NCBI RefSeq assembly: GCF_963920485.1
Contig: NZ_OY986431.1
Coordinates: 682,001-746,000, forward strand
DNA length: 64,000 nucleotides
Direction: 5' to 3'
Origin: Cyanobium usitatum str. Tous
GTDB taxonomy: Bacteria; Cyanobacteriota; Cyanobacteriia; PCC-6307; Cyanobiaceae
Shown here piece by piece: positions 1 through 64,000 of this stretch; position 1 is the first letter of the stretch, and every line of letters starts with the position of its first letter. A program made the position numbers and the translations under genes. The notes under the pieces were generated by a model, which saw only the letters and a program-made list of their open reading frames with translations, did not search any database and had not been told where the DNA came from.

Positions 1-1243
1 CGGTGATCAAAATGTCGTCTACCACCACCACCCGGTCGCCCTCCTCGAAATCGCCCTCGATCAGGCGCCGGGCGCCGTGGGCCTTGACCTCCTTGCGGGG
101 ATAGATCAGCGGCTTGTGCAGTTGCAGCGAAAGCCCAGTGGCGGTGGGCAGGGAGCCGTAGGGGATGCCGGCGATGCGGTCAAATTTGAGGCCCTGCAGC
201 TTGCCGGCATAGGCGTGGAGGACTCGGTGGAACAGGTTTGGGTCGGAGATTATCTGGCGCAGATCGACGTAGTAGTTGAAGACCGCGCCCGAGGCTTGCA
301 CGTAATCGCCGAATAGCAGGCAGCCGATGTCGAAGAGATCAACGATCAGGCTCTCGAGTGGGTCGGCGCTTGGTTGCTGCTCAGGGAGCCACAGGGCACA
401 GGTTTCTGGGTTGCCCTTTTCGTGATTTTCCAGCCACTGGTGCCGCTTAGCCGTGATCTGCAGCTTGAGCGCCTCGGCTCGGCTGGCCATGTCGTCTTCT
501 ACCAGCAGGTTTTGAGGTAGGGGCAGCAGCAGCCCATCGGCGGCGGCCCCCAGGCCGGCCTGCAGCATGGCGTCGAGCTTTTCCTCTTCTCCCCAAAGGC
601 TGCGCAGGATCAAAAAGCGCTCGGGCGCTTCGGCCCGCACCCGCGCCAGGATTTGCGGATCACTGGTGCCCACCTCCAGCAGCAGCTGGTCGGGGGTGGC
701 CCACAGCTGGGTCTCCCGCACAATCTGCAGGTAGAGCGGTGTCTCCTCATTCGGGTAGTGCTGGATCTGGCGCGCCGCCTGGTTCGAGCTGTGGCAGGTC
801 ATCACCACGGCCTTGTCTGGATAGAGCAGGAAGGGGGCAGCGATGTCCTGGCCAGCCAGGGGTGAGAGGGTCACCGCATCGGCGCCCAGATCTTTAAACA
901 GGTAGTGGGCCAGGGCCGAGGAGGAGTTGAGATCGCCGTGTTTGGCGTCGATGATCAGGGGAAGATCGCGGGGCACCAGGTCGCGCACCTCCAGCAGCAG
1001 CTCCAGTCCCACCGGTCCCAGGGCCTGATAAAAGCCAAGGCTGGGCTTGTAGGCGCACACATGGGGCCCTGTGGCCTCGATAACCGCCTTGATCCAGTGG
1101 CGGGCCTGGCTGAGGAAGGAGCGGCCCGCCAGGCCCCGCCGCGCTGCCCAGCTCTGCAGCATCTCCGGGTTGGGATCAAGCCCGGTCACCAGCAGCGACT
1201 GGCGGTCGGCGATGGCGTCGGTGAGTTTTACGAAGAAGCCCAT
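1..1243 (-). CDS. pyrFE: Bifunctional OMP decarboxylase / orotate phosphoribosyltransferase (partial, C-terminus off the window)
   Basis: This would catalyse the last two steps of UMP synthesis. Reading from 1243 downwards, the N-terminal half is a PyrF domain with the catalytic segment LIIDAKHGDLNSSSALA. The second half is a PyrE domain that reaches the PRPP-binding motif RVVVVDDILIT just before the window edge, so the last residues are missing. The two domains are in one open frame, the order seen in cyanobacterial PyrF-PyrE fusions. I chose the ATG at 1241-1243 (MGFFVKLTDAIADRQ). An in-frame ATG 13 codons upstream (1282) would overlap ackA by 13 bp. ackA lies directly upstream on the same strand. 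The pathway gene pyrC is about 3 kb away. Confidence 0.9.
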   Translation of the reverse strand, partial: MGFFVKLTDAIADRQSLLVTGLDPNPEMLQSWAARRGLAGRSFLSQARHWIKAVIEATGPHVCAYKPSLGFYQALGPVGLELLLEVRDLVPRDLPLIIDAKHGDLNSSSALAHYLFKDLGADAVTLSPLAGQDIAAPFLLYPDKAVVMTCHSSNQAARQIQHYPNEETPLYLQIVRETQLWATPDQLLLEVGTSDPQILARVRAEAPERFLILRSLWGEEEKLDAMLQAGLGAAADGLLLPLPQNLLVEDDMASRAEALKLQITAKRHQWLENHEKGNPETCALWLPEQQPSADPLESLIVDLFDIGCLLFGDYVQASGAVFNYYVDLRQIISDPNLFHRVLHAYAGKLQGLKFDRIAGIPYGSLPTATGLSLQLHKPLIYPRKEVKAHGARRLIEGDFEEGDRVVVVDDILIT

Positions 1244-1269
1244 CGCCCGCAGGCTGTTTGGGCTCGTTG

Positions 1270-2382
1270 CTAAGCCAGCCATTGGCCTGTCCGCCGGCTG
1301 GTGACACAGCTCTTTGCAATCAGCCGCACCATCAACCCTTCCTCATCGGCGGCCACCCGCAGCCAGCGCAGCCCCGGCAACCAGGCCAGGGCCTGCTCAA
1401 GTTCGGTGGCGAGGGCGTCGTCGTGTTCGCCGATGCCGCCGCTGAGGGCGATGGCCTGCACGCCTCCCAGGCTGGCTGCCATGGCCCCAATCCCTTGCAG
1501 CAGCCGGTGGCGGAACACCGCAATTGCCAGCTGGGCGCCGCGGTGGCCCTCGCCAGCCTGGAGGCGCAGCTCGCGCATGTCTCCGCTGAGCTCGGATAAC
1601 CCCAGCAGGCCGCTTTGGCGGTTTAGGGCCGTATCTAGTTCGGAGACGCCCACCCCCTGGCGCAGCAGGTGCAGCAGCAGCCCTGGATCCACGCTGCCGC
1701 TGCGGCTGGCCATCACCAGCCCCTCCAGCGGCGTGAAACCCATCGTGGTGTCGACGCTGCGCGGCTGGCCCTGGGGATCGATTTCGATCGCGCAGAGGGA
1801 GCAGCCGGCGCCGAGCTGGCAGCTGATCAGGCGGCGTATGTCTGGCTCACGGGCCGCCACCGTTTCGCCCACGTGCTGGTGGTTGAGGCCGTGGAAGCCA
1901 AAGCGGCGCAGGCCCTGCTGGCGCCAGGGTGCCGGTATGGCGTAGGTGGCGGCAGCTTCGCTGAGGCTGGCGTGGAAGGCGGTGTCGAAGCAGGCCCACT
2001 GCTGGATCGCACTGCCCTCCAGTTGACCCTCCAGCTGGTCTTGCAGCCAGGTGATGGCCTCCAGCGCTGGGCCGTTGTGCAGTGGGGCCAGGGGCACCAG
2101 ATTTGCCAGCTCCGCCAGCACCTGCGGGCTCAGCAGGGTGGGAGCGCTGAAGCGGGCACCACCGTGCACGATCCGGTGAATTACAAGCTGGGGTAGGGGC
2201 TCAAGGGCCGCGAGCAGGGGGGAGAGCCACTGCTCCAAGAGTTCAGCCAGCTGCTGGCCGCCCGAATCGGCCTGGGGAAGCCCCCAGCTGCGCTGCTCTT
2301 GCCAGAGCCGTCGGCCGCTCGGATCGCAGAGGGCCAGCTTGACGCTGGAGCTGCCCGTGTTCACCACCAGGGCGTGGGTCAT
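1270..2382 (-). CDS. ackA: Acetate kinase
   Basis: Converts acetate and ATP to acetyl phosphate, or the reverse when making ATP from acetyl-P. The N-terminus MTHALVVNTGSSSVKLAL has the phosphate-binding NTGSSSxK motif. Further in are the HRIVHGG segment, the CFDTAFH segment and GFHGLNHQHV, all typical of the acetokinase family, and ALSGGIGEHD near the C-terminus. I place the start at 2382. The open frame continues 13 codons upstream, but that extension (PGYARYRPAPDR) has no family character. The protein is about 370 aa, slightly shorter than the usual ~400. It is upstream of pyrFE with nearly overlapping ends, so cotranscription is likely. No phosphotransacetylase gene is visible here. Confidence 0.9.
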   Translation of the reverse strand: MTHALVVNTGSSSVKLALCDPSGRRLWQEQRSWGLPQADSGGQQLAELLEQWLSPLLAALEPLPQLVIHRIVHGGARFSAPTLLSPQVLAELANLVPLAPLHNGPALEAITWLQDQLEGQLEGSAIQQWACFDTAFHASLSEAAATYAIPAPWRQQGLRRFGFHGLNHQHVGETVAAREPDIRRLISCQLGAGCSLCAIEIDPQGQPRSVDTTMGFTPLEGLVMASRSGSVDPGLLLHLLRQGVGVSELDTALNRQSGLLGLSELSGDMRELRLQAGEGHRGAQLAIAVFRHRLLQGIGAMAASLGGVQAIALSGGIGEHDDALATELEQALAWLPGLRWLRVAADEEGLMVRLIAKSCVTSRRTGQWLA

Positions 2383-2478
2383 GCGATCGGGTGCAGGCCG
2401 GTATCGGGCATAGCCTGGCAAGCCTGCGTTAATGCCGTCATAGATGCCAGTCCCTGGCGCAAATAGCCGCCGGCGCCC

Positions 2479-4092
2479 ATGACGCTCTCCGGCAGTTCCC
2501 TGTTCAACGCTGCCGGCGGCCTGGGACTGTTTTTGCTGGGTATGGGACTGATGACGGAGGCCTTGCGCAGCTTGGCGGGCAACAGCCTGCGTCAGGCCCT
2601 GCTGCGCTTCACCCGATCTCCCTGGAGCGGTGCCGCCGCGGGGGCGATCGGCACGGCCCTAGTGCAATCTTCAACCGCCACCACCGTGGCCACGGTGGGG
2701 TTTGTCAGCGCTGGGCTGCTCAGCTTCCAGGCCTCGCTGGGGATCATCTTCGGGGCCAACGTGGGCAGCACGGGCCTGGGCTGGCTGGTGGCCCTTTTCG
2801 GCATCAAGTTTGAGCTGGCCGGGGTGATGGTACCGCTGCTGCTGGTGGGGGCCTGCTTGCGGCTGCTGGGCCGCGGCCGCCAGGCGCTGCTGGGTCAGGC
2901 CTTGGCTGGGCTAGCGCTGCTGTTTTTGGGTATCGACGCGCTGCAGGAGGCGCTGGCTGGTCAGGGGTTGCTGCTTGATCCGGCCCGCTTTGATGCATCC
3001 CTGCCGGGGGGGCGGCTGCAGTTGCTGCTGCTCGGTCTGCTCAGCACGGTGATCACCCAATCTTCGGGGGCGGGGGTGGCCACCACCCTGGCGGCCTTGG
3101 CGAGCGGGGTTATTGGCCTGCCCCAGGCCTGTGCCCTGGTGATCGGCATGGATGTGGGAACTACCGTCACCGCCGTGATGGCCTCGCTTGGCGCCAGCCT
3201 CAGCGCCCGCCGCACCGCGGCGGCTCATGTGATCTTCAACCTCCTCACCGCCATCGGGGCCTTCCTGCTGCTGCCGGCTTACCTGGCGCTGCTACGGCTG
3301 GGTTGGCCGGCCCTGAGCCAGCAGGACCCTGAATTTGCTCTCACCGCTTTCCACACCGGTTTCAACCTGCTTGGTGTGCTGCTTGTGCTGCCGTTCACCG
3401 CGCCATTTGCCGCCCTGATCCGGCGGGTGGTGCCGCAGGGGGAGGGACGCCTGATCGATGATCTGGCTGACACGCCCCCGGCCGATCCCGCTGCCGCCAT
3501 CGGCCTGGCCCGCCAGTCCCTGGAGGGGTGTCTGCTGGAAATGCTCCAGTTGCTGAGCGATGGGCTGGCTAGGGGCAACGGCAGGCCCGCCTCAGGCGCT
3601 CAGCGGCTGGCTGTGCTGCAGGCCGATTTAGATCGACTCCAGCTTTATCTCGATCAGATCCATCTAGCGCCGGGGCCGCGTCCGGGCAGCGATGAAGCGG
3701 CAAGGGAGGCCCTGCTCCACCTGCTGCATGGTCTTGATCATCTGCAGCGATTACATGAGCGTTGTGAAGAGGAGCAGGATCGCCTGCGCACCGCAGCCAC
3801 AAGCTCGAGTTTGGCTGGCGAGCGCCAGAAGCTCCTGGCCGCCCTTGAGCAGCTGCCCGGGCTGGTGCAGCAGGGCAGCTGGGCTCAAGCCAGCGCCCTG
3901 GTTAGTGCCTGTGCCCAGGCCGTACAACGCCGCGACGGGTCATACCGCCAGGAGGTGCTGGCTGCGGTGGCCAGGGGCGAGCTCGATGTCGATGCCGGCA
4001 CAGCCCGGCTGGAGGCGATTCGCTGGCTGCAGCGGGTGAGCCAGCACCTAGGGCGGGCCAGCTATCACCTCGGTGGCTCAGGGCTGCACTAG
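2479..4092 (+). CDS. Na+/phosphate cotransporter-like membrane protein with PhoU-like tail
   Basis: Likely a type II Na/Pi cotransporter (NptA-like) of the inner membrane, 537 aa. The N-terminal ~320 residues are hydrophobic and carry the two QSS motifs of the family: 'ALVQSSTATTVATVGF' near residue 60 and 'TVITQSSGAGVATTL' near residue 195. From about 340 to the end the protein is helical and charged, with leucine-rich helices like the PhoU domain often fused to these transporters. The ATG at 2479 follows directly after ackA in divergent orientation. The 3' end overlaps the 3' end of pyrC by 15 bp. Substrate is inferred from family. Two phosphate-binding proteins occur 6-10 kb downstream. 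Confidence 0.8.
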   Translation: MTLSGSSLFNAAGGLGLFLLGMGLMTEALRSLAGNSLRQALLRFTRSPWSGAAAGAIGTALVQSSTATTVATVGFVSAGLLSFQASLGIIFGANVGSTGLGWLVALFGIKFELAGVMVPLLLVGACLRLLGRGRQALLGQALAGLALLFLGIDALQEALAGQGLLLDPARFDASLPGGRLQLLLLGLLSTVITQSSGAGVATTLAALASGVIGLPQACALVIGMDVGTTVTAVMASLGASLSARRTAAAHVIFNLLTAIGAFLLLPAYLALLRLGWPALSQQDPEFALTAFHTGFNLLGVLLVLPFTAPFAALIRRVVPQGEGRLIDDLADTPPADPAAAIGLARQSLEGCLLEMLQLLSDGLARGNGRPASGAQRLAVLQADLDRLQLYLDQIHLAPGPRPGSDEAAREALLHLLHGLDHLQRLHERCEEEQDRLRTAATSSSLAGERQKLLAALEQLPGLVQQGSWAQASALVSACAQAVQRRDGSYRQEVLAAVARGELDVDAGTARLEAIRWLQRVSQHLGRASYHLGGSGLH

Positions 4093-5136
4093 CCGCCAGG
4101 GCAGGGTTTCTCCAGCATGGAAGGGCACCAGTTCGACGGCGGTGCCGGCCGCATCATTTAGGTGGAGCCGGCTGGGCACCTCCAGGGGCTGCCGCTCCAG
4201 GGTGACCGTGGCCTCGTTGAGCGGTAGCCCGTAAAACCGGGGCCCAAACTCCGAGGCGAAGGCCTCCAGCCTCTCCAGGGCATGCTCCTGCTCAAAAACC
4301 GCCGCGTAGCTCTCCAACGCAAATGGGGCATTGAAAATGCCAGCGCAGCCGCAGGCCGCTTCCTTGGCAGTGCGGGCGTGGGGTGCGGAATCGGTACCCA
4401 GGAAAAACTTCGGGTTGCCGGAGGTGGCGGCGCCCCGCAGGGCGATGCGGTGCAGTTCCCGCTTGGCCACCGGCAGGCAGTAGAGGTCGGGCCGCAGGCC
4501 GCCGGCAAACATGGCGTTGCGGTTGATGTGCAGGTGGTGGGGCGTGATCGTGGCGGCCAGATTGGCCGGGCCGCTGCGCACGAAATCGACCGCATCACTG
4601 GTGGTGATGTGCTCGAGCACCACCTTCAGCCCCGGGTGGCGTGCCAGCAGGGGGGCCAGGTGCCGCTCGATGAACACCGCCTCGCGATCGAAGATGTCGA
4701 TGTCAGCGCTGGTGACCTCGCCGTGGATCAGCAGGGGCATGCCGATGCGCTCGAGGGTGTCGAACACGGGCGTGAGCGCCTCGATTGAGCTGACGCCGGC
4801 GGCGGAATTGGTGGTGGCATGGGCGGGATAGAGCTTGCAGGCCACCCAGGCCCCCTGGCGGAAGCCCCGTTCGATCTCAGCGGGGTCGATGGCGTCGGTG
4901 AGGTATGCCGTCAGCAGTGGTTCGAAGCGACTGCCGTCGGGCAAGGCTTCGCGGATGCGGCGGCGATAGGCCTCGGCTGCCGCCGCAGTGGTGATAGGCG
5001 GGCTCAGATTTGGCATCACGATCGCCCGGGCGAATTGGCGGGCCGTAGCCAGGGCGACGGCCTGGAGCATGGAGCCATCCCGCAGATGCACATGCCAGTC
5101 ATCGGGTTGACGCAGGCTCAGCTGCTGGCTCGGCAT
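4078..5136 (-). CDS. pyrC: Dihydroorotase
   Basis: Cyclises N-carbamoyl-aspartate to dihydroorotate in pyrimidine synthesis. The 352-aa length and the N-terminus PDDWHVHLRDG place it in the short, homodimeric E. coli-type class: HVHLR supplies two zinc-ligand histidines. Further motifs are KLYPAHATTNS (with the lysine that becomes carboxylated), LLIHGEV, VVLEHITT and FFLGTDSAPH, where the aspartate is catalytic. The start MPSQQLSLRQPDDW fits the family. It is convergent with the Na/Pi transporter gene, overlapping by 15 bp. PyrFE is on the same strand 3 kb downstream but separated by other genes. Confidence 0.95.
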   Translation of the reverse strand: MPSQQLSLRQPDDWHVHLRDGSMLQAVALATARQFARAIVMPNLSPPITTAAAAEAYRRRIREALPDGSRFEPLLTAYLTDAIDPAEIERGFRQGAWVACKLYPAHATTNSAAGVSSIEALTPVFDTLERIGMPLLIHGEVTSADIDIFDREAVFIERHLAPLLARHPGLKVVLEHITTSDAVDFVRSGPANLAATITPHHLHINRNAMFAGGLRPDLYCLPVAKRELHRIALRGAATSGNPKFFLGTDSAPHARTAKEAACGCAGIFNAPFALESYAAVFEQEHALERLEAFASEFGPRFYGLPLNEATVTLERQPLEVPSRLHLNDAAGTAVELVPFHAGETLPWRLVQP

Positions 5137-5265
5137 GGCGCGGGATCGGTGGTGGTGAAACTGGTAAGGATTCGTGTCGGGAAGGCAGTGTTGCCCCGGG
5201 CACCAAGTCCTCTGTTTAGCGTTGTCTAGAGCTCGCCGGCGAGCATCCTTCTTAACCTTCCCAGC

Positions 5266-5490
5266 ATGACCGTTGCCCCCAAGCCCACGATCGGAGCATT
5301 GGAAGCTGGTTACTCCGGCTGCTGTAAGGCCCTGCGGCTACTGATCCGGGAAGGGCGCAGCTTGGAGGCGATCAAGCGCACCGTGGCCTGGGACCGACTC
5401 AGCCTGCTCCACTCCTGCCTACCCACCCGCTACAAGGAACCCGATTACCTCTACGCCCTGCTCAAACGGGAGGTGACCGAAGCGGTGTGA
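5266..5490 (+). CDS. Small cyanobacterial protein (DUF3136-like)
   Basis: A 74-aa soluble protein with the pattern GALEAGYSGCCKALRLLIREGRS, then a WDRLSLLHSCLP segment and the end YLYALLKREV. This looks like the small DUF3136 family that I know only from marine and freshwater Synechococcus/Prochlorococcus. The assignment is from memory of the family's sequence pattern. No function is known. It stands alone between divergent pyrC and the convergent broken AraC gene. Confidence 0.65.
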   Translation: MTVAPKPTIGALEAGYSGCCKALRLLIREGRSLEAIKRTVAWDRLSLLHSCLPTRYKEPDYLYALLKREVTEAV

Positions 5491-5506
5491 ATCCTTATGG
5501 AAGGGC

Positions 5507-6586
5507 TTAGCCGTGTAGGCGCCGCCCTTCACGCAACATCTCTGAGGGGCGAATGCCGTAGGTGTTGTGGAAGTCGCGGCTGAAGGAGGAGAGGTTGCTA
5601 AAGCCCAGTTTTGAGGAGATGCCGGCAACGCTGTCCCTTGGCGAGGGGTTGAGCAGGTGCTGCCGGGCCAGGCCAAGGCGCTGGCGGCGGATCCATTGGA
5701 TTGGTCCGCAACCGAAGCGCTTGCTGAAGGCGAGCTGCAGGTTGCGCCTCGAATAGCCGCTGCGCTGCTCCAGCTGGGTGAGATTGATTGGTGATTACAG
5801 ATTGGCCCCAATCCATTCCAGCAGTTCTTCGAAGATCAGCTCCCTGGAGAGCCCCTTTCCCTCACCGCCATCGAGTTGGGGGCAGAGGGCCAGGGCCAGG
5901 ATGCGATAGATGAGGTCGTCGATCTGCAGCGCCGCCAGATCGCCACGGGCTTGCAGTTCCGGCGCATCCAGCAGGGCAAAGGCCCGGCGCATGGTGATAA
6001 GCAGTGTGGCCTGCCGGTTCTCGGTCATTGAGAGCACCTGGGGACGCTGCAGATCGGGGACAAAGCGTCTACCGGAGAGCCCCATGCCGCCGATGGCAGC
6101 GGCCGTGTCCTGCAATCGCTGTAGGTCTACGTGCAGCACCAGCCCGTTGTAGTGCCCAGTGGTGTAGTTGTAAGAGAAGCCAGGGTTGAAGTAGAGGGGT
6201 GCTTCAGCGTGAATGTGGAAGGTGTTTCCATCAACTCCGTAGGAAGATTCCCCCTGGTAGCAGATGTTGATTGCGCCTACGCCGGGGTTATCACCGATGC
6301 GGCCATGGATAGGGCTTGTATATCCAGAGGTGAGGGTGAGGTCTCCAGCCAAGGCAGTGCTGGCCCGGTGCCGAAACGGATTGAGCAAGGGGTTGCGAGG
6401 GGCAAAATCCTCTACTGGAAAGTGCTGGGCCAGCTTGGTAGCTAGGGCCTGGGGATCCAAATCCACCACCGCTTGCTGGTCGTGGAACACCAGGGGGAAC
6501 TGGGAGACAGGATCCAAGCCACACCAAAATCGGTGGTCAGACCCTAATGAGAGCCTGCTGCGGCTCCAGCATCTGGGCAGCAGCAT
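5507..6586 (-). pseudogene. AraC-family regulator interrupted by an in-frame TAA
   Basis: The frame starting at 6586 encodes about 263 aa of an AraC-type N-terminal sensor domain and ends in TAA at 5795-5797. The same frame continues without another stop to 5507, giving SPINLTQLEQRSGYSRRNLQ, then LAFSKRFGCGPIQWIRRQRL, and then GISSKLGFSNLSSFSRDFHN with YGIRPSEMLRE. That is a complete double helix-turn-helix AraC DNA-binding domain. There is therefore one nonsense codon exactly between the sensor and DNA-binding domains and no frameshift. A single change in a sense codon such as CAA would explain it. It may be a recent pseudogene, a sequencing error or, less likely, a read-through site. The upstream start is uncertain. 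Confidence 0.8.
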
Positions 6587-6607
6587 TAATGCTTAGTGAT
6601 TTGGTGC

Positions 6608-6895
6608 TCAGCTCTGCTTCGGGAGCTTGAGCAGGGTGTCCTTGCTGTCCTTGAGATCCTTCCAGATGCGGCGGATTTCGGCGTAGGCCTGCTCCTGACT
6701 CACCTTGCCATTGCTTTGCAGGCCCACCACAAGCCCAACCCTCTCGGCAAATGATTCTAAGTTTTGGTGAAACATCAAACGCTGAGGAGTCCAATCGGAG
6801 CCCCGGTAGGCGGAATGGGGTTCCATGGGCGAGCTCAGGCCGTCGGCCATGGCTTCCGGATCGGATGGGGTGGGCCTGGGCCCCGCACTGGACAC
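6608..6895 (-). CDS. Conserved cyanobacterial small protein (possibly DUF7219-like)
   Basis: A 95-aa protein. Its N-terminal ~30 residues are Pro/Ser-rich and probably disordered. The core reads YRGSDWTPQRLMFHQNLESF, then AERVGLVVGLQSNGKVSQEQ, then AYAEIRRIWKDLKDSKDTLL. The 'Y-G-x-x-x-P-x-x-L-x-F-x-x-N-L-x-x-F' pattern followed by a helical 'EEAY-x-x-I-x-x-x-W-K-x-L' resembles a small cyanobacterial family of unknown function. An internal Met (MADGLSS or MEPHSAYRG) could be the true start. It lies just upstream of the broken AraC gene on the same strand. Confidence 0.6.
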   Translation of the reverse strand: MSSAGPRPTPSDPEAMADGLSSPMEPHSAYRGSDWTPQRLMFHQNLESFAERVGLVVGLQSNGKVSQEQAYAEIRRIWKDLKDSKDTLLKLPKQS

Positions 6896-7029
6896 TGGAA
6901 GCTCATGAACTTCCCTTAATTTAGAAGGATTGGATTAAGGAGTGTTGAAGGCTGCTTAGGTGTCGTCAGGAGCACCGGCGGCATCAGGTCGGCGGCCGCA
7001 ACATGCCAAACCCTCCGATCTGCGCTCTC

Positions 7030-7176
7030 ATGGATCAGTCCACGGGTGGTAGGTGGCTACAGGTGGTGATGTGTCTGCTGATCCAGGCCAGCATCGTTGC
7101 CGGTGGCCAACTCTTGATCCGCTGGCAGGCTCCTGATCTGACCCCAACGTGCTGCGCCCCACCCCTGGTGCTCTGA
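7030..7176 (+). CDS. Possible 48-aa single-TM protein overlapping corA
   Basis: An ATG at 7030 opens a 48-codon frame ending TGA at 7174-7176. It has a clear hydrophobic segment (WLQVVMCLLIQASIVAGGQLLIRW). It overlaps the assigned start of corA by 28 bp in another frame. It may be a small membrane protein translationally coupled to corA, or chance. There is no family recognition and the overlap counts against it. Confidence 0.3.
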   Translation: MDQSTGGRWLQVVMCLLIQASIVAGGQLLIRWQAPDLTPTCCAPPLVL

Positions 7177-8249
7177 ATTCCCACCTGCTGGAGGAGCGGC
7201 CTGCCAATTTGCCGGTCCACCTCTACGTCTCTGGCGGGCGGCACCAGAGTTGTTTCAGCGCCGTGTTGTTTGAGCCAGACGGCCCCCGGCTGATTTCCCT
7301 GCACAACCCTGCCGAACTTTTGCCTTTGCAGGAGCTCGGCTATCCAATCTGGCTGCGGGTGATGGGCCTGGGCGATCCAGGGGCAGTTGAGGCCATGCTC
7401 GACATCGTCCAAGTGCCTCGCATGTTGCTGCCTCCCCTGCTGGAGGTGCCCCAGCGCTCGCGGGTTGATGGGCTAGGGGAGGCCGTGATCGTGGTGCTGC
7501 ACCGGCTCAGCTTTGCGCGTGATCCCTTGCATCTGCTCAGCTCCCAGGTGGGTTTGCTGCTGCTGCCCAACCTGCTGGTCACCTTTGAGGAGGCGCCGGC
7601 GGGGGAGTCGTTTCCGGAGCTCACCGTCTGGCTGGAATCCAGGGTGGGTGCGGTGGAGCATCGCGACCTAGATGACATTCTCCACTTCCTGGTGGATGAG
7701 TTGCTCGATGCCCTTTTCCCCATGCTTGAGCAGATCGCCAATCGCCTCGACGACCTGGAAGAAGCGGCCCTGCGGGACCCCAAGCCGAAGTTATTGGCCC
7801 GGGCTTTTGTGCATCGCAGCAACCTGCGCACGATTCGCAACCAGGTGTGGCCCCTGCGCCACCAGATCCGGGTGCTGTTGCGCCAAAGGCAGCAGCTACT
7901 CGGCGCCGATGCTCTGGTTGGCTTCCAGGAGATGGCCGATCTGGTGGAGTTGCTGTTTGAAAACTGTGAGTTGTTGCGCCACCAATGTGATGCCATCACC
8001 CAGGCCTATGCGGCCAGTGTGGGCAACAGGATGAACCAGGTGATGAAAACCCTCACCATCCTCACCAGCATCTTCGCGCCGCTCACCTTCATCGCTGGGA
8101 TCTATGGCATGAACTTCGCCAACATGCCTGAGCTGCGTTGGCATCTGGGCTACTTCTACTGTCTGCTGTTGATGTCAATCGTGGCCGTAATTCAGACCTG
8201 CTGGCTGTGGCGCCGTGGTTGGTTTGCGGATTGGACGGCACCGCGCTGA
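7149..8249 (+). CDS. corA: CorA-type magnesium/divalent cation channel
   Basis: A 366-aa protein of the CorA family, an inner-membrane pentameric Mg2+ channel. The N-terminal ~290 residues are soluble, with a long helical stretch (LDDILHFLVDELLDALFPML onward). At the C-terminus are two membrane helices, the first ending in the selectivity motif YGMNFANMPEL, followed by 'YFYCLLLMSIVAVIQTCWLW' and a short basic tail. The start is a GTG at 7149 (LRPTPGALNSH). It could start later, because the first residues are not distinctive. Confidence 0.92.
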   Translation: MLRPTPGALNSHLLEERPANLPVHLYVSGGRHQSCFSAVLFEPDGPRLISLHNPAELLPLQELGYPIWLRVMGLGDPGAVEAMLDIVQVPRMLLPPLLEVPQRSRVDGLGEAVIVVLHRLSFARDPLHLLSSQVGLLLLPNLLVTFEEAPAGESFPELTVWLESRVGAVEHRDLDDILHFLVDELLDALFPMLEQIANRLDDLEEAALRDPKPKLLARAFVHRSNLRTIRNQVWPLRHQIRVLLRQRQQLLGADALVGFQEMADLVELLFENCELLRHQCDAITQAYAASVGNRMNQVMKTLTILTSIFAPLTFIAGIYGMNFANMPELRWHLGYFYCLLLMSIVAVIQTCWLWRRGWFADWTAPR

Positions 8250-8252
8250 AGC

Positions 8253-8271
8253 CACAACCTGGCCTTAACCC
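8253..8271 (+). promoter_or_regulatory. Putative Pho box upstream of sphX
   Basis: CACAACCT, a 3-base spacer (GGC) and CTTAACCC form two 8-base direct repeats close to the cyanobacterial PhoB/SphR consensus (CTTAACCT, 3 nt, CTTAACCT), about 50 bp ahead of the sphX start. The first repeat matches the consensus at 6 of 8 positions. A stronger version lies upstream of pstS in this window. Confidence 0.45.
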
Positions 8272-8318
8272 CTAAAAGCCCTCGGATCGCCCAGAGTTCT
8301 GTTGTGGTTGTGACCGTT

Positions 8319-9347
8319 ATGCGCCCTGTCTTGCGCTTTTCCTGGCTTCCCCTGGCTCTCCTGTCGCTGTTGCCCCTGGGAGTTGCCAAGGCGGCGACCC
8401 CGGCTCCGCTGCGCATCGGCGGCTCCAGCACAGTGTTTCCGGTGATGCAGGCAGCTGTTCAGGCTTATCAAAAAGCTGGTGCTAACCGCCAGGTGCGCTT
8501 TGAGCTCAAGGAAACGGGCACCTCTGCCGGCTTCCGCCAGTTCTGCAGCGGGCAGCTTTTCCTGGCTAACGCCTCCCGCCCCATCAGCGCCAAGGAGCTC
8601 AGGGCTTGTGCCGCCAAAGGGGTGAGCTTCCTTGAGCTGCCGATTGGTTTTGATGCGATCACGGTGGTGGTCAACCCTAAAAACACCTGGGCCAGCCGCA
8701 TCACCACCGGCGAGCTCTCCCGCCTCTGGAGCCAGGCGGCTGCTGGCAAGGTGACTCGCTGGAGCCAGGTGAACCTGGATTGGCCTGATCGCCCGATTCG
8801 CCTATGTGGCCCTGGCAAGGATTCTGGCACATTTGACTATTTCAATAAGGCTATAAATGGCAATGATAAAAATTCCCGTTCTGATGTATTTACTAGTGAA
8901 AATGACAACGATCTGGTTGCCTGCGTAGCTGGCAACCCTGATGCTCTTGGCTACTTTGGCTATGCCTACTTCCAAGCCAACAGCAAGCGACTAAAGGCCC
9001 TCAGCGTTGTAGGCAGTAAGGGTCCTGCCTATCCGTCACCACAGTCGGTTCAAAAGGAGAGCTATGTGCCCCTATCTAGGCCTCTCTTTATCTATGTGAA
9101 CGATCAGGCATTGCGCAGCCAGCCCGAACTGCGTAAATTTGTTACCTACACAATGCAAAATGGTTTGAAGCTGGTCAAGCAGGCGGGATATATCCCCATG
9201 CCTTCCAGTACCTACCGCCTGGTGGAAAGCAAGCTCTACCTCCAAGTGCTGGGCACGGCTTTTGGCGGCGATTTACCGGTGGGTCTTACCACCGGCCAAG
9301 CTTTGCAGCGCAGCCTAGATAGCATTAAGAAATCAGAATTCCGTTGA
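8319..9347 (+). CDS. sphX: Phosphate-binding protein, SphX type
   Basis: Periplasmic phosphate-binding protein for a Pst-type ABC importer, 342 aa from the ATG at 8319 (a GTG at 8304 is also in frame). A signal peptide is visible (MRPVLRFSWLPLALLSLLPLGVAKA). The mature part begins LRIGGSSTVFPVMQA, with the phosphate-binding GSSTV loop, then ELKETGTSAGFRQFCSG and a CGPGKDSGTFDYF loop. The long insert and the VSFLELPIGFDAITVVVNP segment match SphX rather than PstS. No pstCAB genes are visible. It is followed 7 bp later by the CHAD gene. A Pho-box-like site lies upstream. Confidence 0.85.
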   Translation: MRPVLRFSWLPLALLSLLPLGVAKAATPAPLRIGGSSTVFPVMQAAVQAYQKAGANRQVRFELKETGTSAGFRQFCSGQLFLANASRPISAKELRACAAKGVSFLELPIGFDAITVVVNPKNTWASRITTGELSRLWSQAAAGKVTRWSQVNLDWPDRPIRLCGPGKDSGTFDYFNKAINGNDKNSRSDVFTSENDNDLVACVAGNPDALGYFGYAYFQANSKRLKALSVVGSKGPAYPSPQSVQKESYVPLSRPLFIYVNDQALRSQPELRKFVTYTMQNGLKLVKQAGYIPMPSSTYRLVESKLYLQVLGTAFGGDLPVGLTTGQALQRSLDSIKKSEFR

Positions 9348-9354
9348 GTTCCGC

Positions 9355-10338
9355 ATGGTGTTGATGGATCGCTGCCGCGGTTTGGCCAGTGGTGCCTTTG
9401 CGCGGGAGCTGGTGCAGAAACAGGTCGCCAAGCTGGTGCAATTGCAGGCGCCGGTTGCGTCAGGAGAGGGCAGCGAGCCGCTGCATCAGATGCGGGTAGC
9501 AATGCGTCGGCTGCGCACCACCTTGATTCAGTTTGAGTCGGCCCTGCAGTTGCCAGCTGCTGTTAATGATCAGCGCCTGGCCAAATGGGTGCGCCGTTTG
9601 GGGCTGGCCCGGGATCTAGATGTTTTACGCGAACGCCTCGAAGATGGCTTCCTGCCCCAATTGCCGGCAGCGGAGCTGAAGGCCCTGCGCCCAGTTCTCA
9701 GGCAGTTGCGCCGCGAGCGTCAGCTAGCCCACGGCCATGTGGTGGAGGTGTTGCAAAGCCGCTCCTACCTAGAGGGGTTGGCTCAGCTTCAGCGCTGGCT
9801 GAAGGAGCCCGCCTTCACTTCGCTTGGTGAGCAACCGATTTCACAGTGGGTGCTGGAGTGGCAGGGGCCCGCAGTTTCGGGTCTTTTTCTGCATCCGGGT
9901 TGGCAGATCAGCAAGGATTCAGTTCAAAAGAATCCTGCTGAAACCGAGCAGTTGCATGAGCTGCGCCGCCAGCTCAAGCAGGTGCGTTATCTGCTGGAGA
10001 ATCTTGCTGCCTTGCAAGGTGCCGCTACGGAACCCTGGATTAGCCGCTTCAAGCAGGGCCAGGAGTTGCTGGGGGAGTGGAATGATCTGCAGGTGCTGCA
10101 AAGCGCCATCCACGACCAGGTGCCAGGACGGTTTGAAGACACCTTGCCCCAACTGGAGTGGCTGCTTGTGCAACACCAACGCCATTGCTGGCTGCAGTGG
10201 CGCGAGCTGGTGGATGAGTTGTTGCCTCAACGCCAGCGCCGCCGTCTGCGGCTTGCTTTGCTGGCGGAGCCGCTGCCTGCTGGGCCGCGATCTTGGCTTG
10301 GTGCTGGTTTAAGGCACGCCCTGGCCTGGCTTGGCTAG
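9355..10338 (+). CDS. CHAD domain protein (polyphosphate-associated)
   Basis: A 327-aa all-helical protein. The CHAD signature is at residues ~40-60: EPLHQMRVAMRRLRTTLIQF, with the conserved histidine and arginines, and a second half repeats the pattern (QLHELRRQLKQVRYLLENL). CHAD domains bind polyphosphate through conserved basic residues. The gene begins 7 bp after sphX and probably shares its transcript, so it may tie phosphate uptake to polyphosphate storage. That link is inference from context. No CYTH domain is present. Confidence 0.85.
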   Translation: MVLMDRCRGLASGAFARELVQKQVAKLVQLQAPVASGEGSEPLHQMRVAMRRLRTTLIQFESALQLPAAVNDQRLAKWVRRLGLARDLDVLRERLEDGFLPQLPAAELKALRPVLRQLRRERQLAHGHVVEVLQSRSYLEGLAQLQRWLKEPAFTSLGEQPISQWVLEWQGPAVSGLFLHPGWQISKDSVQKNPAETEQLHELRRQLKQVRYLLENLAALQGAATEPWISRFKQGQELLGEWNDLQVLQSAIHDQVPGRFEDTLPQLEWLLVQHQRHCWLQWRELVDELLPQRQRRRLRLALLAEPLPAGPRSWLGAGLRHALAWLG

Positions 10339-10341
10339 CAA

Positions 10342-10361
10342 AATGTGTCGCAGGACACATT
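10342..10361. other. Perfect 8-bp inverted repeat (hairpin or operator)
   Basis: AATGTGTC, loop GCAG, GACACATT lies just after the CHAD gene and about 95 bp before the porin start. No T-tract follows, so it is a weak terminator candidate. It could be an operator or mRNA-stability hairpin. Confidence 0.4.
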
Positions 10362-10456
10362 GTCTATGTCGCCCAGTTGCTCGTTTTGGCCTTGCTTTAT
10401 CGATAACTTGCCTTCGACTTCCTTTGTGAAGTCATCCCTATCGGTGTGAGGACCCG

Positions 10457-12037
10457 ATGAATCTTTCCAAAAAGCTGCTGCTAGCTCTAGCTGGCACCGG
10501 CATGATGGCTCCCATGGCCGCTTCGGCTCAAGAGCTGGCTTCGTTGAACGGCGCTGCCGCCATCAACGACTACATGCAACAGCAAGACGTTGACCGCTTC
10601 CGTGCTTGGGAATCCAAGAACCAAGTCACCAGCGTCACCCAGTTTTCCGACGTTCAGCCCACCGACTGGGCTTATCAAGCGCTGAGCAACCTGGTTGAGA
10701 AGTACGGCTGCGTGGCCGGCTACCCCAACGGCACCTACAAAGGCGGCCAGGCCATGACCCGCTATGAAGCGGCTGCCCTGCTCAACGCCTGTCTCGATCG
10801 CGTCACTGAAGTGACCGACGAACTGCAGCGCCTGATGGAAGAGTTCAAGGCTGAGCTGGCCACCCTGCGCGGCCGTGTCGATGGCTTGGAGAAGAAGGTG
10901 GGCAAGCTGGAGGCCCAGCAGTTCTCCACCACCACGAAGCTGCGTGGTGAAGTGAGCATGATTATCGGTGGATCTCCTGATTATGACGGTGATGGTTCAA
11001 CCAAAACCACCTTTAACTACGACGTCCGCTTGAGCTTTGACACCAGCTTCTCTGGTAAGGACTTGCTGCGGACCCGCCTGCGTAGTGGCAACTTTAACGA
11101 TGATCCTTTCGGCAGCAGCGGTAATGTATTCAAGCTAGATAAGGCTGAGGAAAATGCTGTTGATGGCGGCAACGCTGTTTCCATCGATCGTCTCTTCTAC
11201 ACTTTCCCTGTAGGCAATGAAGTGAAGCTTACGGTCGGCGCACTCGCCCGTAACACCGAGATGCTTTCCTTCATGCCAACGGCCTATAAATCTGGCATTC
11301 TCGACTTCTTCAACCTTGCCGGCGCGACGGGCACTTACAACAAAGCCACGGGTGCTGCTGCAGGCTTGTCTTGGAAGCAAAAAGTGAAGAAGGGCAATCC
11401 CTTCGCGACCTTCGACGTGAACTGGGTGTCGATGGCTGGAGGAGAGGGCGCTGGCTATGCAAACTCCGAAATTGGTGCCTTTAGCTCAGAAGGTGCCCAG
11501 AACATCCTGGCCCAGCTTGGTGTTAAAGGTCAGAACTGGGGTGCTGCAGTCGCCTACCGCTACGGCTCCGAAAATGCACGCCTGAGGGATCCCAACACCC
11601 CTTCCAGCGACTTTTTCCGTACTCTTGGCGAAGGTCAGGACAGCAACAGCGTCTCGCTTGCTGGCTTCTGGCAACCAATGGACGCTAAGTGGCTTCCCTC
11701 AATTTCTGGTGGCTTTAGCTACACCAACTACACCACCGGAGATGACCGGCCATCTGCAGACATCTGGTCGTGGATGGTTGGCCTTCAATGGAAGGATGTC
11801 TTCGTCAAGGGTAATAGCGCTGGCTTCGCAGTCGGCGCACCCCTTTACGTAACTAGCAGTTCTGACACCTCCGTCGAACAAGATGCTGGTTACATGTATG
11901 AACTGTTCTACAAATTTAGAGTATCCGACAACATTTCCGTTACTCCGGCCGTGTTCTGGATCACTAAGAACTATAATGACGGTAACGCTGGTCAAGGTAC
12001 TTATGGTGGCGTAATCCAAACCACCTTCAAGTTCTGA
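10457..12037 (+). CDS. Major outer-membrane porin with SLH domain (SomA/SomB, iron-uptake porin type)
   Basis: A 526-aa outer-membrane beta-barrel. The signal peptide is MNLSKKLLLALAGTGMMAPMAASAQ. An S-layer homology domain follows (residues ~65-120, DVQPTDWAYQALSNLVEKYG with the MTRYEAAALLNACLD end), which anchors to peptidoglycan-linked polymer. Next is a coiled coil (VTDELQRLMEEFKAELATLR) and then an OprB-like barrel of alternating beta strands ending in a terminal Phe (QTTFKF). This is the standard architecture of cyanobacterial porins. An AGGA-like ribosome site (GTGAGGACCCG) precedes the ATG. A clear terminator follows. Its place between sphX/CHAD and pstS suggests a phosphate-linked role, which is inference. 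Confidence 0.9.
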   Translation: MNLSKKLLLALAGTGMMAPMAASAQELASLNGAAAINDYMQQQDVDRFRAWESKNQVTSVTQFSDVQPTDWAYQALSNLVEKYGCVAGYPNGTYKGGQAMTRYEAAALLNACLDRVTEVTDELQRLMEEFKAELATLRGRVDGLEKKVGKLEAQQFSTTTKLRGEVSMIIGGSPDYDGDGSTKTTFNYDVRLSFDTSFSGKDLLRTRLRSGNFNDDPFGSSGNVFKLDKAEENAVDGGNAVSIDRLFYTFPVGNEVKLTVGALARNTEMLSFMPTAYKSGILDFFNLAGATGTYNKATGAAAGLSWKQKVKKGNPFATFDVNWVSMAGGEGAGYANSEIGAFSSEGAQNILAQLGVKGQNWGAAVAYRYGSENARLRDPNTPSSDFFRTLGEGQDSNSVSLAGFWQPMDAKWLPSISGGFSYTNYTTGDDRPSADIWSWMVGLQWKDVFVKGNSAGFAVGAPLYVTSSSDTSVEQDAGYMYELFYKFRVSDNISVTPAVFWITKNYNDGNAGQGTYGGVIQTTFKF

Positions 12038-12101
12038 TCTCCAAAACAGCCCAGACACTCCTCACCGCTTTCTCGTAGCTACAACTCACACACAACTTCG
12101 G

Positions 12102-12125
12102 CCCTCCAGCAATGGGGGGTTTTTT
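12102..12125 (+). terminator. Rho-independent terminator after the porin gene
   Basis: CCCTCC, loop AGCAAT, GGGGGG (one G-U pair), followed by a run of six T. It lies 65 bp after the porin stop codon. Confidence 0.85.
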
Positions 12126-12153
12126 ATTGCTTGCGTGGCGACTTTTCGCCAGT

Positions 12154-12172
12154 CTTGAACGCCCCTTAACCG
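12154..12172 (+). promoter_or_regulatory. Putative Pho box upstream of pstS
   Basis: CTTGAACG, spacer CCC, CTTAACCG form two 8-base direct repeats with 3-base spacing, the arrangement described for cyanobacterial Pho boxes. They lie 64 bp ahead of the pstS start. The second copy matches CTTAACC exactly. This predicts induction of pstS under phosphate limitation. Confidence 0.6.
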
Positions 12173-12235
12173 GGTGATAACGACTGGCGGGAGGCGATCT
12201 TGCTATTAATGAGGAGACCCCAAAAGTCTATTTCC

Positions 12236-13228
12236 ATGACCTTCGCCAAGAAGGCCTTGATTGCCGGCACTGTTGCAGCTATCGGTGCTGGCGCAGCTTC
12301 TGCCGTCCTTCCTGCGCTTGCTCAGGCCACTATCAGTGGTGCTGGTGCAACCTTTCCTGCCGCCTTCTACCAGCGCGCTTTCGCTGGTGTGGCCAACAAG
12401 GTGCGCGTCAACTACCAGTCGGTTGGTTCCGGCTCGGGAGTGCGTCAGTACGTAGCCGGCACCGTTGAATTCGGCGCCACCGACGAACCGATCAAGGCCA
12501 AGGAGGCTGCCAAGGTAAAGCGTGGGGTGATCCAGTTCCCCGCCGTGGGCGGCACCATCGCCATCGCCTACAACAAGGCCGACTGCAAGAACCTTAAGCT
12601 CACTCAACAGCAAGCTGTCGATATCTTCCTCGGCAAGATCAACACCTGGGATCAGCTCAAGTGTGGCAAGGGCAAGATCACCGTTGCCCACCGCTCCGAC
12701 GGCTCCGGTACCACCTTCGCCTTCACCAACAGCCTCTCTGCCTTCTCCTCTGAGTGGAAGAGCAAGGTGGGCGAAGGCAAGAGCGTTAAGTGGCCAGTTG
12801 GCGTGGGTGGTAAGGGCAACGAAGGCGTTTCGGGTGTGATTCAGAACACCCCTGGTGCCATCGGCTATCTCAACCAGAGCTACGTCAAAGGCGCGATCAA
12901 AGCCGCTGCTCTGCAAAACAAGGCCGGCAAATTCGTGCTGCCCACCGAGGAAAGCGGCGCTGCTGCCCTCAACAACATCAAGCTCGATTCGATGCTGGCC
13001 GGCGAAGAGCCCAATCCCTCAGGTGCCAACAGCTACCCGATCTCGACTCTGACTTGGATTCTGGCCTACAAGACCGGCAACGGCGACAAGGCTCCAGCTA
13101 TCCGTCAGGCTTTGATGTTCCTGCTAAGCCCTAAAGCCCAAGGTCAGGCTTCCAGCCTCGACTTCGTGCCACTTAAAGGCAGCATTCTCTCCGCGTCTAA
13201 GAAGGCCGTTGGCCAGATTGGCCGCTGA
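12236..13228 (+). CDS. pstS: Phosphate ABC transporter substrate-binding protein PstS
   Basis: A 330-aa periplasmic phosphate-binding protein from the ATG at 12236 (MTFAKKALIAGTVAAIGAG). An in-frame upstream ATG at 12209 gives an unlikely extension. A signal peptide runs to about residue 30 (VLPALAQA). Mature motifs are ISGAGATFPAAFYQRAF, VNYQSVGSGSGVRQY, FGATDEPIKAKEA and HRSDGSGTTFAFTNSLS, the last three lining the phosphate site. GAIGYLNQSYV follows. This is the classical PstS family. It is distinct from the SphX-type protein 4 kb upstream, so two phosphate-binding proteins flank the porin. A strong terminator follows. Confidence 0.95.
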   Translation: MTFAKKALIAGTVAAIGAGAASAVLPALAQATISGAGATFPAAFYQRAFAGVANKVRVNYQSVGSGSGVRQYVAGTVEFGATDEPIKAKEAAKVKRGVIQFPAVGGTIAIAYNKADCKNLKLTQQQAVDIFLGKINTWDQLKCGKGKITVAHRSDGSGTTFAFTNSLSAFSSEWKSKVGEGKSVKWPVGVGGKGNEGVSGVIQNTPGAIGYLNQSYVKGAIKAAALQNKAGKFVLPTEESGAAALNNIKLDSMLAGEEPNPSGANSYPISTLTWILAYKTGNGDKAPAIRQALMFLLSPKAQGQASSLDFVPLKGSILSASKKAVGQIGR

Positions 13229-13261
13229 GCATAGACTTCGTGCTTCATGCATACGAATGCC

Positions 13262-13284
13262 AAGGCCCCGCAAGGGGCCTTTTT
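13262..13284 (+). terminator. Rho-independent terminator after pstS
   Basis: AAGGCCCC, tetraloop GCAA, GGGGCCTT (perfect 8-bp stem), then a T-run. It lies 33 bp beyond the pstS stop. Confidence 0.92.
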
Positions 13285-13548
13285 ATTGGCTTGTTTTTTG
13301 GAGAGTTCCTGCTTTGGGCCCTCTTACCAAAGGCTTAGGAGCTAGTTGCTTGTTGGTGCTGTTTCACTGCTGAATCCCTTGCTGGCTGAGGTGTTTGAAT
13401 AGAAAATTGTATGTCGCAGCATCCATGGGCTCTGTATCAGCAGTGACATGGTCATTTCTATACCTGGCTATTCGGTAATCTCACCGTTATGTCGTTTATC
13501 GTGCCAAGTTTGTGAAATTTCCTCGGAAAACCTTGACAGGCTGAAGCT
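13285..13548. other. Intergenic spacer, no feature seen
   Basis: About 260 bp between the pstS terminator and the arsJ stop codon. I find no ORF above about 12 codons, no RNA gene and no strong hairpin. Confidence 0.6.
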
Positions 13549-14817
13549 CTAGCTCTCTAGATCAAATTTTGGATGTAGCTGCCGTGGCGGTGTTGGCAAG
13601 CGAGTGCTCACCATGGCAGCCAACGCAACCAACACTGCCGAGCTCCACAGGCAGGCTTGCAGGCCGCCCACCAGAAACAGGGCTCCCGATAGCACGGTGC
13701 CCAGCAGTCGGCCGGCGGCGTTGGCCATGTAATAGAAGCCCACGTTGAGGCTCACATCCTCCGCTTCCGTGTAGGCGAGGATCATGTAGCTGTGAATTGA
13801 TGAATTCATCGCAAACACCACGCCAAACACAGCAAGTCCCACCACTACTGCCACCCCAGGCTGGCCAACCTCACGCCACAGGGCAACCGCAATCAGGGCT
13901 GGAATAGCTGTGAGAACCGAACTCCAGAACTGCACTGCTGCTATCCCTGGAGGGGCGCTTTGGCCCCAAGCCCGTCGCAGAGCCGGTGCCGATCCCTGCA
14001 CGATTCCGTAGCCGATAACCCACAGGCCCATGAAGCCGCCCACCTCCCAGAAGCGCCAGCCGAGGGCGCTCTGCAGAAATACGGGTAGGGCCACCACAAA
14101 CCAAACGTCGCGAGCACCGAAAAGAAAGAAGCGCGCCAGCGAGAGCACGTTGATGCCGCTGCTCTTGGAAAATAGCGCCGTGAAGCTGGGCTTCTGTTTC
14201 ATCCTGCCGATATCCGCCGGCAGCACCAGTGTCATCAAGAAAGCCAAAAACAAGCCGGCGGCCATTGCTGCTACTGCGGCGTTGAAGCCAATGGTGGTGA
14301 GCAACACCCCGCCAAGAAAAAAGCCCACTCCCTTGAGTGCGTTTTTGGAACCGGTGAGAATCGCCACCCACTTGAATAGTTGACCCTCTCCCTTGCTGTG
14401 GTCTTCCGGCGTTTCGGCCACTACGGTTTTGATGGCGCTTTTGGCACTCATTTTGTTGAGATCCTTGGCTATGCCGCTGATCGCCTGGGCCACCATCACG
14501 TAGGCCACACTCCACCATTTGGGCCAGTCGTCGGCCACTGGGATCAGCATCAGCAGCGCCGCTACCTGCATTAAGGTGCCGCTCCAGAGAGTCAGCCGCA
14601 GCCCAAAGCGCGCGCCCAGCCAGCCGCCATAGAGGTTGGTGATGATGCCAAAAAACTCATAAAACAGAAATAGAAAAGCGATCTCAAGGGTGCTGTAGCC
14701 AAGCTCGTGGAAGTGGAACACCACGAGCATGCGCAGGGCACCATCGGTGAGGGTGAAGGCCCAGTAATTGGCCGTCACGATCGTGTATTGCTGCAGGGCT
14801 GAAAGGGCGCGGCTCAT
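13549..14817 (-). CDS. arsJ: Organoarsenical efflux MFS transporter ArsJ
   Basis: A 422-aa major-facilitator transporter with about 12 membrane segments. The N-terminus (TANYWAFTLTDGALRMLVVF, then HELGYSTLEIAFLFLFYEFF) and the loop AGIAKDLNKMSAKSAIKT (here SGIAKDLNKMSAKSAIKTVV) are typical of ArsJ. In characterised systems ArsJ exports 1-arseno-3-phosphoglycerate, an unstable product made from arsenate by a dedicated GAPDH. That GAPDH gene lies immediately upstream on the same strand (9-bp gap), so the pair should form one transcript controlled by the ArsR-type operator at 15.9 kb. Confidence 0.93.
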   Translation of the reverse strand: MSRALSALQQYTIVTANYWAFTLTDGALRMLVVFHFHELGYSTLEIAFLFLFYEFFGIITNLYGGWLGARFGLRLTLWSGTLMQVAALLMLIPVADDWPKWWSVAYVMVAQAISGIAKDLNKMSAKSAIKTVVAETPEDHSKGEGQLFKWVAILTGSKNALKGVGFFLGGVLLTTIGFNAAVAAMAAGLFLAFLMTLVLPADIGRMKQKPSFTALFSKSSGINVLSLARFFLFGARDVWFVVALPVFLQSALGWRFWEVGGFMGLWVIGYGIVQGSAPALRRAWGQSAPPGIAAVQFWSSVLTAIPALIAVALWREVGQPGVAVVVGLAVFGVVFAMNSSIHSYMILAYTEAEDVSLNVGFYYMANAAGRLLGTVLSGALFLVGGLQACLWSSAVLVALAAMVSTRLPTPPRQLHPKFDLES

Positions 14818-14826
14818 GGTTCTGGT

Positions 14827-15852
14827 TCAGCGCTCGTCTATCAGGGCCACATGGCTCACCAGATCGGCCATGCGAGAGCTGTAGCCCCACTCGTTGTCAT
14901 ACCAGGCGTACACCTTTAGCTGGGTGCCATTCACCACCATGGTCGAGGCGGCATCGATGATGGCGCTGCGATCATCATTTACATAATCAACTGACACCAG
15001 TGGCCTGGTTTCGTAGCCAAGAATGCCACGCAGTGCCCCGTTGGCTGCGACTTCAAAGGCACTATTTACCTCCTCCACTGTCACCTCGCGCATCAGTTCA
15101 AATACCGCATCCGTTAGGGAGGCATTCAGCAGCGGTACCCGCACGGCATGGCCGTTTAGTTTTCCTTGCAGCTCTGGAAAGATCATTCCAATTGCCTTTG
15201 CTGACCCCGTGGTGGTGGGGATCAGGCTTTGCATGCAGGAGCGGGCCCGGCGTAGGTCGCTTTTGAAACCATCCACCACTACCTGGGTGTTGGTGACGTC
15301 GTGCAAGGTGGTGATCGAGCCGTGCTTGATGCCAAAGCTCTCGTGAATCACCTTCACCACCGGCGCCAGGCAGTTGGTTGTGCAGGAGGCGGCGGTCAGC
15401 AGGCGGTGCTGGCGTGGGTCGTAGAGCTGGTGGTTGATACCGAAGACAACGTTGAGAGCCTCGGCCCCGGCGATCTCACCCTTCACTGGGCAGGCAACTA
15501 CCACCCGTTTGAGGCCCACCTGGTCGAAGTAGGGCTGGAGCGTTTCCGGTGTTTTGAACTTGCCGCTGCACTCCAGCACCATCTCCACGCCGGCTTCCCT
15601 CCAGGGCACGGCGGTTGGCTTGCTCTCTCTCGTGTAGCTCACCGCCTGGCTACCCACGAAGAAGCCCCGCGTATTTCCTTGCACCGCCTGTTGCCAGCGA
15701 CCATGCACGGAGTCGAAGGCGAGTAGGTGGGCTGCGGTTTGAGCATCACCGCCGCAGTCGTTGACGTGAACAAGCTCAATGCCGGGACGGCCCCACAAGG
15801 CCCTAAACACCAGGCGGCCGATGCGGCCAAAGCCGTTGATGCCGATTTTCAT
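14827..15852 (-). CDS. ArsJ-associated glyceraldehyde-3-phosphate dehydrogenase
   Basis: A 341-aa GAPDH family enzyme. The Rossmann start is [19 protein letters not shown]. The catalytic cysteine lies in [19 protein letters not shown], with the partner His in the later core and the C-terminal [12 protein letters not shown] segment. With arsenate in place of phosphate it would make 1-arseno-3-phosphoglycerate for ArsJ to export. Assignment to the arsenate branch rather than central metabolism rests on the adjacent arsJ and arsR. The ATG lies 51 bp from the palindromic operator shared with arsR. Confidence 0.92.
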
Positions 15853-15903
15853 TGATCAGAGCCGACAATGGCGGCATGAGTCGTGAGACCCTAAATCAAT
15901 ATG

Positions 15904-15919
15904 AGTTGATTCATCAACT
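15904..15919. promoter_or_regulatory. Palindromic ArsR-type operator between divergent ars genes
   Basis: AGTTGAT, TC, ATCAACT is a perfect inverted repeat of 7-bp arms with a 2-bp centre, set between the start codons of gapdh (15852) and arsR (15931). A related half (AATCAAT) lies just upstream. ArsR/SmtB repressors bind such short dyads, and one site here could control both directions. Confidence 0.7.
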
Positions 15920-15930
15920 AAAATTGGTGC

Positions 15931-16257
15931 ATGAGTGTTCTAGATCACCCTGTGGCGCTTGAGCCTGCCAAGGCTCGGGCCCTGCTGAAGGCCATGGCCG
16001 ATCCCCTCAGGCTTCAGGTGCTTGAAGCCTTGGGGAGCGGTGAGCGCTGCGTTTGTGAACTCACCAGTGAGCTGGGCTTGGCCCAATCGAAGCTCTCTTT
16101 CCATCTCAAGGTGTTGCGGGAGGCTGGTTTGATTGAGGCACGAGATGAGGGCCGCTGGGTTTACTACAGCCTGCGCATCGATGCGATTGAGCAGTTGCGC
16201 GGCTGGCTAGGGGAGTTGGCCAGTCGCTGCGCCCAGCCTGCTACGCCCTGTTGTTGA
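15931..16257 (+). CDS. arsR: ArsR/SmtB-family arsenite-responsive repressor
   Basis: A 108-aa winged-helix regulator. The core is [20 protein letters not shown], then [20 protein letters not shown] with [20 protein letters not shown] and VYYSLR. The CVCEL segment in helix alpha-3 is the ELCVCDL-type As(III)-binding site of ArsR, and extra C-terminal cysteines (CAQPATPCC) may also bind As(III). It would repress both arms of the cassette and release on arsenite. The acr3 gene starts one base after its stop codon, so the two are translationally coupled. Confidence 0.93.
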
Positions 16258-16258
16258 A

Positions 16259-17278
16259 ATGGGATTTTTTGAGCGCTTCTTGAGTCTTTGGGTGGCACTG
16301 GCCATCATGGCTGGGGTCACCTTTGGAGCCCTTTTCCCTTCGTTTGCCGAGGCCGTTGCCGCCTTGGAATTTGCTCGGATCAACCTGCCGATTGGCCTGC
16401 TGATCTGGGGGATGATCTATCCAATGATGTTGGCAGTTGATTTCAATTCCCTTGGTGGACTCCGTCGTCAGCCGAAGGGATTGATCGTCACTGTGGTGGT
16501 GAATTGGCTTATCAAACCGCTCACGATGACGGCCCTTGCCTGGCTGTTCATTCGTGGTCTATTCAGTTCCTGGATTTCAGCTGAGATCGGTGATCAATAC
16601 GTCGCCGGCATGATTTTGCTTGGGGTGGCCCCCTGCACAGCCATGGTATTTGTGTGGAGCCGGCTATGTGATGGAGATGCTAATTATACCTTGGCGCAAG
16701 TGGCTATAAATGACCTGATCATGGTGTTTGCCTTTGCACCGATTGCAGCCCTTCTGCTGGGAGTGAGCAAGGTGATCGTGCCCTGGGACACTTTGGTTGC
16801 CGCAGTTGGTTTGTTTGTGGTGGTTCCCCTTGCGGCGGGCTGGCTTACCCGATTGATTTTGCGCTCCCCTGGGCGCATTGGGCGCCTAGAGCAGAGTCTC
16901 AAGCCCGTGGCAATTGGCAGTTTAATTGCCACTGTATTGGTGCTATTTATGGTGCAGGCTAGAGCGATCCTGGCCAACCCGCTGGCGCTTATTCTAATCG
17001 CTATTCCGCTAATTTTGCAAACTTATCTTGTCTTCTGGATTGGTGCCCAGTGGATGCGTTTTTGGCGCCAACCGCAAAAAGTTGCCGCGCCTGGCGCGAT
17101 AATAGGTGCTTCCAACTTCTTTGAACTGGCAGTGGCCGTGGCCATCAGCTTATTTGGACTTAACTCTGGTGCCGCTCTGGCCACTGTGGTGGGGGTGCTG
17201 GTGGAAGTTCCCGTGATGCTATCGCTAGTGGCGATTGCTAATCGCAACCGGACGCTATTTCCCTATCGTCCTAGCTAG
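16259..17278 (+). CDS. acr3: Arsenite efflux permease, ACR3 family
   Basis: A 339-aa inner-membrane protein with about ten TM helices. Diagnostic segments are [40 protein letters not shown] (with the essential cysteine in the APC motif) and [18 protein letters not shown]3 extrudes arsenite using the proton gradient. It follows arsR without a gap. Together with arsJ/gapdh the cell handles both As(III) and As(V). No arsenate reductase (arsC) is visible in this cassette. Confidence 0.95.
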
Positions 17279-17417
17279 GGAATCGAAATCGAAGTGCAGC
17301 AGCAGTTCTTTGAGGTCGAAACTCAATGAGTTATGAAGGTGGTGCGGGTTGGAGAGTCTGTGGCTCTTATGTCTCAATTTAAATAGATGGCCTAGGCAGA
17401 CTGGGCTTGTCAGTTAG

Positions 17418-20093
<2,676 letters not shown>

Positions 20094-20216
20094 GGAGCGG
20101 CTCAGGGCTTGAGATCAAGCCCTAGCGCATTTCCCATTGCCTGAGCTCGCGAAACACAAAACTGGGGTTGGATGGTGACGTCAGGGCCCACCAGCACCCT
20201 TTGGCAGGACAAGCCT

Positions 20217-21599
20217 TCAGCTCAAGAGCAGCTCCAGCCCAGCCAGGCCAGCTCCGGTGGCAGCCGCTGCACCAATCACTTGCAAAACGCTCCAGCGCCC
20301 CTTGAGTTGGGCCAGTAGCCCCAGTGCCACCACTAGTGCCGCTGTGGGACTGAATGCTCCCAGTGGCCAGAGAACTGGAGCCGAGAAGAACGCCGCCAAA
20401 CTGGCTATCACCCCGACAACGGCTGCGGTGATCGTCGTGAGTGGCGCGCTGAAACGCAGGTCACCGCGGCTGGTCTCCACTAGAGGTGCCCCAGCGAGAA
20501 TCAACCCAAAGGACGGCAGAAACGTGAACCACACGGTAATCAGGGTGGTAGCTACGGCCAGCGCCAAGCTGCCCCCCGCATCAGCGAGGCCAGCTCCGAG
20601 GCCCCGGTTCCAGCCGCCCATGAAGCCCACGAAGGCCACCACCATGATCAAGGGCCCTGGCGTGGTTTCCCCTAGGGCCAGGCCATCAAGCATCTGGCTG
20701 GCTGTAAGCCAGCCGAACTGCTCCACGGCACCTTGGGCCACGTAGGGGAGCACGGCGTAGGCCCCCCCAAAGCTGAGCAGGGCCACGCGCGTGAAAAAGC
20801 GAGCCATCACGGCCAGGGTGCCGTTCCAGCCGCCAATGGCACTAAGCAAGGCCAAGGGGATCAGTAGGGCTAGCCCCCAGGCCAGCAAAATGCGCGCCAA
20901 CTGGCGACGCGAGAAGCGGCAATGCTCGGGTGTGGGCGTGTGGTCGCCATGAATGGGCTCTTGCTGCTGCAGGGCAGTGGTTTCGCTTGTCGATGCGCTC
21001 AGCTGGGTGTCTGGGCTGGGGTGTGTGGGGGCAAATAGCAGTCCAGGTCGCCAGCGGCCTGCCACCAAGCCGCTGAGAGCTGCCCCAAGCACCACCAGTG
21101 GATAGGGCAGGCGCAGCATCGCCAGGCTCACAAACGCCGCTGCGGCAATGCCGATCAGCAGGGGTGTGCGTAGGGCCCGCTGGCCGAGCCGCCAGGCCGC
21201 CACAATCACAATTGCCAGCACGGCTGGCTTGAGCACGACGAACACACCCATCAGCAGCGGCAGCTGGCCCCAGAGCCCATAGGCAGTGGCCAAGGTGGTG
21301 AGCACCAGCACTGATGGGGCGAGGAACAGTCCGCCGGCGATCAAGCCGCCTGGCACTCCATGCATCAGCCAGCCCAGGTAGGTGGCCAGCTGGGTGGCCT
21401 CCGGACCCGGCAGGAGCATGCAGTAGTTGAGAGCGTGCAGGAAGCGCCGCTCTGACAGCCAGCGTCGGCGATCGACTAGCTCCCGGTGCAGCAGGGCAAT
21501 TTGACCCGCCGGCCCCCCAAAACTCACCAGGCCCAGCTGCAGCCAGAAGCGAGATGCTTCTTTAAGGCTTACGGCTTGCCTCGGGGTGAGGAGATTCAT
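20217..21599 (-). CDS. chrA: Chromate transporter (ChrA, two-domain)
   Basis: A 460-aa CHR family protein from the ATG at 21599. The open frame runs 122 codons further upstream, but that part has no membrane or family character. Two homologous halves are visible, each with the signature: FWLQLGLVSFGGPAGQIALLH near residue 20 and FFTRVALLSFGGAYAVLPYV near residue 265, plus LPGPEATQLATYLGW and LGETTPGPLIMVVAFVGF. CHR proteins export chromate, often by mistaking it for sulfate. The central linker (residues ~205-250) is polar. It adds to the metal/metalloid-resistance flavour of 13.5-21.6 kb. Confidence 0.9.
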   Translation of the reverse strand: MNLLTPRQAVSLKEASRFWLQLGLVSFGGPAGQIALLHRELVDRRRWLSERRFLHALNYCMLLPGPEATQLATYLGWLMHGVPGGLIAGGLFLAPSVLVLTTLATAYGLWGQLPLLMGVFVVLKPAVLAIVIVAAWRLGQRALRTPLLIGIAAAAFVSLAMLRLPYPLVVLGAALSGLVAGRWRPGLLFAPTHPSPDTQLSASTSETTALQQQEPIHGDHTPTPEHCRFSRRQLARILLAWGLALLIPLALLSAIGGWNGTLAVMARFFTRVALLSFGGAYAVLPYVAQGAVEQFGWLTASQMLDGLALGETTPGPLIMVVAFVGFMGGWNRGLGAGLADAGGSLALAVATTLITVWFTFLPSFGLILAGAPLVETSRGDLRFSAPLTTITAAVVGVIASLAAFFSAPVLWPLGAFSPTAALVVALGLLAQLKGRWSVLQVIGAAAATGAGLAGLELLLS

Positions 21600-21761
21600 C
21601 CTGATAAGTGGACCAACCCAATCACCAACATGCTGCTCCCCAGCCTGTTGCTTTAGCCCGTGGCGCCGCTGGTGAGTGGAGTTGAGCATCGCGCTCCAGG
21701 GCCAGGCAACCCCACGGCAGGGGAGCGGCCGCGCCAGACTCTTAGGTAACGAACCATCACA

Positions 21762-22004
21762 GTGATGCCCAAGCCTCTTTGGCTGGTGCGTCCCCGCCCA
21801 GACGGGGGCTGCGATTACGTGAGTTTCCTGCCCGCCCAGGGACCTATTGGTGTGACCACAGTTGAGATGCGGGAAGGTAGCCACTTGCCACCCCAGCTTC
21901 CCCTGCTCAAACACCGCAAGCGTTTGGGGGCCGAAGAGGCTGAGAGCTGCAGCCGCCGTCTGCAACTCGAGGCTGGATTTCTCTCCTGTGAGCCCCTGTT
22001 TTAG
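21762..22004 (+). CDS. DUF1651-like small protein
   Basis: An 80-aa protein of the picocyanobacterial DUF1651 type: a beta-rich start (WLVRPRPDGGCDYVSFLPAQ) and the family ending PLLKHRKRLGAEEA, then a CEP-F terminus. A second, divergent member lies in the island at 49245-49484, sharing the PLLKSRR core. No function is known. It sits divergently from chrA. Confidence 0.65.
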   Translation: MMPKPLWLVRPRPDGGCDYVSFLPAQGPIGVTTVEMREGSHLPPQLPLLKHRKRLGAEEAESCSRRLQLEAGFLSCEPLF

Positions 22005-22071
22005 TCAGGCCTAGATACGCTGACTCAAGGGAACGTTTTGTGATCCCCTCTGTGCCGTTCCGCGGCTTGTC

Positions 22072-22749
22072 ATGACCCAACGCTCCGACCAGTCATCACC
22101 GGCTGCCGACCCCTCTGGCCCTTACGAGCGCCTGGGCGTGCCTGCTGATGCTGGCTTCGACGAGGTGCAAGCGGCCAAATTGGCCCGGCTCGACGAGGTA
22201 GGGGACGACACGATGGCCCGCTCGCGAATCGAGGCTGCCTACGACGCTGTCTTGATGGAGCGACTCAAAGAGCGTCAGCAGGGTCGCGTCAGTAGCGCGG
22301 CTAAGTCCGCGTCCCAGCGGGAGCAACTAGCGCCGCCGCCGCCCAAGCTGGCGGTACCGGCCCTGCCCCAGCTGCAGTTGCCCAGGGTTTCCGCCCCCCA
22401 GCTGAGACTTCCTGGCCTGGCTCTGGCTACTGGTCGGGAGCTCTGGTTCCCCCTGGCCACATCTGGAGCTTTACTGCTTCTACTGCTGCTTGCTCCAGGC
22501 TTCCCTGCCGATCTGGTGCTGGCCTTCGCTACCGCAATGGCAGTTATCAACCTGCAGTGGCGCAACCGGCGCTTCCTAGCGGCGGTTGGCTGGGGCTTCG
22601 CCCTTCTCTGCGCCGGATTGCTCGTAGGCGCGATTTTGGCCGGCGCTCTCTCCAGCTCCTTGCCGCTCGGGTTGCCATTGAGCTTGACCCAAGTGCAAAG
22701 CCTTCCGGCTCTGCTGCTGCTATTGCTTGGAGCCCTGCTGATCGGTTGA
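22072..22749 (+). CDS. CPP1-like J-like membrane protein
   Basis: A 225-aa protein. Residues ~17-65 form a J-like domain without the HPD motif (GPYERLGVPADAGFDEVQAA, then RSRIEAAYDAVLMERLKERQ). A Pro-rich linker follows, then a C-terminal membrane region with three or more TM helices. This is the architecture of the CPP1/CDF1 group (chaperone-like protein of protochlorophyllide oxidoreductase in plants), widespread in cyanobacteria. A role in POR stability or membrane biogenesis is inferred from the plant homologue. Confidence 0.8.
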   Translation: MTQRSDQSSPAADPSGPYERLGVPADAGFDEVQAAKLARLDEVGDDTMARSRIEAAYDAVLMERLKERQQGRVSSAAKSASQREQLAPPPPKLAVPALPQLQLPRVSAPQLRLPGLALATGRELWFPLATSGALLLLLLLAPGFPADLVLAFATAMAVINLQWRNRRFLAAVGWGFALLCAGLLVGAILAGALSSSLPLGLPLSLTQVQSLPALLLLLLGALLIG

Positions 22750-22772
22750 GCTGGTTAATCACTTAACCAGCT
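22749..22772. terminator. Perfect 10-bp hairpin between convergent genes
   Basis: AGCTGGTTAA, loop TCAC, TTAACCAGCT, followed by an AT-rich tail (TAATCGTTTAATTTTT). It lies directly at the end of the CPP1-like gene, which converges on hslO, so it may work as a terminator for the plus-strand gene. Confidence 0.6.
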
Positions 22773-22829
22773 AATCGTTTAATTTTTAGATGAGAGCGGG
22801 CTGTCTATTTACAGAATATGGCTTGCTAT

Positions 22830-23747
22830 TTAAAGAGCAGTAGCAAACTCGGCGATTAGTTCGCTAAGCTCCTCTGCCCCAACCGTGTAGATCTCATTGC
22901 AGAAGTGACAGATAAGTTCGGCGTGGCCGTCTTCCTCCAAGATTGAGTTTAGTTCGGCGTGGCCAAGCAGCTTTAGGGCGCTGACGCTGCGCTCCCGGCT
23001 GCAGGGGCAGTGGAACCGCACCGGCGTACAGGCCTCAGCATCTTCCAGGGGCTGGGGATCGAGGTCTGGAAAAATATCTTCGAGCAGCCTGTGTAGCTGG
23101 CCTTCGCAGTCGGCTAGTCGCTGGCTGAAGTGCTTCACTTCGCGGCAGCGCTCCTCGAGAAGGGCTACTAGGGCTGGTTCGCGTGCGGCCTTTGGCATCA
23201 CCTGCACCAGCACGCCGCCACTGCAAAGCACGCCACTGTTGTTGAGCTGCTCGCCCACAAATACCGCTGAAGGAGTCTGCTCGGAGTGCAGCAGATAGGA
23301 GGCCAGATCTTCGCCGATGCCGCCGCTCACCAGCTCCACCGTTGAGCTGAAGGGCTCGCCTTCGCCCAGATCTCGCACCACGTGCAAGTAGCCGGTGCCG
23401 CAGGCGGTTTTGAAGTCCAAGTGGGCCAGGCCTTCTGGATCTTTGACCAGCTCGAGCTCCAAGCCCGGGCAGCCCACATGGCCGCGCACCGTGCCGTTGC
23501 GGCCCGCATCCACCATCAGGCCCTTCAGGGGGCCGTCTGAGGCGATGCGCAGGTTGACGCGGCCATGGGCCACCTTCATCGAGCTGGCCAGCAGCAGCCC
23601 AGCCGTCATGGCGCGGCCCAGCAGGGCACTGGCAAGAAAAGAGAGCTGGTGCCGCTCCCTGGCGGTGCGGCTGGCCTGGGTGGTGCTGACCGCCACCATG
23701 CGGATGCCGCCACCGGCGGCCGTGGCCCGGAGAAGTTGGTCGCTCAA
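22830..23747 (-). CDS. hslO: Hsp33 redox-regulated chaperone
   Basis: A 305-aa cytoplasmic holdase activated by oxidation. The zinc/redox centre near the C-terminus is [10 protein letters not shown] (CxC) followed by [10 protein letters not shown] (CxxC), the four conserved cysteines of Hsp33. The N-terminal domain has [20 protein letters not shown] and [19 protein letters not shown]. It overlaps the downstream end of the adjacent ABC ATPase gene by 4 bp (ATGA), so the two are translationally coupled. Confidence 0.95.
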
Positions 23748-24424
23748 GGCTGGTTTTCCTGGGGTGTGGCCATCGTTGGAGCCATCGTAGGCAGTGCGCC
23801 GAGGGGTTCTAGCTGGCCCCGCTCCAGCCGCCAGCCGCCATCGATCACGCCGCGAAATAGCTCCGGCTCGTGGGTGACCACCAGCACGGCCCGCTCCTGG
23901 GAAAGGGCCGCCAACAGCTCCAGGATTTCGCCACGAACGGCCCAGTCGAGGCCTGCGGTGGGTTCATCCAGCAGCAGCACCCGCGGGTTGCGCAGCAGCT
24001 GCACTGCCAGGGCTAGGCGCCTTTGCTGGCCGCCGCTCAGCTGCTCCGGCGCCTGCTGCAGTGATAACCCCTCCATACCCACCAGCTGCAGGGCTGCCTG
24101 GGCCTCTTCTGCCGTGAGCCGGCGGTGACCGAGCTTCAGCTCCTGCCCCACGCTGAGGCCGAGGAAATGGCGCTCCGGAAATTGAAACACCAGGCCGCAT
24201 AGCCAGCGCAGCTGGCGGCCATTGAGCTGCTGGCCTTCCCACAGCACCTGGCCGCCCGAGGGCTCGGCCAAGCCGCTGATCACTTCCAGCAGGGTGGTTT
24301 TGCCACTGCCACTGCGACCGGCCACCAGGGAAGCGCGGCCCACGGCCAGGCTGAGGCTGACGCCGCAGAGCACCGGTGCCACCGCCGTGGCCGGTTGGTA
24401 GCTGACGTTGCGGAGCTCAAGCAT
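23744..24424 (-). CDS. ABC transporter ATP-binding protein (CbiO/ECF-like)
   Basis: A 226-aa ATPase from ATG 24424 ([15 protein letters not shown]). The frame extends upstream but the ABC fold begins here. Walker A is [15 protein letters not shown], the Q-loop region is [13 protein letters not shown] (FQFPE is typical of ECF/CbiO ATPases), the signature is [15 protein letters not shown], Walker B is [13 protein letters not shown] and the switch is VVTHEP. No permease is adjacent, so the substrate is unknown. It lies 61 bp from the divergent DUF3531 gene and is coupled to hslO. Confidence 0.88.
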
Positions 24425-24485
24425 TACCCCAGCATGCCGGCGGGCGTGTTTGATTGAGCCAGTTCTGTGCTGTAGCCAATCCGCC

Positions 24486-25001
24486 ATGGAGGTGCGCTTC
24501 CGCGAATTCAATCCCTTCAACTGCTGGATCTGGATGCGTTTCCCCCACCCGGTGGGTTCGGGTGAGCGCGGCTACCTGGAAACCGCCTTCGATAGTTGGT
24601 TTTACCTGGGCAAGTTGGGTGGCTTCAACGCCGAAAACCTCCAGTCCCACGAGGAGGGCGCCGAGCTGGGCTGGATGGCCTACAGCCACGAGGCGGCTGC
24701 CGGCGCCCTGCCAGCCCTGATGCACAACATGGGCCCAATGGAATACCAGGAGGAGTGGGCGCGCTGCTGGGTGGATCTCGGCACCAGTGATGCCTTCGCC
24801 CTCGACGTGTTGATCAATGCCCTGGGCCAGCTCAACAACGACGTGCTCGAAATTGAGGAGTTGCTGATCGGCGGCCTCAACGAAGACTGGCCGATCGAGG
24901 AGCAACCCGATGCCCTGTTCCCTGGCCTCGATGAGCTTGATGACGAAGAAGATGAAGAAGAAGAGGACGAAGACGAAGAAGATCCTGAGCCCCGGGACTA
25001 G
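24486..25001 (+). CDS. DUF3531 family cyanobacterial protein
   Basis: A 171-aa soluble protein starting MEVRFREFNPFNCWIWMRF. The open frame continues upstream but this Met begins the conserved block. The core (ETAFDSWFYLGKLGGFNAEN, WARCWVDLGTSDAFALDVLI) matches the DUF3531 family of cyanobacteria and plastids. The C-terminal tail is an extreme acidic run of Asp/Glu. Function is unknown. It is followed 8 bp later by rsmE. Confidence 0.8.
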   Translation: MEVRFREFNPFNCWIWMRFPHPVGSGERGYLETAFDSWFYLGKLGGFNAENLQSHEEGAELGWMAYSHEAAAGALPALMHNMGPMEYQEEWARCWVDLGTSDAFALDVLINALGQLNNDVLEIEELLIGGLNEDWPIEEQPDALFPGLDELDDEEDEEEEDEDEEDPEPRD

Positions 25002-25009
25002 GAAGCAGC

Positions 25010-25792
25010 GTGACCCGGGACCTGCGCCGTCTGCTAATCACCCCCGGTCGCTTGCCCGCCGCTCCCTCTGCTGGCGCTGAGCTGGAGCTGGAGCGCCAGG
25101 AGCTCCACTACCTCAGCCGGGTACTGCGCTTGCGCCCCGGCGATCGCTTTGCGGTAGTGGATGGGGCAGGCAGTCTTTGGACTGCCCTGTTGGGCCCTGC
25201 CGATCAGGCTCTGCTGGAGCAGCCCCCCAGCTCCCCCCTGGCGTTTGAGCCTTCACCAGCGCCGCCACTGCAGCTGGCGCTGGCCCTGCCAAAGCGCGAT
25301 GCCGACGTGTTGCTGCGCATGGCCTGTGAACTTGGTGTGGATCGGTTCACCCCTCTCCAGGCAGAGCGCAGCGTTGCCGCCGACTCCCTGAAGCCGCAGC
25401 GGGCACAGGCGATCCTGCGGGAGGCGGTGGAACAGTGTGAGCGCCTGTGGCAACCCCAGCTGGAATCGCTGCGGCCAGCCGCCGAGCTGCTGGGGTCCCG
25501 GCCGCCCGGTGGCTCAGGCCGGGGGCTGCTGTGCACCACCAGACGGCCGGGCCTGGCCCTGCTAGCCCAGGCGCTGAAGACCTTAGGGGGCCCGCCTGGG
25601 GCCAGCGAGCCGCTCACTGTGGCGATTGGCCCGGAGGGGGGCTGGACTCCAGGGGAGGAAGCCTTGGCGCTGGCCCACGGCTGGCAAGCCGTGAGCTTGG
25701 CCGGCACGATTTTGCGCAGCAGCACTGCCGCAGTGACGGCAGCAGGGCTGCTCAGCCACTGGCGTGCCCAGCAGACTGGCGCGCCCAGCTGA
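25010..25792 (+). CDS. rsmE: 16S rRNA m3U1498 methyltransferase
   Basis: A 260-aa SPOUT-fold enzyme with a GTG start at 25010. There is an N-terminal PUA-like domain (ELERQELHYLSRVLRLRPGD). The SPOUT knot follows, with LALALPKRDADVLLRMACEL, the SAM-site segment TVAIGPEGGWTPGEEALALA and LAGTILRSSTAAVTAAGLL. It methylates N3 of U1498 in 16S rRNA. It is likely cotranscribed with the DUF3531 gene. Confidence 0.95.
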   Translation: MTRDLRRLLITPGRLPAAPSAGAELELERQELHYLSRVLRLRPGDRFAVVDGAGSLWTALLGPADQALLEQPPSSPLAFEPSPAPPLQLALALPKRDADVLLRMACELGVDRFTPLQAERSVAADSLKPQRAQAILREAVEQCERLWQPQLESLRPAAELLGSRPPGGSGRGLLCTTRRPGLALLAQALKTLGGPPGASEPLTVAIGPEGGWTPGEEALALAHGWQAVSLAGTILRSSTAAVTAAGLLSHWRAQQTGAPS

Positions 25793-25793
25793 G

Positions 25794-26192
25794 TTAGTTG
25801 CGGAACATGCCGGAAGCCATCGCCTTATAGCTAGCCAGGTTGGCGCCGGCTAGGCGACGGCGGCTGGGCAGGGCGTTGGCCGGGTTGAGGCAGTCGGGGG
25901 CGAAGGTGGCGTTGCTGGGTGGGGGCAGGGCCTCCTGGGCGGCCCGCAATTCGGCGGCGATCGCTTCAGCCGTGGTGGCTGCCGAGCCTGCTGGAGCTGG
26001 GCTGGCTGGCGTTGCTGCGGCAGTCGCTGTGGTTGGACTGGACGGCCCAACGCCTACTTGGAATGTTGCCGCTGGGCTGGCTTCCTGTTCGCTGGGATCG
26101 GGCTTGGCCTCGGCGATCGCCACCTGCGCTGGTGTGGCACCTTCGCTGCCCAGATCTAAGAAGAAGGAGGCCTTGCGGTTGAACACCATCAC
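25794..26192 (-). CDS. Hypothetical cyanobacterial protein, Ala/Pro-rich
   Basis: A 132-aa protein, mostly low-complexity Ala/Pro/Thr (residues ~30-90). The C-terminus looks conserved: FAPDCLNPANALPSRRRLAG then ANLASYKAMASGMFRN. I recognise the C-terminal pattern as recurring in picocyanobacteria but know no function. It is convergent with rsmE, with stop codons 1 bp apart. Confidence 0.55.
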   Translation of the reverse strand: MMVFNRKASFFLDLGSEGATPAQVAIAEAKPDPSEQEASPAATFQVGVGPSSPTTATAAATPASPAPAGSAATTAEAIAAELRAAQEALPPPSNATFAPDCLNPANALPSRRRLAGANLASYKAMASGMFRN

Positions 26193-26288
26193 GGCAGCAG
26201 CGTCGTATGGGGATTATCCGTTGCTGCGCTGCCCGGTGACGCTGCTGCCGCGCTGTGCAACACACTTTGTTGGCGCCGCTGCTGCCCT

Positions 26289-27068
26289 GTGCTGATCTCT
26301 GCGCCGGCCCTTGTAGTGCCGGCCCTGCTCTCCCCCTCCCTCGTCGCCCCCCAGGCCTGGAGCCACTGGCTCCTGGCAGTGACTCTCAATGCGGTGTTGA
26401 TCTCCCTTGCCCAGCGCCTGCCCCTGCTCACCCGCGCTGGCTGGGTGCATGCCGGCATCCTCGGCAGCTTGCTGTGGGGTTGCCTCGGCCTGCGGGGCTG
26501 GCTGGCGGTGGTGATCTATCTGGCCCTGGGCTCCCTGGTGACGCGCCTGGGTTTTCGCACCAAGCAGGCGCGGGGATTGGCGGAGGCGCGGGGCGGGTTG
26601 CGAGGGCCGGAGAACGTTTGGGGCTCGGCCGCCACTGGCGCCCTGCTGGCTGGCGCCGCCGCCCTGGCGCCGGCAGCGGCGCCGCTGCTGCTGGTTGGTT
26701 TTGCAGCCAGCTTCGCCGCCAAGTTGGCCGACACATTCGGCAGTGAAATCGGCAAGCGCTGGGGGCGCCACACGCTGCTGATCACCACCTTGCGTCCGGT
26801 GCCCCCCGGCACTGAAGGGGCGATCAGCTTGGAGGGCACCGCCGCCAGCCTGGCGGGCAGTGCACTGATGGCGGCCCTGATGCTGGCCCTGGGGCTGCTG
26901 GCTGGCAGCGGCGCCTGGCTGCTTGTGACCCTGGTGGGACTGGCGGCCACCTTGATCGAAAGCTTGATCGGAGCCAGCTTCCAACAGCGTTGGGGCTGGC
27001 TCAGCAACGAGCTGGTGAACGGACTTCAGACAGCGATCGGGGCGCTGCTGGCGATGGCGTTCTCCTGA
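26289..27068 (+). CDS. DUF92 / TIGR00297 membrane protein (VTE6-like)
   Basis: A 259-aa protein with about seven TM segments and a GTG start. Key segments are GLRGPENVWGSAATGALLAG, SFAAKLADTFGSEIGKRWGR and LRPVPPGTEGAISLEGTAAS, all typical of the DUF92 family. A plant member (VTE6) is a phytyl-phosphate kinase in tocopherol and phylloquinone salvage. A phytol-recycling role here is inferred. It overlaps the convergent sigma factor gene by 43 bp. Confidence 0.85.
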   Translation: MLISAPALVVPALLSPSLVAPQAWSHWLLAVTLNAVLISLAQRLPLLTRAGWVHAGILGSLLWGCLGLRGWLAVVIYLALGSLVTRLGFRTKQARGLAEARGGLRGPENVWGSAATGALLAGAAALAPAAAPLLLVGFAASFAAKLADTFGSEIGKRWGRHTLLITTLRPVPPGTEGAISLEGTAASLAGSALMAALMLALGLLAGSGAWLLVTLVGLAATLIESLIGASFQQRWGWLSNELVNGLQTAIGALLAMAFS

Positions 27069-27916
27069 AGCCAGGCCAGTAGGGCCTCGCCACGCTGCCG
27101 GGCTTGGCGGCTGCTGAGCTTGAGCTCAAGGGCCAGCTCGCACCAGCCCAGACCCTCGATCCAGTGACCCAGCAGCAACCGCTGCTCGATGCCGCCCAGC
27201 CGGCCTAGCTGGGTCTGCAACCAGTGGGCCTCTAAAACTCTTTCGCCAGCTGCCTGATCGGTGCTCAGATCGTCGCCCGGATCATCGCCGGCGCTGGTTG
27301 CGGTGGCGGAACCGGCTGCCAGCTGGTCGAGCAGGGTGCCCGCCTGCTCGTCTTCGCCGCTGAGCGGGGCATCGAGACTGCGCACCTGCAGGGCCCGCTG
27401 CACTGCGCCGGCCTCCTCAAGTTGGGCGGTGCTGCAACCCAGGGCGTTGGCCAGGTCTGCAGCGGCAAGCGGTGCCAGACCCTGGCCGCGGCGCTGCTCC
27501 TGCAGCCGCCGGGCCCGTTGCTGTAGCTCCCGCAGCCGCCGGGGGGTATGCAGGGGCTGGCCGTGGTCGCGGACGTCGTGAAGCATGGCGCCGCGGATGT
27601 AGGGCACCGCATAGCTGCTGAGATTGCAGGTTTGGCGCAGGTCGAAGGCCTCCACGGCCCGGATCAGCCCAAGGCAGCCTGCAGACACGAGCTCATCAAA
27701 AGATTGACCCGTGCGCTGGCTCTGGCGCTGGGCCACCATGCGCACCAGGGCCAGGTTGTGCTCCACCAGGGCGTTGCGCCACCAGAGCTTGGTTGCGGCG
27801 TCGGGGCTGGCGGCCATGGCCTCAAGCCAGCTGCGGTTGCGGGTGTGCAGCTGGGCTGGATCGGCTTGGCCGCTGCAGCGCTGGCGGGCAGATGTTTTTG
27901 GGCAGGAGGTGGCCAT
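27026..27916 (-). CDS. Alternative sigma-70 family factor (group 3-like)
   Basis: A 296-aa sigma factor. Region 2 is clear: NLALVRMVAQRQSQRTGQSF, DELVSAGCLGLIRAVEAFDL, then NLSSYAVPYIRGAMLHDVRD. Region 3 follows (TPRRLRELQQRARRLQEQ). A short region 4 with a helix-turn-helix lies at the C-terminus (WCELALELKLSSRQARQRGE). It lacks region 1.1 and has a weak region 4, so it is an alternative factor rather than the housekeeping sigma. The regulon cannot be read from here. Confidence 0.85.
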   Translation of the reverse strand: MATSCPKTSARQRCSGQADPAQLHTRNRSWLEAMAASPDAATKLWWRNALVEHNLALVRMVAQRQSQRTGQSFDELVSAGCLGLIRAVEAFDLRQTCNLSSYAVPYIRGAMLHDVRDHGQPLHTPRRLRELQQRARRLQEQRRGQGLAPLAAADLANALGCSTAQLEEAGAVQRALQVRSLDAPLSGEDEQAGTLLDQLAAGSATATSAGDDPGDDLSTDQAAGERVLEAHWLQTQLGRLGGIEQRLLLGHWIEGLGWCELALELKLSSRQARQRGEALLAWLQENAIASSAPIAV

Positions 27917-28021
27917 GGGGCGGAGGCGTCGGTGTTTTTACCGTCGCCGCGGTGCCCATGCGGCTGGCTCCCCCAAGGCGGTGAACCGCTCTCACCCGAA
28001 TGGGTGATAAGACACCGCCGC

Positions 28022-28702
28022 TCAGTAGCCCAAGGGGGTGGGCTCTTGGCGCAGCTGCAGATCGGCCCAGTCCAGAAGGGCCGGCCAGGAGCGCACCCGC
28101 TCAAACACCCGGCGATGGCCCTCACTGTTGAGGTGCAGGCCGTCGTTGCTCAGCCATAGGGGCCAGTCGGAATCGGCCAGCAGCCCCTCCAGCAAGGGCA
28201 GGAACGGCACATTCGCCTCCAGGCAGGCCTCTTCCAGCAGGGCCTCGTAGCGACGGATGTCTGCCAGGGAATACCAGAGCACCCCGGCGTAGGGCATGGC
28301 GCTCTCCTCCACCGGGGTGAGCCCGATCACATGCACCGCAGCGATCTCCTTGGCCTTGTGCAGCAGCTGCTGCAAGCCAAACAAAAAGCCTTCGGCATCC
28401 AGCTGGGGGCGCCCATCAGGCCGTCCCACTCGGGCGGTGTCGTTGAGGCCTATGCCGAGCAGGATCCCCTGCGGCAGCTGGCGCCGTAGCTCACCGCGGC
28501 AGCCAACCTCAGCGCTGAGGCGGGCTGCCAGTCGCTCCAGGCCATCGCCACGCACGCCGAGGTTGTAGAGCACCGGGCCGCCCGGCAGTTCCATCCAGTG
28601 GCGCCGCAGCCGCTCGCACCAGCCCCCCTCAAGGGGATCACCCCAGCCAAAAACACCGCTATCGCCAAGTGCCACCAGCTTCCTGGGGATGGCCATCACC
28701 AT
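28022..28702 (-). CDS. SGNH/GDSL-family hydrolase
   Basis: A 226-aa esterase/lipase-like protein. Block I is KLVALGDSGVFGWGDPLEGG with the nucleophile Ser in GDS. Block III is GILLGIGLNDTARVG with the Asn. Block V is LSNDGLHLNSEGHRRVFERV with catalytic Asp and His. There is no signal peptide. The start (ATG 28702 or 28696) lies within the end of the upstream permease gene, an overlap of about 40 bp, so it belongs to the ABC transporter operon. Its substrate and its connection to the transporter are unknown. Confidence 0.85.
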   Translation of the reverse strand: MVMAIPRKLVALGDSGVFGWGDPLEGGWCERLRRHWMELPGGPVLYNLGVRGDGLERLAARLSAEVGCRGELRRQLPQGILLGIGLNDTARVGRPDGRPQLDAEGFLFGLQQLLHKAKEIAAVHVIGLTPVEESAMPYAGVLWYSLADIRRYEALLEEACLEANVPFLPLLEGLLADSDWPLWLSNDGLHLNSEGHRRVFERVRSWPALLDWADLQLRQEPTPLGY

Positions 28703-30245
28703 GGGGGGTCTCCAGCAGCCACTGGCGTGCGCGGTCGCTGAGATCTTCCCCCAGCAAGGTCAGCAGCGAGTAGGCCAGCACCAGGGCCAGCAGTTGGTCG
28801 CCGGCAAACGAACTCAGGGCTTCCAGCAGCTGGCTGCCCAAACCCGTGGCTCCCACCAGCCCCACTACAACCGATTCGCGCAAAATCACATCAGCCCGGT
28901 AGGCGCCATAGGCCAAGTAGGGCCGGGCCAGGCCGCTGAAGCGGCCGTAGAGCAGGGCCAGGCGCGGACCCACCCCTGCGGCCAGCAGGGCCTGCTCCTG
29001 TTTGCCGCCACTGGTTTCAGCGGCTTCTAGGAGTAGGCGGCCGAGAATGCCTAGGTTGTGGAAGCCCAGGGCAAGGGCGCCTGTGAGCACCCCGGGCTGG
29101 AGCACAAACAGCAGCAACAGGGCCGTCAGCGGTGGCGGCCATAGCCGGCCCAGGGCCCACAGCCCCCGCACCAGCGCCCCCGCCGCCGGCCAGGGCGTCG
29201 CAAGCAGCAGCAGCAGCGGCGCCAACCCCACAGCTAGGGCCGCGGCTACCAAGGTGAGCACCAGGGTGTTGCCGATCAGGCTCGGCCAGGGCAGGGCGGC
29301 CACGGCTCCCCAGTCGGCGGCGCCCAGCGGTGGCAGGCCTTGCCACTGCAACAGGGTGGCGGGCTGCACCTCGAGGCGCCAGGCCACCACCACCAACACG
29401 GGCAGCAGGACCATGGCCCCAGCCACCATCTCCTGGCCCTGGCTGCCCACCCCCCGCTTGCTCAGTCCCAGCCGTGCCGGCATGGCCCAGCGCCGCCGCA
29501 GCCAGCCCATCAGGGCTTCCAGCAGCAGCATCACCGCCAGCAACGCCCACAGGCCGCTCCAAAGCTCGTTGAAGGCCAGCGATTGCAGGGTGAGGCGCAG
29601 CTCGGTGCCCAGCCCGCCCAGGCCAAAAACCCCCAGCAGGGTGGCGCTGCGCAAGGCGCATTCGAGCCGGTAGCCGCTGTAGCTGATCACCTGGGGCAGC
29701 AGGGGTGGCCCCAGGGCCGTGAATAGGGCGGTTGGGGCGGGGCTACCGCCGCAGCGCAGGGCTTCCAGGCTGGCGGTGGGCAGGGCATCCAGCAGGTCGC
29801 TGACCACCCGGGCTACCAGCGCTCCAAAGGGAATGGCGATTGCCACTACCGCCACCACTGGTTGCAGCCCGACCACCTGCAGCAGCAGCAGCCCCCAGAG
29901 CAGTTCGTGAATCGAGCGCGGTATGGCTAGTAGGCGGCGTATCCAGCTGGCTGGAGCGGCGCTGCCGTAGCAGGTGCGCCACACCACCCTTGAACTAGCG
30001 ATTCCCAGCACCAAGCCCAGCACCAGGCTGCCGGCCCAGCCCAATAGGGCCATGCCGGCTGTCACGGCAAGGCCACCCAGCACCGAGCCCAGCACTATTG
30101 GATGCAGGGAAGGCCGCAGGGCCGCGGCAGCAAATTGCCCCACCAGCTCCCAGCCACCGCCATGGCTGATCCCCGGCAGCAACGCCAGCAGCGGCAGCAC
30201 AACTAGGGCGGGCAGCAACACCCACAACGGCGCCGCTGGTCTCAT
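28659..30245 (-). CDS. ABC transporter permease, fused two-domain PhnE type
   Basis: A 528-aa inner-membrane permease with two PhnE-like halves. The first half has the EAA loop SLEALRCGGSPAPTALFTAL (residues ~165-185) and the second has KQEQALLAAGVGPRLALLYG (~430-450). Family segments such as IPRSIHELLWGLLLLQVVGL and YRLECALRSATLLGVFGLGG match phosphonate/phosphite permeases. Prochlorococcus PhnE is also long and fused. It overlaps the ATPase gene by 4 bp. Substrate could be phosphonate, phosphite or selenate. Confidence 0.85.
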   Translation of the reverse strand: MRPAAPLWVLLPALVVLPLLALLPGISHGGGWELVGQFAAAALRPSLHPIVLGSVLGGLAVTAGMALLGWAGSLVLGLVLGIASSRVVWRTCYGSAAPASWIRRLLAIPRSIHELLWGLLLLQVVGLQPVVAVVAIAIPFGALVARVVSDLLDALPTASLEALRCGGSPAPTALFTALGPPLLPQVISYSGYRLECALRSATLLGVFGLGGLGTELRLTLQSLAFNELWSGLWALLAVMLLLEALMGWLRRRWAMPARLGLSKRGVGSQGQEMVAGAMVLLPVLVVVAWRLEVQPATLLQWQGLPPLGAADWGAVAALPWPSLIGNTLVLTLVAAALAVGLAPLLLLLATPWPAAGALVRGLWALGRLWPPPLTALLLLFVLQPGVLTGALALGFHNLGILGRLLLEAAETSGGKQEQALLAAGVGPRLALLYGRFSGLARPYLAYGAYRADVILRESVVVGLVGATGLGSQLLEALSSFAGDQLLALVLAYSLLTLLGEDLSDRARQWLLETPHGDGHPQEAGGTWR

Positions 30246-30988
30246 GCCCCTGGGGTCCCGGCGTAAAGCTCCTCGAGCTGGCCTGGCTCAAGGCTGGCCA
30301 TGGGTTGGTCAAAGACAAGGCGGCCGGCCCGCAGCCCCAGCACCCGATCAAAACCAGCCAGCAAATCGGGACGGTGCAGGCTCAGCAGCAAGGCCCGAGG
30401 CGGCTTGGCAAGGTCTAGTAGCAGCGTTAAAAGCTCGTCGGCCAGGCGGGGATCAAGGCTGGCTAAGGGTTCATCGGCTAGCAGCAGTTGGGGCTCCTGT
30501 CGCAGTAGTCGGGCTAGGGCCACCCGCTGGCGCTGGCCGCCGGAGAGGGCGGAGACGGGCTGGTTGAGCAGGGCTGGATCGAGATCAAGCCGCTGCAACA
30601 TCGTTGTGCAGGCCTTGGTTTCTAGGGGCATCAGCAGGTTGAGCAGGGCCCGCGGCCAGCCCCAGACCGCTAGCCGGGCGGCGTTGAGGTTTTGCTGCAC
30701 GGTCAGCTCCTCGATCAGGCGCAGGTCCTGCCAGAGGGTGCCGATCCGGGCCTGCTGCCTTCGCCGGGCCCGTCCGCTGCGGGCCCGGGCCTCCCCCTGC
30801 CAAAACACCCTGCCCTGCTGCGGGGTCAGCAAGCCATTGGCCACGGCAAGCAGGGTGCTTTTGCCAGCACCGCTGGGACCCAGCAGGGCAATCCGTTCAC
30901 CGGCATCAACCTGCAGCGATACCCCATCAAGGCGAGGCTGGCTGCGGCCCTTGACGGTGATGTCTTGGAGAATCAGTAGGGACGTCAC
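30242..30988 (-). CDS. ABC transporter ATP-binding protein, PhnC type
   Basis: A 248-aa ATPase with a GTG start at 30988 (TSLLILQDITVKGRSQPRLD). Walker A is LLGPSGAGKSTLLAVANGLL, the Q-loop segment IGTLWQDLRLIEELTVQQN is PhnC-like, the signature is ALSGGQRQRVALARLL and Walker B is LLLADEPLASLDPRLADELL. It is coupled to the permease gene by an ATGA overlap. The matching substrate-binding protein is at 34957-35883, separated by the EF-hand cassette. Confidence 0.88.
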   Translation of the reverse strand: MTSLLILQDITVKGRSQPRLDGVSLQVDAGERIALLGPSGAGKSTLLAVANGLLTPQQGRVFWQGEARARSGRARRRQQARIGTLWQDLRLIEELTVQQNLNAARLAVWGWPRALLNLLMPLETKACTTMLQRLDLDPALLNQPVSALSGGQRQRVALARLLRQEPQLLLADEPLASLDPRLADELLTLLLDLAKPPRALLLSLHRPDLLAGFDRVLGLRAGRLVFDQPMASLEPGQLEELYAGTPGA

Positions 30989-31020
30989 ATGCGGGCCTGG
31001 TTCATCTGGTGATCTGGCTT

Positions 31021-31251
31021 TTAGCCTTGCCCGCTCAGTATTTCTTGCAATTTTGCCTGCAGGCTGTCGCGAACCTCCGGATCTCCCACCAATCGCAGGA
31101 TTCCTTCCCGGGGCCACCAGTTGAGCTTGAGATTGCTGACGCCATCGTTAAAGACGGCCAGCTCAAAAGCCCCCTTGTGTTGCCATTCACACGGCACCCC
31201 AAGTTGGGCAACCAGCTGCTTGAGCTCGTCCAGGGATCCCTTGAACTCCAC
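31021..31251 (-). CDS. Small conserved hypothetical protein
   Basis: A 76-aa soluble protein (EFKGSLDELKQLVAQLGVPC, then NLKLNWWPREGILRLVGDPE) with an alpha-beta pattern and a C-terminal helix. I do not recognise a named family. It ends 32 bp before the PhnC-type gene on the same strand and may be the first gene of that operon, or the remains of the junction where the operon was split. Confidence 0.55.
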   Translation of the reverse strand: MEFKGSLDELKQLVAQLGVPCEWQHKGAFELAVFNDGVSNLKLNWWPREGILRLVGDPEVRDSLQAKLQEILSGQG

Positions 31252-31422
31252 GGCGAACTAAGCGGCATCGAACCTCAGATTAGGCCCCTGCAAACCGAAA
31301 GTTTTCTTATTTCAGTAGCAATAGGCACGTTTGCCGAGGACTTGATCGGCTTTTATGTTGTGTATAAAGCATGATTTGTCGAATTCAAATTTGGCAATCT
31401 GATCAATCATTTTGATCCTTTC

Positions 31423-32907
31423 ATGGTGTCAATATCCTCTCGTTCAGATGAATTCGTCGGTCTTTTTAGTCTGTTTGATCAAGACGGAGATGGGAAAATA
31501 TCTGCGGATGAAGTGGAGCATGTTCTCGCCAGCATGGCCGGAGTGATTGCTATTGAAGATCGCCAAGCTCTGCGTGATCTGGTTGGCTGCGATGGGGAGC
31601 TGGAGCTGGCGGCTTTCAGCGGCTGGGCCCAAGGCCGGCCAGGTTTGGCTGTTGCCTCATGCCTGCGCGAGATCTTTGAGTTAGTTGATACTGATGGCAG
31701 CGGCAGCCTCAATTTTCAGGAGCTGGAGGTGCTGCTCGCGGCCCTAGCGCCCTCGTGCGCCGATCTGCCAGCGGCAGATCGGTTGCTGGCGGCCCTCGAT
31801 CGAGATGGCGATAACTGCATCAGCGTTGAAGAATTTCTGCAGCTACTCGAAGCCGATGCGGTGATCGAGCTGTCGCTGGCAGATCTGAAGCGACTGAAAA
31901 AGACCCTGGCTCAGTATGTAAACGCCTCCAGCCGCCCCAGGGTTGCCTTGGTCGAGGTCGATTGCGACCTTGGTGCCGGCACGCCGGGAGCTGGTTCTGG
32001 CATTGATTTGCTCAAGCAGGCCGCTGCCCGTCAGCAGGGGCTGCGCCAAATCAGCGATCGTTTGATTGAGGAAATAAAGGATCAGACCAGGCCAGGTGTC
32101 CGAGCCGCGGAGCTGGGCTCCGCCACCGCCACCCCCCACGCACGCCATATCGAGACGATTGCCGGCGTGATGCGGGACGCGGCCGCCTTGGTGGCCTCCA
32201 CGCTGGAGCGCGGGCTGTTCCCAATCGTGATCGCTGGTGATCACTCCACGGCTGCCTCAACCATCGCTGGCATTCGCCAGGCCCATCCCGATCGGCGCCT
32301 AGGCGTGGTGTGGATCGATGCCCATGCCGATATCCATTCCCCATACACCACTCCCTCCGGCAACATGCACGGCATGCCTTTGGCCATTGCCTCGGCTCAC
32401 GACAACACCATGGAGGCCATCAACGAGCCCGATTCAACGACCAGGTTGCTTTGGCAAGAGCTCCAATGTCTCAATGGCACGGGGTATCCATCGATCACGC
32501 TTGAAGATCTAATTTATGTGGCAGTTCGTGATACGGAACCGGCAGAAAATGTCACACTTGAGCAGTTCTCTATCCCGGTTATTACGACGGATGATGTTCG
32601 GCGATTCGGACCAGAGCAGGCAGCTCAGCGCTGCTTAGACCATCTCAGCCAAGTCGAATTAATCTATGTGAGCTTCGATGTGGATTCCATGGACTCCACT
32701 ATCTGCAAGGGCACCGGCACGCCCGTGCCTGGTGGTCTTTGGGCTGATGAGGCTCGCCAGCTCACCCGGTACCTACTGGCAGACCCCAGGGTTTGCTGCT
32801 GGGAAATCTGTGAAATCAACCCCCATCTAGATAGTCTTAATACCTTGGCTGAAGTGTCACTTAGCGTTTATCAGGATGTGTTAGAGGTGCTCGACTCCCG
32901 CCTCTAG
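31423..32907 (+). CDS. EF-hand arginase (N-terminal calcium-binding module fused to ureohydrolase)
   Basis: A 494-aa fusion. Residues 1-145 hold three EF-hand loops: 19-30 (DQDGDGKISADE), 89-100 (DTDGSGSLNFQE) and 126-137 (DRDGDNCISVEE), plus a degenerate one near 54-65. From about 172 on is an arginase fold. Mn ligands are visible as GDHS (H274), DAHAD (D299, H301, D303) and DVD (D419, D421). The substrate loop DIHSPYTTPSGNMHG (303-317) aligns without gaps to the human arginase loop, retaining the T, S, N and catalytic H positions (T310, S312, N314, H316). Only the first Asn (human N130) becomes His305. That pattern favours arginase over agmatinase. It would split arginine to ornithine and urea. 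The urea transporter gene starts 4 bp after its stop. Calcium control is inferred. Confidence 0.88.
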   Translation: MVSISSRSDEFVGLFSLFDQDGDGKISADEVEHVLASMAGVIAIEDRQALRDLVGCDGELELAAFSGWAQGRPGLAVASCLREIFELVDTDGSGSLNFQELEVLLAALAPSCADLPAADRLLAALDRDGDNCISVEEFLQLLEADAVIELSLADLKRLKKTLAQYVNASSRPRVALVEVDCDLGAGTPGAGSGIDLLKQAAARQQGLRQISDRLIEEIKDQTRPGVRAAELGSATATPHARHIETIAGVMRDAAALVASTLERGLFPIVIAGDHSTAASTIAGIRQAHPDRRLGVVWIDAHADIHSPYTTPSGNMHGMPLAIASAHDNTMEAINEPDSTTRLLWQELQCLNGTGYPSITLEDLIYVAVRDTEPAENVTLEQFSIPVITTDDVRRFGPEQAAQRCLDHLSQVELIYVSFDVDSMDSTICKGTGTPVPGGLWADEARQLTRYLLADPRVCCWEICEINPHLDSLNTLAEVSLSVYQDVLEVLDSRL

Positions 32908-32911
32908 GTCG

Positions 32912-34549
32912 ATGGACAGGTCTGTGAAATCGGCTTTTGAGCTGCTTAGAGATTTGCTCGAGCCTGCTGTTGACCTGCCCTCCAGGCTTCAACAGCTGCT
33001 GCCCACCATGGGCACCCTGCATCAGCTGCACGGCCCTGTCGCGCGAATCAACCCCGGCCTGGTTTCGCTGCTGGCAGGTTTGCGTGGCATGGCCCAGGTG
33101 ATCTTCATTAACAATCCCCTCAGCGGTCTGGTGTTGCTGCTCGCCTTCCTGGTGCAGTCGCCTTGGTTTGCCCTGTTGGCCCTGCTGGGTACCGCAGCTT
33201 CCGACTGCACAGCTCGGCTCCTCGGCTTGGCGGAGGGATTGAGGAGCGAGGGTATCTACGGCTTCAACGGCGCCTTGGTGGGCTGCGCCGTCGCCAATTT
33301 CGCCCAGTTCGATAGCCCCCTCTCCAGCCTGATTTGGGCTGCTTTGGTGCTGCTTGGTGGGGCGCTGACCACCTTGCTGCTTGAGGGGCTGGGCAGGGGA
33401 ATCAACCGTTCCCTGGGGCTACCCCCACTCACCCTGCCGTTCATTCTTGTCACCTGGGGCTTGTTGGCGTTGGCTTCGCTTGCGCCGGCGGCGGCATTGG
33501 TGCTGGCCGAACCGGTCTCGATGCCCGAGCTGGCCAGCAGCTCCCAGGCCCTCAGGGATGGGCTGCTCCGATCCGCGGGTCAGGTTTTTCTCTGCTCCAA
33601 CCCCTGGAGTGGCTTGCTGGTGCTACTTGCCACAGCCCTAGCCAGCCCCCTTGCCGCGGGACTGGGTTTGCTTGGTGCCCTAGCTGGCATGGCAACGGGC
33701 CTGCTGCTCGATGCCCCTTTGGAGGCGATCGCCCAGGGCCTCTGGGGATACAACGGCTTGCTGGTGGCGATTGCCTTGGGGGGGATTTTTTACGCCCCCA
33801 GCTGGGCCAGTTTGGCGGTGGGTCTGGGCGGGGCGGCTCTGACGAGCCTGTTCCAGTTTTGTTGGAGCTTCACTCCAGCTCCGGGCTGGCCTTCGCTCAC
33901 CTTGGCTTTTGTGCTTGCCACCTGGCTGATTCAGCTGCTGGTGCGTCGTGCCTTGCCGGCCCTGCTTCCGGTTTCGCTGCACGCCATCTTGACCCCGGAG
34001 GAGCATCGTCAGCGCTTTGTGTTGGCCCGCACCCTGCTTGCCGATTTTCGTCAAAACCTGCACCTGGCAATCACAGGCCAGCGCCGCGCTTTTTTGGTTG
34101 GACGGGTTCCGGCGCAGCTGCGGCAACAAATGTCGGCCTTGTTTCAGCGACTCGATCAAGACGGCAATGGCGTTATCAGTGCGGCGGAGCTGCTCGAGGG
34201 TCTGGGGATTGATCCCCAGCAAGCCGGAGAGGCTGGGGTGCTGGCAGCCCAGTTGGCAAGTGTGCTGCAGGCCATGGACCTGGATGGGGATGGCCGGGTG
34301 GATGCTGAGGAGTTTGGTGAGCTGATGCTTCGCCTGCAGCGCTTGCGCCTTGGCGAGGCTCGCCTGCTCAACTATTTGCTGCCAATCGATGCCAACGGCG
34401 ATGACCGGCTTGATCCGGCCGAGCTCAGACGTCTGCTGGCCAGTGTGGGCGAACGGCCTCTTAATGCTGAGGAGGAGTCCTTTCTCTTCAGCCGCTCTGC
34501 CGATGGCCTCACCTGGCTCCAGTTTGTAGACCAGCTGCTACTTACATGA
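32912..34549 (+). CDS. UT-family urea transporter with C-terminal EF-hands
   Basis: A 545-aa protein. Residues ~45-360 form a UT-type urea channel of two repeats. The first repeat has VIFINNPLSGLVLLLAFLVQ, GIYGFNGALVGCAVANF and the selectivity segment LPPLTLPFILVTW. The second has LFCSNPWSGLLVLLATALAS, GLWGYNGLLVAIALGG and WPSLTLAFVLATW. After a basic linker, three EF-hand loops follow near residues 412-423 (DQDGNGVISAAE), 455-466 (DLDGDGRVDAEE) and 492-503 (DANGDDRLDPAE). It is coupled to the EF-hand arginase gene. It could release or recapture the urea made by arginase. Gating by calcium is inferred. I do not know this fusion from the described UT proteins. Confidence 0.87.
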   Translation: MDRSVKSAFELLRDLLEPAVDLPSRLQQLLPTMGTLHQLHGPVARINPGLVSLLAGLRGMAQVIFINNPLSGLVLLLAFLVQSPWFALLALLGTAASDCTARLLGLAEGLRSEGIYGFNGALVGCAVANFAQFDSPLSSLIWAALVLLGGALTTLLLEGLGRGINRSLGLPPLTLPFILVTWGLLALASLAPAAALVLAEPVSMPELASSSQALRDGLLRSAGQVFLCSNPWSGLLVLLATALASPLAAGLGLLGALAGMATGLLLDAPLEAIAQGLWGYNGLLVAIALGGIFYAPSWASLAVGLGGAALTSLFQFCWSFTPAPGWPSLTLAFVLATWLIQLLVRRALPALLPVSLHAILTPEEHRQRFVLARTLLADFRQNLHLAITGQRRAFLVGRVPAQLRQQMSALFQRLDQDGNGVISAAELLEGLGIDPQQAGEAGVLAAQLASVLQAMDLDGDGRVDAEEFGELMLRLQRLRLGEARLLNYLLPIDANGDDRLDPAELRRLLASVGERPLNAEEESFLFSRSADGLTWLQFVDQLLLT

Positions 34550-34576
34550 ACCTGCGATCCCAACCTGAAAGCTGCT

Positions 34577-34663
34577 TCAGACCAGGGTGAGGCGGTAAAC
34601 GATCAGCGCCAGGATCAGCGCCACTAGGGACACCTCAACTAGATCAGGGCCGCGGGGATTCAT
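34577..34663 (-). CDS. Possible 28-aa single-TM peptide
   Basis: ATG at 34663 to TGA at 34577-34579 encodes 28 residues: a short polar start (NPRGPDLVE) and one hydrophobic helix (VSLVALILALIVYRLTLV). It starts 7 bp after the 90-aa membrane protein gene on the same strand, and the size and shape resemble tiny cyanobacterial membrane subunits. I cannot match it to a known one. Confidence 0.4.
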   Translation of the reverse strand: MNPRGPDLVEVSLVALILALIVYRLTLV

Positions 34664-34670
34664 TGACATC

Positions 34671-34943
34671 TCAGGTGCGCCGCCGGTCAAGGCTGGCCGC
34701 TGAGGGCAGGGCCAGGGCCAGGACCAGGGCGGGAATTTCGATCAGCAGTTGGCCGTTGCCGAAGGTGATGAAGGCCAGATCAAGAAAGGCGATGCTGCGC
34801 AGAAACAGGGACCAGGCCTCATCGCCTTCATTGTTGGCGCGGCTCCAGAGCACAAAGCCGGCCAGCAGCAGGATCAAGTCAATCAACCAGACCACGGATC
34901 TGAGGCACTGGAGAAAGTTGATTCTGAATGCTGCTGGAGCCAA
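34671..34943 (-). CDS. Small membrane protein of unknown function
   Basis: A 90-aa protein with three hydrophobic stretches (VVWLIDLILLLAGFVLW, AFLDLAFITFGNGQLLI, ALVLALALPSA) and a basic C-terminus. It lies 13 bp downstream of the PhnD-like gene on the same strand, so it is probably cotranscribed. No family recognised. Confidence 0.5.
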   Translation of the reverse strand: MAPAAFRINFLQCLRSVVWLIDLILLLAGFVLWSRANNEGDEAWSLFLRSIAFLDLAFITFGNGQLLIEIPALVLALALPSAASLDRRRT

Positions 34944-34956
34944 ACGCCCGCCTGTG

Positions 34957-35883
34957 TCAGCGGATCTTGCCGATCTGGCGCCCCACCTGCTCGATCTGCT
35001 TGTATTCGCCCGGCTTCACCGTGGTGAATTGCTGGGCGCCAAACAGGCTCAAGATCTGCTTTTGCTCTGGATCTGTGGATCGCCAGCTGATGATCGATTG
35101 GCGCAGCTTGGCGCTGAAGCCCTTGCCGAAGCGCTGGTCGAGGTTGGGCTGGCCCAGCCAGAGGTAGTCGGGGTAGCTGGGAGTGCGCCATATCTGCACC
35201 ACCTTGCTGCGGTTGGCCTTGCCGCTGCGCAGGCTGCTCTTCCACACTTGCTCATTGACGGCGCCGGCGTCGTAGGTGCCGCTCTGCACCAGGGCGATGG
35301 TGGCGTCGTGGCTGCCACTGAAGCCCGGTGCGCCGCCGGCGAAATCAGCCAACTTGACGCCCGCCTGAGCGAGGAAATACTGGGGCATTAGCCGGCCGGA
35401 GGTGGAGCTTTCCGAGCCGAAGGTGAAGCGCTTGCCCTTGAGAGTCACCAGTCCTTTCTGGCTCTGGATTGGTTTGAGACCGCTGCGGGCATTGGCGATA
35501 AATACGGTGTAAAACTGCGCATCGATGTCTCGCTGGGCAAGCATCTGGGCACCGGGTTTTTGCAGGCTGGCCTGCACGCCGGTGAGACCGCCAAACCAGA
35601 CCAGGTCAAGACTGCCTGTCCGGAAGGCGCTTACAGCAGCTGTGTAGTCGGTGACCGGCACGTAGGCAACCTTCACACCTAGTTGCTGGCTGAGCTCATC
35701 GGCCACCAGGCCGTAAAGGCGATTCAGCTTTTCGGGGTTCTGGTCGGGGATGGCTCCGATGCGCAGCACCGGCTGGGCTATGGCCGTCGGCAGCAGGGAA
35801 GCGGGCACGGGGGGGAAGACCGCCGGTAGCAGGGCTAGACAAAGCCCCGCCATTACGGCGGTCCAACGTTCTCGGGTAGGCAT
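34957..35883 (-). CDS. PhnD-like substrate-binding protein (putative selenate/phosphonate/phosphite)
   Basis: A 308-aa periplasmic protein with a signal peptide (residues 1-~37, ending SLLPTAIAQ). The mature start is LRIGAIPDQNPEKLNRLYGL, then VAYVPVTDYTAAVSAFRTGS, LDLVWFGGLTGVQA, FTFGSESSTSGRLMPQYFLA and APGFSGSHDATIALVQSGTY. The whole pattern, ending EQVGRQIGKIR, is close to proteins usually named putative selenate-binding, a branch of the PhnD family. It should feed the PhnC/PhnE-type transporter at 28.7-31.0 kb, now 4 kb away across the EF-hand genes. Whether the ligand is selenate or a reduced phosphorus compound is open. Confidence 0.82.
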   Translation of the reverse strand: MPTRERWTAVMAGLCLALLPAVFPPVPASLLPTAIAQPVLRIGAIPDQNPEKLNRLYGLVADELSQQLGVKVAYVPVTDYTAAVSAFRTGSLDLVWFGGLTGVQASLQKPGAQMLAQRDIDAQFYTVFIANARSGLKPIQSQKGLVTLKGKRFTFGSESSTSGRLMPQYFLAQAGVKLADFAGGAPGFSGSHDATIALVQSGTYDAGAVNEQVWKSSLRSGKANRSKVVQIWRTPSYPDYLWLGQPNLDQRFGKGFSAKLRQSIISWRSTDPEQKQILSLFGAQQFTTVKPGEYKQIEQVGRQIGKIR

Positions 35884-35898
35884 GGGACGGGGTGGGAA

Positions 35899-37089
35899 TC
35901 AGAGGGCGGCCAGAAAGCGCTGCAGGCGCTCCAAGCCATCCTCAATCGTGGCAGGGCCAACAGCGCAGGACAGCCGAATGCAGCGGTCGTCTCCGAAGGC
36001 AACCCCTGGCACCACCGCCAGGCCCACTTCATCGAGCAGCCGGTTGCACAGGGTCATTGAATCGAGGCCGAAGCCGCTGACATCGGGGAAGGCATAGAAC
36101 GCCCCTTCCGGCGCCAGCAGTTGCAAGCCTTCGATGGCCATCAGCCCCGCGCTGAGCAGGCTGCGGCGCTCGTTGAACTGGGCCGCCATGGCGTGCACGC
36201 AGTCGCGGGGCGCTTCGATGGCGGCCAGGGCGCCGAACTGGGCAAAACTGCAAACGTTGCTCGTGCTCTGGCTCTGCAGGGCACTGGCGGCGGCCACCAC
36301 CGGCTGGGGGCCGGCCAGCCAGCCAAGGCGCCAGCCGGTCATGGCCCAGCCCTTGGCGAAGCCATTGACCGTGAAGACGCGATCGGCTAGGTCTGGAGCC
36401 ACGGCGGCAAAGCTGTGGTGGACGTGGCCGGGAGCCAGCAGGAACTCGTAGATCTCATCGCACACCACGGCCACCTGGGGATGGCGGCGCAGCACTTCGG
36501 CAATCGCCTCCAGTTCCGGCCGGCTCAGCACCATGCCGGTGGGATTGCCGGGGCTGTTGAGCACAAGCAACTTGCTTGCTGGAGTGATGGCTGCCTCCAG
36601 TTGGGCCGGATCGAGGCGGAAGCCCTGGGCCGCTGAGCTGGGCAGCATGGTCACCGAGGCGCCGGCGAGCTTGGCGATCTCTGGATAGCTGAGCCAGTAG
36701 GGCGCCGGCAGCAGCAGCTCGTCGCCTGGCTCCAGCAGCACCTGAAACAGGTTGTAGAGCGCCTGCTTGCCGCCGTTGGTGACCAGCACCTGTTGGGCGG
36801 TGGTGGCTATGCCGTTTTCAGTGCTGAGCTTGGCGGCTATGGCATCGCGCAGGGCAGGCTCGCCGGCGGCTGGGCCGTAGCGGGTGTGGCCTGCCTCCAG
36901 AGCAGCGGTGGCGGCCTGGCGGATGAAGGCCGGGGTGTCGAAATCAGGTTCGCCGGCGCTGAGGCTGCAGATGTCCTGACCATCGGCCTTGAGGGCTTTG
37001 GCTCGGGCGGCAATGGCCAGGGTGAGGGAGGGCTGGAGGGCCCGGGCCCGGGCAGAGAGGGCCGGAGTGGTGGTGGGCGCGGCGGTCAT
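35899..37089 (-). CDS. PLP-dependent aspartate aminotransferase family protein
   Basis: A 396-aa class I aminotransferase from ATG 37089 (MTAAPTTTPALSARARALQP). The frame is open a further 44 codons upstream with other Met codons, but the family homology begins here. Motifs are SLSAGEPDFDTPAFIRQAA, GHTRYGPAAGEPALRDAIA, the NSPGNPTGM loop, DEIYE and the PLP lysine in TVNGFAKGWAMTGWRLGW, with RLSCA near the end holding the carboxylate-binding Arg. It fits bacterial aspartate/prephenate aminotransferases (AspC/AatA, subgroup I-beta). It ends 16 bp from the PhnD-like gene. Confidence 0.9.
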   Translation of the reverse strand: MTAAPTTTPALSARARALQPSLTLAIAARAKALKADGQDICSLSAGEPDFDTPAFIRQAATAALEAGHTRYGPAAGEPALRDAIAAKLSTENGIATTAQQVLVTNGGKQALYNLFQVLLEPGDELLLPAPYWLSYPEIAKLAGASVTMLPSSAAQGFRLDPAQLEAAITPASKLLVLNSPGNPTGMVLSRPELEAIAEVLRRHPQVAVVCDEIYEFLLAPGHVHHSFAAVAPDLADRVFTVNGFAKGWAMTGWRLGWLAGPQPVVAAASALQSQSTSNVCSFAQFGALAAIEAPRDCVHAMAAQFNERRSLLSAGLMAIEGLQLLAPEGAFYAFPDVSGFGLDSMTLCNRLLDEVGLAVVPGVAFGDDRCIRLSCAVGPATIEDGLERLQRFLAAL

Positions 37090-37211
37090 CCCTGTGTCCG
37101 GCATCAGGACGCGCGGCATCAGCACTGGCTGGCATCCTGCCTTACGGATTTGCCGCGTACGGTTCAAAGGGGCACGAAATGGCCAGCTAGTTACACGTTG
37201 ATGGTTTTGCC

Positions 37212-37817
37212 GTGACGACATTTACCCCTGCACCGCCCGATTCCCTGGGGCAGTTGCTGCTCGATTGCGCCGCCTGTCGCCGCTGTGATCTGGCCGCGGA
37301 GAGGCAGCAGGCGGTGGTGAGTCGGGGCAATCCCGCCGCTCGGCTGATGCTGATCGGCGAGGGACCTGGCGCTCAGGAAGACAGCACTGGCTTGCCTTTT
37401 GTCGGTCGCTCCGGCCAGCTGCTCGATCAGCTGCTGGCTGCCGCTGGCATCGACAGCAACCGAGACGCCTACGTGTGCAATGTGGTGAAGTGCCGCCCCC
37501 CCGCCAACCGCAAGCCCAAGCCCATGGAGCTGGTCGCTTGCCGCCCCTGGCTAGATCGCCAGATCGCTCTAGTGAATCCGGCCGTGATCCTGCTGCTGGG
37601 GGCCACGGCGCTGGAGGGGGTGCTGGGTATTAAGGGCGGCATCACCAGCCTGCGGGGCCAGTGGCACGCCAGCGAGATCGAAATTTTGCAGGGCCGGCGC
37701 CTGATGCCGGTCCTGCATCCCTCCTATCTGCTGCGCTTTAACTCGCAGGCCGAGGGCTCACCCCGCGCGCTCACGGCAGCGGACTTCCGGGAGGTACGCC
37801 GATCCTTTTCTGGTTAG
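37212..37817 (+). CDS. Uracil-DNA glycosylase, family 4/5-type (Fe-S)
   Basis: A 201-aa DNA repair enzyme with a GTG start. Cysteines for a [4Fe-4S] cluster are CAACRRC near the N-terminus, with further Cys in NVVKCRPPANRKP and VACRPW. The glycosylase motifs are MLIGEGPGAQEDSTGLPFVG and PVLHPSYLLR. The GEGPGAQED form is typical of family 4. It removes uracil from DNA. It is divergent from the aminotransferase gene. Confidence 0.9.
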   Translation: MTTFTPAPPDSLGQLLLDCAACRRCDLAAERQQAVVSRGNPAARLMLIGEGPGAQEDSTGLPFVGRSGQLLDQLLAAAGIDSNRDAYVCNVVKCRPPANRKPKPMELVACRPWLDRQIALVNPAVILLLGATALEGVLGIKGGITSLRGQWHASEIEILQGRRLMPVLHPSYLLRFNSQAEGSPRALTAADFREVRRSFSG

Positions 37818-37883
37818 CCCCCCGCCGCTTGAGCTGTCTTTGTGACAGGCTTTGCCCTTCCCGGCCCCCCGCTTCACCCAGCC

Positions 37884-39077
37884 ATGACCGGCACCCCGGC
37901 TCGCTACGACACCCTGATTCACCGGCGCCAGACCCGCAGCGTGCGGGTGGGAGATATCTGGATCGGCAGCGACCATCCGGTGGCGGTGCAGTCGATGATC
38001 AACGAGGACACCCTCGATATCAAAGGGGCTACGGCCGGCATCCGGCGGCTGCATGAAGTCGGTTGCGAAATCGTGCGACTTACGGTGCCTTCCCTGGCCC
38101 ACGCCAAGGCGGTAAAAGAAATTCGCCAGCGGCTGGAAGATACCTACCAGCCGGTGCCACTGGTGGCCGATGTCCACCACAACGGCATGAAGATTGCCCT
38201 GGAGGTTGCCCAGCACGTCGACAAGGTGCGGATCAACCCGGGTCTGTTTGTGTTTGACAAGCCCGACCCAAATCGCACCGAATTCAGTCCCGAGGAGGTG
38301 TCTGCCATCGGTGAGCGCATCGCCGAAACGTTTGAACCGCTGGTGCAATTGCTCAAGCAGCAGGACAAGGCCCTGCGCATCGGTGTCAACCATGGCTCCC
38401 TGGCTGAGCGGATGTTGTTCAGCTACGGCGACACGCCCCTGGGCATGGTGGAGAGCGCCATGGAATTCATCCGCATCTGCGACCGGCTCGACTTCCACAA
38501 CATCGTGGTGTCAATGAAGGCTTCGCGGGCGCCGGTGATGATGGCCGCCTACCGCATGATGGCCGATCGCATGGATGCGGAGGGCTTCCCCTACCCCCTG
38601 CATTTGGGAGTCACCGAGGCAGGCGATGGCGACTACGGGCGAATTAAAAGTACCGCCGGCATTGCGCCCCTTCTGGCTGAGGGGCTGGGCGACACGATTC
38701 GCGTCTCGCTCACCGAAGCGCCGGAGAAGGAAATTCCTGTTTGCTATTCGATCCTGCAAGCCTTGGGGCTTCGCAAGACGATGGTGGAATACGTGGCCTG
38801 TCCCAGCTGCGGCCGCACCCTGTTCAACCTCGAGGAGGTGCTGCACAAGGTGCGCAACGCCACGTCCCATCTCACCGGCCTCGATATCGCCGTGATGGGT
38901 TGCATCGTTAATGGGCCGGGCGAAATGGCCGATGCCGACTACGGCTATGTGGGCAAGATCCCTGGCACCATTTCCCTCTACCGGGGCCGCCAGGAGATTC
39001 GCCGGGTGCCGGAGGCCGAGGGAGTGGCAGCCCTGATCGCCCTGATTCAGGAGGATGGTCGCTGGGTTGATCCCTGA
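37884..39077 (+). CDS. ispG: 4-hydroxy-3-methylbut-2-enyl diphosphate synthase (MEP pathway)
   Basis: A 397-aa enzyme from ATG 37884 ([20 protein letters not shown]). A GTG at 37842 is in frame but gives a non-conserved extension. It converts MEcPP to HMBPP with a [4Fe-4S] cluster. The cluster cysteines are in [15 protein letters not shown] and [20 protein letters not shown]. Earlier segments [20 protein letters not shown] and [20 protein letters not shown] are characteristic. Electrons come from ferredoxin in cyanobacteria. Confidence 0.96.
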
Positions 39078-39170
39078 GCGCCTGCTCACTTCCGGTAACC
39101 CGCCCCGGTTAAAACCAATCAGCGGCGCTAGTTTGAAGAGACGTTTCCCGCGCCGCAACGGCTTTTCCTG

Positions 39171-40517
39171 ATGGCCAGCCCCCGCACCAGCCTGCTCGTG
39201 CTGGTCGGTATTGGTGCTTGTGCGGCCACTGCGGTCGTGGCCAGGGAAGTGGTGACCCCTCCCGGGGGTTCTTCCCGCATTAGCGACAGCCCCAAGGAAG
39301 TGATCGACCAGACCTGGCAGATCGTCTTCCGCGATTACCTCGATATCAACGGCAAGTACAAGCCAGAGCAATGGCGCAGCCTGCGGCGTGACGTGCTGGC
39401 CAAGAGTTATGGCAGTACTAAGGAGGCCTACGAAGCTATCCGGGGCATGCTCGGCAGCCTCGATGATCCCTACACCCGTTTTCTCGATCCAAGGGAATTC
39501 AAAGAGATGCAGATCGACACCTCCGGAGAACTCTCCGGGGTGGGAATTCAGCTGAGCCTGGATAAGGAAACAAAAAATCTGGTGGTGGTGTCACCTATTG
39601 AAGGTTCGCCCGCATCTAGGGCTGGCGTACAGCCCAAGGATGTGATTATGGCGATCGACGGCAAGTCGACCAAGGGCATGAGCACCGAGGATGCCGTCAA
39701 GCTGATCCGAGGTCAGGCTGGCACCTCCGTGACCCTCACCCTCAAGCGCAAGGCTCAGACCCTGGAGGTGCCCCTTACTCGGGAGCGCATTGAGCTCCAT
39801 GCCGTTGACCACCAGATCAACACCAGTGCCGATGGCGTCAAGGTGGGATATATCCGCCTTAAGCAATTCAATGCCACCGCCACCAAGGACATGCGCCAGG
39901 CGGTGAAGGACCTCGAAGAGAAGGGGGCCCAGGGCTATGTGCTCGATCTGCGCAGCAACCCAGGCGGCCTGCTGATGGCAAGCGTAGAGATTGCTCGCCA
40001 GTGGCTAAATGAGGGCACGATCGTGTCCACCAAAACCCGTGACGGCATCCAGGATGTCAAGCGCGCCAACGGCCGCGCCCTCACCAGCAAGCCCATGGTG
40101 GTGCTGGTGAATGAGGGTTCAGCTAGCGCCAGTGAAATTCTCTCCGGCGCCCTGCAGGACAACAACCGGGCGGTGTTGGTGGGCCAGAAAACCTTCGGCA
40201 AGGGCTTGGTGCAGTCGGTGCGGGGGCTATCCGATGGCTCCGGCATGACCGTGACCATCGCCAAATACCTCACCCCCAGTGGCCGGGACATCCACAAGCA
40301 CGGCATCGACCCTGATGTGACGGCGAAGATGACTGAGCTCGAGGCCCAGCGCCTCAAGCTCGAGGATCTCGGCACCAAGAAGGACAGCCAATACCGGGTG
40401 GCGGAAACCACGCTGGTGAAACGGCTTCGCAATGCCAACACTGTGGAGAAGGCCTACAACCCCCGCAGCGCCAATGTGCCGGCGGCCGTTGCCCCTCAGG
40501 GCTCCAGCGCGCCATAG
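39171..40517 (+). CDS. C-terminal processing peptidase (S41)
   Basis: A 448-aa serine protease of the CtpA/CtpB/CtpC family with an N-terminal signal/anchor helix (TSLLVLVGIGACAATAVVA). The PDZ domain spans ~100-180 (GVGIQLSLDKETKNLVVVSP, then VIMAIDGKSTKGM). The catalytic Ser is in LVNEGSASASEILSGALQDN and the Lys in LVGQKTFGKGLVQSV, as usual for tail-specific proteases. Substrates may be exported or membrane proteins. The true D1 processor CtpA cannot be told from its paralogues on sequence alone. Confidence 0.9.
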   Translation: MASPRTSLLVLVGIGACAATAVVAREVVTPPGGSSRISDSPKEVIDQTWQIVFRDYLDINGKYKPEQWRSLRRDVLAKSYGSTKEAYEAIRGMLGSLDDPYTRFLDPREFKEMQIDTSGELSGVGIQLSLDKETKNLVVVSPIEGSPASRAGVQPKDVIMAIDGKSTKGMSTEDAVKLIRGQAGTSVTLTLKRKAQTLEVPLTRERIELHAVDHQINTSADGVKVGYIRLKQFNATATKDMRQAVKDLEEKGAQGYVLDLRSNPGGLLMASVEIARQWLNEGTIVSTKTRDGIQDVKRANGRALTSKPMVVLVNEGSASASEILSGALQDNNRAVLVGQKTFGKGLVQSVRGLSDGSGMTVTIAKYLTPSGRDIHKHGIDPDVTAKMTELEAQRLKLEDLGTKKDSQYRVAETTLVKRLRNANTVEKAYNPRSANVPAAVAPQGSSAP

Positions 40518-40552
40518 GCGCTGGCTGTGCCGCTTGATTCGCCCCCAACCAA

Positions 40553-40783
40553 ATGAACCACCCTGCGTCGATTTGGGAGATGAAACCCTGGTGGTGCCAG
40601 CCTTGGAGCATCTTGCTCACCGGTGCGGTTGTGGTGGCAGGGAGCTGGGTGCTGCTTCAGCGTTGGTGGATCACCGCGCCTGTAGCCCTAGGGGTGCTGG
40701 CTTGGTGGCTGCTTTTTCTGGTTGTGGTACCGGCTCGCTATCATGCCGAATTGCGGGCTGCTGAAGGATCAGACAAACTTTGA
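40553..40783 (+). CDS. DUF6737-like small membrane protein
   Basis: A 76-aa protein. IWEMKPWWCQPWSILLTGAV is followed by two TM helices and a short charged end. This Trp-rich start matches a small cyanobacterial family I recall as DUF6737. It lies 35 bp after the S41 protease gene and is probably cotranscribed. Confidence 0.7.
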   Translation: MNHPASIWEMKPWWCQPWSILLTGAVVVAGSWVLLQRWWITAPVALGVLAWWLLFLVVVPARYHAELRAAEGSDKL

Positions 40784-40818
40784 TCTGGTCTTGATTTCAA
40801 GCGTCTAACTGGGCGAAA

Positions 40819-40992
40819 TCAGGCGACCGGCTGCATCAGGCCACCGCCGGGGCCGGAATCGTCGTCATCGTTGTTATTGCCGGCACCGGGTTGCAGCAGG
40901 GCGTACATGCCGATCGCCAGGAGGCTCACCACTCCAGAAACGAGGCTGAACCCGCCGCCTAAGCCCGAACCTGCCCCGATCACTTCGCCCAT
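40819..40992 (-). CDS. 57-aa Gly-rich single-TM protein
   Basis: ATG at 40992 to TGA at 40819-40821. The protein starts MGEVIGAGSGLGGGFSLVSG, has one hydrophobic helix (VVSLLAIGMYALLQ), then an Asn/Asp run (NNNDDDD) and a Gly/Pro tail. The amphipathic Gly-rich start and acidic linker look like a real small membrane protein rather than chance. I do not recognise the family. It sits alone between the convergent DUF6737-like gene and mfd. Confidence 0.55.
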   Translation of the reverse strand: MGEVIGAGSGLGGGFSLVSGVVSLLAIGMYALLQPGAGNNNDDDDSGPGGGLMQPVA

Positions 40993-41067
40993 GGATCGCT
41001 GTTACACAACTTCTCATGAATGTAACGGATTTTTGCGGAACCTGGTTGGGTTAGGGGCCTTTGGGCC

Positions 41068-44000
41068 CTAGACCGCCAACACCTCTTCGTTGCGGGCCTT
41101 GAGCTGCTCGCGCCGCTGGGCTTCGGTGAGGCCGTCGCTGCCTGGGATTTGCTCCGCCATTTGGTTGAGCCAGCCCATCAGCTCCTCGAGCTGCTTCTCA
41201 GCAGGCAGCACCCCCAGGCCCCGGGCCAGCACCTTGGCGGTGGCGCCCGATCCGGGCTGAAACACCAGGCGGCCATGGAGGTGCTGGGGCAGGCCCTGGC
41301 GCAGTAGGCGGAAGGCGGGCTCCTCCATGGGGGTTTCCAGGGCGATGTTGGGTTTTTCCGGCTTGATACGCGAGAAGCCGCAGCGCTTGGCCACCAGCTT
41401 CAGCTCCATCAGCTGCAACAGCGAGATCACCGGCGCCGGAATGGCGCCGTAGCGATCCACCCAGCCGGTGGCCAGCTCCAGCAACTCCTCCTTGCCGCCA
41501 CACTCGGCGGCGGCCCGGTAGGCGGCGATCTTCTCGTCGTTTTCCGTGATCCAGTCGCCTGGGATGAAGGCGGTCACTGGCAGGTCGATCTGGGTGTCTT
41601 CCACCACTGGGATGTCCTGGCCCTGGATTTCAGCCAGCGATTCCTGCAGCATCTCCATATAAAGGTCGAAGCCGATGGTTTCCATCTGGCCGCTCTGCTC
41701 CACCCCCAGCAGGTTGCCGACGCCCCGGATCTCCATATCGCGCATGGCCAGCTGGTAGCCAGAACCCAGCTGGGCGAATTCCTGAATCGCCCGCAGCCGT
41801 TGCCGTGCCGCTTCGCTGAGGGAAGCATTGCCGGGATAAAACAGCCAGGCATGGGCCTGGATACCGCTGCGGCCCACCCGGCCCCGCAGCTGATAAAGCT
41901 GGGCCAGGCCGAATTTGTGGGCGTCCTCGATCAGGATCGTGTTCACCCGGGGGATGTCGAGGCCGCTCTCCACGATCGTGGTGCAGAGCATCAGGTCGGC
42001 TTCGCCGGCGTTGAAGGCCACCATGGCGCTCTCCAGCTCGCCTTCTGCCATCTGGCCGTGGGCGACCAGCAGCCGCAGGCCCGGGATCATTAGCCGCAGG
42101 CCGGAGGCCACGTCTTCGATACCCTCCACCCGCGGCACCACGTAAAAGATCTGGCCGCCGCGGTCGAGCTCCTGGCGGATGGCGCTGCGCACCGCCTCCT
42201 CATCGAGGGCGGCTAGGTGGGTCTTGATTGGCCGGCGCAGCGGCGGTGGTGTGGTGATCAGGCTCATCTCCCGCACGCCGGAGAGGCTCATGTAGAGGGT
42301 GCGGGGGATCGGCGTGGCGGAAAGGGTCAGCACGTCTACGTCTTTTCTCAGCGCCTTGATCTTTTCTTTCTGGTTGACGCCAAAGCGCTGCTCCTCATCC
42401 ACCACCAGCAGACCCAGCTGCTTGAAGCCGGTGCTTTTGGAGAGCAGCTGGTGGGTACCCACCACCACATCGACCGTGCCTGCGCCCAACCCTTCCAGGA
42501 TTGTTTTGCGTTCGGCGGTGGTGCGGAAGCGATTTAGCAGGCTCACCTTCATCGGGTAGGGCGCAAAGCGCTCCGAAAGGGAGCGCCAGTGCTGCTGCGC
42601 CAGCACCGTGGTGGGGGCCAGCATCGCCACCTGCTTGCCCGCCGTGACCGCCTTGAAGATGGCCCGGATCGCCACCTCCGTTTTGCCGAAGCCGACGTCG
42701 CCGCACACCAGCCGGTCCATCGGCTGGGGCTGCTCCATATCCCGCTTGACATCGGCGATGGCCTTCACCTGGTCGGGGGTGGGCTCATAGGGGAAGGAGT
42801 CTTCGAGCTCGTGCTGCCAGGGGCCGTCGGCGGGGAAGGCGAAGCCCGGTGCCTGGTGGCGCTCGGCGTAGAGCTTGACCAGATCCACCGCCACCTTGCG
42901 CACGGCCTTTTTGGCGCGCTCCTTGGCCTTGGCCCAGGCCGTGCCGCCCATGCGGTTTAGGTCTGGAGGCGCATCGGTGCTGGCGCGGTACCGGCCGAGG
43001 CTGCCCAGCTGGTCGGCGGCCACCCGCAATAGGCCGTCGGCGTATTGCACCACCAGGTAGTCGCGGGATTCGCCGCCGATCGCCAGCTTTTCCAGCTTCA
43101 GAAACTTGCCGACGCCGTGGTTGCGATGCACCACGAAATCGCCCGGCTGCATCTTGCCCGGATCCACGGTGCGGCTGGCAGCCTTGCGGCGCCGGCGCAC
43201 GTAGCCGCTGGCGGCTAGGGCGTGCTGGCCAAAGAACTCCCGGTCGGTGATCAGCACCAGCCGCCAGGCCGGTAGCTGCAGCCCTTCGAGCTCGGCGGTG
43301 CCCTTGGTTTTCAGGGCCACCGGCGTGGCCTGCTCCACCAGTCGGTCGATGGCCGGAAAGTCGGCGGGATTGGGCACGAAGCGGGTGATGCAGTCGTGTT
43401 CCTCCAGCAGGGCTACCGCCCGCGAGGGCTGGGCCGACAGCAGCCAGACCGTGGCTTTCTCGGCCACAAAGCCCTTCACCAGCCCCGCCAGCTTGCCGAA
43501 GGCATTGGGGTAGGCCGGCACCGAGCGGGAGGCCAGGTCAAAGCTGTTGGGGTGCTGGTCGGTTTCGTGTAGCTCGGCCAGATCGAAACCGGCAAACACC
43601 TCCGCCTGCTCCAGGGCGTCTGCCGCGGGGCGATGCAGGAGCGGCGGCAGGATCGTTGGCGCCGCGCTGGCTTCTAGTTCCAGCTCCTGCACCACGTCGG
43701 CGTAGTGGTCGCAGGCGTGGTCAAACCACTGCTGGCCATGGGAGAGGCAGTGGCGCCGCTCATCGATAGCAATCAGGGTGTGGGGCGGCAAATAATCCAG
43801 CAGGGAGGCCGGCTGCTGCCAGGCCAGGCCCATCAGCCGCCGCATGCCCTCCGGGGTGCCCCCTTCGAGTAGCTGCTCGAGGGCTTCCGGGCTGAGCATT
43901 TGCTCGAGCCCATCCGGCATCGACTCGCGCAGGGCATCGGCGATCAGGGGGCCGTAGCCGGTGGGTGTGAGCCGCACCACCTCGATGGCGTCTAGGGAGC

Positions 44001-44640
44001 GCTGGGAAGCGGGATCGAATTCCCGCAGTTTCTCCAGTTCTTCGCCAAACAGCTCCAGCCGCACGGGTAGCTCCGCACTCACCGGAAACACATCAACGAT
44101 GTCGCCGCGCCGGCTCCAGCTGCCCTCCTGCTCGATGGTGGGCACCCGTTCGTAGCCGAGCCGGCTGAGGGTGGTGGCGAGTTGTTCAAGGTCGATCGTG
44201 TCGCCCTTGCGCAGGCTCAGGCACTGGGCCTGCAGGGTTTCAGGCGGCGGCAGGTGCGGCTGCAGGGCCCTTTCCGTTGCCACGATTGCCAGGCGGCGGG
44301 GGGCATCCAGCAGTTCGCTGAGCACCTGCAACTGGCCCCAGGTGATTTCGCTGGTGGGGTCAAAGGGCTCGTAGGGGCTGCCCTCGCTGGTGGGGTAGAG
44401 CTGGCAGCTGTTCCACCCCATTAGCTCCAGCAGCGCTGCCCAGCGGCCCGCTTCCTCCAAGGTGGGAACTAGCACCAGCAAGGGCGCCTCGGCAGCACCA
44501 GCCAGGGCGCTGCTCACCAGGGCCCGCGCACTGCGCCCCGCCCCACTGAGCCGCAGGCGGTCGGCCCGCTGCAGACGCAGCAATACCTCGCCGGTGAGGG
44601 GCACCTGCTGCAGCTGGCGCACCAGGGCGGTGAGGGGCAT
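41068..44640 (-). CDS. mfd: Transcription-repair coupling factor Mfd
   Basis: An 1190-aa Mfd. The UvrB-like N-terminal module (VPTLEEAGRWAALLELMGWN, YEPFDPTSEITWGQ) comes first. The RNA-polymerase interaction domain is near 490-560 (MQPGDFVVHRNHGVGKFLKL). The RecG-like translocase follows with Walker A GDVGFGKTEVAIRAIFKAV, the DEEQ box VVDEEQRFGVNQKEKIK, motif III LSATPIPRTLYMSLSGVREM and motif VI YQLRGRVGRSGIQAHAWLFY. The C-terminal regulatory domain ends at the Ala-Val terminus. It removes stalled RNA polymerase and recruits UvrA. Length is normal. Confidence 0.97.
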   Translation of the reverse strand: MPLTALVRQLQQVPLTGEVLLRLQRADRLRLSGAGRSARALVSSALAGAAEAPLLVLVPTLEEAGRWAALLELMGWNSCQLYPTSEGSPYEPFDPTSEITWGQLQVLSELLDAPRRLAIVATERALQPHLPPPETLQAQCLSLRKGDTIDLEQLATTLSRLGYERVPTIEQEGSWSRRGDIVDVFPVSAELPVRLELFGEELEKLREFDPASQRSLDAIEVVRLTPTGYGPLIADALRESMPDGLEQMLSPEALEQLLEGGTPEGMRRLMGLAWQQPASLLDYLPPHTLIAIDERRHCLSHGQQWFDHACDHYADVVQELELEASAAPTILPPLLHRPAADALEQAEVFAGFDLAELHETDQHPNSFDLASRSVPAYPNAFGKLAGLVKGFVAEKATVWLLSAQPSRAVALLEEHDCITRFVPNPADFPAIDRLVEQATPVALKTKGTAELEGLQLPAWRLVLITDREFFGQHALAASGYVRRRRKAASRTVDPGKMQPGDFVVHRNHGVGKFLKLEKLAIGGESRDYLVVQYADGLLRVAADQLGSLGRYRASTDAPPDLNRMGGTAWAKAKERAKKAVRKVAVDLVKLYAERHQAPGFAFPADGPWQHELEDSFPYEPTPDQVKAIADVKRDMEQPQPMDRLVCGDVGFGKTEVAIRAIFKAVTAGKQVAMLAPTTVLAQQHWRSLSERFAPYPMKVSLLNRFRTTAERKTILEGLGAGTVDVVVGTHQLLSKSTGFKQLGLLVVDEEQRFGVNQKEKIKALRKDVDVLTLSATPIPRTLYMSLSGVREMSLITTPPPLRRPIKTHLAALDEEAVRSAIRQELDRGGQIFYVVPRVEGIEDVASGLRLMIPGLRLLVAHGQMAEGELESAMVAFNAGEADLMLCTTIVESGLDIPRVNTILIEDAHKFGLAQLYQLRGRVGRSGIQAHAWLFYPGNASLSEAARQRLRAIQEFAQLGSGYQLAMRDMEIRGVGNLLGVEQSGQMETIGFDLYMEMLQESLAEIQGQDIPVVEDTQIDLPVTAFIPGDWITENDEKIAAYRAAAECGGKEELLELATGWVDRYGAIPAPVISLLQLMELKLVAKRCGFSRIKPEKPNIALETPMEEPAFRLLRQGLPQHLHGRLVFQPGSGATAKVLARGLGVLPAEKQLEELMGWLNQMAEQIPGSDGLTEAQRREQLKARNEEVLAV

Positions 44641-44786
44641 GGGGTTAGGGAATCTCAGAAGGCTCCGATCTTCGCAACTGGCACCAGAGTGGTGTTGGTC
44701 GCCGCCGACTTCTGCTTCGACTACTTCACCTGTTCAATACCAAGAGGCCGCTCAACACCAAGAGGCTGGCCAAGGCTCCAGTTCTG

Positions 44787-45458
44787 TTGGCGCTGGCCGG
44801 CTTGCTGGCGCTGCTGGGGGCTTGCTTGGCAAGCGTGCCTGCGCGCCCAACTGCCCAGGCGGCAGGTTTGCTGCCTGAACAGGAGACGGCCTTGCTGCAG
44901 CAACTGGCTGCAGCTGATCGTCAGTGGCTGCCGCGGGCTGAAACCCTGCCCAGTGGTGCGGTGCGTTATCACTACCGCCGCCGGGCAAACGAACCCAAGC
45001 TGTCTGTGGCGGAGCTTCGGGCCCTGATCGCCAACCCGCCCAGCTTTGGGGCCGAGCGCCTAGCGATCGGTGAGCTGCTCACGGTGCTGGCCAAAGCCGG
45101 GGTTCGTCTGGAGCTGAGCCAGCCCCGCAAGCCGGGGGCGGCGGGGGAATGGGACCCGGCAGCACGCACCATGCGCATTCAGCCCCGGGTGGTGGCCAAG
45201 GGCAGTGTCGAGTTTGCCCGGGTGCTCAACCATGAGGCGATTCACGTTGCCCAGAGCCGCAGCAACCGGGGACTGCGTTCCCGCCCCCGCCCCCTGGGTC
45301 TGCCCTCGGCCTTGCCCGATCACCTAGCTGCTGTGCTTAATGAATCCGTCTACAGCAAGGCATCGGAGCAGGAGCGGCAACTGGAGCGGGAGGCCTATGC
45401 CAATCAAGCCCGCTTGAGCCTGGGGGCCCAGTTGGTGCGCCGCCATTGCGGCACCTAG
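44787..45458 (+). CDS. Exported protein with HExxH motif (putative metallopeptidase-like)
   Basis: About 223 aa. A hydrophobic N-terminal signal (LAGLLALLGACLASVPA), possibly a lipoprotein because LLGAC resembles a lipobox. The mature part has VRYHYRRRANEPKLSVAELR and, near residue 148, FARVLNHEAIHVAQSRSNRG. HEAIH is a zinc-protease HExxH pattern, followed by a conserved NESVYSKASEQERQLEREAY where the ExxxE may supply the third ligand. The start at 44787 is a TTG; no ATG precedes the signal, so the exact start is uncertain. It is divergent from mfd. No family name recognised. Confidence 0.65.
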   Translation: MALAGLLALLGACLASVPARPTAQAAGLLPEQETALLQQLAAADRQWLPRAETLPSGAVRYHYRRRANEPKLSVAELRALIANPPSFGAERLAIGELLTVLAKAGVRLELSQPRKPGAAGEWDPAARTMRIQPRVVAKGSVEFARVLNHEAIHVAQSRSNRGLRSRPRPLGLPSALPDHLAAVLNESVYSKASEQERQLEREAYANQARLSLGAQLVRRHCGT

Positions 45459-45487
45459 ACGGTTAGGTCGGCCCGTTTGCGCAAAAT

Positions 45488-45946
45488 TTGCCTAGTGGCG
45501 CCATAGAATTTGAACTAGAGATCGAGCAGTCCTTGGCTACTGAACAGTCCCAGTCTGAGAGCACTGCCGATTCAGTTCAACCCACTATTGAATCCCTGCA
45601 GAACGGAGATAGGCCCTTCGTATTGGCCGATTCCTTAGGGCAAGTGGTTTCGATTAACCAGGCTTTCCAGCAGACCTACGGCTGGACTGAAGATCAGTTG
45701 CGCGGCCAATCCCTGAGCCTGATCTTGCCGGGTGCTTTTCAGATGTCTCATCAGTTGGGCTTTTCGCGCTTCCAGGCAACGGAGCAGTCCACAATCCTTG
45801 CGCACCCATTGCGCCTAAAAACCGTCTGCGCCGACGGCAGTGAGTTGGTGTCTGAACATTTCATCTTGGGGGAAAAGACCGAGGCTGGCTGGATTTTTGG
45901 GGCCACCCTCACCCCCTTGCCAGACGGCACGGAGACTGATGCCTAA
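45488..45946 (+). CDS. Stand-alone PAS-domain protein
   Basis: About 152 aa. The PAS core is visible at ~40-145 (DRPFVLADSLGQVVSINQAF, then YGWTEDQLRGQSLSLILPGA and GWIFGATLTPLPD). The N-terminal 35 residues are acidic. The only upstream start is a TTG at 45488. It ends TAA at 45944-45946, inside the start of the next gene (whose ATG is at 45939), giving an 8-bp overlap. With that GGDEF-EAL gene it may form a two-protein signalling unit. Confidence 0.65.
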   Translation: MPSGAIEFELEIEQSLATEQSQSESTADSVQPTIESLQNGDRPFVLADSLGQVVSINQAFQQTYGWTEDQLRGQSLSLILPGAFQMSHQLGFSRFQATEQSTILAHPLRLKTVCADGSELVSEHFILGEKTEAGWIFGATLTPLPDGTETDA

Positions 45947-47723
45947 AGCCTCCAGCCCAAATGCCGAAACATCATTGGTTCTGGAGTTGCGCCGCACCTT
46001 GGGGCGGCTTGATTCTGCCCTTGGTCAGATCAGTGAAGGACTCGTTCTAGTCAATGCGAGCGGCCAAGTATTGTGGACCAACTTATCCTTTGATGAATTT
46101 TCAGGAAAGACCAGGCTTGAGATTCTCGGAGTAAGTCTGCACTCCATTTTGCCACTCAATATTGTTGGTGATCCCATTCTCACCCTTGAGCAGACACGGG
46201 GGGGATTGCTAAAGACTGGTTTGGTTACTGTGATTATCAGTGACGATCCAGTTTGCGCTCTAGAAATCGAATGGCGTCCCGTGGTCACGGAAGTGCCTAA
46301 TCCGTTGATATTCTCCTTTCGTGATGTGAGTGCCCGGATCTCATTTGATGAGCTGCAGCAGAAAAGCCAGCAGATCGAAGAGAAATGGTTGTCGGCTAAT
46401 AAAAAGTACATAGATTTGCAGTCAAAACAGCTGGCCCTAGCGGCCAAGGTGATGAAGTGCCCGGTAACTGGCTTGCCCAATCGTCGCGGCCTGCGGGCCC
46501 GTATGGCAGCGGCACTGCGTCAACTTCGTCGTCAGCCCGGCTCGGTCACCCTGCTGTTTTGCGATCTAAACCGTTTTAAGGAGGTAAACGATTTCTACGG
46601 CCATCAAGTTGGTGATGAGTTGTTGATTGAGGTGGGAAAACGGCTCCAAGCCACCCTGCGTCCTGAGGACATGCTTGCCAGGCTGGGTGGGGATGAATTC
46701 GTGGTTTTGAGCCCTGACATCCCCACGCCAATGGCAGCGGTTCAGCTGGCGGAACGCTTGCAGGCTCTGGTTTCCAAGCCCTGGACTACCCAGGATTATT
46801 CGATTTTACCCAGCATGACTGTGGGTATTGCCTCTACTGATGATTCGGAAGTCACGGTAGATGAGTTGTTGCGCCGCGCTGATCTGGCGATGTATGCGGC
46901 TAAGGCTAACGATGAGCGCGCAATCACTATCTACGACAACGTGATTGATGATCAGGTTAAGCGGGGCATTTTGATTAAGCGTCAGTTGCAACATGCAATT
47001 GATAGTGATCTGCTGCGGGTTGATTTTCAGCCCATCGTCGACCTAAAGAGCCGGGATTCTATTGGTTTTGAGGCACTATCCCGCATTCGTGATTTCGAGG
47101 GTGGCTGGATGTCGCCAATCGACTTCATCCCAGTTGCCGAGAGTGTAGGCTTGATTGATCCGTTGGGTGATCTGGTATTGCGCCGTTGCTTGGCGGTGCT
47201 GAAATTGGTAAACGATATAACCCCTGATCTTCTAATTACGATCAATGTAAGTCCGCTGCAAATCTGCCGGGATGGGCTTGCGGGCAGAATGATTGCTCTG
47301 GCAGAGCGTTATGAGGTTGATCTCTCTCGCCTGGCTGTGGAGGTCACGGAATCCATATTGATAGATCGACCCCAATCCGCAATGCGCGAGCTGCACTCCC
47401 TGCGCGCCGTGGGTTGTCGCATATATCTAGATGACTTTGGTACCGGTTACTCGAGTATGTCCTGGCTTGCCCAACTGCCTATTGATGCAATCAAGATCGA
47501 TCGTAGTTTTACGGCTGGTCTGCTGAACGATCCCCGTCGCAGCGTGGTCGTGGCTTCGATGATCAGGCTGTCTCGCGATCTTGGTCTGGATGTGATCGCC
47601 GAAGGGGTTGAGCTTGAAGCCCAGGCAGAAGCTCTACTGGCGATGGGCTGCTGCAAGGGGCAGGGCTTCCTGTTTGGTCACCCAGCACCCTTTCCCCAGC
47701 CAGCTGAAGCTTTAGTTTCCTAA
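45939..47723 (+). CDS. PAS-GGDEF-EAL cyclic-di-GMP turnover protein
   Basis: A 594-aa cytosolic signalling enzyme from ATG 45939 (MPKASSPNAETS). A PAS-like sensor lies at ~20-150 (GQISEGLVLVNASGQVLWTN), then a short coiled coil. The GGDEF domain has the intact active-site sequence RLGGDEFVV at about residue 250. The EAL domain starts with GFEALSRIRDF near 378 and has the metal-binding LDDFGTGYSSM and the KIDRSF lysine. Both catalytic cores look intact, so it may make and/or degrade c-di-GMP. It overlaps the upstream PAS gene by 8 bp. It is the last backbone gene before the island. Confidence 0.88.
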   Translation: MPKASSPNAETSLVLELRRTLGRLDSALGQISEGLVLVNASGQVLWTNLSFDEFSGKTRLEILGVSLHSILPLNIVGDPILTLEQTRGGLLKTGLVTVIISDDPVCALEIEWRPVVTEVPNPLIFSFRDVSARISFDELQQKSQQIEEKWLSANKKYIDLQSKQLALAAKVMKCPVTGLPNRRGLRARMAAALRQLRRQPGSVTLLFCDLNRFKEVNDFYGHQVGDELLIEVGKRLQATLRPEDMLARLGGDEFVVLSPDIPTPMAAVQLAERLQALVSKPWTTQDYSILPSMTVGIASTDDSEVTVDELLRRADLAMYAAKANDERAITIYDNVIDDQVKRGILIKRQLQHAIDSDLLRVDFQPIVDLKSRDSIGFEALSRIRDFEGGWMSPIDFIPVAESVGLIDPLGDLVLRRCLAVLKLVNDITPDLLITINVSPLQICRDGLAGRMIALAERYEVDLSRLAVEVTESILIDRPQSAMRELHSLRAVGCRIYLDDFGTGYSSMSWLAQLPIDAIKIDRSFTAGLLNDPRRSVVVASMIRLSRDLGLDVIAEGVELEAQAEALLAMGCCKGQGFLFGHPAPFPQPAEALVS

Positions 47724-47831
47724 ATCTGCGGCTGAGCTACGGGCTAGCCACTCACTTTCCAGCAACATAATGGATGGCATGGGGGTTCAAAAGCCAGAAA
47801 GCCACTAGCGAAGAGGGTTTCCAGGGGCTCT

Positions 47832-47868
47832 TACTTCTGTTTATACTTCTGTTTCCTACTTCCGTTTC
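47832..47868 (+). repeat. Triple 12-mer repeat beside the integrase (att-like copy A)
   Basis: TACTTCTGTTTA (47832), TACTTCTGTTTC (47844), one base, then TACTTCCGTTTC (47857) lie within 42 bp of the integrase start. Identical TACTTCTGTTTC pairs occur at 57536 and 60435. They may be recombinase binding (arm-type) or attachment sequences. Confidence 0.65.
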
Positions 47869-47873
47869 GGTTC

Positions 47874-49142
47874 GTGCCCAAGCTCAGAGGCCCCCGCAAG
47901 CGGCCAAAAGGCGGCCCAAATTGGTACGCATGTCTCACCGTCCCCAAGGCCCTACGGCAGAGGGCAGGGAAGAGCGAGTTGTGGCGGTCGCTGGGCACCT
48001 CTGACCCCACGTTGGCCACCAAGCTCTACGGAGCTGCCATAGAGGCGTTAGAAGCGCAGCTAGAGAACCTTGTGGGTGATTCACTGGCCGAACAGGTCGA
48101 GCTGAATCGCGGCCCCGTCCTGACCGCTGTCCGTGTTGTGAAGGAAGGTCAGACGCTCTTCAAAGAGGTTGCGGAGGTTGATCCTCATCTGGTAGCTCAT
48201 GTCCTGACACAAACAAGAAAGGACCAATCCGAGACATATCCACTTGTTGTTGAAGCACTGAAGGGTAACAAGCGTTTTGCAGTTACCTGGGAAGAGCTAA
48301 GAGAGCACTATGCGAAGGTTCGTGCAACTAAGAAAGGTCAGACGCTCTCATCATCAGCGTTGTTTGAAGTCAATAGTGCGATAAAAGTAATGCGTCAATA
48401 CGCCGGTTATCCGGATCTTCTTGCTGTCAAGCATTGTCGAGATATCTACAGCTACTTCATTAATGAGAGTGGCTTGAAGCCCAGAACAATCATGTCAAGG
48501 CTCGGGATGGCTAAGACGATGATCAAGGCTGGTATCAAGCATGAAGTTCTCAGTATGACCTCTAATCCGTGGGATCCTATTGACTTCATTGTTGACACAC
48601 GACCTGAGGACTCCTACAGATCCTTCACGAAAGAGGAAGTACAAAAACTTTTCTCGCTGACGGAGAATGTTCACATCTGGTACGTGTTATTTGGTACCGC
48701 ATTGAGGATTGGTGAGTTTTGGTCGCGTGATCTGAGTCACCTTGATGGACAGATGCTTGTTGTCACTGCTACAGCGAGACAAAAGAACCGCCTTAAGACA
48801 GACACAAGTAATCGAAGAATTCCTTTGAATGAGAAAGCTCTTCGCTATCTGCAGGAGAGTCTTCCTTTTGAAAAGTCGAAAGATACACTTCAGCGAAGGT
48901 TGAGAGCTGATCTTCAATCGCTAGAAAGTCGCGATGAGAAGCTCGTCATCCACAGCACTCGTCATACATGGAAGACGTGGAGCCGTCGTGTCGGTATTCC
49001 AATTGACGTTAGTGATGAGATTGATGGCCATAAAAAGAAGATCACAACAGACGTCAGCGATGGGTATGGCATTTATCCTGATGAGCTTTTGATTGAACAG
49101 AACAACAAGGTTTGGCAGTTTCTTGATGACCTCATTTCTTAG
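47874..49142 (+). CDS. int: Tyrosine recombinase / phage-type integrase
   Basis: A 422-aa integrase with a GTG start. The N-terminus (GPRKRPKGGPNWYACLTVPK, ALRQRAGKSELWRSLGT) is a DNA-arm-binding start common in these enzymes. The central SAM-like core-binding domain follows. The catalytic domain keeps the first Arg in FGTALRIGEFW (~278), the HxxR box in VIHSTRHTWKTWSRR (~360) and the nucleophile Tyr within DGYGIYP (~395). It lies next to the repeat cluster at one end of the island, as expected for an integrating element. Codon and base use are more AT-rich than the backbone, supporting transfer. Confidence 0.88.
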   Translation: MPKLRGPRKRPKGGPNWYACLTVPKALRQRAGKSELWRSLGTSDPTLATKLYGAAIEALEAQLENLVGDSLAEQVELNRGPVLTAVRVVKEGQTLFKEVAEVDPHLVAHVLTQTRKDQSETYPLVVEALKGNKRFAVTWEELREHYAKVRATKKGQTLSSSALFEVNSAIKVMRQYAGYPDLLAVKHCRDIYSYFINESGLKPRTIMSRLGMAKTMIKAGIKHEVLSMTSNPWDPIDFIVDTRPEDSYRSFTKEEVQKLFSLTENVHIWYVLFGTALRIGEFWSRDLSHLDGQMLVVTATARQKNRLKTDTSNRRIPLNEKALRYLQESLPFEKSKDTLQRRLRADLQSLESRDEKLVIHSTRHTWKTWSRRVGIPIDVSDEIDGHKKKITTDVSDGYGIYPDELLIEQNNKVWQFLDDLIS

Positions 49143-49244
49143 CCACTCATGCACTTCACTATCTCCCGCCTCCTTTCCTCACTCGGCCTTGTCCCCTTCC
49201 CCCCATCTCAATGACTACAACCACCTCACAGACTTACTCACCTT

Positions 49245-49484
49245 GTGATCGAAGAACGGATAGCCTTCCTTGAGTCACCAAAAGACAAGCTCATCCTTCG
49301 ATTCAGGACCTTTGAAAATCCCGAGTGCTACGGAGACCTAAAAACTGAGGTCATCAAAGGACGAGTAATTCAAGGTGAACACCCGCTCCTCAAAAGTCGA
49401 AGGGTGTTCAACCGGAAGGAAGTCCTAGACCTATGGCACAAGTTGCAAGGGAAGGGCTGGAAACAAGTGGACGCAAAGTGGTGA
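49245..49484 (+). CDS. DUF1651-like small protein (island copy)
   Basis: A 79-aa protein with the DUF1651 pattern: a beta-rich N-terminus and the core PLLKSRRVFNRKEVLDLWHK with the GWKQVDAKW ending. It is divergent from the backbone copy at 21762-22004, sharing the PLLK-R core. The start codon at 49245 is a GTG. Function unknown. Confidence 0.65.
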   Translation: MIEERIAFLESPKDKLILRFRTFENPECYGDLKTEVIKGRVIQGEHPLLKSRRVFNRKEVLDLWHKLQGKGWKQVDAKW

Positions 49485-49744
49485 AGCTATTGACTGTTTC
49501 AGCGATACCTAAAAGGTAATGACAGAAATTTCAGAAGCCTTATCGCTACTGAAGGCGTCTCGTATTTACCCCCATGCCCCCACCCATTGCATGGCTTGCT
49601 GATTGGCGGTTGGGTAAGTCGCTTGTTTGGATTTCCAATCGACAGCGAAATGGCCCATGAGAGCCTGAAACGAATACCAGCAGCAGCCCTGAACCTGTAC
49701 CAGCCTCTACGATCGTAGACTCTCGGTACAAGACGGTCTTGGTC

Positions 49745-50425
49745 ATGAATCTGATCGCTTACTACCGAGTCAGTACCGACCGCCAGGGAAGGTCTGGTCT
49801 GGGTTTGGAGGCACAGCAGGAGCGGGTAGCCCAGCTTGCTGCCGAACGTGGTGCCCAGGTAGTTGCCGAGTTCGTAGAGGTGGAAAGCGGCAGGAAGTCA
49901 GATCGCCCCCAGCTAGCTGCTGCCCTTGCTGAGGCACGAAAACGTAAGGCTGTGGTGGCCGTTGCCAAACTCGACCGCCTGGCGCGTGATGCTGAGCTGA
50001 TCCTGCGATTGAGCCGAGAAGCTCAGGTCAACGGCATGGGCGGCTTCCTGTTTTGTGATTTGCCTGACATCGATGCCACTACAGCAGCGGGTCGCCTCAT
50101 CCTTGGAGTGATGGGATCTGTTGCTGAATTTGAATCCAGACGGATCAGTGAGCGCACAAGAGACGCCCTAACCGCTGCCAAGGCCAGAGGCGTAAAGCTG
50201 GGCGGCATCAGGCCAAACACCATCAAGGAGAATGTTGCAGCCAAGGCCAAGGCGCAGCAGGAAGCGGAGAAGCTGCGTGGTGTACTGACTCCAATGATCG
50301 AAGCCAAGCTGCCGCTACGAGCTATCTCAGAGGCTTTGGCCGGTGCTGGGAAGACTACGAAGAACGGCCAACCACTGAGCCCAACCCAAGTCAAACGCTT
50401 GCTAACACGACTCGGCCTATCCTAA
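49745..50425 (+). CDS. Serine recombinase / resolvase
   Basis: A 226-aa small serine recombinase from ATG 49745. The catalytic serine is in AYYRVSTDRQGRSGLGLEAQ. Other motifs are VVAVAKLDRLARDAELILRL (the Arg-rich active-site helix) and GVMGSVAEFESRRISERTRD (the E-helix). The C-terminal part (LRAISEALAGAGKTTKNGQP with LSPTQVKRLL) is an HTH of the resolvase/invertase type. It could drive inversion, resolution or independent transposition inside the island. Its GC-rich codons differ from the neighbours, suggesting a separate origin. Confidence 0.9.
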   Translation: MNLIAYYRVSTDRQGRSGLGLEAQQERVAQLAAERGAQVVAEFVEVESGRKSDRPQLAAALAEARKRKAVVAVAKLDRLARDAELILRLSREAQVNGMGGFLFCDLPDIDATTAAGRLILGVMGSVAEFESRRISERTRDALTAAKARGVKLGGIRPNTIKENVAAKAKAQQEAEKLRGVLTPMIEAKLPLRAISEALAGAGKTTKNGQPLSPTQVKRLLTRLGLS

Positions 50426-50476
50426 GAAAACAGAATAAGCGCCATATATCTCAACCATGCATATCATCAATCTACA

Positions 50477-50965
50477 ATGAAAAAACTTACACAAGATCAA
50501 AAGCAATATCGAAAGCGAAAGAAGGAAGCAAAGAGAGACTTTGTTCGCATGGTCAATGAAAACGGCGAGATTTCACTGCGTGTTTCAAAGCGTTCCCTAT
50601 GCTTGCGAGTCAGCAATGAGGTGTTCAATGCGCTAGCCGTGATTTGCGAGGCATATGGTAAGGACCAAGGAGAGATGATTGGTTTCATGATTGGAAACAG
50701 TATTCATAAACTCCAAACAATTCCAGAGCCAAAACGCACTTATCAACCCGACGGAAAATGCGAACGACAACCGATGACTGAGCCTAATAAGTCTCGCTTC
50801 AATGGAACAGGCTGTGAGAAACAGGTTAATGTTCGCATTTCCATTACCGCCTGGAAGAAGCTTGACGACTTCTGCGTGAAGGATCAAAAGACTCGATATT
50901 CCAAGAAGAGGGTGGTAGAGCATCTCATCCTTGACTATGCCAAACGCAATTCCCAAGAGCTTTAG
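50477..50965 (+). CDS. Hypothetical protein with two ribbon-helix-helix-like segments
   Basis: A 162-aa basic protein. A lysine-rich N-terminus (DQKQYRKRKKEAKRDF) precedes SLCLRVSNEVFNALAVICEA and later VNVRISITAWKKLDDFCVKD, then RYSKKRVVEHLILDYAKR. Each half reads as one beta strand plus two helices, like the ribbon-helix-helix fold of CopG/Arc regulators. A tandem arrangement would allow a single chain to bind DNA as a pseudodimer. It follows the resolvase by 51 bp. This fold call is from pattern only. Confidence 0.5.
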   Translation: MKKLTQDQKQYRKRKKEAKRDFVRMVNENGEISLRVSKRSLCLRVSNEVFNALAVICEAYGKDQGEMIGFMIGNSIHKLQTIPEPKRTYQPDGKCERQPMTEPNKSRFNGTGCEKQVNVRISITAWKKLDDFCVKDQKTRYSKKRVVEHLILDYAKRNSQEL

Positions 50966-51655
50966 AGCCGTCTATCACTTCTAGTACCTAAGCCCATGCT
51001 GGGAGCGGCTTGCTGTGTCAATGGCTCACTAATACAGGGAGAACCTTTGATTGGTGATCCAATCGTCGTATGGAACCGACGTTAAAGAAAGGCAGAGCTG
51101 TGAATGCCCGTAAGGGAGTAGCTCGTTCTGCGGTCTCGTTGAACCCAAGCACTACAGGCTTCAGGCACCTGTAGCAGAGGCTGAATCAACGCTCGCCCTC
51201 GACGGTTGGAGAACCGGCGATGGACCCTCTCCAAGTTGAAGCCCGAACTGACGCACCACTGCGTTACGAGCGGAATGAGCAACTCACTGGAATGGTTCAA
51301 AGAGAATCTACCCGCTGTAGCCAGTTCGTTTGAAACGGTCACCCGATTCTGTGGTGACAACAGCTCCCCACGTCTTCCGCTTCCAAAGGCGGTTGGTGTT
51401 GGGGAGTTTGTGTTTCAAAGGAGCTGAGCTACAGGCGGAGCCACCGTTGGTGGCGAGTTTGCTCTTTGCACCATCCAGTTGAAGGATATTAACCAGTAGG
51501 AATTATTACCATCTAATTGATTGCTTTACTAAATGAATACCAAGGCACTCCAGGACTGGAGCTTGCCATCTATCCAAGCGGCAGGACCAGGCAGGAGATG
51601 GCCTCTGTTGATCACCTAACTACCCACCCATTTACTTTTAGTCGACTAAATTGCT
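50966..51655. other. Gene-poor stretch with one possible small ORF
   Basis: About 690 bp with no convincing gene. A 37-codon frame at 51220-51333 (MDPLQVEARTDAPLRYERNE, then a QLTGMVQRESTRCSQFV end) looks protein-like. It ends in TGA, and the same frame continues NGHPILW to another stop, so it may be a decayed small gene. Longer frames on both strands here are probably chance. Confidence 0.35.
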
Positions 51656-52417
51656 ATGACAGCTGATCTATTGTCCATTGATTATCTGAGAGAACATTTG
51701 AGTGAGAAGGCATTGACCTATCTCACTACGACGATCCCTGAGCATCACCGCATTGGAGTTGGTAATTTCGTCAATGCTCAACGCAACGTTTTCAACCAAT
51801 ACGCTGCAGATTTGGCTGCAGTGTTTATGGCGCTAGATCAGGCTCCATCAGACCTGAACCTGAAGCATTTTGAATCTTGCTTTAGTGAATGGCTCAGAGA
51901 GAATGGCGTATCAAGCTCCAGGATTACCCAGCTCAAAGGAGCGATCAGGATCAAACGCCGTGCTCTTGCAGAGGGTTCTTTCTACGACCAGTCCGAACGG
52001 GAGTTCATCAAGGAGCTGGAGGTTGAGAAGGCTTACCTGTTTGGCCGACTTACTTGGGAGGGGCAGAAGCAAGCGTTACAGCTTCGTCAGGCCAAGGGGC
52101 AGGTCACCCTCCAGGATCTGCGTCAATTACTCAAGGTCTACCAGCTCGACCCCAAGAGTCAGTGGCAAGGAAGTGATGACTGGAGTCCCTCCAAGTCTGA
52201 TCCCAAGCCATCACTAACACCTCCTGTCCCCTCCCTGCCTCTGTCCACCAAGGCGTATTACTTGGCGTTGACGCTGCAGGGGGTGGTGGATCAACTGCTC
52301 GATATACAACCTCAATGGGAAGGTGATCATCGAATAACTGAACTAGTTGACGCTCGGCGTCTCAGTGACCTGACTAGTCAGCTCTCCGCTGGAAGAGATC
52401 TTGGATGGGATTTCTAA
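51656..52417 (+). CDS. Hypothetical island protein
   Basis: A 253-aa soluble, mostly helical protein (SIDYLREHLSEKALTYLTTT; AYLFGRLTWEGQKQALQLRQ; a Pro/Ser-rich linker near 180-195; then an Ala/Leu-rich C-terminal helix pair). No motif or family recognised. It stands alone and is followed by a hairpin terminator. ATG at 51656. Confidence 0.55.
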   Translation: MTADLLSIDYLREHLSEKALTYLTTTIPEHHRIGVGNFVNAQRNVFNQYAADLAAVFMALDQAPSDLNLKHFESCFSEWLRENGVSSSRITQLKGAIRIKRRALAEGSFYDQSEREFIKELEVEKAYLFGRLTWEGQKQALQLRQAKGQVTLQDLRQLLKVYQLDPKSQWQGSDDWSPSKSDPKPSLTPPVPSLPLSTKAYYLALTLQGVVDQLLDIQPQWEGDHRITELVDARRLSDLTSQLSAGRDLGWDF

Positions 52418-52491
52418 TCCGTTCTGATTGAGAGGCGGGCGAGATCATCAAGGATCTTTTCCCGTTCTAGTTTATTGAAGGTTCACAATCA

Positions 52492-52525
52492 CATCTAAAC
52501 CACTGTTAGATGATCTGGTTTTTTT
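52492..52525 (+). terminator. Hairpin and T-run after the 253-aa gene
   Basis: CATCTAA, 7-nt loop, TTAGATG (perfect stem), then ATCTGG and seven T. It is 75 bp downstream of the stop and just before the end of the convergent 171-aa gene. Confidence 0.55.
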
Positions 52526-52540
52526 GGACAGTCCCCATTG

Positions 52541-53056
52541 TTAACCTCTTAGTTGATATTCAAGTAGTTCATCCCCAGAAAGGGACTGAACTATCCCGAG
52601 ACATTGCTCACTCGTCATTGCTCGCCATTTCGATTTGAAGGCGTCTCGATCTTCAAACCCCTTTTTTGCCAAGTAGTAAAAGCAGGCAACCCTCCACCAT
52701 CCCACTTCTCTATACCGTTCTATATTAATCCCTCCAACATCAAGCAGGGCATCGAGTTGGTCCCATTTTAGAAAGTGATATTGATTTTTCCAGGCTTTCG
52801 CTATGACATAAGTTCTCATCTCGCTACCATGGAAGAATTCATCGCAGAACTCTTGCTCTCTTGTGAAATCGTCCCAGAGAGGCTTACTTATGTCATTCGT
52901 GATCTCTCTATTGCCCTCGCAAGTGTCAACTATGACAGGGAAGATGCCTTCCGCAGCTTTAACTAATCCGCCAATGCAGACGTAAAAGTTATCAGGCATA
53001 AGCAGTCCTTTCAGGGCTCTTTCACTATTGAAAGCATCCCTGGCAATTTGCGCCAT
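52541..53056 (-). CDS. Hypothetical island protein
   Basis: A 171-aa soluble protein, rich in aromatic and acidic residues (ALKGLLMPDNFYVCIGGLVK; FTREQEFCDEFFHGSEMRTY; REVGWWRVACFYYLAKKGFE; then MTSEQCLGIVQSLSGDELLE). It has a mixed alpha-beta pattern with no TM segment. I do not recognise it. It is convergent with the 253-aa gene. Confidence 0.5.
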   Translation of the reverse strand: MAQIARDAFNSERALKGLLMPDNFYVCIGGLVKAAEGIFPVIVDTCEGNREITNDISKPLWDDFTREQEFCDEFFHGSEMRTYVIAKAWKNQYHFLKWDQLDALLDVGGINIERYREVGWWRVACFYYLAKKGFEDRDAFKSKWRAMTSEQCLGIVQSLSGDELLEYQLRG

Positions 53057-53291
53057 TTTTTCTTGTTTTCTTTTGCGGTTAGTTCGATCCTCTGTTTCTT
53101 GTGCTTCCAGTCAAAGATGCTCATTGGATTAATAAGTGATAAAGAGCCTGACAGAATGATCAAATGGTTGAGGAAGGCATTTGCATTTACTACATCTTAT
53201 GATCCGCTCTCCCGTTTAGCGGATGGCCTAGGACTCTTTGGTGAACAGCTAATGCGCCTCCCCCATGGGACAGCAGACTTAACCGCTGAAG

Positions 53292-53840
53292 CTAAAGATT
53301 GTCCATTAGTCTAAATCCTTGCTTGGCGTATTCACTCTCTGGGTCATAGTTTGTACAGTTACTATTGAATGCCATTGCCAAGGTTGAGGCTGCGCCTACT
53401 ACTTTTGGCTCGGTCATCCATTCACGAATGCTTTCAGCATTCTTTGCTTCGATAAAGTAGTCAACCTTGTATTTAACTTCCTCGGGGGTGTAATCATATC
53501 TTCTTGCGCTACATATTGTTTGTGCAAGAAAGCCGATCGCTTGTTCTTGCAGATCCGTCAGGCGTGAGGCATTCGTCGGAGCGCTAGGACTACTTTCAAG
53601 GAACCTGTATCTTCCCTCTACTTCTGAAACGGCACCCTTGGATTCAGCCGATCCATTCCTTTTCGTGGTTAGGTCTCTGGATTTCACAGGTTGTTCGTAG
53701 GATGCTTGGCTGCTTGAAATTGCTATACCAGCGTCTCTTGTGAGACTGCTTCCAGTCAATGCCCTGTAGCCTCCAAACAATGCCGATACAGCAATGATGG
53801 GAACCCATCCATAGGCAGCCTTCTGTTTACTCATTGACAT
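53292..53840 (-). CDS. Hypothetical protein with N-terminal membrane anchor
   Basis: A 182-aa protein. A single hydrophobic segment near the N-terminus (GWVPIIAVSALFGGYRAL) precedes a Ser-rich, likely extended linker (~35-85) and a helical C-terminal domain (LTDLQEQAIGFLAQTICSAR; VKYKVDYFIEAKNAESIREW; two Cys). No family recognised. It lies 235 bp upstream of the 171-aa gene on the same strand. Confidence 0.5.
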   Translation of the reverse strand: MSMSKQKAAYGWVPIIAVSALFGGYRALTGSSLTRDAGIAISSSQASYEQPVKSRDLTTKRNGSAESKGAVSEVEGRYRFLESSPSAPTNASRLTDLQEQAIGFLAQTICSARRYDYTPEEVKYKVDYFIEAKNAESIREWMTEPKVVGAASTLAMAFNSNCTNYDPESEYAKQGFRLMDNL

Positions 53841-54315
53841 ACAACTAATCGGTCTAATTTATATTGGATTGCTTGTGCGCGGGAAAGTAAGCCATATTTC
53901 TTTATATCGGCAATGATGTCGCTTCTGCTGGGGTCAGAAGCTCAGTGGCCGAGTGAATTGGCTGGAGATGCTCTCGTAACGCACACTTATACGTCCTGAG
54001 CTGATCAAGCCGAAAGTAGCCGTGAAGGCCGTATTTTAACAAGTTGATGTGAAGCATTAGTTCTTGCGGGCATGGGCTGCTCCAACTGCGGAAGTTCTTC
54101 GGCGATGTGGGATCGCTGCCCTCTTAGGCGCGGTTCCCTGCCTCAAAGCTCAAGATGGGGGTGTCCAGAAAACTAGACCAGATCAGTTCTGAAGTGCCAC
54201 AGCAGCGCAATCACAATATTTTTAGGTGATAATGATCACCTAAGCGCAACTGAAATTTGCCCAATACATTCTCACGCCTGACTGCCACCACAGGGTCGGA
54301 GGAGCCCAGCTCTTC
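53841..54315. other. Intergenic stretch with a perfect 9-bp inverted repeat
   Basis: 475 bp without a convincing gene. At 54222-54243 TTAGGTGAT, loop AATG, ATCACCTAA forms a perfect hairpin, about 70 bp before the next start codon, and could be an operator. A 34-codon frame at about 54072 (GCSNCGSSSAMWDRCPLRRG) has four Cys but looks fortuitous. Confidence 0.45.
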
Positions 54316-54558
54316 ATGGCCCCCAGCTGGAATCCAGGGCAGAAGGGCGTGAAGGTTCAGATCATTGATGTATTTGCCCTTGAGCTGGCCACTGGGTATG
54401 AAAAGGACCCAGAAGGCAGGCTCCTCCTCTCCTCAAGACAACCCATGCTTAGGCTCCTAATCGCCACCGCTGCTGGTCTGTGGCAGTACCCAGCCTTCGA
54501 CCTTGAAGAGTACTTGGAGTGGTCTGGAAATTGGTTGTTTGCAGAGGATCGCAAATAG
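54316..54558 (+). CDS. Small hypothetical island protein
   Basis: An 80-aa protein (VKVQIIDVFALELATGYEKD; LATAAGLW-type hydrophobic centre; FDLEEYLEWSGNWLFAEDRK end). Its TAG stop shares a base with the GTG start of the HNH-type gene, so the two would be translationally coupled. No family recognised. Confidence 0.45.
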   Translation: MAPSWNPGQKGVKVQIIDVFALELATGYEKDPEGRLLLSSRQPMLRLLIATAAGLWQYPAFDLEEYLEWSGNWLFAEDRK

Positions 54559-55239
54559 TGGACCTGATCAGCAGAGAAGATGCCAAGGCGTTAGGCCTTA
54601 AGCGGTTCTTCACTGGAGTTCCTTGCAAAAACAATCACATTGCAGAGCGGTACGTCTCGAGTGGAAATTGCGTAACCTGCCTTAAGGAGCGTACAGCTAT
54701 TGCAGTATTGCTCAAGCGTGAGTCAAACCTACGCACTACATCCTGTCCTATGTGCGGAACAACAATCCAAACAACAAATGGACTGAAGAAGTTCTGCTCT
54801 AAGAAGTGCAAGCGAATATGGGATGCCTCACAAAAGCCTAGGCGTGGACCAATAACCAGATCATGTCTTTGGTGCAATAGGAGCTTAACTACCTCCCATG
54901 CAACCCAAAATTTTTGCTGTGCTGAACACTCAGCATGGTGGCACAGAGAAGACCGTAAAAGTGATCCAGTAAAGGCTGAGAAGCAGAAGCTCCAAGAGAT
55001 ACGCTGGAAGGAACAGAACTTAGAGCTCCTTCGTCAAAAATCTAGGGAGTATGAAGCCCTGAACAGAGAAGAGCGTAATGCCAAAGCTAGGGCTCGTCGT
55101 TCGACTGAGGAAGGCAGACAGCTTGGTAACGCAATCGCGAAGGCTTCTAGAGACAGATTTATAGAGCAGCATGGAATTAGTATGGCAACCGCCCATCAGA
55201 GGCGGTAGCTGTCAGGAAAGATGACGACTCTGCTGCCAT

Positions 55240-56295
55240 TCATGCAGCCATGGCAAACGTAGCTGGTCTTGGGTCGATTTCCGGTTGTGGAGGATTGATC
55301 CAAACCACCTCCGGCTGACGCCAGCAACGCGTTGATCGTGACCAGCGACGTGGATTTTGCTGGCGTGCCTGTTCATAGACGTGAGCACGATGGCGGCAAA
55401 TGGCAACGGCTTGACCGCTATGGCGCTGCTGGGGTGTCACGAACTTGATCCCGCTATGGCGGTGCCGGTGGTTGTACCAGTCCACAAAAGACGCCACCCA
55501 CAGGCATGCCTCTTCCACGCTGGCGAATGGCCGCCTTGGGTAATCGGGCCGGTATTTTGCTGTTCGGAACAGCGCTTCCGAGTAGGGGTTGTCGTTGCTA
55601 ACCCTTGGTCTAGAGAAGGACCGCAGCACCCCCAGCTCTTCCAGGCGGCTTTCCAGCGTGGCGGCACGCATTGAGTTGCCGTTATCGGCGTGGAGGGTCA
55701 ACGGTATCTGGCGCCCCTTGCTGATCCGCTCGCGCAGGCAGGCTCTGCTCACCAGATCGGCTGCAATGGCTGGGTCTTCTCGCTCAGCGACATCCCAGGC
55801 CACCACCTTCCTGCTCCAGACGTCGATCACCAGATAGAGATAGAGCCACACGCCACGCACTGTTGTTGGCAGGTAGGTGATGTCCCAGCTCCACACCTGA
55901 TTTGGCCCTGCGGCCCGCAGGCGTGGCACTGGCCTCGGCTCCTGTGGTGGTCGGGCGCGACCACGGCGATTCGCCTGGCCATGGGCGTGCAACACCCGGT
56001 AGAAGCTGCGCTCTGAGCCAATGAACAGGCCCCGGTCCGCAAGGATCGGCACGATTTGCCCGGGGGGCAGCGCAGCGAATTCCGGCTCGTTGCAGGTGAG
56101 CAGAATGCGCTGGCGCTCTTCTTCACTGAGGCGGTGTGACACATTGCGTTGACTGCCTTTGCGGCAATCCACACCGCCGCCATCACCGGCAAACTGGCGT
56201 CGCCATCGCTGCAGCGTGGTGAGGCCAATACCCAACAGCAGGGCCAGTTGTCTGGCACGAGCACCAGCGGCAAGCCCCTCATCCATGATCTGCAA
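55240..56295 (-). CDS. IS3-family transposase OrfB (DDE catalytic part)
   Basis: A 351-aa frame. It has an HTH-like start (ARQLALLLGIGLTTLQRWRR), then an rve/DDE integrase core: VWSWDITYLPTTVRGVWLYL (first D), LTLHADNGNSMRAATLESRL (second D) and the RVSNDNPYSEALFRTAKYRP segment carrying the catalytic Glu. The open frame continues upstream beyond its ATG to overlap orfA. It is normally made as an OrfAB fusion by -1 frameshifting at 56358-56364. Confidence 0.9.
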   Translation of the reverse strand: MQIMDEGLAAGARARQLALLLGIGLTTLQRWRRQFAGDGGGVDCRKGSQRNVSHRLSEEERQRILLTCNEPEFAALPPGQIVPILADRGLFIGSERSFYRVLHAHGQANRRGRARPPQEPRPVPRLRAAGPNQVWSWDITYLPTTVRGVWLYLYLVIDVWSRKVVAWDVAEREDPAIAADLVSRACLRERISKGRQIPLTLHADNGNSMRAATLESRLEELGVLRSFSRPRVSNDNPYSEALFRTAKYRPDYPRRPFASVEEACLWVASFVDWYNHRHRHSGIKFVTPQQRHSGQAVAICRHRAHVYEQARQQNPRRWSRSTRCWRQPEVVWINPPQPEIDPRPATFAMAA

Positions 56296-56321
56296 AGCCT
56301 TCTGGCGGTCTTCGGGCGAGG

Positions 56322-56828
56322 TCAGTCGTCCGCGTCCTCTCCCCAGAAGGCCTGGATCTTTTTTGCTGCCAACAGCAGTGCCGCTGCTTCTGCCAGTGCC
56401 TTCTCCTTACGGCGCAGCTCTTGTTTGAGCTGTTTGATTTCACGCTGGTCCTGCTGATGGCGTCGGTCTAGATCCTTCTGCTCTGTCAAGGTGAGCACTG
56501 GCTTTTCGTTGGCATCCTGGGATGCCTGGCGCCACCTTTCCACCTGCTCCGGGCACAAACCCCGTTCACGGCAGTAGGCAGCCAGCTCGGTGCCATTAAG
56601 CCCAGCAGTCTCGAGCACCACCGTGAACTTGTCGGTGGAGCCCCAGCCCTCAGGATCCTTCTGGCTGGCGGGAACCACCTCTCCCTGCAAACGCCAAGAT
56701 TTTCGCCAGCTGTAGAGGGTCATCACATGGATGCCCAGCTCTTTTGAAATCCTGGCCACGCTTTGCCTTTGAGGTGGGCTCATTCGCCTTCTCACATCAG
56801 CTCTAACAGCCTCGCTGTAACGACGCAT
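56322..56828 (-). CDS. IS3-family transposase OrfA (DNA-binding part)
   Basis: A 168-aa protein. The N-terminal HTH reads RYSEAVRADVRRRMSPPQRQ, then SVARISKELGIHVMTLYSWR, which binds the IS ends. A leucine-zipper-like coiled coil follows near the C-terminus (QREIKQLKQELRRKEKALAE). The coding strand contains A-AAA-AAG at 56358-56364 (AAKK codons). A -1 slip there enters the orfB frame (DPGLLGRGRGRLTSPEDRQK...), giving the fused transposase. Confidence 0.88.
   Translation of the reverse strand: MRRYSEAVRADVRRRMSPPQRQSVARISKELGIHVMTLYSWRKSWRLQGEVVPASQKDPEGWGSTDKFTVVLETAGLNGTELAAYCRERGLCPEQVERWRQASQDANEKPVLTLTEQKDLDRRHQQDQREIKQLKQELRRKEKALAEAAALLLAAKKIQAFWGEDADD
56358..56364 (-). promoter_or_regulatory. 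Programmed -1 ribosomal frameshift site (slippery AAAAAAG)
   Basis: On the minus strand, GCA GCA AAA AAG ATC presents the classical A6G slippery sequence near the end of orfA. A -1 shift here continues in the orfB frame without a stop. This is the expected mechanism for IS3-family OrfAB production. Confidence 0.75.
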
Positions 56829-57266
56829 TGAATTTCTCCATCAAGCCCCCTGGTGATCGAAATGGAGAGGCGTCAACTTTCCTGGCAGAGGGGGAGGAAG
56901 AACCCTAACTACAAGATCGGAGCACGACTGAGGAAGAGGATCTGGGCTGCTGTTACCGAGGCTGAGACAGTTAAAGCAGGTTCCTTTGAGGAACTCTGTG
57001 GATGTTCTATTGAGGATCTCAGGCTTCACCTTGAGTCTCTCTGGAAGCCTGGCATGTCCTGGGATAATTACAGCTTTGAAGGCTGGCACATTGATCACAT
57101 CCGACCATGTGCATCGTTCGATCTCATAGACCAAGAACAGCAGAAGCAGTGCTTCCACTTCACCAACCTTCAACCGTTGTGGGCCAGAGAGAACCTGAGT
57201 AAGAGTGACAAGTGGGAAGGGTAGCGATGGCGCTGCTTTGCTGCTCTTGCTACGACGCCTGCAGCA

Positions 57267-57488
57267 ATGGATCAGCCAGTGCCTCAGTTCGCGTTGTTCT
57301 TCTCCGACGATGCTGGCTTCGGCATCGAGATGGTGCAGGCGTTGGACGCTGCCCACGCCCAGGACATCTCCAGATCTCAGCACCCCACGGGAAGAATGTC
57401 AGCCGTGCCTGCAGCGCTACTCGACGGCCAGGACCGCCACAAGCTGCTGAGGGCGTGGCTCAAGGGGTGGGGGGAAGCGAGAACCTGA
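57267..57488 (+). CDS. Small island protein (copy 1 of a duplicated ORF)
   Basis: A 73-aa protein with FFSDDAGFGIEMVQALDAAH, then a LLDGQDRHKLLRAWLK segment. It is about 85% identical over 57 residues to the ORF at 60210-60392. Both copies stand at the same distance before a TACTTCTGTTTC repeat pair. The frame has an ATG (MDQPVPQFAL). Function unknown; it may be an end-marking gene of the element. Confidence 0.55.
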   Translation: MDQPVPQFALFFSDDAGFGIEMVQALDAAHAQDISRSQHPTGRMSAVPAALLDGQDRHKLLRAWLKGWGEART

Positions 57489-57535
57489 CAAGTGAAGAGA
57501 AATGGCAAGGCTTGCGGCTATCTACGGCTGCTTCT

Positions 57536-57640
57536 TACTTCTGTTTCTACTTCTGTTTCCCTTGTTGCGAATCACTGAGAACTCAGTCGGGAAGAGGGTT
57601 TGGGCGGGTCTTTATAAACTCCTCTTCCAGCAGCCCGTTG
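57536..57640. repeat. Att-like repeat copy B with a partial copy of the 60.5-kb gene's 3' end
   Basis: TACTTCTGTTTC twice (57536, 57548), then TTGTTGCGAAT-ACTGAGAAC, then on the minus strand a stop codon preceded by codons for LLEEEFIKTRPNPLPD. The intact gene at 60483 ends LLEEEFIKTRLNPLHS. So the block matches 60435-60540 over about 100 bp. A further ~30 codons upstream of this copy remain open on the minus strand but diverge from the intact gene. Confidence 0.75.
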
Positions 57641-57764
57641 ACCAGTACCACCTCAGTATTGATCACACGTTCAACTAGTGTAATGTAAATCCATGCCAAG
57701 ATCACTCATACCCTTTCTGGGAGACCGAAGATCCTAGCAGGAAAATAAAAATAGCCAGTCAGAA

Positions 57765-58547
57765 ATGATTAGCAAACTTCCCAGAGGCCTCAAAAGACAA
57801 ATCCGGATTATAGGCTGCAGATTGGTGGCAGCATGGAGGCGTTATCCGCGTAACGCCAGAAAACTATTATTGAACCAGGAAGAAACCGACCAGCTGGCCA
57901 GTCCCTTTCTGAATTGGGAAACATCCATCACTCCGATACCCAGGAGAGGGACCATTGAAATTCAGAAGAATCGAGTGCATAACCTGGAGCGAGCGATTAG
58001 TCTGATCAACAATCGCCTGATTCTGCCAGGACAAGCCTTCAGCCTTTCTCAACATCTTGGTGAACCGACTATCGAGAATGGATTTCAGAGCGGACCTGTA
58101 TTTGGGGGAGGAAAGGTGCTGGCCGACGCAGGAGGAGGACTTTGCCTGATTGCCACGAATTTATATAGTCTTTTTCTAAAAAGTGGCTGCCAGATTCTTG
58201 AGCGCCACAATCACAGCATTGATGCGTATGGCAACGAGCGGTTCTACGAGCTAGGTCAAGATGCAGCAATAGCCTATGCCTACAAAGATCTAGCAATAAG
58301 GAACAACTTTAAGACACCACTGCTTTTAGAGATTGGCATGATTGGCGACACCGTGCAAAGCCGATTGTCTGCAGCACTACAGAAGCCGGTTGAAGTCATC
58401 GTTAGATCTCATGTACTACAGAGGATACCTCCGGCTATTCAGGATCAACATCCTGGATGGCACATCTGCACGACGCGCTATGCAAGAAAAGAGAATGCCT
58501 GTTGGCGACAGGACTACGTTTCATTCAGTCACTACATGCCTTGTTGA
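57765..58547 (+). CDS. VanW family protein
   Basis: A 260-aa protein with the VanW core: NRVHNLERAISLINNRLILP, then GQAFSLSQHLGEPTIENGFQ, the GGGLCLIATNLYSLFLKSGC segment (usually GGGICQ in the family), ILERHNHSIDAY and DAAIAYAYKDLAIRN. VanW was named from vancomycin-resistance clusters but has no proven activity; most members are cell-envelope linked. There is no signal peptide here, and no van or peptidoglycan genes nearby. Its presence on an island suggests transfer. Confidence 0.88.
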   Translation: MISKLPRGLKRQIRIIGCRLVAAWRRYPRNARKLLLNQEETDQLASPFLNWETSITPIPRRGTIEIQKNRVHNLERAISLINNRLILPGQAFSLSQHLGEPTIENGFQSGPVFGGGKVLADAGGGLCLIATNLYSLFLKSGCQILERHNHSIDAYGNERFYELGQDAAIAYAYKDLAIRNNFKTPLLLEIGMIGDTVQSRLSAALQKPVEVIVRSHVLQRIPPAIQDQHPGWHICTTRYARKENACWRQDYVSFSHYMPC

Positions 58548-58673
58548 TGCATAGAAAGACTGATCTGCACAGTCTCAATGACAGAGGGCTTCATGATGAC
58601 TGGAATAGCATTCATGAAGCCAAAGCAATGAACATCTACCTGGAGAGCAACCTTGAGGTAGGAAACATCGCGG

Positions 58674-59149
58674 ATGCTTAGACACTTCAAAGGTGATCGC
58701 GAGCTGACCACCAGCAAGATGGCCAAGGCGGCCCGGGAGCTATGCCAGCGCAATGGCATCTCGATTGAACGGGTGGCGGAAAAACACCGAGTGGCTGATG
58801 CGGCTCCTGTTACCTCGTCGTCTATCCCAAGGCACTTGGGCTCTGGACAGGTGATGACTCAAAACTCGAGCGAGCTCTGCTCTGGCATCGCATTAAGCTG
58901 TGGCTCTTCCACCGACACTACCCAAGACCTAAACTCACTCTTAACGAGCGTTTTCGAACCTGTCAGTTCTTCGACAACACACCACTGAACTGGGCATTCA
59001 ACTTTTTCGTGGCCTTGCCTATCTCTCTACTGGTGAGCAGTGCCATCGCTGTTGCTGTGCTTTGGCCGTTGGGAAAGGTTCTGCAGCTTGACAAGATGCC
59101 GGACAGTGACACTGAGCAGTGCCATCAGACGCCCTTCGGGTGCGAGTGA
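58674..59149 (+). pseudogene. Decayed gene with at least two frameshifts
   Basis: Three successive frames each encode protein-like sequence. The first is DRELTTSKMAKAARELCQRN with GISIERVAEK. After an A5 run at 58780-58784 the frame shifts by one to NTEWLMRLLLPRRLSQGTWA with LDR. A further shift near 58850 gives DDSKLERALLWHRIKLWLFH, RHYPRPKLTLNERFRTCQFF and a membrane helix (FFVALPISLLVSSAIAVAVLW), ending TGA at 59147-59149. Joined, this reads as a single small membrane protein. I do not recognise the parent family. Confidence 0.55.
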
Positions 59150-59318
59150 TCGACGGCATTAGCCGCTAGTAGTCCCCGTAATAGAAGTGATCATCAATTG
59201 GATTGAACTCCTTCGCTAGTGCAACAGCTCTGGTCTGGCTACGCTGCTATTGGTTGTGTTCGCAGCCGAGCGAAAACGGCAACGGCGGCGGATGGTGGCG
59301 AGATGGGTGCTAGTGCTG
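58989..59318. other. End of decayed gene and featureless spacer
   Basis: The first ~160 bp are the third-frame remainder of the decayed gene. From 59150 to 59318 I see no ORF, RNA or hairpin of note before the 3' end of the convergent 91-aa gene. Confidence 0.5.
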
Positions 59319-59594
59319 TCAGCAGAACTTTATGTTTAGCCCAGCAATGACGCCCACCACAACACTCACAACCAGCAGCGTGCGCTCGACCTCGCCTGGC
59401 ATCGGGAACGGGGTTTTGTCCTTATCTGGGGTAAGGGCTTCCAGCGCCTTAAACCCAATAAAACCAAGCATCAATGTCCCGATTAGGGCGGGCTTCGGGA
59501 AGCCACATTGGAACAGGCCGAATAGGCCGGCGGTGAGTGAATAGGTCCCAAAGACCATCACCACACGCAGCACCAGGGTCCAGATCGACTTCAT
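59319..59594 (-). CDS. Small membrane protein (island)
   Basis: A 91-aa protein with three hydrophobic segments (LVLRVVMVFGTYSLTAGLFG; ALIGTLMLGFIGFKAL; LLVVSVVVGVIAGLNI). Its ATG directly abuts the TAA stop of the upstream zinc-ribbon gene (TAAATG), so the two are translationally coupled. No family recognised. Confidence 0.55.
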   Translation of the reverse strand: MKSIWTLVLRVVMVFGTYSLTAGLFGLFQCGFPKPALIGTLMLGFIGFKALEALTPDKDKTPFPMPGEVERTLLVVSVVVGVIAGLNIKFC

Positions 59595-60068
59595 TTATGC
59601 AGACTCCTTTTTGATTCGGGACAGAGCGGCGAATTTATTTTTGCGGCAAATTGCAAACATGACGATTCCGGATGTAATTTGAAATCCATACTTTGTCATT
59701 CGTTTTGCAGCGCCTTCCGGGATGCCGAAAGTAGTGACAATAATTGCGTATGGGATTCCAGCAATTAATACTGGCGCCAGTCCTGTTAGCCATGACTTAT
59801 GCCTGATGCCCCAAACAAGCCCTCCTATAAATGGGCTTACTAATCCTGTTATTGCGCCTGCTATCCATGGATTACATTTTGAGCGTCTAATCAGAAATTC
59901 TGAAGCTGCACATGCATCTGCCTGCTCTGAGGACTTTAGGGCTGCTGTTAGCGTTTGTTGATTCGCACAAATGATGATATTCTCAACTGTCGGGCAGCCG
60001 CACTGGGGACACGATTCTGCCAGGTTTGAGTATTGTTTTTGGCACTCCTTGCAATTAATTAGTGCCAT
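59595..60068 (-). CDS. Zinc-ribbon membrane protein (island)
   Basis: A 157-aa protein. An N-terminal zinc ribbon is clear: INCKECQKQYSNLAESCPQC with GCPT, two CxxC knuckles as in the zinc_ribbon/DUF2116-like class. From ~75 on there are two or three membrane helices (AGAITGLVSPFIGGLVWG; GLAPVLIAGIPYAIIVTTFG; ITSGIVMFAI) and a basic end. Function unknown. It pairs with the 91-aa membrane protein through the TAAATG junction. Confidence 0.6.
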   Translation of the reverse strand: MALINCKECQKQYSNLAESCPQCGCPTVENIIICANQQTLTAALKSSEQADACAASEFLIRRSKCNPWIAGAITGLVSPFIGGLVWGIRHKSWLTGLAPVLIAGIPYAIIVTTFGIPEGAAKRMTKYGFQITSGIVMFAICRKNKFAALSRIKKESA

Positions 60069-60209
60069 TTCAGGGCTTAGGCGGTTGGGATAGTGACTTC
60101 TTTATTCAAATCCTATTGTTGCCTACTTCTTGGCTGGCGCGGTTGCCTAATTTAAGACGCAAGGCCCAGCACAACCCTAACGGCCCTACCCGCCATGCCC
60201 TGATTCGCC

Positions 60210-60392
60210 GTGTTCTTCTCTGACGCTGCCGGATTCGGCATCGAGATGGTGCAGGCTCTGGACGCTGCCCACGCTCAGGACATAACCCGTGCTCAGCATC
60301 CCACTGGAAGGCTTTCAGCGGTGCCTGCAGAGCTACTGGATGGTCAGGACCGTCATGAGCTGCTGCGGGCGTGGCTCAGGGGTGAGGGGTGA
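60210..60392 (+). CDS. Small island protein (copy 2 of the duplicated ORF)
   Basis: 60 aa from a GTG at 60210 (FFSDAAGFGIEMVQALDAAH, then a DRHELLRAWLRG end). An upstream ATG at 60195 is cut off by a TGA codon two codons later, where copy 1 reads CAG (57267-57488). So copy 2 either starts at the GTG or is truncated. It precedes repeat copy C. Confidence 0.5.
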   Translation: MFFSDAAGFGIEMVQALDAAHAQDITRAQHPTGRLSAVPAELLDGQDRHELLRAWLRGEG

Positions 60393-60434
60393 AGAAAGGT
60401 GAAGACACCTGCGCCTCCCCCTACGGCTGCTCCT

Positions 60435-60540
60435 TACTTCTGTTTCTACTTCTGTTTCCTCTTGTTGAGAATGACTGAGAACCTAGCTGTGGAGTGGGTT
60501 TAGCCGGGTTTTTATAAACTCCTCCTCCAGCAACATATTG
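60435..60540. repeat. Att-like repeat copy C at the 3' end of the conserved gene
   Basis: TACTTCTGTTTC twice (60435, 60447), then TTGTTGAGAAT-ACTGAGAAC, then the real 3' end of the minus-strand gene at 60483. It matches copy B at 57536-57640 over about 100 bp, and a longer block including the preceding small ORF. This looks like the right-hand boundary of the island. Confidence 0.72.
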
Positions 60541-61217
60541 AATTGCAGTAGTTGGCTGTCGCTAAGTAGTTGGCGACTGGCTAATGCAAAGTGCTGCTCG
60601 AGGAAGGCGCGACCCTGGCCCGGATCCCACTGCAACTGGCTAAGCAGCTCCTCACACTGGCTGAGCAGCTCCTTGCGCCGTAAGGGGGGTGGTGCACTGG
60701 CGGCGTCGCTGCCAGCGGCAAAGCCCTCCAGGGCCTGTAGGTAGGCCAGCAGGTCCCCATAGCTGGTGAGGCGGTTGCGGTTGGGGTGGCCGAATACCCG
60801 CTCCAGATAGACGGCCTCCTGCTCGCGATCCCAGCCGAGCCGCTGCAGCTGTAAATCCAGTCGGGCCAACTCGCTGCTCCAATCCTCCGGGTCGGCCGGC
60901 GGTTCTTCGATCGCCTGGGCCGGCGGGGGGCTGGGCGCCGCTTGGCGCTCGGCTTGGGGTTTGGGCTGAACCTGGGCGGGCGCACTACTAACTCGGACGG
61001 GCGTGGGTGCGCTCGAAGTGGGGGGTGCGGCTCCTGGCAGGTGTTCAGCCAGGCGTTGGCGGGCTCGGTCTTCTGCTGCCTCGGCGGTCGATGCTTCGCC
61101 CAGTGCCGCGTCGATTACCTGGCCAGCACGGCTTATTTGCACCAGCACCACCCGGCTGCCTGCTTCGGCATGGAGCAGCTGGACGTTGAACTGCAGCTCG
61201 CCTAACGGATACTCCAA
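60483..61217 (-). CDS. Conserved cyanobacterial hypothetical protein (integration target)
   Basis: A 244-aa protein. An N-terminal beta-rich domain (EYPLGELQFNVQLLHAEAGS, VVLVQISRAGQVIDAA) is followed by a Pro/Ala-rich linker (~65-105). A helical C-terminal domain follows (WSSELARLDLQLQRLGWDRE, QEAVYLERVFGHPNRNRLTS, YGDLLAYLQALEGF, ending LLEEEFIKTRLNPLHS). It looks like a cyanobacterial protein of unknown function. Its 3' end coincides with the island edge, and a partial copy of that end is at 57.6 kb. The gene itself seems intact. Confidence 0.6.
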   Translation of the reverse strand: MEYPLGELQFNVQLLHAEAGSRVVLVQISRAGQVIDAALGEASTAEAAEDRARQRLAEHLPGAAPPTSSAPTPVRVSSAPAQVQPKPQAERQAAPSPPPAQAIEEPPADPEDWSSELARLDLQLQRLGWDREQEAVYLERVFGHPNRNRLTSYGDLLAYLQALEGFAAGSDAASAPPPLRRKELLSQCEELLSQLQWDPGQGRAFLEQHFALASRQLLSDSQLLQFNMLLEEEFIKTRLNPLHS

Positions 61218-61260
61218 CCCAGCTTTCTAGAGTGGATCCCATCTTGACCCGCTGCAGCCC

Positions 61261-62028
61261 GTGGAAGCGGAGTCGATCCAATCCCTCACCCCCCTGCTCA
61301 ACCAGGCAGACCAGTGGCGTGAGGTGCTGTTGTTGCTGCCCCTGTTGGTGGCCCTAGAGGCGGTGCTCTCCGCCGACAACGCCATTGCCCTGGCGGCGAT
61401 CGCCCGGGGCCTGGAGGATCCGGCCCGGCAGCGCCAGGCCCTCAATCTCGGCCTGGCCCTGGCCTTGGTGTTTCGGCTTGGTTTGATCGTGGCTGCCCGC
61501 TGGGTGCTCAATTTCTGGCCGCTGCAACTGGCGGCGGCGTCCTACTTGCTGTGGCTGTGCGGGCGCCATCTGCTGCTGGTGTGGTCTGAGCCCGAAGAGG
61601 GGGCAGGCGAGGCCGCTGCAGCCGATGGCGCCGACTCTGCTGGCGCCAAGCCCGGCTCCCTGCACCACGCCGGGCTTGGCTCAATTGTGGCCACTCTGGC
61701 CCTTACTGATCTGGCTTTTTCGCTTGACAGCGTTGCCGCAGCGGTGGCAGTGAGTGATCGGCTGTGGCTGGTGATGGCCGGTGGGGTGATCGGCGTTATC
61801 GCCCTGCGACTCACCGCCGAACTGTTTATTCGTTGGCTTGAGGTTTACAAGCATCTGGAAACGGCCGGCTATCTAGCGGTGGGTCTGGTGGGCATTCGGC
61901 TGCTGCTGCGCCTGGGCTTGCCCCAGGTGGTGCCGCCGGAGTGGCTGCTGCTGCTGCTGGTGGCTGCCCTGTTTGCTTGGGGCTTTTCGGTGCGCCTGCC
62001 TCTGGCGCCGAAGCCGCTGGAGCCATGA
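61261..62028 (+). CDS. TerC-family membrane protein
   Basis: A 255-aa integral membrane protein with about seven helices and a GTG start. The TerC/Alx pattern is VALEAVLSADNAIALAAIAR near residue 35 and a second LTDLAFSLDSVAAAVAVS near 155, each with metal-coordinating acidic residues in a helix. TerC/Alx proteins are linked to tellurite resistance, and Alx to manganese export. Here a metal or membrane-insertion role is inferred. It overlaps the next gene by 4 bp (ATGA). Confidence 0.85.
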   Translation: MEAESIQSLTPLLNQADQWREVLLLLPLLVALEAVLSADNAIALAAIARGLEDPARQRQALNLGLALALVFRLGLIVAARWVLNFWPLQLAAASYLLWLCGRHLLLVWSEPEEGAGEAAAADGADSAGAKPGSLHHAGLGSIVATLALTDLAFSLDSVAAAVAVSDRLWLVMAGGVIGVIALRLTAELFIRWLEVYKHLETAGYLAVGLVGIRLLLRLGLPQVVPPEWLLLLLVAALFAWGFSVRLPLAPKPLEP

Positions 62029-62372
62029 GGGTGGAGCTGCGCCAAATCGGCAGCGATCGCCTGCTCGATTGGCTTGAGGTGCCTGAGCTGGCTGAGGTGC
62101 CCCATCCGGGCCGCTGGCTTGAGGCTGGCGGCCGCAGTTTTCTGGTGCTGCAGCGGCGCCACCGCTATCAATTGCGCAATGGCTGCTACGAACTAGCCAG
62201 CGTCGCTCTGCAGGTGAAGCCCCAGCGCCAGCCCACCGATGCCCGCTGGTGGCAAAACCAGTGGGTGATCGGCAATCCCGATTGCCGTTTCAACGCCCGC
62301 AGCCCGCTGCTGCGCTGTGCCGTGCTTCCCGATGGCCCATGCGAGTGCTGCAGCCACTTCGCCTGTCCCTAG
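62025..62372 (+). CDS. DUF6464-like cyanobacterial protein
   Basis: A 115-aa protein from ATG 62025, which lies in the stop of ter[21 protein letters not shown] comes first and [20 protein letters not shown] later. The C-terminal Cys-rich end ([18 protein letters not shown]) is typical of the small family I recall as DUF6464. The cysteine cluster may bind metal. It is translationally coupled to terC. Confidence 0.75.
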
Positions 62373-63768
62373 GGTGGGGGATCACGCAACACTTGCAATC
62401 CGTCAGCCCTCTCCACGATCCGGCACCGCGATTGCCGATTCCAGTCCGGCGGCGGTGGACCCTGCCGCGCTCAGCAGCGATGCTCCTGAGCTGCTCGACT
62501 TTGCATCGTTTGGGCTGGGTGAGCCGATCTTGAAGGCGGTAGCCGAAAAGGGTTACACCAAGCCCTCACCGATCCAGGGCCAGTGCATCCCGGCGGTGCT
62601 AGCGGGTCATGACGTGATGGCGGCGGCCCAGACCGGCACGGGCAAGACCGCCGGTTTCACCCTGCCGATGCTGGAGCGGCTGCGCCATGGCCCCCACGCC
62701 CGCGCCGGCATTGTGCGCTCCCTGGTGCTCACCCCCACCCGGGAGCTGGCTGCCCAGGTGGGCGAAAGCGTGCGGGACTACGGCCGCTACCTCGATCTGC
62801 GCAGCGACGTGGTGTTCGGCGGGGTCAAGGTGAATCCCCAGATTTCCAGGCTGCAGCGCGGCACTGACGTGCTGGTGGCCACCCCGGGCCGGCTGATGGA
62901 CCTCTACCAGCAGAAAGCCCTGCGGCTCGACCGGGTCGAGATCCTGGTGCTCGATGAGGCCGACCGGATGCTGGATATGGGCTTCATCCGCGATATCCAG
63001 AAAATCCTGGCCCTGCTGCCGCCCAAGCGTCAAAACCTGCTGTTCTCAGCCACCTTCTCTGGGGATATTCGCCGCCTCGCCACCGGTCTGCTGCACAATC
63101 CCGTGCAGCTCCAGGCCACGCCCGAAAACCGCACCGCTCCCACGGTGGAGCACCTGTTGCATCCCTGCGACATGGATCGCAAGGCTGATCTGCTCAGCCA
63201 CCTAATCAGCAGCAACAACTGGCAGCAGGTGCTGGTGTTTTCTCGCACCAAGCACGGCGCCAACCGCATGGCCGAGCGACTCACCCGCGAGGGGATGTCG
63301 GCTTCGGCTATCCATGGCAACAAGAGCCAGGGAGCTCGCACCCGAGCCCTAGCCGACTTCAAGGCTGGTTCTTTGCGGGTGCTGGTGGCAACCGACCTGG
63401 CGGCCCGGGGCATTGATATTCACCAGCTGCCCCACGTGGTCAACCTGGACCTGCCGAACCAGGCCGAGGACTATGTACACCGGATCGGCCGCACCGGCCG
63501 GGCCGGCCACAACGGCCATGCCATTTCCCTGGTGGCAGCAGAGGAAAGTGAGCTGCTGCGGGCCATTGAGCGCATGATCGGCACCCGTCTGCCGCGGCAG
63601 GAGGTGCCCGGCTTTGAGCCCAAGGTGCTCTCAGCTCCACCCCTGGATCTCAGTGGTGGTCGGGGTAAGGGCAGGGGCGGTGGTGCTCGCCGGGGTGGAC
63701 CGCCAGCAGGACCCTCCCGCGGCGGCAGCGATGGGGGCCGCCGGGGTCGTTACAGCTCTGGGCGCTGA
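62317..63768 (+). CDS. DEAD-box RNA helicase
   Basis: Up to 483 aa. Start uncertain: GTG 62317, ATG 62332 and GTG 62374 are in frame, and the last lies just after the preceding gene's stop. The helicase core is complete: Q motif ([30 protein letters not shown]), [40 protein letters not shown], and in domain 2 [11 protein letters not shown] and [11 protein letters not shown]. The C-terminal tail is rich in Gly-Arg repeats ([20 protein letters not shown]), a feature of RhlE/CrhR-like helicases that bind RNA nonspecifically. Likely roles are cold adaptation or rRNA/mRNA remodelling. Confidence 0.93.
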
Positions 63769-63821
63769 TCTAGCCCTAACGGCAGCAATCGACACACCGG
63801 CTAAGGGTTGTCTCCGCTCGG

Positions 63822-64000
63822 ATGGAGCCGTTGAAGTCTCTCCCTATGCCCTACGAGCCCGGATCCCCTGAATGCCGCGTCCTGATCGACTGCAAGGTTC
63901 AGATTGAGTCGATGCTGCTGGCCCTGGGGCGCATTGACAACAGCCAGCACATCCGCGACCAGCTGCTATCTGTGCACAACCAACTTGAGGGGCTGCACGC
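63822..64000 (+). CDS. Partial gene at the window edge (hypothetical)
   Basis: Open from ATG 63822 (or 63846) to the window end: MEPLKSLPMPYEPGSPECRV, then LIDCKVQIESMLLALGRIDN with SQHIRDQLLSVHNQLEGLHA. The visible part is helical with no motif. The C-terminus is off the window. It lies 50 bp after the helicase. Confidence 0.45.
   Translation, partial: MEPLKSLPMPYEPGSPECRVLIDCKVQIESMLLALGRIDNSQHIRDQLLSVHNQLEGLH

Follow-up and report, generated by a model that had tools for sequence, protein, structure and literature searches.

Does a gene for a predicted polyphosphate-binding CHAD protein, encoded among the phosphate uptake genes of a cyanobacterium, belong to the phosphate starvation response, or is it there by history only? 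This question is raised by a 64-kb stretch of DNA from Cyanobium usitatum str. Tous, a picocyanobacterium close to Synechococcus sp. CS-1330 (the stretch is hereafter called the window), where the HMM-assigned genes reproduce the order given in a preliminary description: sphX, CHAD, porin, and pstS, all on the forward strand (Table 1). As that description also stated, the pstCAB genes lie outside the window; the genome, 2.66 Mb in size, has pstC-pstA-pstB at 866-869 kb. Its inventory proved incomplete: a Pho-boxed gene for a DUF7219 protein, a corA-type gene, the arsJ-GAPDH and arsR-acr3 pairs, and chrA, all in the window, also belong to the neighborhood, and the regulatory genes ptrA-RR-phoB-phoR sit elsewhere in the genome. 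With a probability of about 0.7, we read this locus as a phosphate starvation block, in which the polyphosphate-binding CHAD protein would be co-expressed with a periplasmic phosphate-binding protein.

Table 1. Genes and predicted regulatory elements of the locus (positions in the window)
Feature	Position	Strand	Evidence or remarks
DUF7219 small protein gene (95 aa)	6608..6895	-	PF23856, 73 bits
Pho-box pair, DUF7219 gene	6932..6950	-	CTTCAACA-CTC-CTTAATCC; third-best two-box score in the window
corA-type Mg/Co transporter gene	7149..8249	+	PF01544, 173 bits; TIGR00383, 196 bits, slightly below the cut-off of 201
Pho-box pair, sphX-CHAD unit	8253..8271	+	CACAACCT-GGC-CTTAACCC; 48-66 nt before the sphX ATG
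sphX, periplasmic phosphate-binding protein	8319..9347	+	TIGR02136, 246 bits (cut-off 207)
CHAD protein gene (327 aa)	9355..10338	+	PF05235, 147 bits (cut-off 25.6)
CRP-family-type palindrome before porin	10344..10359		TGTGTCGCAGGACACA; GT-N10-AC core invariant in 11 aligned porin leaders
Hairpin in porin leader	10416..10433	+	GACTTC-CTTTGT-GAAGTC; stem letters vary, pairing kept in relatives
Yfr1 sRNA motif complement over the porin ribosome-binding region	10444..10452	+	GTGTGAGGA; invariant in 11 aligned leaders
SomB-type outer membrane porin gene	10457..12037	+	NF033921, 321 bits
Terminator-like hairpin 3' of porin	12100..12121	+	Terminator scan
Three Pho boxes, pstS	12154..12183	+	CTTGAACG, CTTAACCG, GATAACGA; top three-box score in the window
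pstS, phosphate-binding protein	12236..13228	+	TIGR00975, 254 bits, above cut-off
Terminator-like hairpin 3' of pstS	13262..13281	+	Terminator scan
arsJ, organoarsenical efflux	13549..14817	-	NF033734, 593 bits
ArsJ-associated GAPDH	14827..15852	-	NF033735, 557 bits
arsR	15931-16257	+	NF033788
acr3, arsenite efflux	16259-17278	+	TIGR00832
chrA-type chromate transporter	20217..21965	-	PF02417, 223 bits

Pho boxes in the window

Both Pho-box pairs of the preliminary description are present, the one before pstS as CTTGAACG-CCC-CTTAACCG at positions 12154-12172. A weight matrix derived from published cyanobacterial Pho boxes, applied to every two-box position of the 64 kb on either strand, ranked the pstS and sphX sites 6th and 7th, with nearly equal scores (12.67 and 12.66, respectively); simulated sequence attains the score of the sphX site 0.013 times per kb per strand. 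With a three-box extension, the pstS site becomes the best in the window and the sphX site only the 123rd, and the latter is therefore a pair of boxes rather than a triplet.

A genome-wide scan used a consensus pattern written around the pstS site, so that the exact match at pstS holds by construction. Allowing up to 2 mismatches, it returned 42 matches, compared with 86 for the reversed pattern. Motif counting was therefore dropped as evidence in its own right: the Pho motif alone is not diagnostic, and its significance comes from its position and its conservation in relatives. The same scan detected the DUF7219 pair with 1 mismatch and found nothing at pstC, near 869 kb.

The notion of the whole block as a single operon was rejected because of the terminator-like sites in the porin/pstS gap and after pstS and because the porin gene has a conserved upstream region of its own, although the terminator scan is weak evidence, with 18 sites found versus 11 expected in the scanned stretch. 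Rfam searches of positions 6000-17500 gave no match up to E = 1.

Footprinting of CHAD-bearing loci

Conservation was examined in 68 picocyanobacterial CHAD loci, window included, which remained after removal of six duplicates (L112, L132, L134, L136, L139, and L145) and of two loci (L046 and L047) where tblastn missed the CHAD gene and none of the query genes was seen. Counts over these loci are not independent, as the loci are mostly selected by similarity to the window CHAD and are related. Pho boxes could be scored in 50 of the 68, the others having a short flank or no matching ORF. The scoring matrix was built from 13 sphX and pstS sites in loci without CHAD, several of them from genomes with CHAD elsewhere; these are the better-scoring sites, weaker ones before sphX (L050, L051, L055, and L059) and pstS (L051 and L055) having been left out. 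The threshold was the level attained by 5% of 696 control ORFs.

By this measure, a Pho box precedes sphX in 20 of 21 cases, pstS in 18 of 23, and ptrA in 16 of 16 (window included). Thus, sphX and pstS both carry tandem 8-bp boxes with 3-bp spacing that are conserved in relatives, with three boxes only at pstS. Against a matched control, 20 of 31 scored DUF7219 genes, the one in the window among them, have the upstream pair (both L116 copies counted; duplicates L112, L134, L136, and L014 omitted; L003 and L007 too short); an earlier tally with a borrowed threshold gave 21/31. The DUF7219 gene is therefore a probable additional member of the Pho regulon. The corA-type gene recurs within 5 kb of CHAD in 41/68 loci and has an upstream box in 1/27 (L113). 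It was rejected as a Pho gene: given the 20/31 versus 1/27 ratios, the box-like sites at 6904-6950 are assigned to the divergent DUF7219 gene.

The porin gene

The preliminary description placed the porin in the same local regulon. A Pho box was found in none of the 9 porin genes scored (window included) and in none of the 3 in an earlier set, 2 of which are also among the 9, so that direct Pho control of the porin is not supported. In NCBIfam, the protein matches SomB, which is called "iron uptake porin" there, a label that does not prove the substrate. What is conserved upstream is different (Table 1), as judged from 11 leaders whose matches begin near the porin start (the contig-end porins of L048 and L049, the distant L065, and the second one in L099 were left out). 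With up to 2 mismatches allowed, the 20-bp form of the CRP-type palindrome occurs nowhere else in the genome; the looser TGTG-N8-CACA occurs a second time in the window, at 31176, and is absent from the eight own-genome loci examined, two of them overlapping. Reading the palindrome as a terminator is not favored: it lacks a T-tract, and nothing beyond the GT-N10-AC core is retained in relatives. A stem at the position of the leader hairpin forms in 11/11 folded leaders, but, taken over its full length, the region 10330-10456 shows no stability beyond that of its shuffled versions (z = -1.4). The motif complement at the ribosome-binding site, together with a Yfr1-like locus in the genome, makes the porin gene a predicted Yfr1 target; the Yfr1 motif used is 11 nt long, and guaB was recognized by eye as the neighbor of that locus. 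The porin gene is more likely to be under a regulator of the CRP family, for which PtrA is a candidate, together with the sRNA Yfr1; NtcA is a possible alternative at the palindrome.

Could the porin be reached indirectly, by read-through from sphX-CHAD, making the entire block one SphR/PhoB regulon? No T-tailed terminator separates CHAD from the porin gene (the terminator scan lists no site in 10338-10457), a porin follows CHAD within 5 kb in 11/68 loci, and, in the excerpted literature, Crocosphaera som goes up with sphX and pstS under phosphate limitation. However, none of the 9 scored porin genes has a Pho box, and the conserved upstream region, the leader hairpins, and a putative -10 element point to a promoter of its own, which leaves this extended regulon rather unlikely.

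The CHAD gene and its neighbors

For sphX, pstS, and CHAD, in contrast to the porin, the local regulon of the preliminary description is supported. The CHAD gene starts 7 nt beyond the stop codon of the Pho-boxed sphX, and the two are predicted to be co-transcribed. In relatives, CHAD has its own Pho box in 0/18 cases behind sphX, in 1/6 behind corA, and in 13/26 where it stands alone. These 13 genes form six clusters at 60% identity, and none of 200 column-permuted matrices attains 13 (mean, 3.1; maximum, 8). The figure of 13/26 refers to controls cleared of ptrA, phoB, and phoR (threshold, 8.9); with these genes retained, it is 11/26 (threshold, 10.2), and with intergenic controls only (292 ORFs), it is 10/20. 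A matrix of published boxes recovers CHAD in 5/18, sphX in 16/20, pstS in 8/12, and gapA in 3/5 cases.

The genomic context is similarly recurrent. In 49 of the 68 nonduplicate loci, CHAD has sphX, pstS, or ptrA no more than 5 kb away; the remaining 19 include some on short contigs. An even draw of the family gives 14/22 (14/24 with L046 and L047). Eight loci (L036, L102-L104, L106-L108, and L110) have the contiguous order corA-sphX-CHAD-ptrA-phoB-phoR. Among 81 genomes, with SphX counted above its cut-off, 22 encode both CHAD and SphX, 1 only CHAD, 2 only SphX, and 56 neither; when only genomes of 2.4 Mb or more are counted (n = 28), the respective numbers are 19, 1, 1, and 7 (P = 5e-5, uncorrected for ancestry). 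In the wider phylum, at least two loose CHAD-SphX pairs (G104 and G232) occur outside the family among the matches listed, as judged by eye from coordinates. In Nostocales and Planktothrix, a Pho box precedes none of 28 CHAD genes, and sphX, pstS, or ptrA is within 5 kb in 1 of 28 loci.

These data also bear on the idea that CHAD is a passenger, left behind sphX by history and co-transcribed with it but playing no part in the phosphate response, for example, as a constitutive protein of polyphosphate granules. The 13 of 26 stand-alone genes without a box at the 95% level would fit it, as would the Nostocales/Planktothrix counts; set against them are the boxes that CHAD carries when it is behind neither sphX nor corA (13 genes in six clusters, versus a maximum of 8 with permuted matrices), the retention of the same partner genes in varying orders, and the co-occurrence with SphX. 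On balance, we regard a passenger as unlikely.

The CHAD protein has no signal peptide seen by eye and is therefore probably cytoplasmic. By alignment and published text, it keeps His44, Arg47, Arg51, Arg86, Arg211, and Tyr212, which match His253, Arg256, Arg260, Arg296, Arg418, and Tyr419 of CtCHAD, whose mutation lowers polyphosphate binding; the comparison covered these six, with the other mutated CtCHAD residues (Arg385, Lys386, Lys389, Lys390, Arg438, and Lys441) left out. The gene has no ppk neighbor: the sole PP_kinase match in this genome, at 2362457, is about 1.67 Mb away by coordinate. The box pattern at CHAD and sphX, the recurrent corA-sphX-CHAD-ptrA-phoB-phoR order, and the six retained residues together suggest that CHAD is probably a polyphosphate-binding protein of the Pho regulon, with a presumed effect on polyphosphate.

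Regulators and arsenic genes

PtrA is encoded in the genome (358 bits; cut-off, 300), with a Pho-like site upstream of its gene, followed by PhoB-like (228 bits) and PhoR-like (182 bits) genes, each below its cut-off. There are two candidates for SphR, the response regulator behind ptrA (228 bits) and another one at 1796709 (229 bits), both below the TIGR02154 cut-off of 296. As several Cyanobium-type loci encode CHAD between sphX and ptrA-phoB-phoR, with predicted co-regulation, CHAD might also take part in phosphate signaling, its polyphosphate-bound or free form reporting the polyphosphate stock to the PhoR/PhoB/PtrA cascade; we consider this a long shot, and our literature search found no cyanobacterial report of phosphate stores inside the cell being coupled to starvation sensing in this way.

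ArsJ and its dedicated GAPDH are adjacent and both score above cut-off, as expected of an ArsJ arsenate pathway. Alternatively, the ligand of CHAD could be a metal or a polyanion other than polyphosphate, and CHAD would then tie arsenate or metal detoxification to the phosphate block. This proposal could draw on the adjoining arsJ-GAPDH, arsR-acr3, and chrA genes and on the discussion of CHAD in excerpted copper resistance literature, but an arsJ match in only 5/68 CHAD loci, against 49/68 with sphX, pstS, or ptrA nearby, and the presence of all examined polyphosphate-binding residues make it highly improbable.

Proposed mechanism

In the preferred reading, that of a phosphate starvation block, low phosphate would cause the SphR/PhoB regulator to bind the boxes at 8253 and 12154 and, judging from the conserved sites and spacing, activate two transcripts, one with sphX and CHAD and the other with pstS. 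SphX and PstS would load the PstCAB importer encoded elsewhere, and cytoplasmic CHAD, to go by its residues, would bind polyphosphate. CHAD is most likely an accessory of polyphosphate turnover, which may aid phosphate release during starvation and surplus uptake on its return; the direction is a guess. The arsJ-GAPDH and arsR-acr3 pairs would fit the removal of arsenate entering through the same importer, and PtrA, with its own gene Pho-boxed, perhaps acts on the porin. With the gene of a probable polyphosphate-binding protein located within a starvation cluster and apparently induced with uptake, phosphate uptake and polyphosphate storage may be controlled together.

Comparison with known systems

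Tandem CTTAACCT boxes mark the sphX and pst operons of the cyanobacterial Pho regulon (Su et al. 2007, PMC1906773), and the 8-3-8 direct repeats upstream of sphX and pstS conform to this scheme. Unlike the Synechocystis SphR sites in that paper, which have at least three boxes each, the sphX site here has two. Unlike in WH8102, for which the same paper reports no Pho box at pstS and pstCAB, pstS is Pho-boxed here and pstC has no pattern match. The window shares SphX, arsenate efflux, and ChrA with the marine picocyanobacterial phosphorus islands, in which they are named among phosphorus-related genes (PMC10119275, in excerpt), and the genome shares PtrA and PhoB/PhoR-like genes with the cascade in which PtrA is under PhoBR control (PMC11098088, in excerpt). 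CHAD is mentioned in none of these three papers. Porin genes of Prochlorococcus MED4 are Yfr1 targets (PMC6778093, in excerpt); for the porin gene here, this status is a prediction, made from the 9 complementary nt at its ribosome-binding region. In a Nodularia study, which also cites Synechocystis, polyphosphate accumulation genes were mostly outside the transcriptional response to phosphate limitation, and only ppk rose, after 14 days.

The prediction, then, is of a polyphosphate-binding protein within the picocyanobacterial Pho regulon, encoded with uptake proteins and, in several genomes, beside the regulators. Many of the named loci come from freshwater or brackish Cyanobium and Synechococcus, and if capture and storage do share a switch, this would matter to how such cells acquire and hold phosphorus. 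Our literature search found no cyanobacterial report of CHAD under Pho control. The closest parallel is the ppk-pptA(CHAD)-nudix operon of Streptomyces lividans, which is under PhoR/PhoP and mainly expressed at low phosphate (PMC8003754, in excerpt). What both cases share is that the Pho regulon includes a stand-alone CHAD (phosin) gene, as shown there and predicted here. In S. lividans, CHAD follows ppk, whereas here it follows sphX, with ppk unlinked, and in relatives it lies beside ptrA-phoB-phoR. CHAD under Pho control is thus already known from Streptomyces.

Pho boxes in the window and in the genome

Sequence checks and profile searches confirmed both Pho-box pairs and the order sphX, CHAD, porin and pstS reported in the preliminary description, and profile searches of the window and the genome bore out its placement of pstCAB outside the window, which takes up positions 682001-746000 on one 2.66-Mb contig. 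With a first scoring matrix based on the boxes published by Su et al. 2007 (PMC1906773, available in part), the pstS site ranks 6th and the sphX site 7th among all two-box positions in the 64 kb; in three-box scoring of the window, the pstS site is the best but the sphX site only 123rd. The Pho pattern is not enriched genome-wide (42 matches versus 86 for the reversed control), so that the sequence alone proves little. These 42 matches include sites upstream of pstS, sphX, the DUF7219 gene, another pstS gene (site 2346090), and the operon of ptrA (site 1427658); pstC near 869 kb has none. At locus L090 (6813-7250), an exact match lies at the 3' end of what we take, by eye, to be a transaldolase-like gene, ~42 nt before the gene for a 125-aa cyclic-nucleotide-binding protein.

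In the same genome, ptrA, a second response regulator, and PhoB-like and PhoR-like genes are found at ~1.425 Mb, apart from sphX-CHAD. SphR was assigned by context because, on the PhoB model, another response regulator (1796709) scores no lower than the ptrA-linked PhoB-like gene. At locus L085 (14246-14938), a second, divergent OmpR-type response regulator, whose receiver domain scores only 36 bits, is encoded between ptrA and the PhoB-like gene.

Features of the phosphate block and of other parts of the window
Feature	Position	Remark
DUF7219 gene and Pho-box pair	6608-6950	gene 6608-6895, minus strand; box pair in 20/31 genes scored
Pho-box pair before sphX	8253-8271	
sphX	8319-9347	plus strand
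CHAD gene	9355-10338	plus strand
Porin leader	10416-10459	two hairpins
Porin gene	10457-12037	plus strand
Pho-box pair before pstS	12154-12172	
pstS	12236-13228	plus strand
P-type Ca-ATPase-like gene	17418-20093	beyond ars genes
ChrA-type chromate transporter	20217-21965	beyond ars genes
Arginase-family protein, then directly urea transporter	31423-34549	both with EF-hand repeats
Phage-type integrase with DUF6538	47874-49142	possible island border

Pho boxes in related loci

A 19-bp matrix was trained on 13 sphX/pstS sites, all in loci without CHAD, and used to score the 220 bp preceding the genes of picocyanobacterial CHAD loci, the window included, with a threshold of 8.9, the level attained by 5% of 696 control ORFs. 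At this threshold, a Pho box precedes sphX in 20/21 cases, pstS in 18/23, ptrA in 16/16, phoB in 6/11, arsR in 2/3, arsJ in 1/4, and corA in 1/27, and none of the 2 gapA genes or the 9 porin genes. Stand-alone CHAD genes, i.e., those not behind sphX or corA, have their own box in 13 of 26 cases, compared with 1 of 6 behind corA and 0 of 18 behind sphX. The stand-alone count was 10/20 under intergenic-only controls (292) and 11/26 with an earlier control set that still contained the regulators; 200 column-permuted matrices gave a mean of 3.1 and a maximum of 8, none attaining 13. The 13 boxed genes form six clusters at 60% protein identity. The Su matrix finds a box at 5 of the 18 CHAD genes of the family draw, and none of the 28 Nostocales and Planktothrix CHAD genes has one. 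We infer that SphR would bind at the Pho sites, that these genes would respond to phosphate, and that sphX and CHAD would be cotranscribed.

Gene neighborhood and co-occurrence of CHAD

Among 81 genomes of the family, 23 encode CHAD, 24 encode SphX above the cutoff, and 22 encode both (Fisher P = 1.7e-16, ignoring kinship); the 28 genomes with a size of 2.4 Mb or more comprise 19 with both, 1 with CHAD only, 1 with SphX only, and 7 with neither (P = 5e-5, again ignoring kinship). Within 5 kb of CHAD in 68 nonduplicate picocyanobacterial loci, a set that takes in loci chosen for similarity to the window CHAD, we found corA (41 loci), sphX (28), ptrA (22), pstS (21), phoB (18), phoR (17), and the porin (11); 49 of the 68 have sphX, pstS, or ptrA nearby and 56 have any of these seven partners. 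The family draw alone gives sphX, pstS, or ptrA in 14/22 loci, or 14/24 counting two missed by tblastn. In Nostocales and Planktothrix, the corresponding values are 1/28 and, for any of the seven, 11/28, mainly phoB and phoR (8 each), matches that may be unspecific because both families are large. The partners are constant and their order is variable: corA-sphX-CHAD, sphX-corA-CHAD, corA-CHAD-pstS, CHAD-pstS-ptrA, and CHAD followed by ptrA, with corA divergent. The order corA-sphX-CHAD-ptrA-phoB-phoR is found in relatives' loci L036, L102-L104, L106-L108, and L110.

The CHAD protein

The 327-residue CHAD protein (PF05235, 147 bits, no further Pfam domain reported) is the sole CHAD match in the genome; a single polyphosphate kinase match lies far from it. 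Its nearest named relative found, from Synechococcus sp. CS-1330, is 94% identical across the protein, followed by those of Synechococcus sp. 8F6, Cyanobium sp. FACHB-13342, and Synechococcus sp. CS-1331, which places the window among the picocyanobacteria. According to the available part of PMC6537752, mutations of His253, Arg256, Arg260, Arg296, and Arg418/Tyr419 weaken polyphosphate binding by CtCHAD. The alignment, which covered six of at least twelve mutated CtCHAD residues, gives H44, R47, R51, R86, R211, and Y212 as counterparts, and because of these six the protein may bind polyphosphate; an effect on polyphosphate would be conceivable.

The porin and its leader

The porin belongs to the SomB family (NCBI name, iron uptake porin). 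Eleven aligned porin leaders share GTGTGAGGA at the ribosome-binding region, a GT-N10-AC core ~113 nt upstream of the ATG, and a hairpin, the first of the two in the window's leader, whose stem letters vary while pairing is kept. The leader has no Rfam family match, and the stretch 10330-10456 is overall not unusually stable (z, -1.4). A 20-bp palindrome before the porin occurs once in the genome at up to 2 mismatches; taking the conserved GATAAC at 10402 as the -10 element would center this palindrome near -62, as in class I CRP activation. GTGTGAGGA is the complement of the Yfr1 motif. This motif has two genome copies, one of them flanked by two stem-loops and lying downstream of what by eye appears to be a guaB-like gene, a placement as expected for yfr1. 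The second, at locus L179 (~1500), is possibly Yfr10; its flanking genes look, by eye, ribosomal L7/L12-like and RNase H-like. PtrA and Yfr1 might both act on the porin. For the Yfr1 comparison, we refer to PMC6778093 (available in part).

Flanking genes and comparison with known systems

The DUF7219 gene is a candidate Pho regulon member. The opposite flank of the block carries arsJ-GAPDH, arsR-acr3, the P-type Ca-ATPase-like gene, and chrA; the phosphate/oxyanion neighborhood may reach ~22 kb in the window. An arsJ gene is matched in only 5 of the 68 CHAD loci. Elsewhere, the EF-hand arginase-family protein and urea transporter form an unusual calcium-motif fusion pair in nitrogen metabolism.

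No report of a cyanobacterial CHAD under Pho control was found in the open-licence literature searched, and CHAD is absent from the available portions of PMC1906773, PMC9846622, PMC10119275, PMC11358556, PMC12260270, and PMC11098088. In Nodularia, ArsR, SphX, and the ArsJ-associated GAPDH share one table block in the available part of PMC9846622, and arsenic genes beside sphX are common to Nodularia and the relatives' loci L049, L053, L056, L057, L061, and L065. For Streptomyces lividans, the available part of PMC8003754 already places a CHAD gene in the Pho regulon.

Follow-up and report, generated by a model that had tools for sequence, protein, structure and literature searches.

Adjacent genes for an EF-hand arginase and an EF-hand urea transporter in Cyanobium, a candidate Ca2+-responsive pair

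Gene organization of the locus

The stretch of DNA analysed here (the window, 64,000 nucleotides) is contained in a complete 2.66 Mb genome of Cyanobium usitatum str. Tous and harbours two neighbouring genes on the + strand, which encode an arginase and a urea transporter (UT). The coordinates, the strands and the 4 bp gap between the genes are all as given in a previous reading of the DNA made without database searches (hereafter the sequence-only reading). Pfam confirmed its proposal that each gene fuses a urea-cycle protein to EF-hands, located at the N-terminus of the arginase and at the C-terminus of the UT. The features of the locus are the following.

31423..32907, + strand: EF-hand arginase, 494 aa (Pfam domains, structure matches, AlphaFold model)
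31477..31512, + strand: EF-hand loop 1 of the arginase, DQDGDGKISADE, residues 19-30; canonical ligands in 20/22 homologues
31687..31722, + strand: EF-hand loop 3 of the arginase, DTDGSGSLNFQE, residues 89-100; canonical in 23/23
31798..31833, + strand: EF-hand loop 4 of the arginase, DRDGDNCISVEE, residues 126-137; canonical in 23/23
31936..32904, + strand: arginase catalytic domain, residues 172-494
32332..32367, + strand: arginase loop A, IHSPYTTPSGNM, residues 304-315, corresponding to human I129-L140; full arginase length, with H305 at the position of N130
32912..34549, + strand: EF-hand UT, 545 aa (Pfam domains, structure matches)
33074..33940, + strand: UT membrane domain, residues 55-343
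34154..34189, + strand: EF-hand loop 1 of the UT, DQDGNGVISAAE, residues 415-426; canonical in 35/36
34277..34312, + strand: EF-hand loop 2 of the UT, DLDGDGRVDAEE, residues 456-467; canonical in 36/36
34388..34423, + strand: EF-hand loop 3 of the UT, DANGDDRLDPAE, residues 493-504; canonical in 36/36
31024..31251, - strand: divergent orphan frame of 76 codons, upstream of the arginase

The orphan frame is conserved next to the pair in two genera, and two further genera have it next to UTs; its membership in the arginase-UT system is uncertain. Neither a sigma-70 promoter nor a terminator or riboswitch was detected beyond chance in the window. Control of the pair by NtcA was considered and rejected, because the NtcA box GTAN8TAC is absent upstream in the genomes examined, apart from one chance-like site in genome G257.

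EF-hand modules

Three EF-hand loops are present in each protein, as the sequence-only reading had stated, but the DxDxDG pattern that it ascribed to them is literally matched by only two of the six (DQDGDG and DLDGDG). The other four (DTDGSG, DRDGDN, DQDGNG and DANGDD) depart from it by substitutions that a canonical EF loop allows. Each module has a fourth position as well, EF2 for the arginase and EF4 for the UT, and it is degenerate in all sequences. Judged by 12-residue loops with acidic ligands at positions 1, 3, 5 and 12, set between helices, the modules are EF-hands, and the AlphaFold model of the arginase shows the loops with helices on either side. Identity reaches 77-82% in the Ca2+-ligand columns versus 42-45% in the other EF columns, and dN/dS is 0.09-0.40 in all four domains among close intact pairs. 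The conservation of the ligands points strongly to selection for Ca2+ binding, though not to regulation.

The genomic distribution of EF-hands is restricted. PF13499 (EF-hand pair) matches only the arginase and the UT of the pair in the window's genome, and nearly all matches sit in the pair in most members of the Cyanobium family; among pair-free genomes of the same genus, none was found in G010, G013, G014 and G015, and one weak frame in G012. A recent duplication of the EF module between the arginase and the UT was also considered and is unsupported, as an unrelated EF protein of G374 outscores them on both profiles.

Bacterial EF-hands are often structural, and none of our results makes a conformational switch evident; both points speak for modules that merely buffer Ca2+ or stabilize the proteins, with no regulatory role. 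We consider this buffering or stabilizing reading quite doubtful, because the ligands are kept while the remaining EF columns drift, and because in the window's genome and its close relatives the modules occur almost exclusively on two functionally related proteins.

Arginase domain and likely substrate

A domain search placed PF00491, PF03253 and the EF-hand families all above their curated cut-offs, in agreement with the domains named by the sequence-only reading. In the arginase, Pfam detected PF00491 at residues 174-479 (E 4.6e-49), EF-hand_1 in three stretches (E 1.4e-20) and EF-hand_7 (2.5e-15), and the best matches among solved structures are the Thermus, Bacillus and human arginases together with calmodulins and centrins. 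The AlphaFold model (mean pLDDT 80) has four helix-loop-helix units preceding the arginase fold. PF00491 and the match of this model to 2cev/1cev (E 3e-20, TM 0.85-0.88 on target) both identify the arginase/deacetylase fold. Across 22 aligned sequences, all six Mn ligands (H274, D299, H301, D303, D419 and D421), whose retention had been noted before, are invariant, and so are the equivalents of the catalytic His141 and Glu277 (H316 and E464).

The substrate specificity of the arginase is less straightforward. Loop A aligns to that of animal arginases at full length and without gaps, as previously claimed, and keeps T135, S137 and N139 as T310, S312 and N314; the position of human N130, however, is occupied by His. 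The residues N130 and D183, which recognize the alpha-carboxylate and alpha-amino groups, are replaced by His and Glu, and both substitutions are invariant across the clade, Bacteroidetes relatives included (22 aligned members). The protein scores 190.4 bits against TIGR01229 (rocF), below the equivalog cut-off of 227.6, and the agmatinase branch is not its best match (52.8 bits for TIGR01230 vs 190 for rocF).

Such substitutions at the reading positions could point to another guanidino substrate, such as agmatine, guanidinobutyrate, guanidine or an arginine derivative, with the UT disposing of the resulting urea. An N130D arginase accepts agmatine (PMC9224512), the Bacteroidetes relatives L099 and L141 adjoin an arginine decarboxylase-like gene, the arginase gene of Symploca follows a 1468-codon frame that is peptide-synthetase-like by eye only, and the pair of G175 lies near a guanidine-I riboswitch and a guanidine-hydrolase-like operon. 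We nevertheless regard a substrate other than arginine as unlikely. The length of loop A is decisive for arginine over agmatine, and agmatine-only activity required the loss of P132-T134 (PMC9224512), which loop A of the window's protein keeps. Its score against the arginase profile is well above those for agmatinase and hutG, the same Bacteroidetes relatives adjoin argS and pass the arginase cut-off, and G000 has a separate agmatinase. Identity with the guanidine hydrolase GdmH/Sll1077 in particular was rejected on the basis of the arginase-branch scores and of a separate GdmH-like gene in G175. L-arginine is thus the likeliest substrate, a prediction from sequence that we hold with fairly high confidence. 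The AgrE/ArgZ family (TIGR00300) is absent from the 37 Cyanobium-family members tested.

Urea transporter domain

PF03253 covers residues 55-343 of the UT (E 1.9e-70) over nearly the whole length of the profile (3-290 of 292), and EF-hand_5 (4.2e-15) and EF-hand_7 (2e-12) were detected as well. The best matches among solved structures are the human and Desulfovibrio urea transporters and calmodulins. The score against TIGR03441 (yut) lies below the equivalog cut-off (152.3 < 274.6). Regarding the two LP-T-like repeats that the sequence-only reading took to be intact, the first is indeed kept (LPPLTLPF), while the second (WPSLTLAF) is only partly LP-T-like. The AlphaFold model of the UT is poor (pLDDT 58, from a 3-sequence alignment). 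In the UT topology both ends of the channel are on the cytoplasmic side, and therefore both EF modules would be expected to see cytosolic Ca2+.

Distribution and evolution of the pair

Both proteins occur in the same 6 of 60 relatives and are adjacent every time. On a larger scale, EF-hand UTs were found in 40 of 400 Cyanobium-family genomes (six genera) and arginases of this type in 24 of the 400 (four genera). The arginase is accompanied by the UT in 23 of its 24 genomes, with the genes as neighbours in 21 of the 23; in the remaining arginase genome (G395), a contig end falls inside the arginase. The hypergeometric value for the co-occurrence in the 400 genomes is 1.4e-25, which ignores shared ancestry. 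The two pairs that are not neighbours (G366 and G374) have the arginase and the UT on different contigs, and exactly those arginases are devoid of EF-hands. In the smallest genomes, hardly any EF-hands are encoded outside the pair.

A census of the adjacent genes recovered the pair in four genera with the same gene order and differing flanks. These flanks are phosphonate (phn)-type or selenate-type ABC genes in the window, glnA in G137, G264 and G112, mutY and a guanidine-hydrolase operon in G175, lipA in G099, and cheB in G284. The gene order is kept while the surroundings change, and this speaks for the pair as a functional unit. Its recurrence in four genera, the unlinked co-occurrence described below and the conserved Ca2+ ligands together give good support to a functional link of the arginase with the UT.

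Outside the family, EF-hand arginases with loops at the same places were found in G599, in Symploca sp. SIO2C1 (L092) and in a 'Burkholderiales' MAG (L093). G599 and Symploca are filamentous cyanobacteria of other families; both also possess an EF-hand UT, located on a different contig from the arginase in G599 and unlinked to it in Symploca (L258 923-2692), so the two proteins go together even where their genes are not linked. The description of the genes as encoded as one unit therefore holds in the Cyanobium family but not in these filamentous relatives.

Is the pair a chance neighbourhood, or an oddity of one assembly or strain, as the sequence-only reading had allowed for? Its patchy distribution and several pseudogenes could be taken that way. 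However, the carriers span four genera with differing flanks and include complete single-contig genomes (G099, G112, G137 and G175), so that an assembly fault is not the cause, and the two proteins co-occur unlinked outside the family. These results refute this explanation, and we find it scarcely credible.

In the catalytic-domain tree, the cyanobacterial members form one clade (100/100) apart from the Bacteroidetes arginases, in which no EF-hands were found, and the early branches (G599 and Symploca) bear EF-hands. Because of these early branches, the simplest reading is a single fusion, after which G020 and the G366/G374/LacPavin group, all with EF-less arginases, probably lost the module. 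The tree label noEF also covers Moorena/G720, whose arginase has a disrupted EF part, and G248, where the contig ends, and does not denote absence of the module in these cases. A search for a UT in Moorena/G720 found none. In the UT tree, every intact UT of the clade bears EF-hands, and the arginase partner was lost repeatedly. G538 and G731 have the EF-hand UT without an arginase of this type, and in G113 and G249 remnants of an arginase gene precede the UT on its upstream side. The arginase of G004 is split by an IS-type transposase gene, and the UTs of G061, G181, G236, G256 and G314, all of them without arginase, are broken. Coupling of arginase and UT is therefore not obligatory, given EF-hand UTs without arginase and arginases without EF-hands. 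The patchy distribution and the decay in places also count against a Ca2+-sensing pair, as do the sub-threshold TIGR01229 score of the arginase, its N130H and D183E substitutions and the missing NtcA box.

The same distribution bears on an assembly role of the modules, in which the EF-hands would bring the soluble arginase to the channel, through contacts between EF-hands or between EF-hand and membrane. Ca2+ would then be structural or gate the assembly of a urea-channelling complex and would not regulate catalysis. Such a role fits the presence of an EF module on both partners, each with one degenerate position, the tight linkage in the Cyanobium family, and the EF-less arginases of G366 and G374 that are also unlinked from the UT. 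It fits poorly with the persistence of the EF-hand UT in arginase-free genomes, with G020, whose EF-less arginase still adjoins the EF-hand UT, and with modules that are not each other's special relatives. Overall, we judge an assembly role to be improbable.

Proposed function and significance

The reading that we moderately favour is that the arginase and the urea channel would both sense Ca2+ and work together, coupling arginine breakdown to the passage of urea. Cyanobacterial Ca2+ rises early in nitrogen deprivation and also on light/dark and salt changes (PMC7065334). Upon such a rise in the cytosol, the EF-hand module on each protein would bind Ca2+, which would change the activity of the arginase and open, close or relocate the passive UT channel. 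The conversion of arginine to ornithine and urea could thereby be matched to the share of urea that is kept for cytosolic urease versus let through the membrane. Because EF-hand UTs survive without arginase, the UT module would have to act on the channel itself, and not only in docking the arginase. A reason for a shared switch may be that an ungated passive urea channel would leak nitrogen where the cell both produces urea and has a urease.

The direction of the switch can be suggested from other genes of nitrogen metabolism. Urease is encoded in all six pair-bearing relatives, and the UrtA importer gene is also present in the window's genome (it adjoins urease in G000). Because of this urease in every pair-bearing genome tested and of UrtA, we think that the switch would most likely serve to retain or recapture urea nitrogen during nitrogen stress. 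More generally, the pair may constitute a second-messenger circuit of bacteria, whereby cytosolic Ca2+, via EF-hands on an enzyme and on the channel of its product, would set arginine breakdown and urea permeability jointly; our confidence in this broader proposal is evenly balanced.

Ca2+ signals have been measured in cyanobacteria, yet the direct targets known so far are few. Certain free-living phototrophs that rank among the smallest carry nearly all their EF-hands on an enzyme and a channel that share a metabolite, and the role of Ca2+ in such cells thus becomes testable with two purified proteins. The UT is, to our knowledge, the first candidate for a Ca2+-gated urea channel. The arginase is a candidate true arginase in a phylum where former 'arginases' proved to be agmatinase or guanidine hydrolase; two Synechocystis proteins formerly annotated as arginases have no arginase activity, and a survey from 2007, which covered arginine catabolism across 24 cyanobacteria, contains nothing on EF-hands, calcium or urea transporters (PMC2242806).

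Comparison with known systems

The titles and abstracts of the open-access papers searched yielded no description of either architecture, and each half of the pair has known counterparts. The rocF arginases (Thermus, Bacillus caldovelox, human I) share with the window's arginase the fold, the six Mn ligands, His141/Glu277 and the full loop A, whereas the latter adds an N-terminal EF module of 160 residues and the N130H and D183E substitutions, and scores below the family cut-off. The closest relatives of its catalytic domain (41-47% identity) are Bacteroidetes arginases encoded beside argS (L099, L108, L141; Aureibacter plasmid), which likewise carry N130H and D183E; they differ in the absence of EF-hands in those examined, and no UT neighbour was found for them. 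These EF-less relatives beside argS pass the TIGR01229 cut-off (231.6 and 234.2). GdmH/Sll1077, another cyanobacterial ureohydrolase that releases urea, belongs to an agmatinase-like branch and is encoded by a separate gene near the pair in G175.

The UT shares with its family (PF03253; dvUT, UT-A/UT-B) the two-fold domain and the QV-F--NP-SG and GFNG/GYNG motifs in the halves, and is set apart by its C-terminal EF module, a degenerate second LP-box and a score below the TIGR03441 cut-off. The combination of an enzyme and EF-hands in one chain, as a Ca2+ sensor-responder, is known from NOX5-type oxidases and calredoxin (PMC7317449, PMC4911631); their catalytic parts are unrelated to arginase, and their abstracts describe no matched enzyme-channel pair. 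CSE (Asr1131) of filamentous cyanobacteria is likewise a cyanobacterial EF-hand protein tied to nitrogen metabolism (PMC7065334), but it is small and stand-alone, whereas the EF-hands of the pair described here are fused to an enzyme and to a channel.

Gene neighbourhood of the pair in the window

Two kinds of feature border the EF-hand arginase and EF-hand urea transporter (UT) genes:

31024-31251, minus strand: divergent orphan frame of 76 codons, beside the pair
28659-31117 and 34957-35883, minus strand: genes for the parts of a phosphonate/selenate-type ABC transporter, on both flanks of the pair

The orphan frame is kept (52-98%) next to the pair in the genera g1 and g58 and next to UTs in the genomes G188 and G061, and it found no match in Pfam or NCBIfam. 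It is possibly a third component of the arginase/UT system.

The ABC transporter genes comprise a PhnC-like ATPase and a PhnE-like double permease on one flank and a TIGR04553 binding protein on the other. The pair is oriented opposite to them and lies as if inserted into the gene set.

Related loci in other genomes

The following features were recorded at other loci:

L260 (G599), 2866-4917 and 7077-9086: two further frames with EF-hand loops, near the EF-hand arginase (by eye)
L259 (G374), 857-3256: 799-aa protein, four N-terminal EF-hands followed by a C-terminal part
L258 (Symploca), 2867-5739, and L233 (G731), 2648-3757: neighbours of the EF-hand UT in filamentous relatives (by eye)
L240 (G540), 310-2448, and L241 (G050), 301-2466: fusion of UT and M23 peptidase domains (Pfam result for L240)
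L180 (G175), 150-3627: guanidine-I riboswitch, agmatinase-like gene, hypB and SsuA-type binding protein, roughly 2 kb away from the EF-hand pair

In genome G004 (L035, 8280-9818), a transposase gene interrupts the EF-hand arginase while the downstream EF-hand UT is intact; this is an arginase knock-out arising in nature. The cyanobacterial pair also occurs on a contig labelled 'Bifidobacterium breve' (L090), which has the same length and coordinates as contig C120 of G347, and the 'Burkholderiales' contig bearing an EF-hand arginase (L093) may be mis-binned too.

By eye, one of the extra G599 frames putatively encodes a membrane protein resembling phosphoglycerate mutase, and the other a NOX-like oxidase. 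A putative nucleoside hydrolase frame lies near the EF-hand UT in both Symploca and G731, and in Symploca the UT also adjoins a 5'-nucleotidase-like frame bearing its own EF-hand loops (both by eye). With these putative neighbour functions, a tie of the EF-hand UT to purine breakdown in filamentous relatives is possible.

The riboswitch in G175 scores 78.8 bits (Rfam), and the agmatinase-like gene, which has the size of a guanidine hydrolase, is a further urea-releasing enzyme close to an EF-hand pair. The UT-M23 peptidase fusions, which adjoin a putative diaminopimelate decarboxylase frame (by eye), differ from the EF-hand UT in lacking EF-hands.
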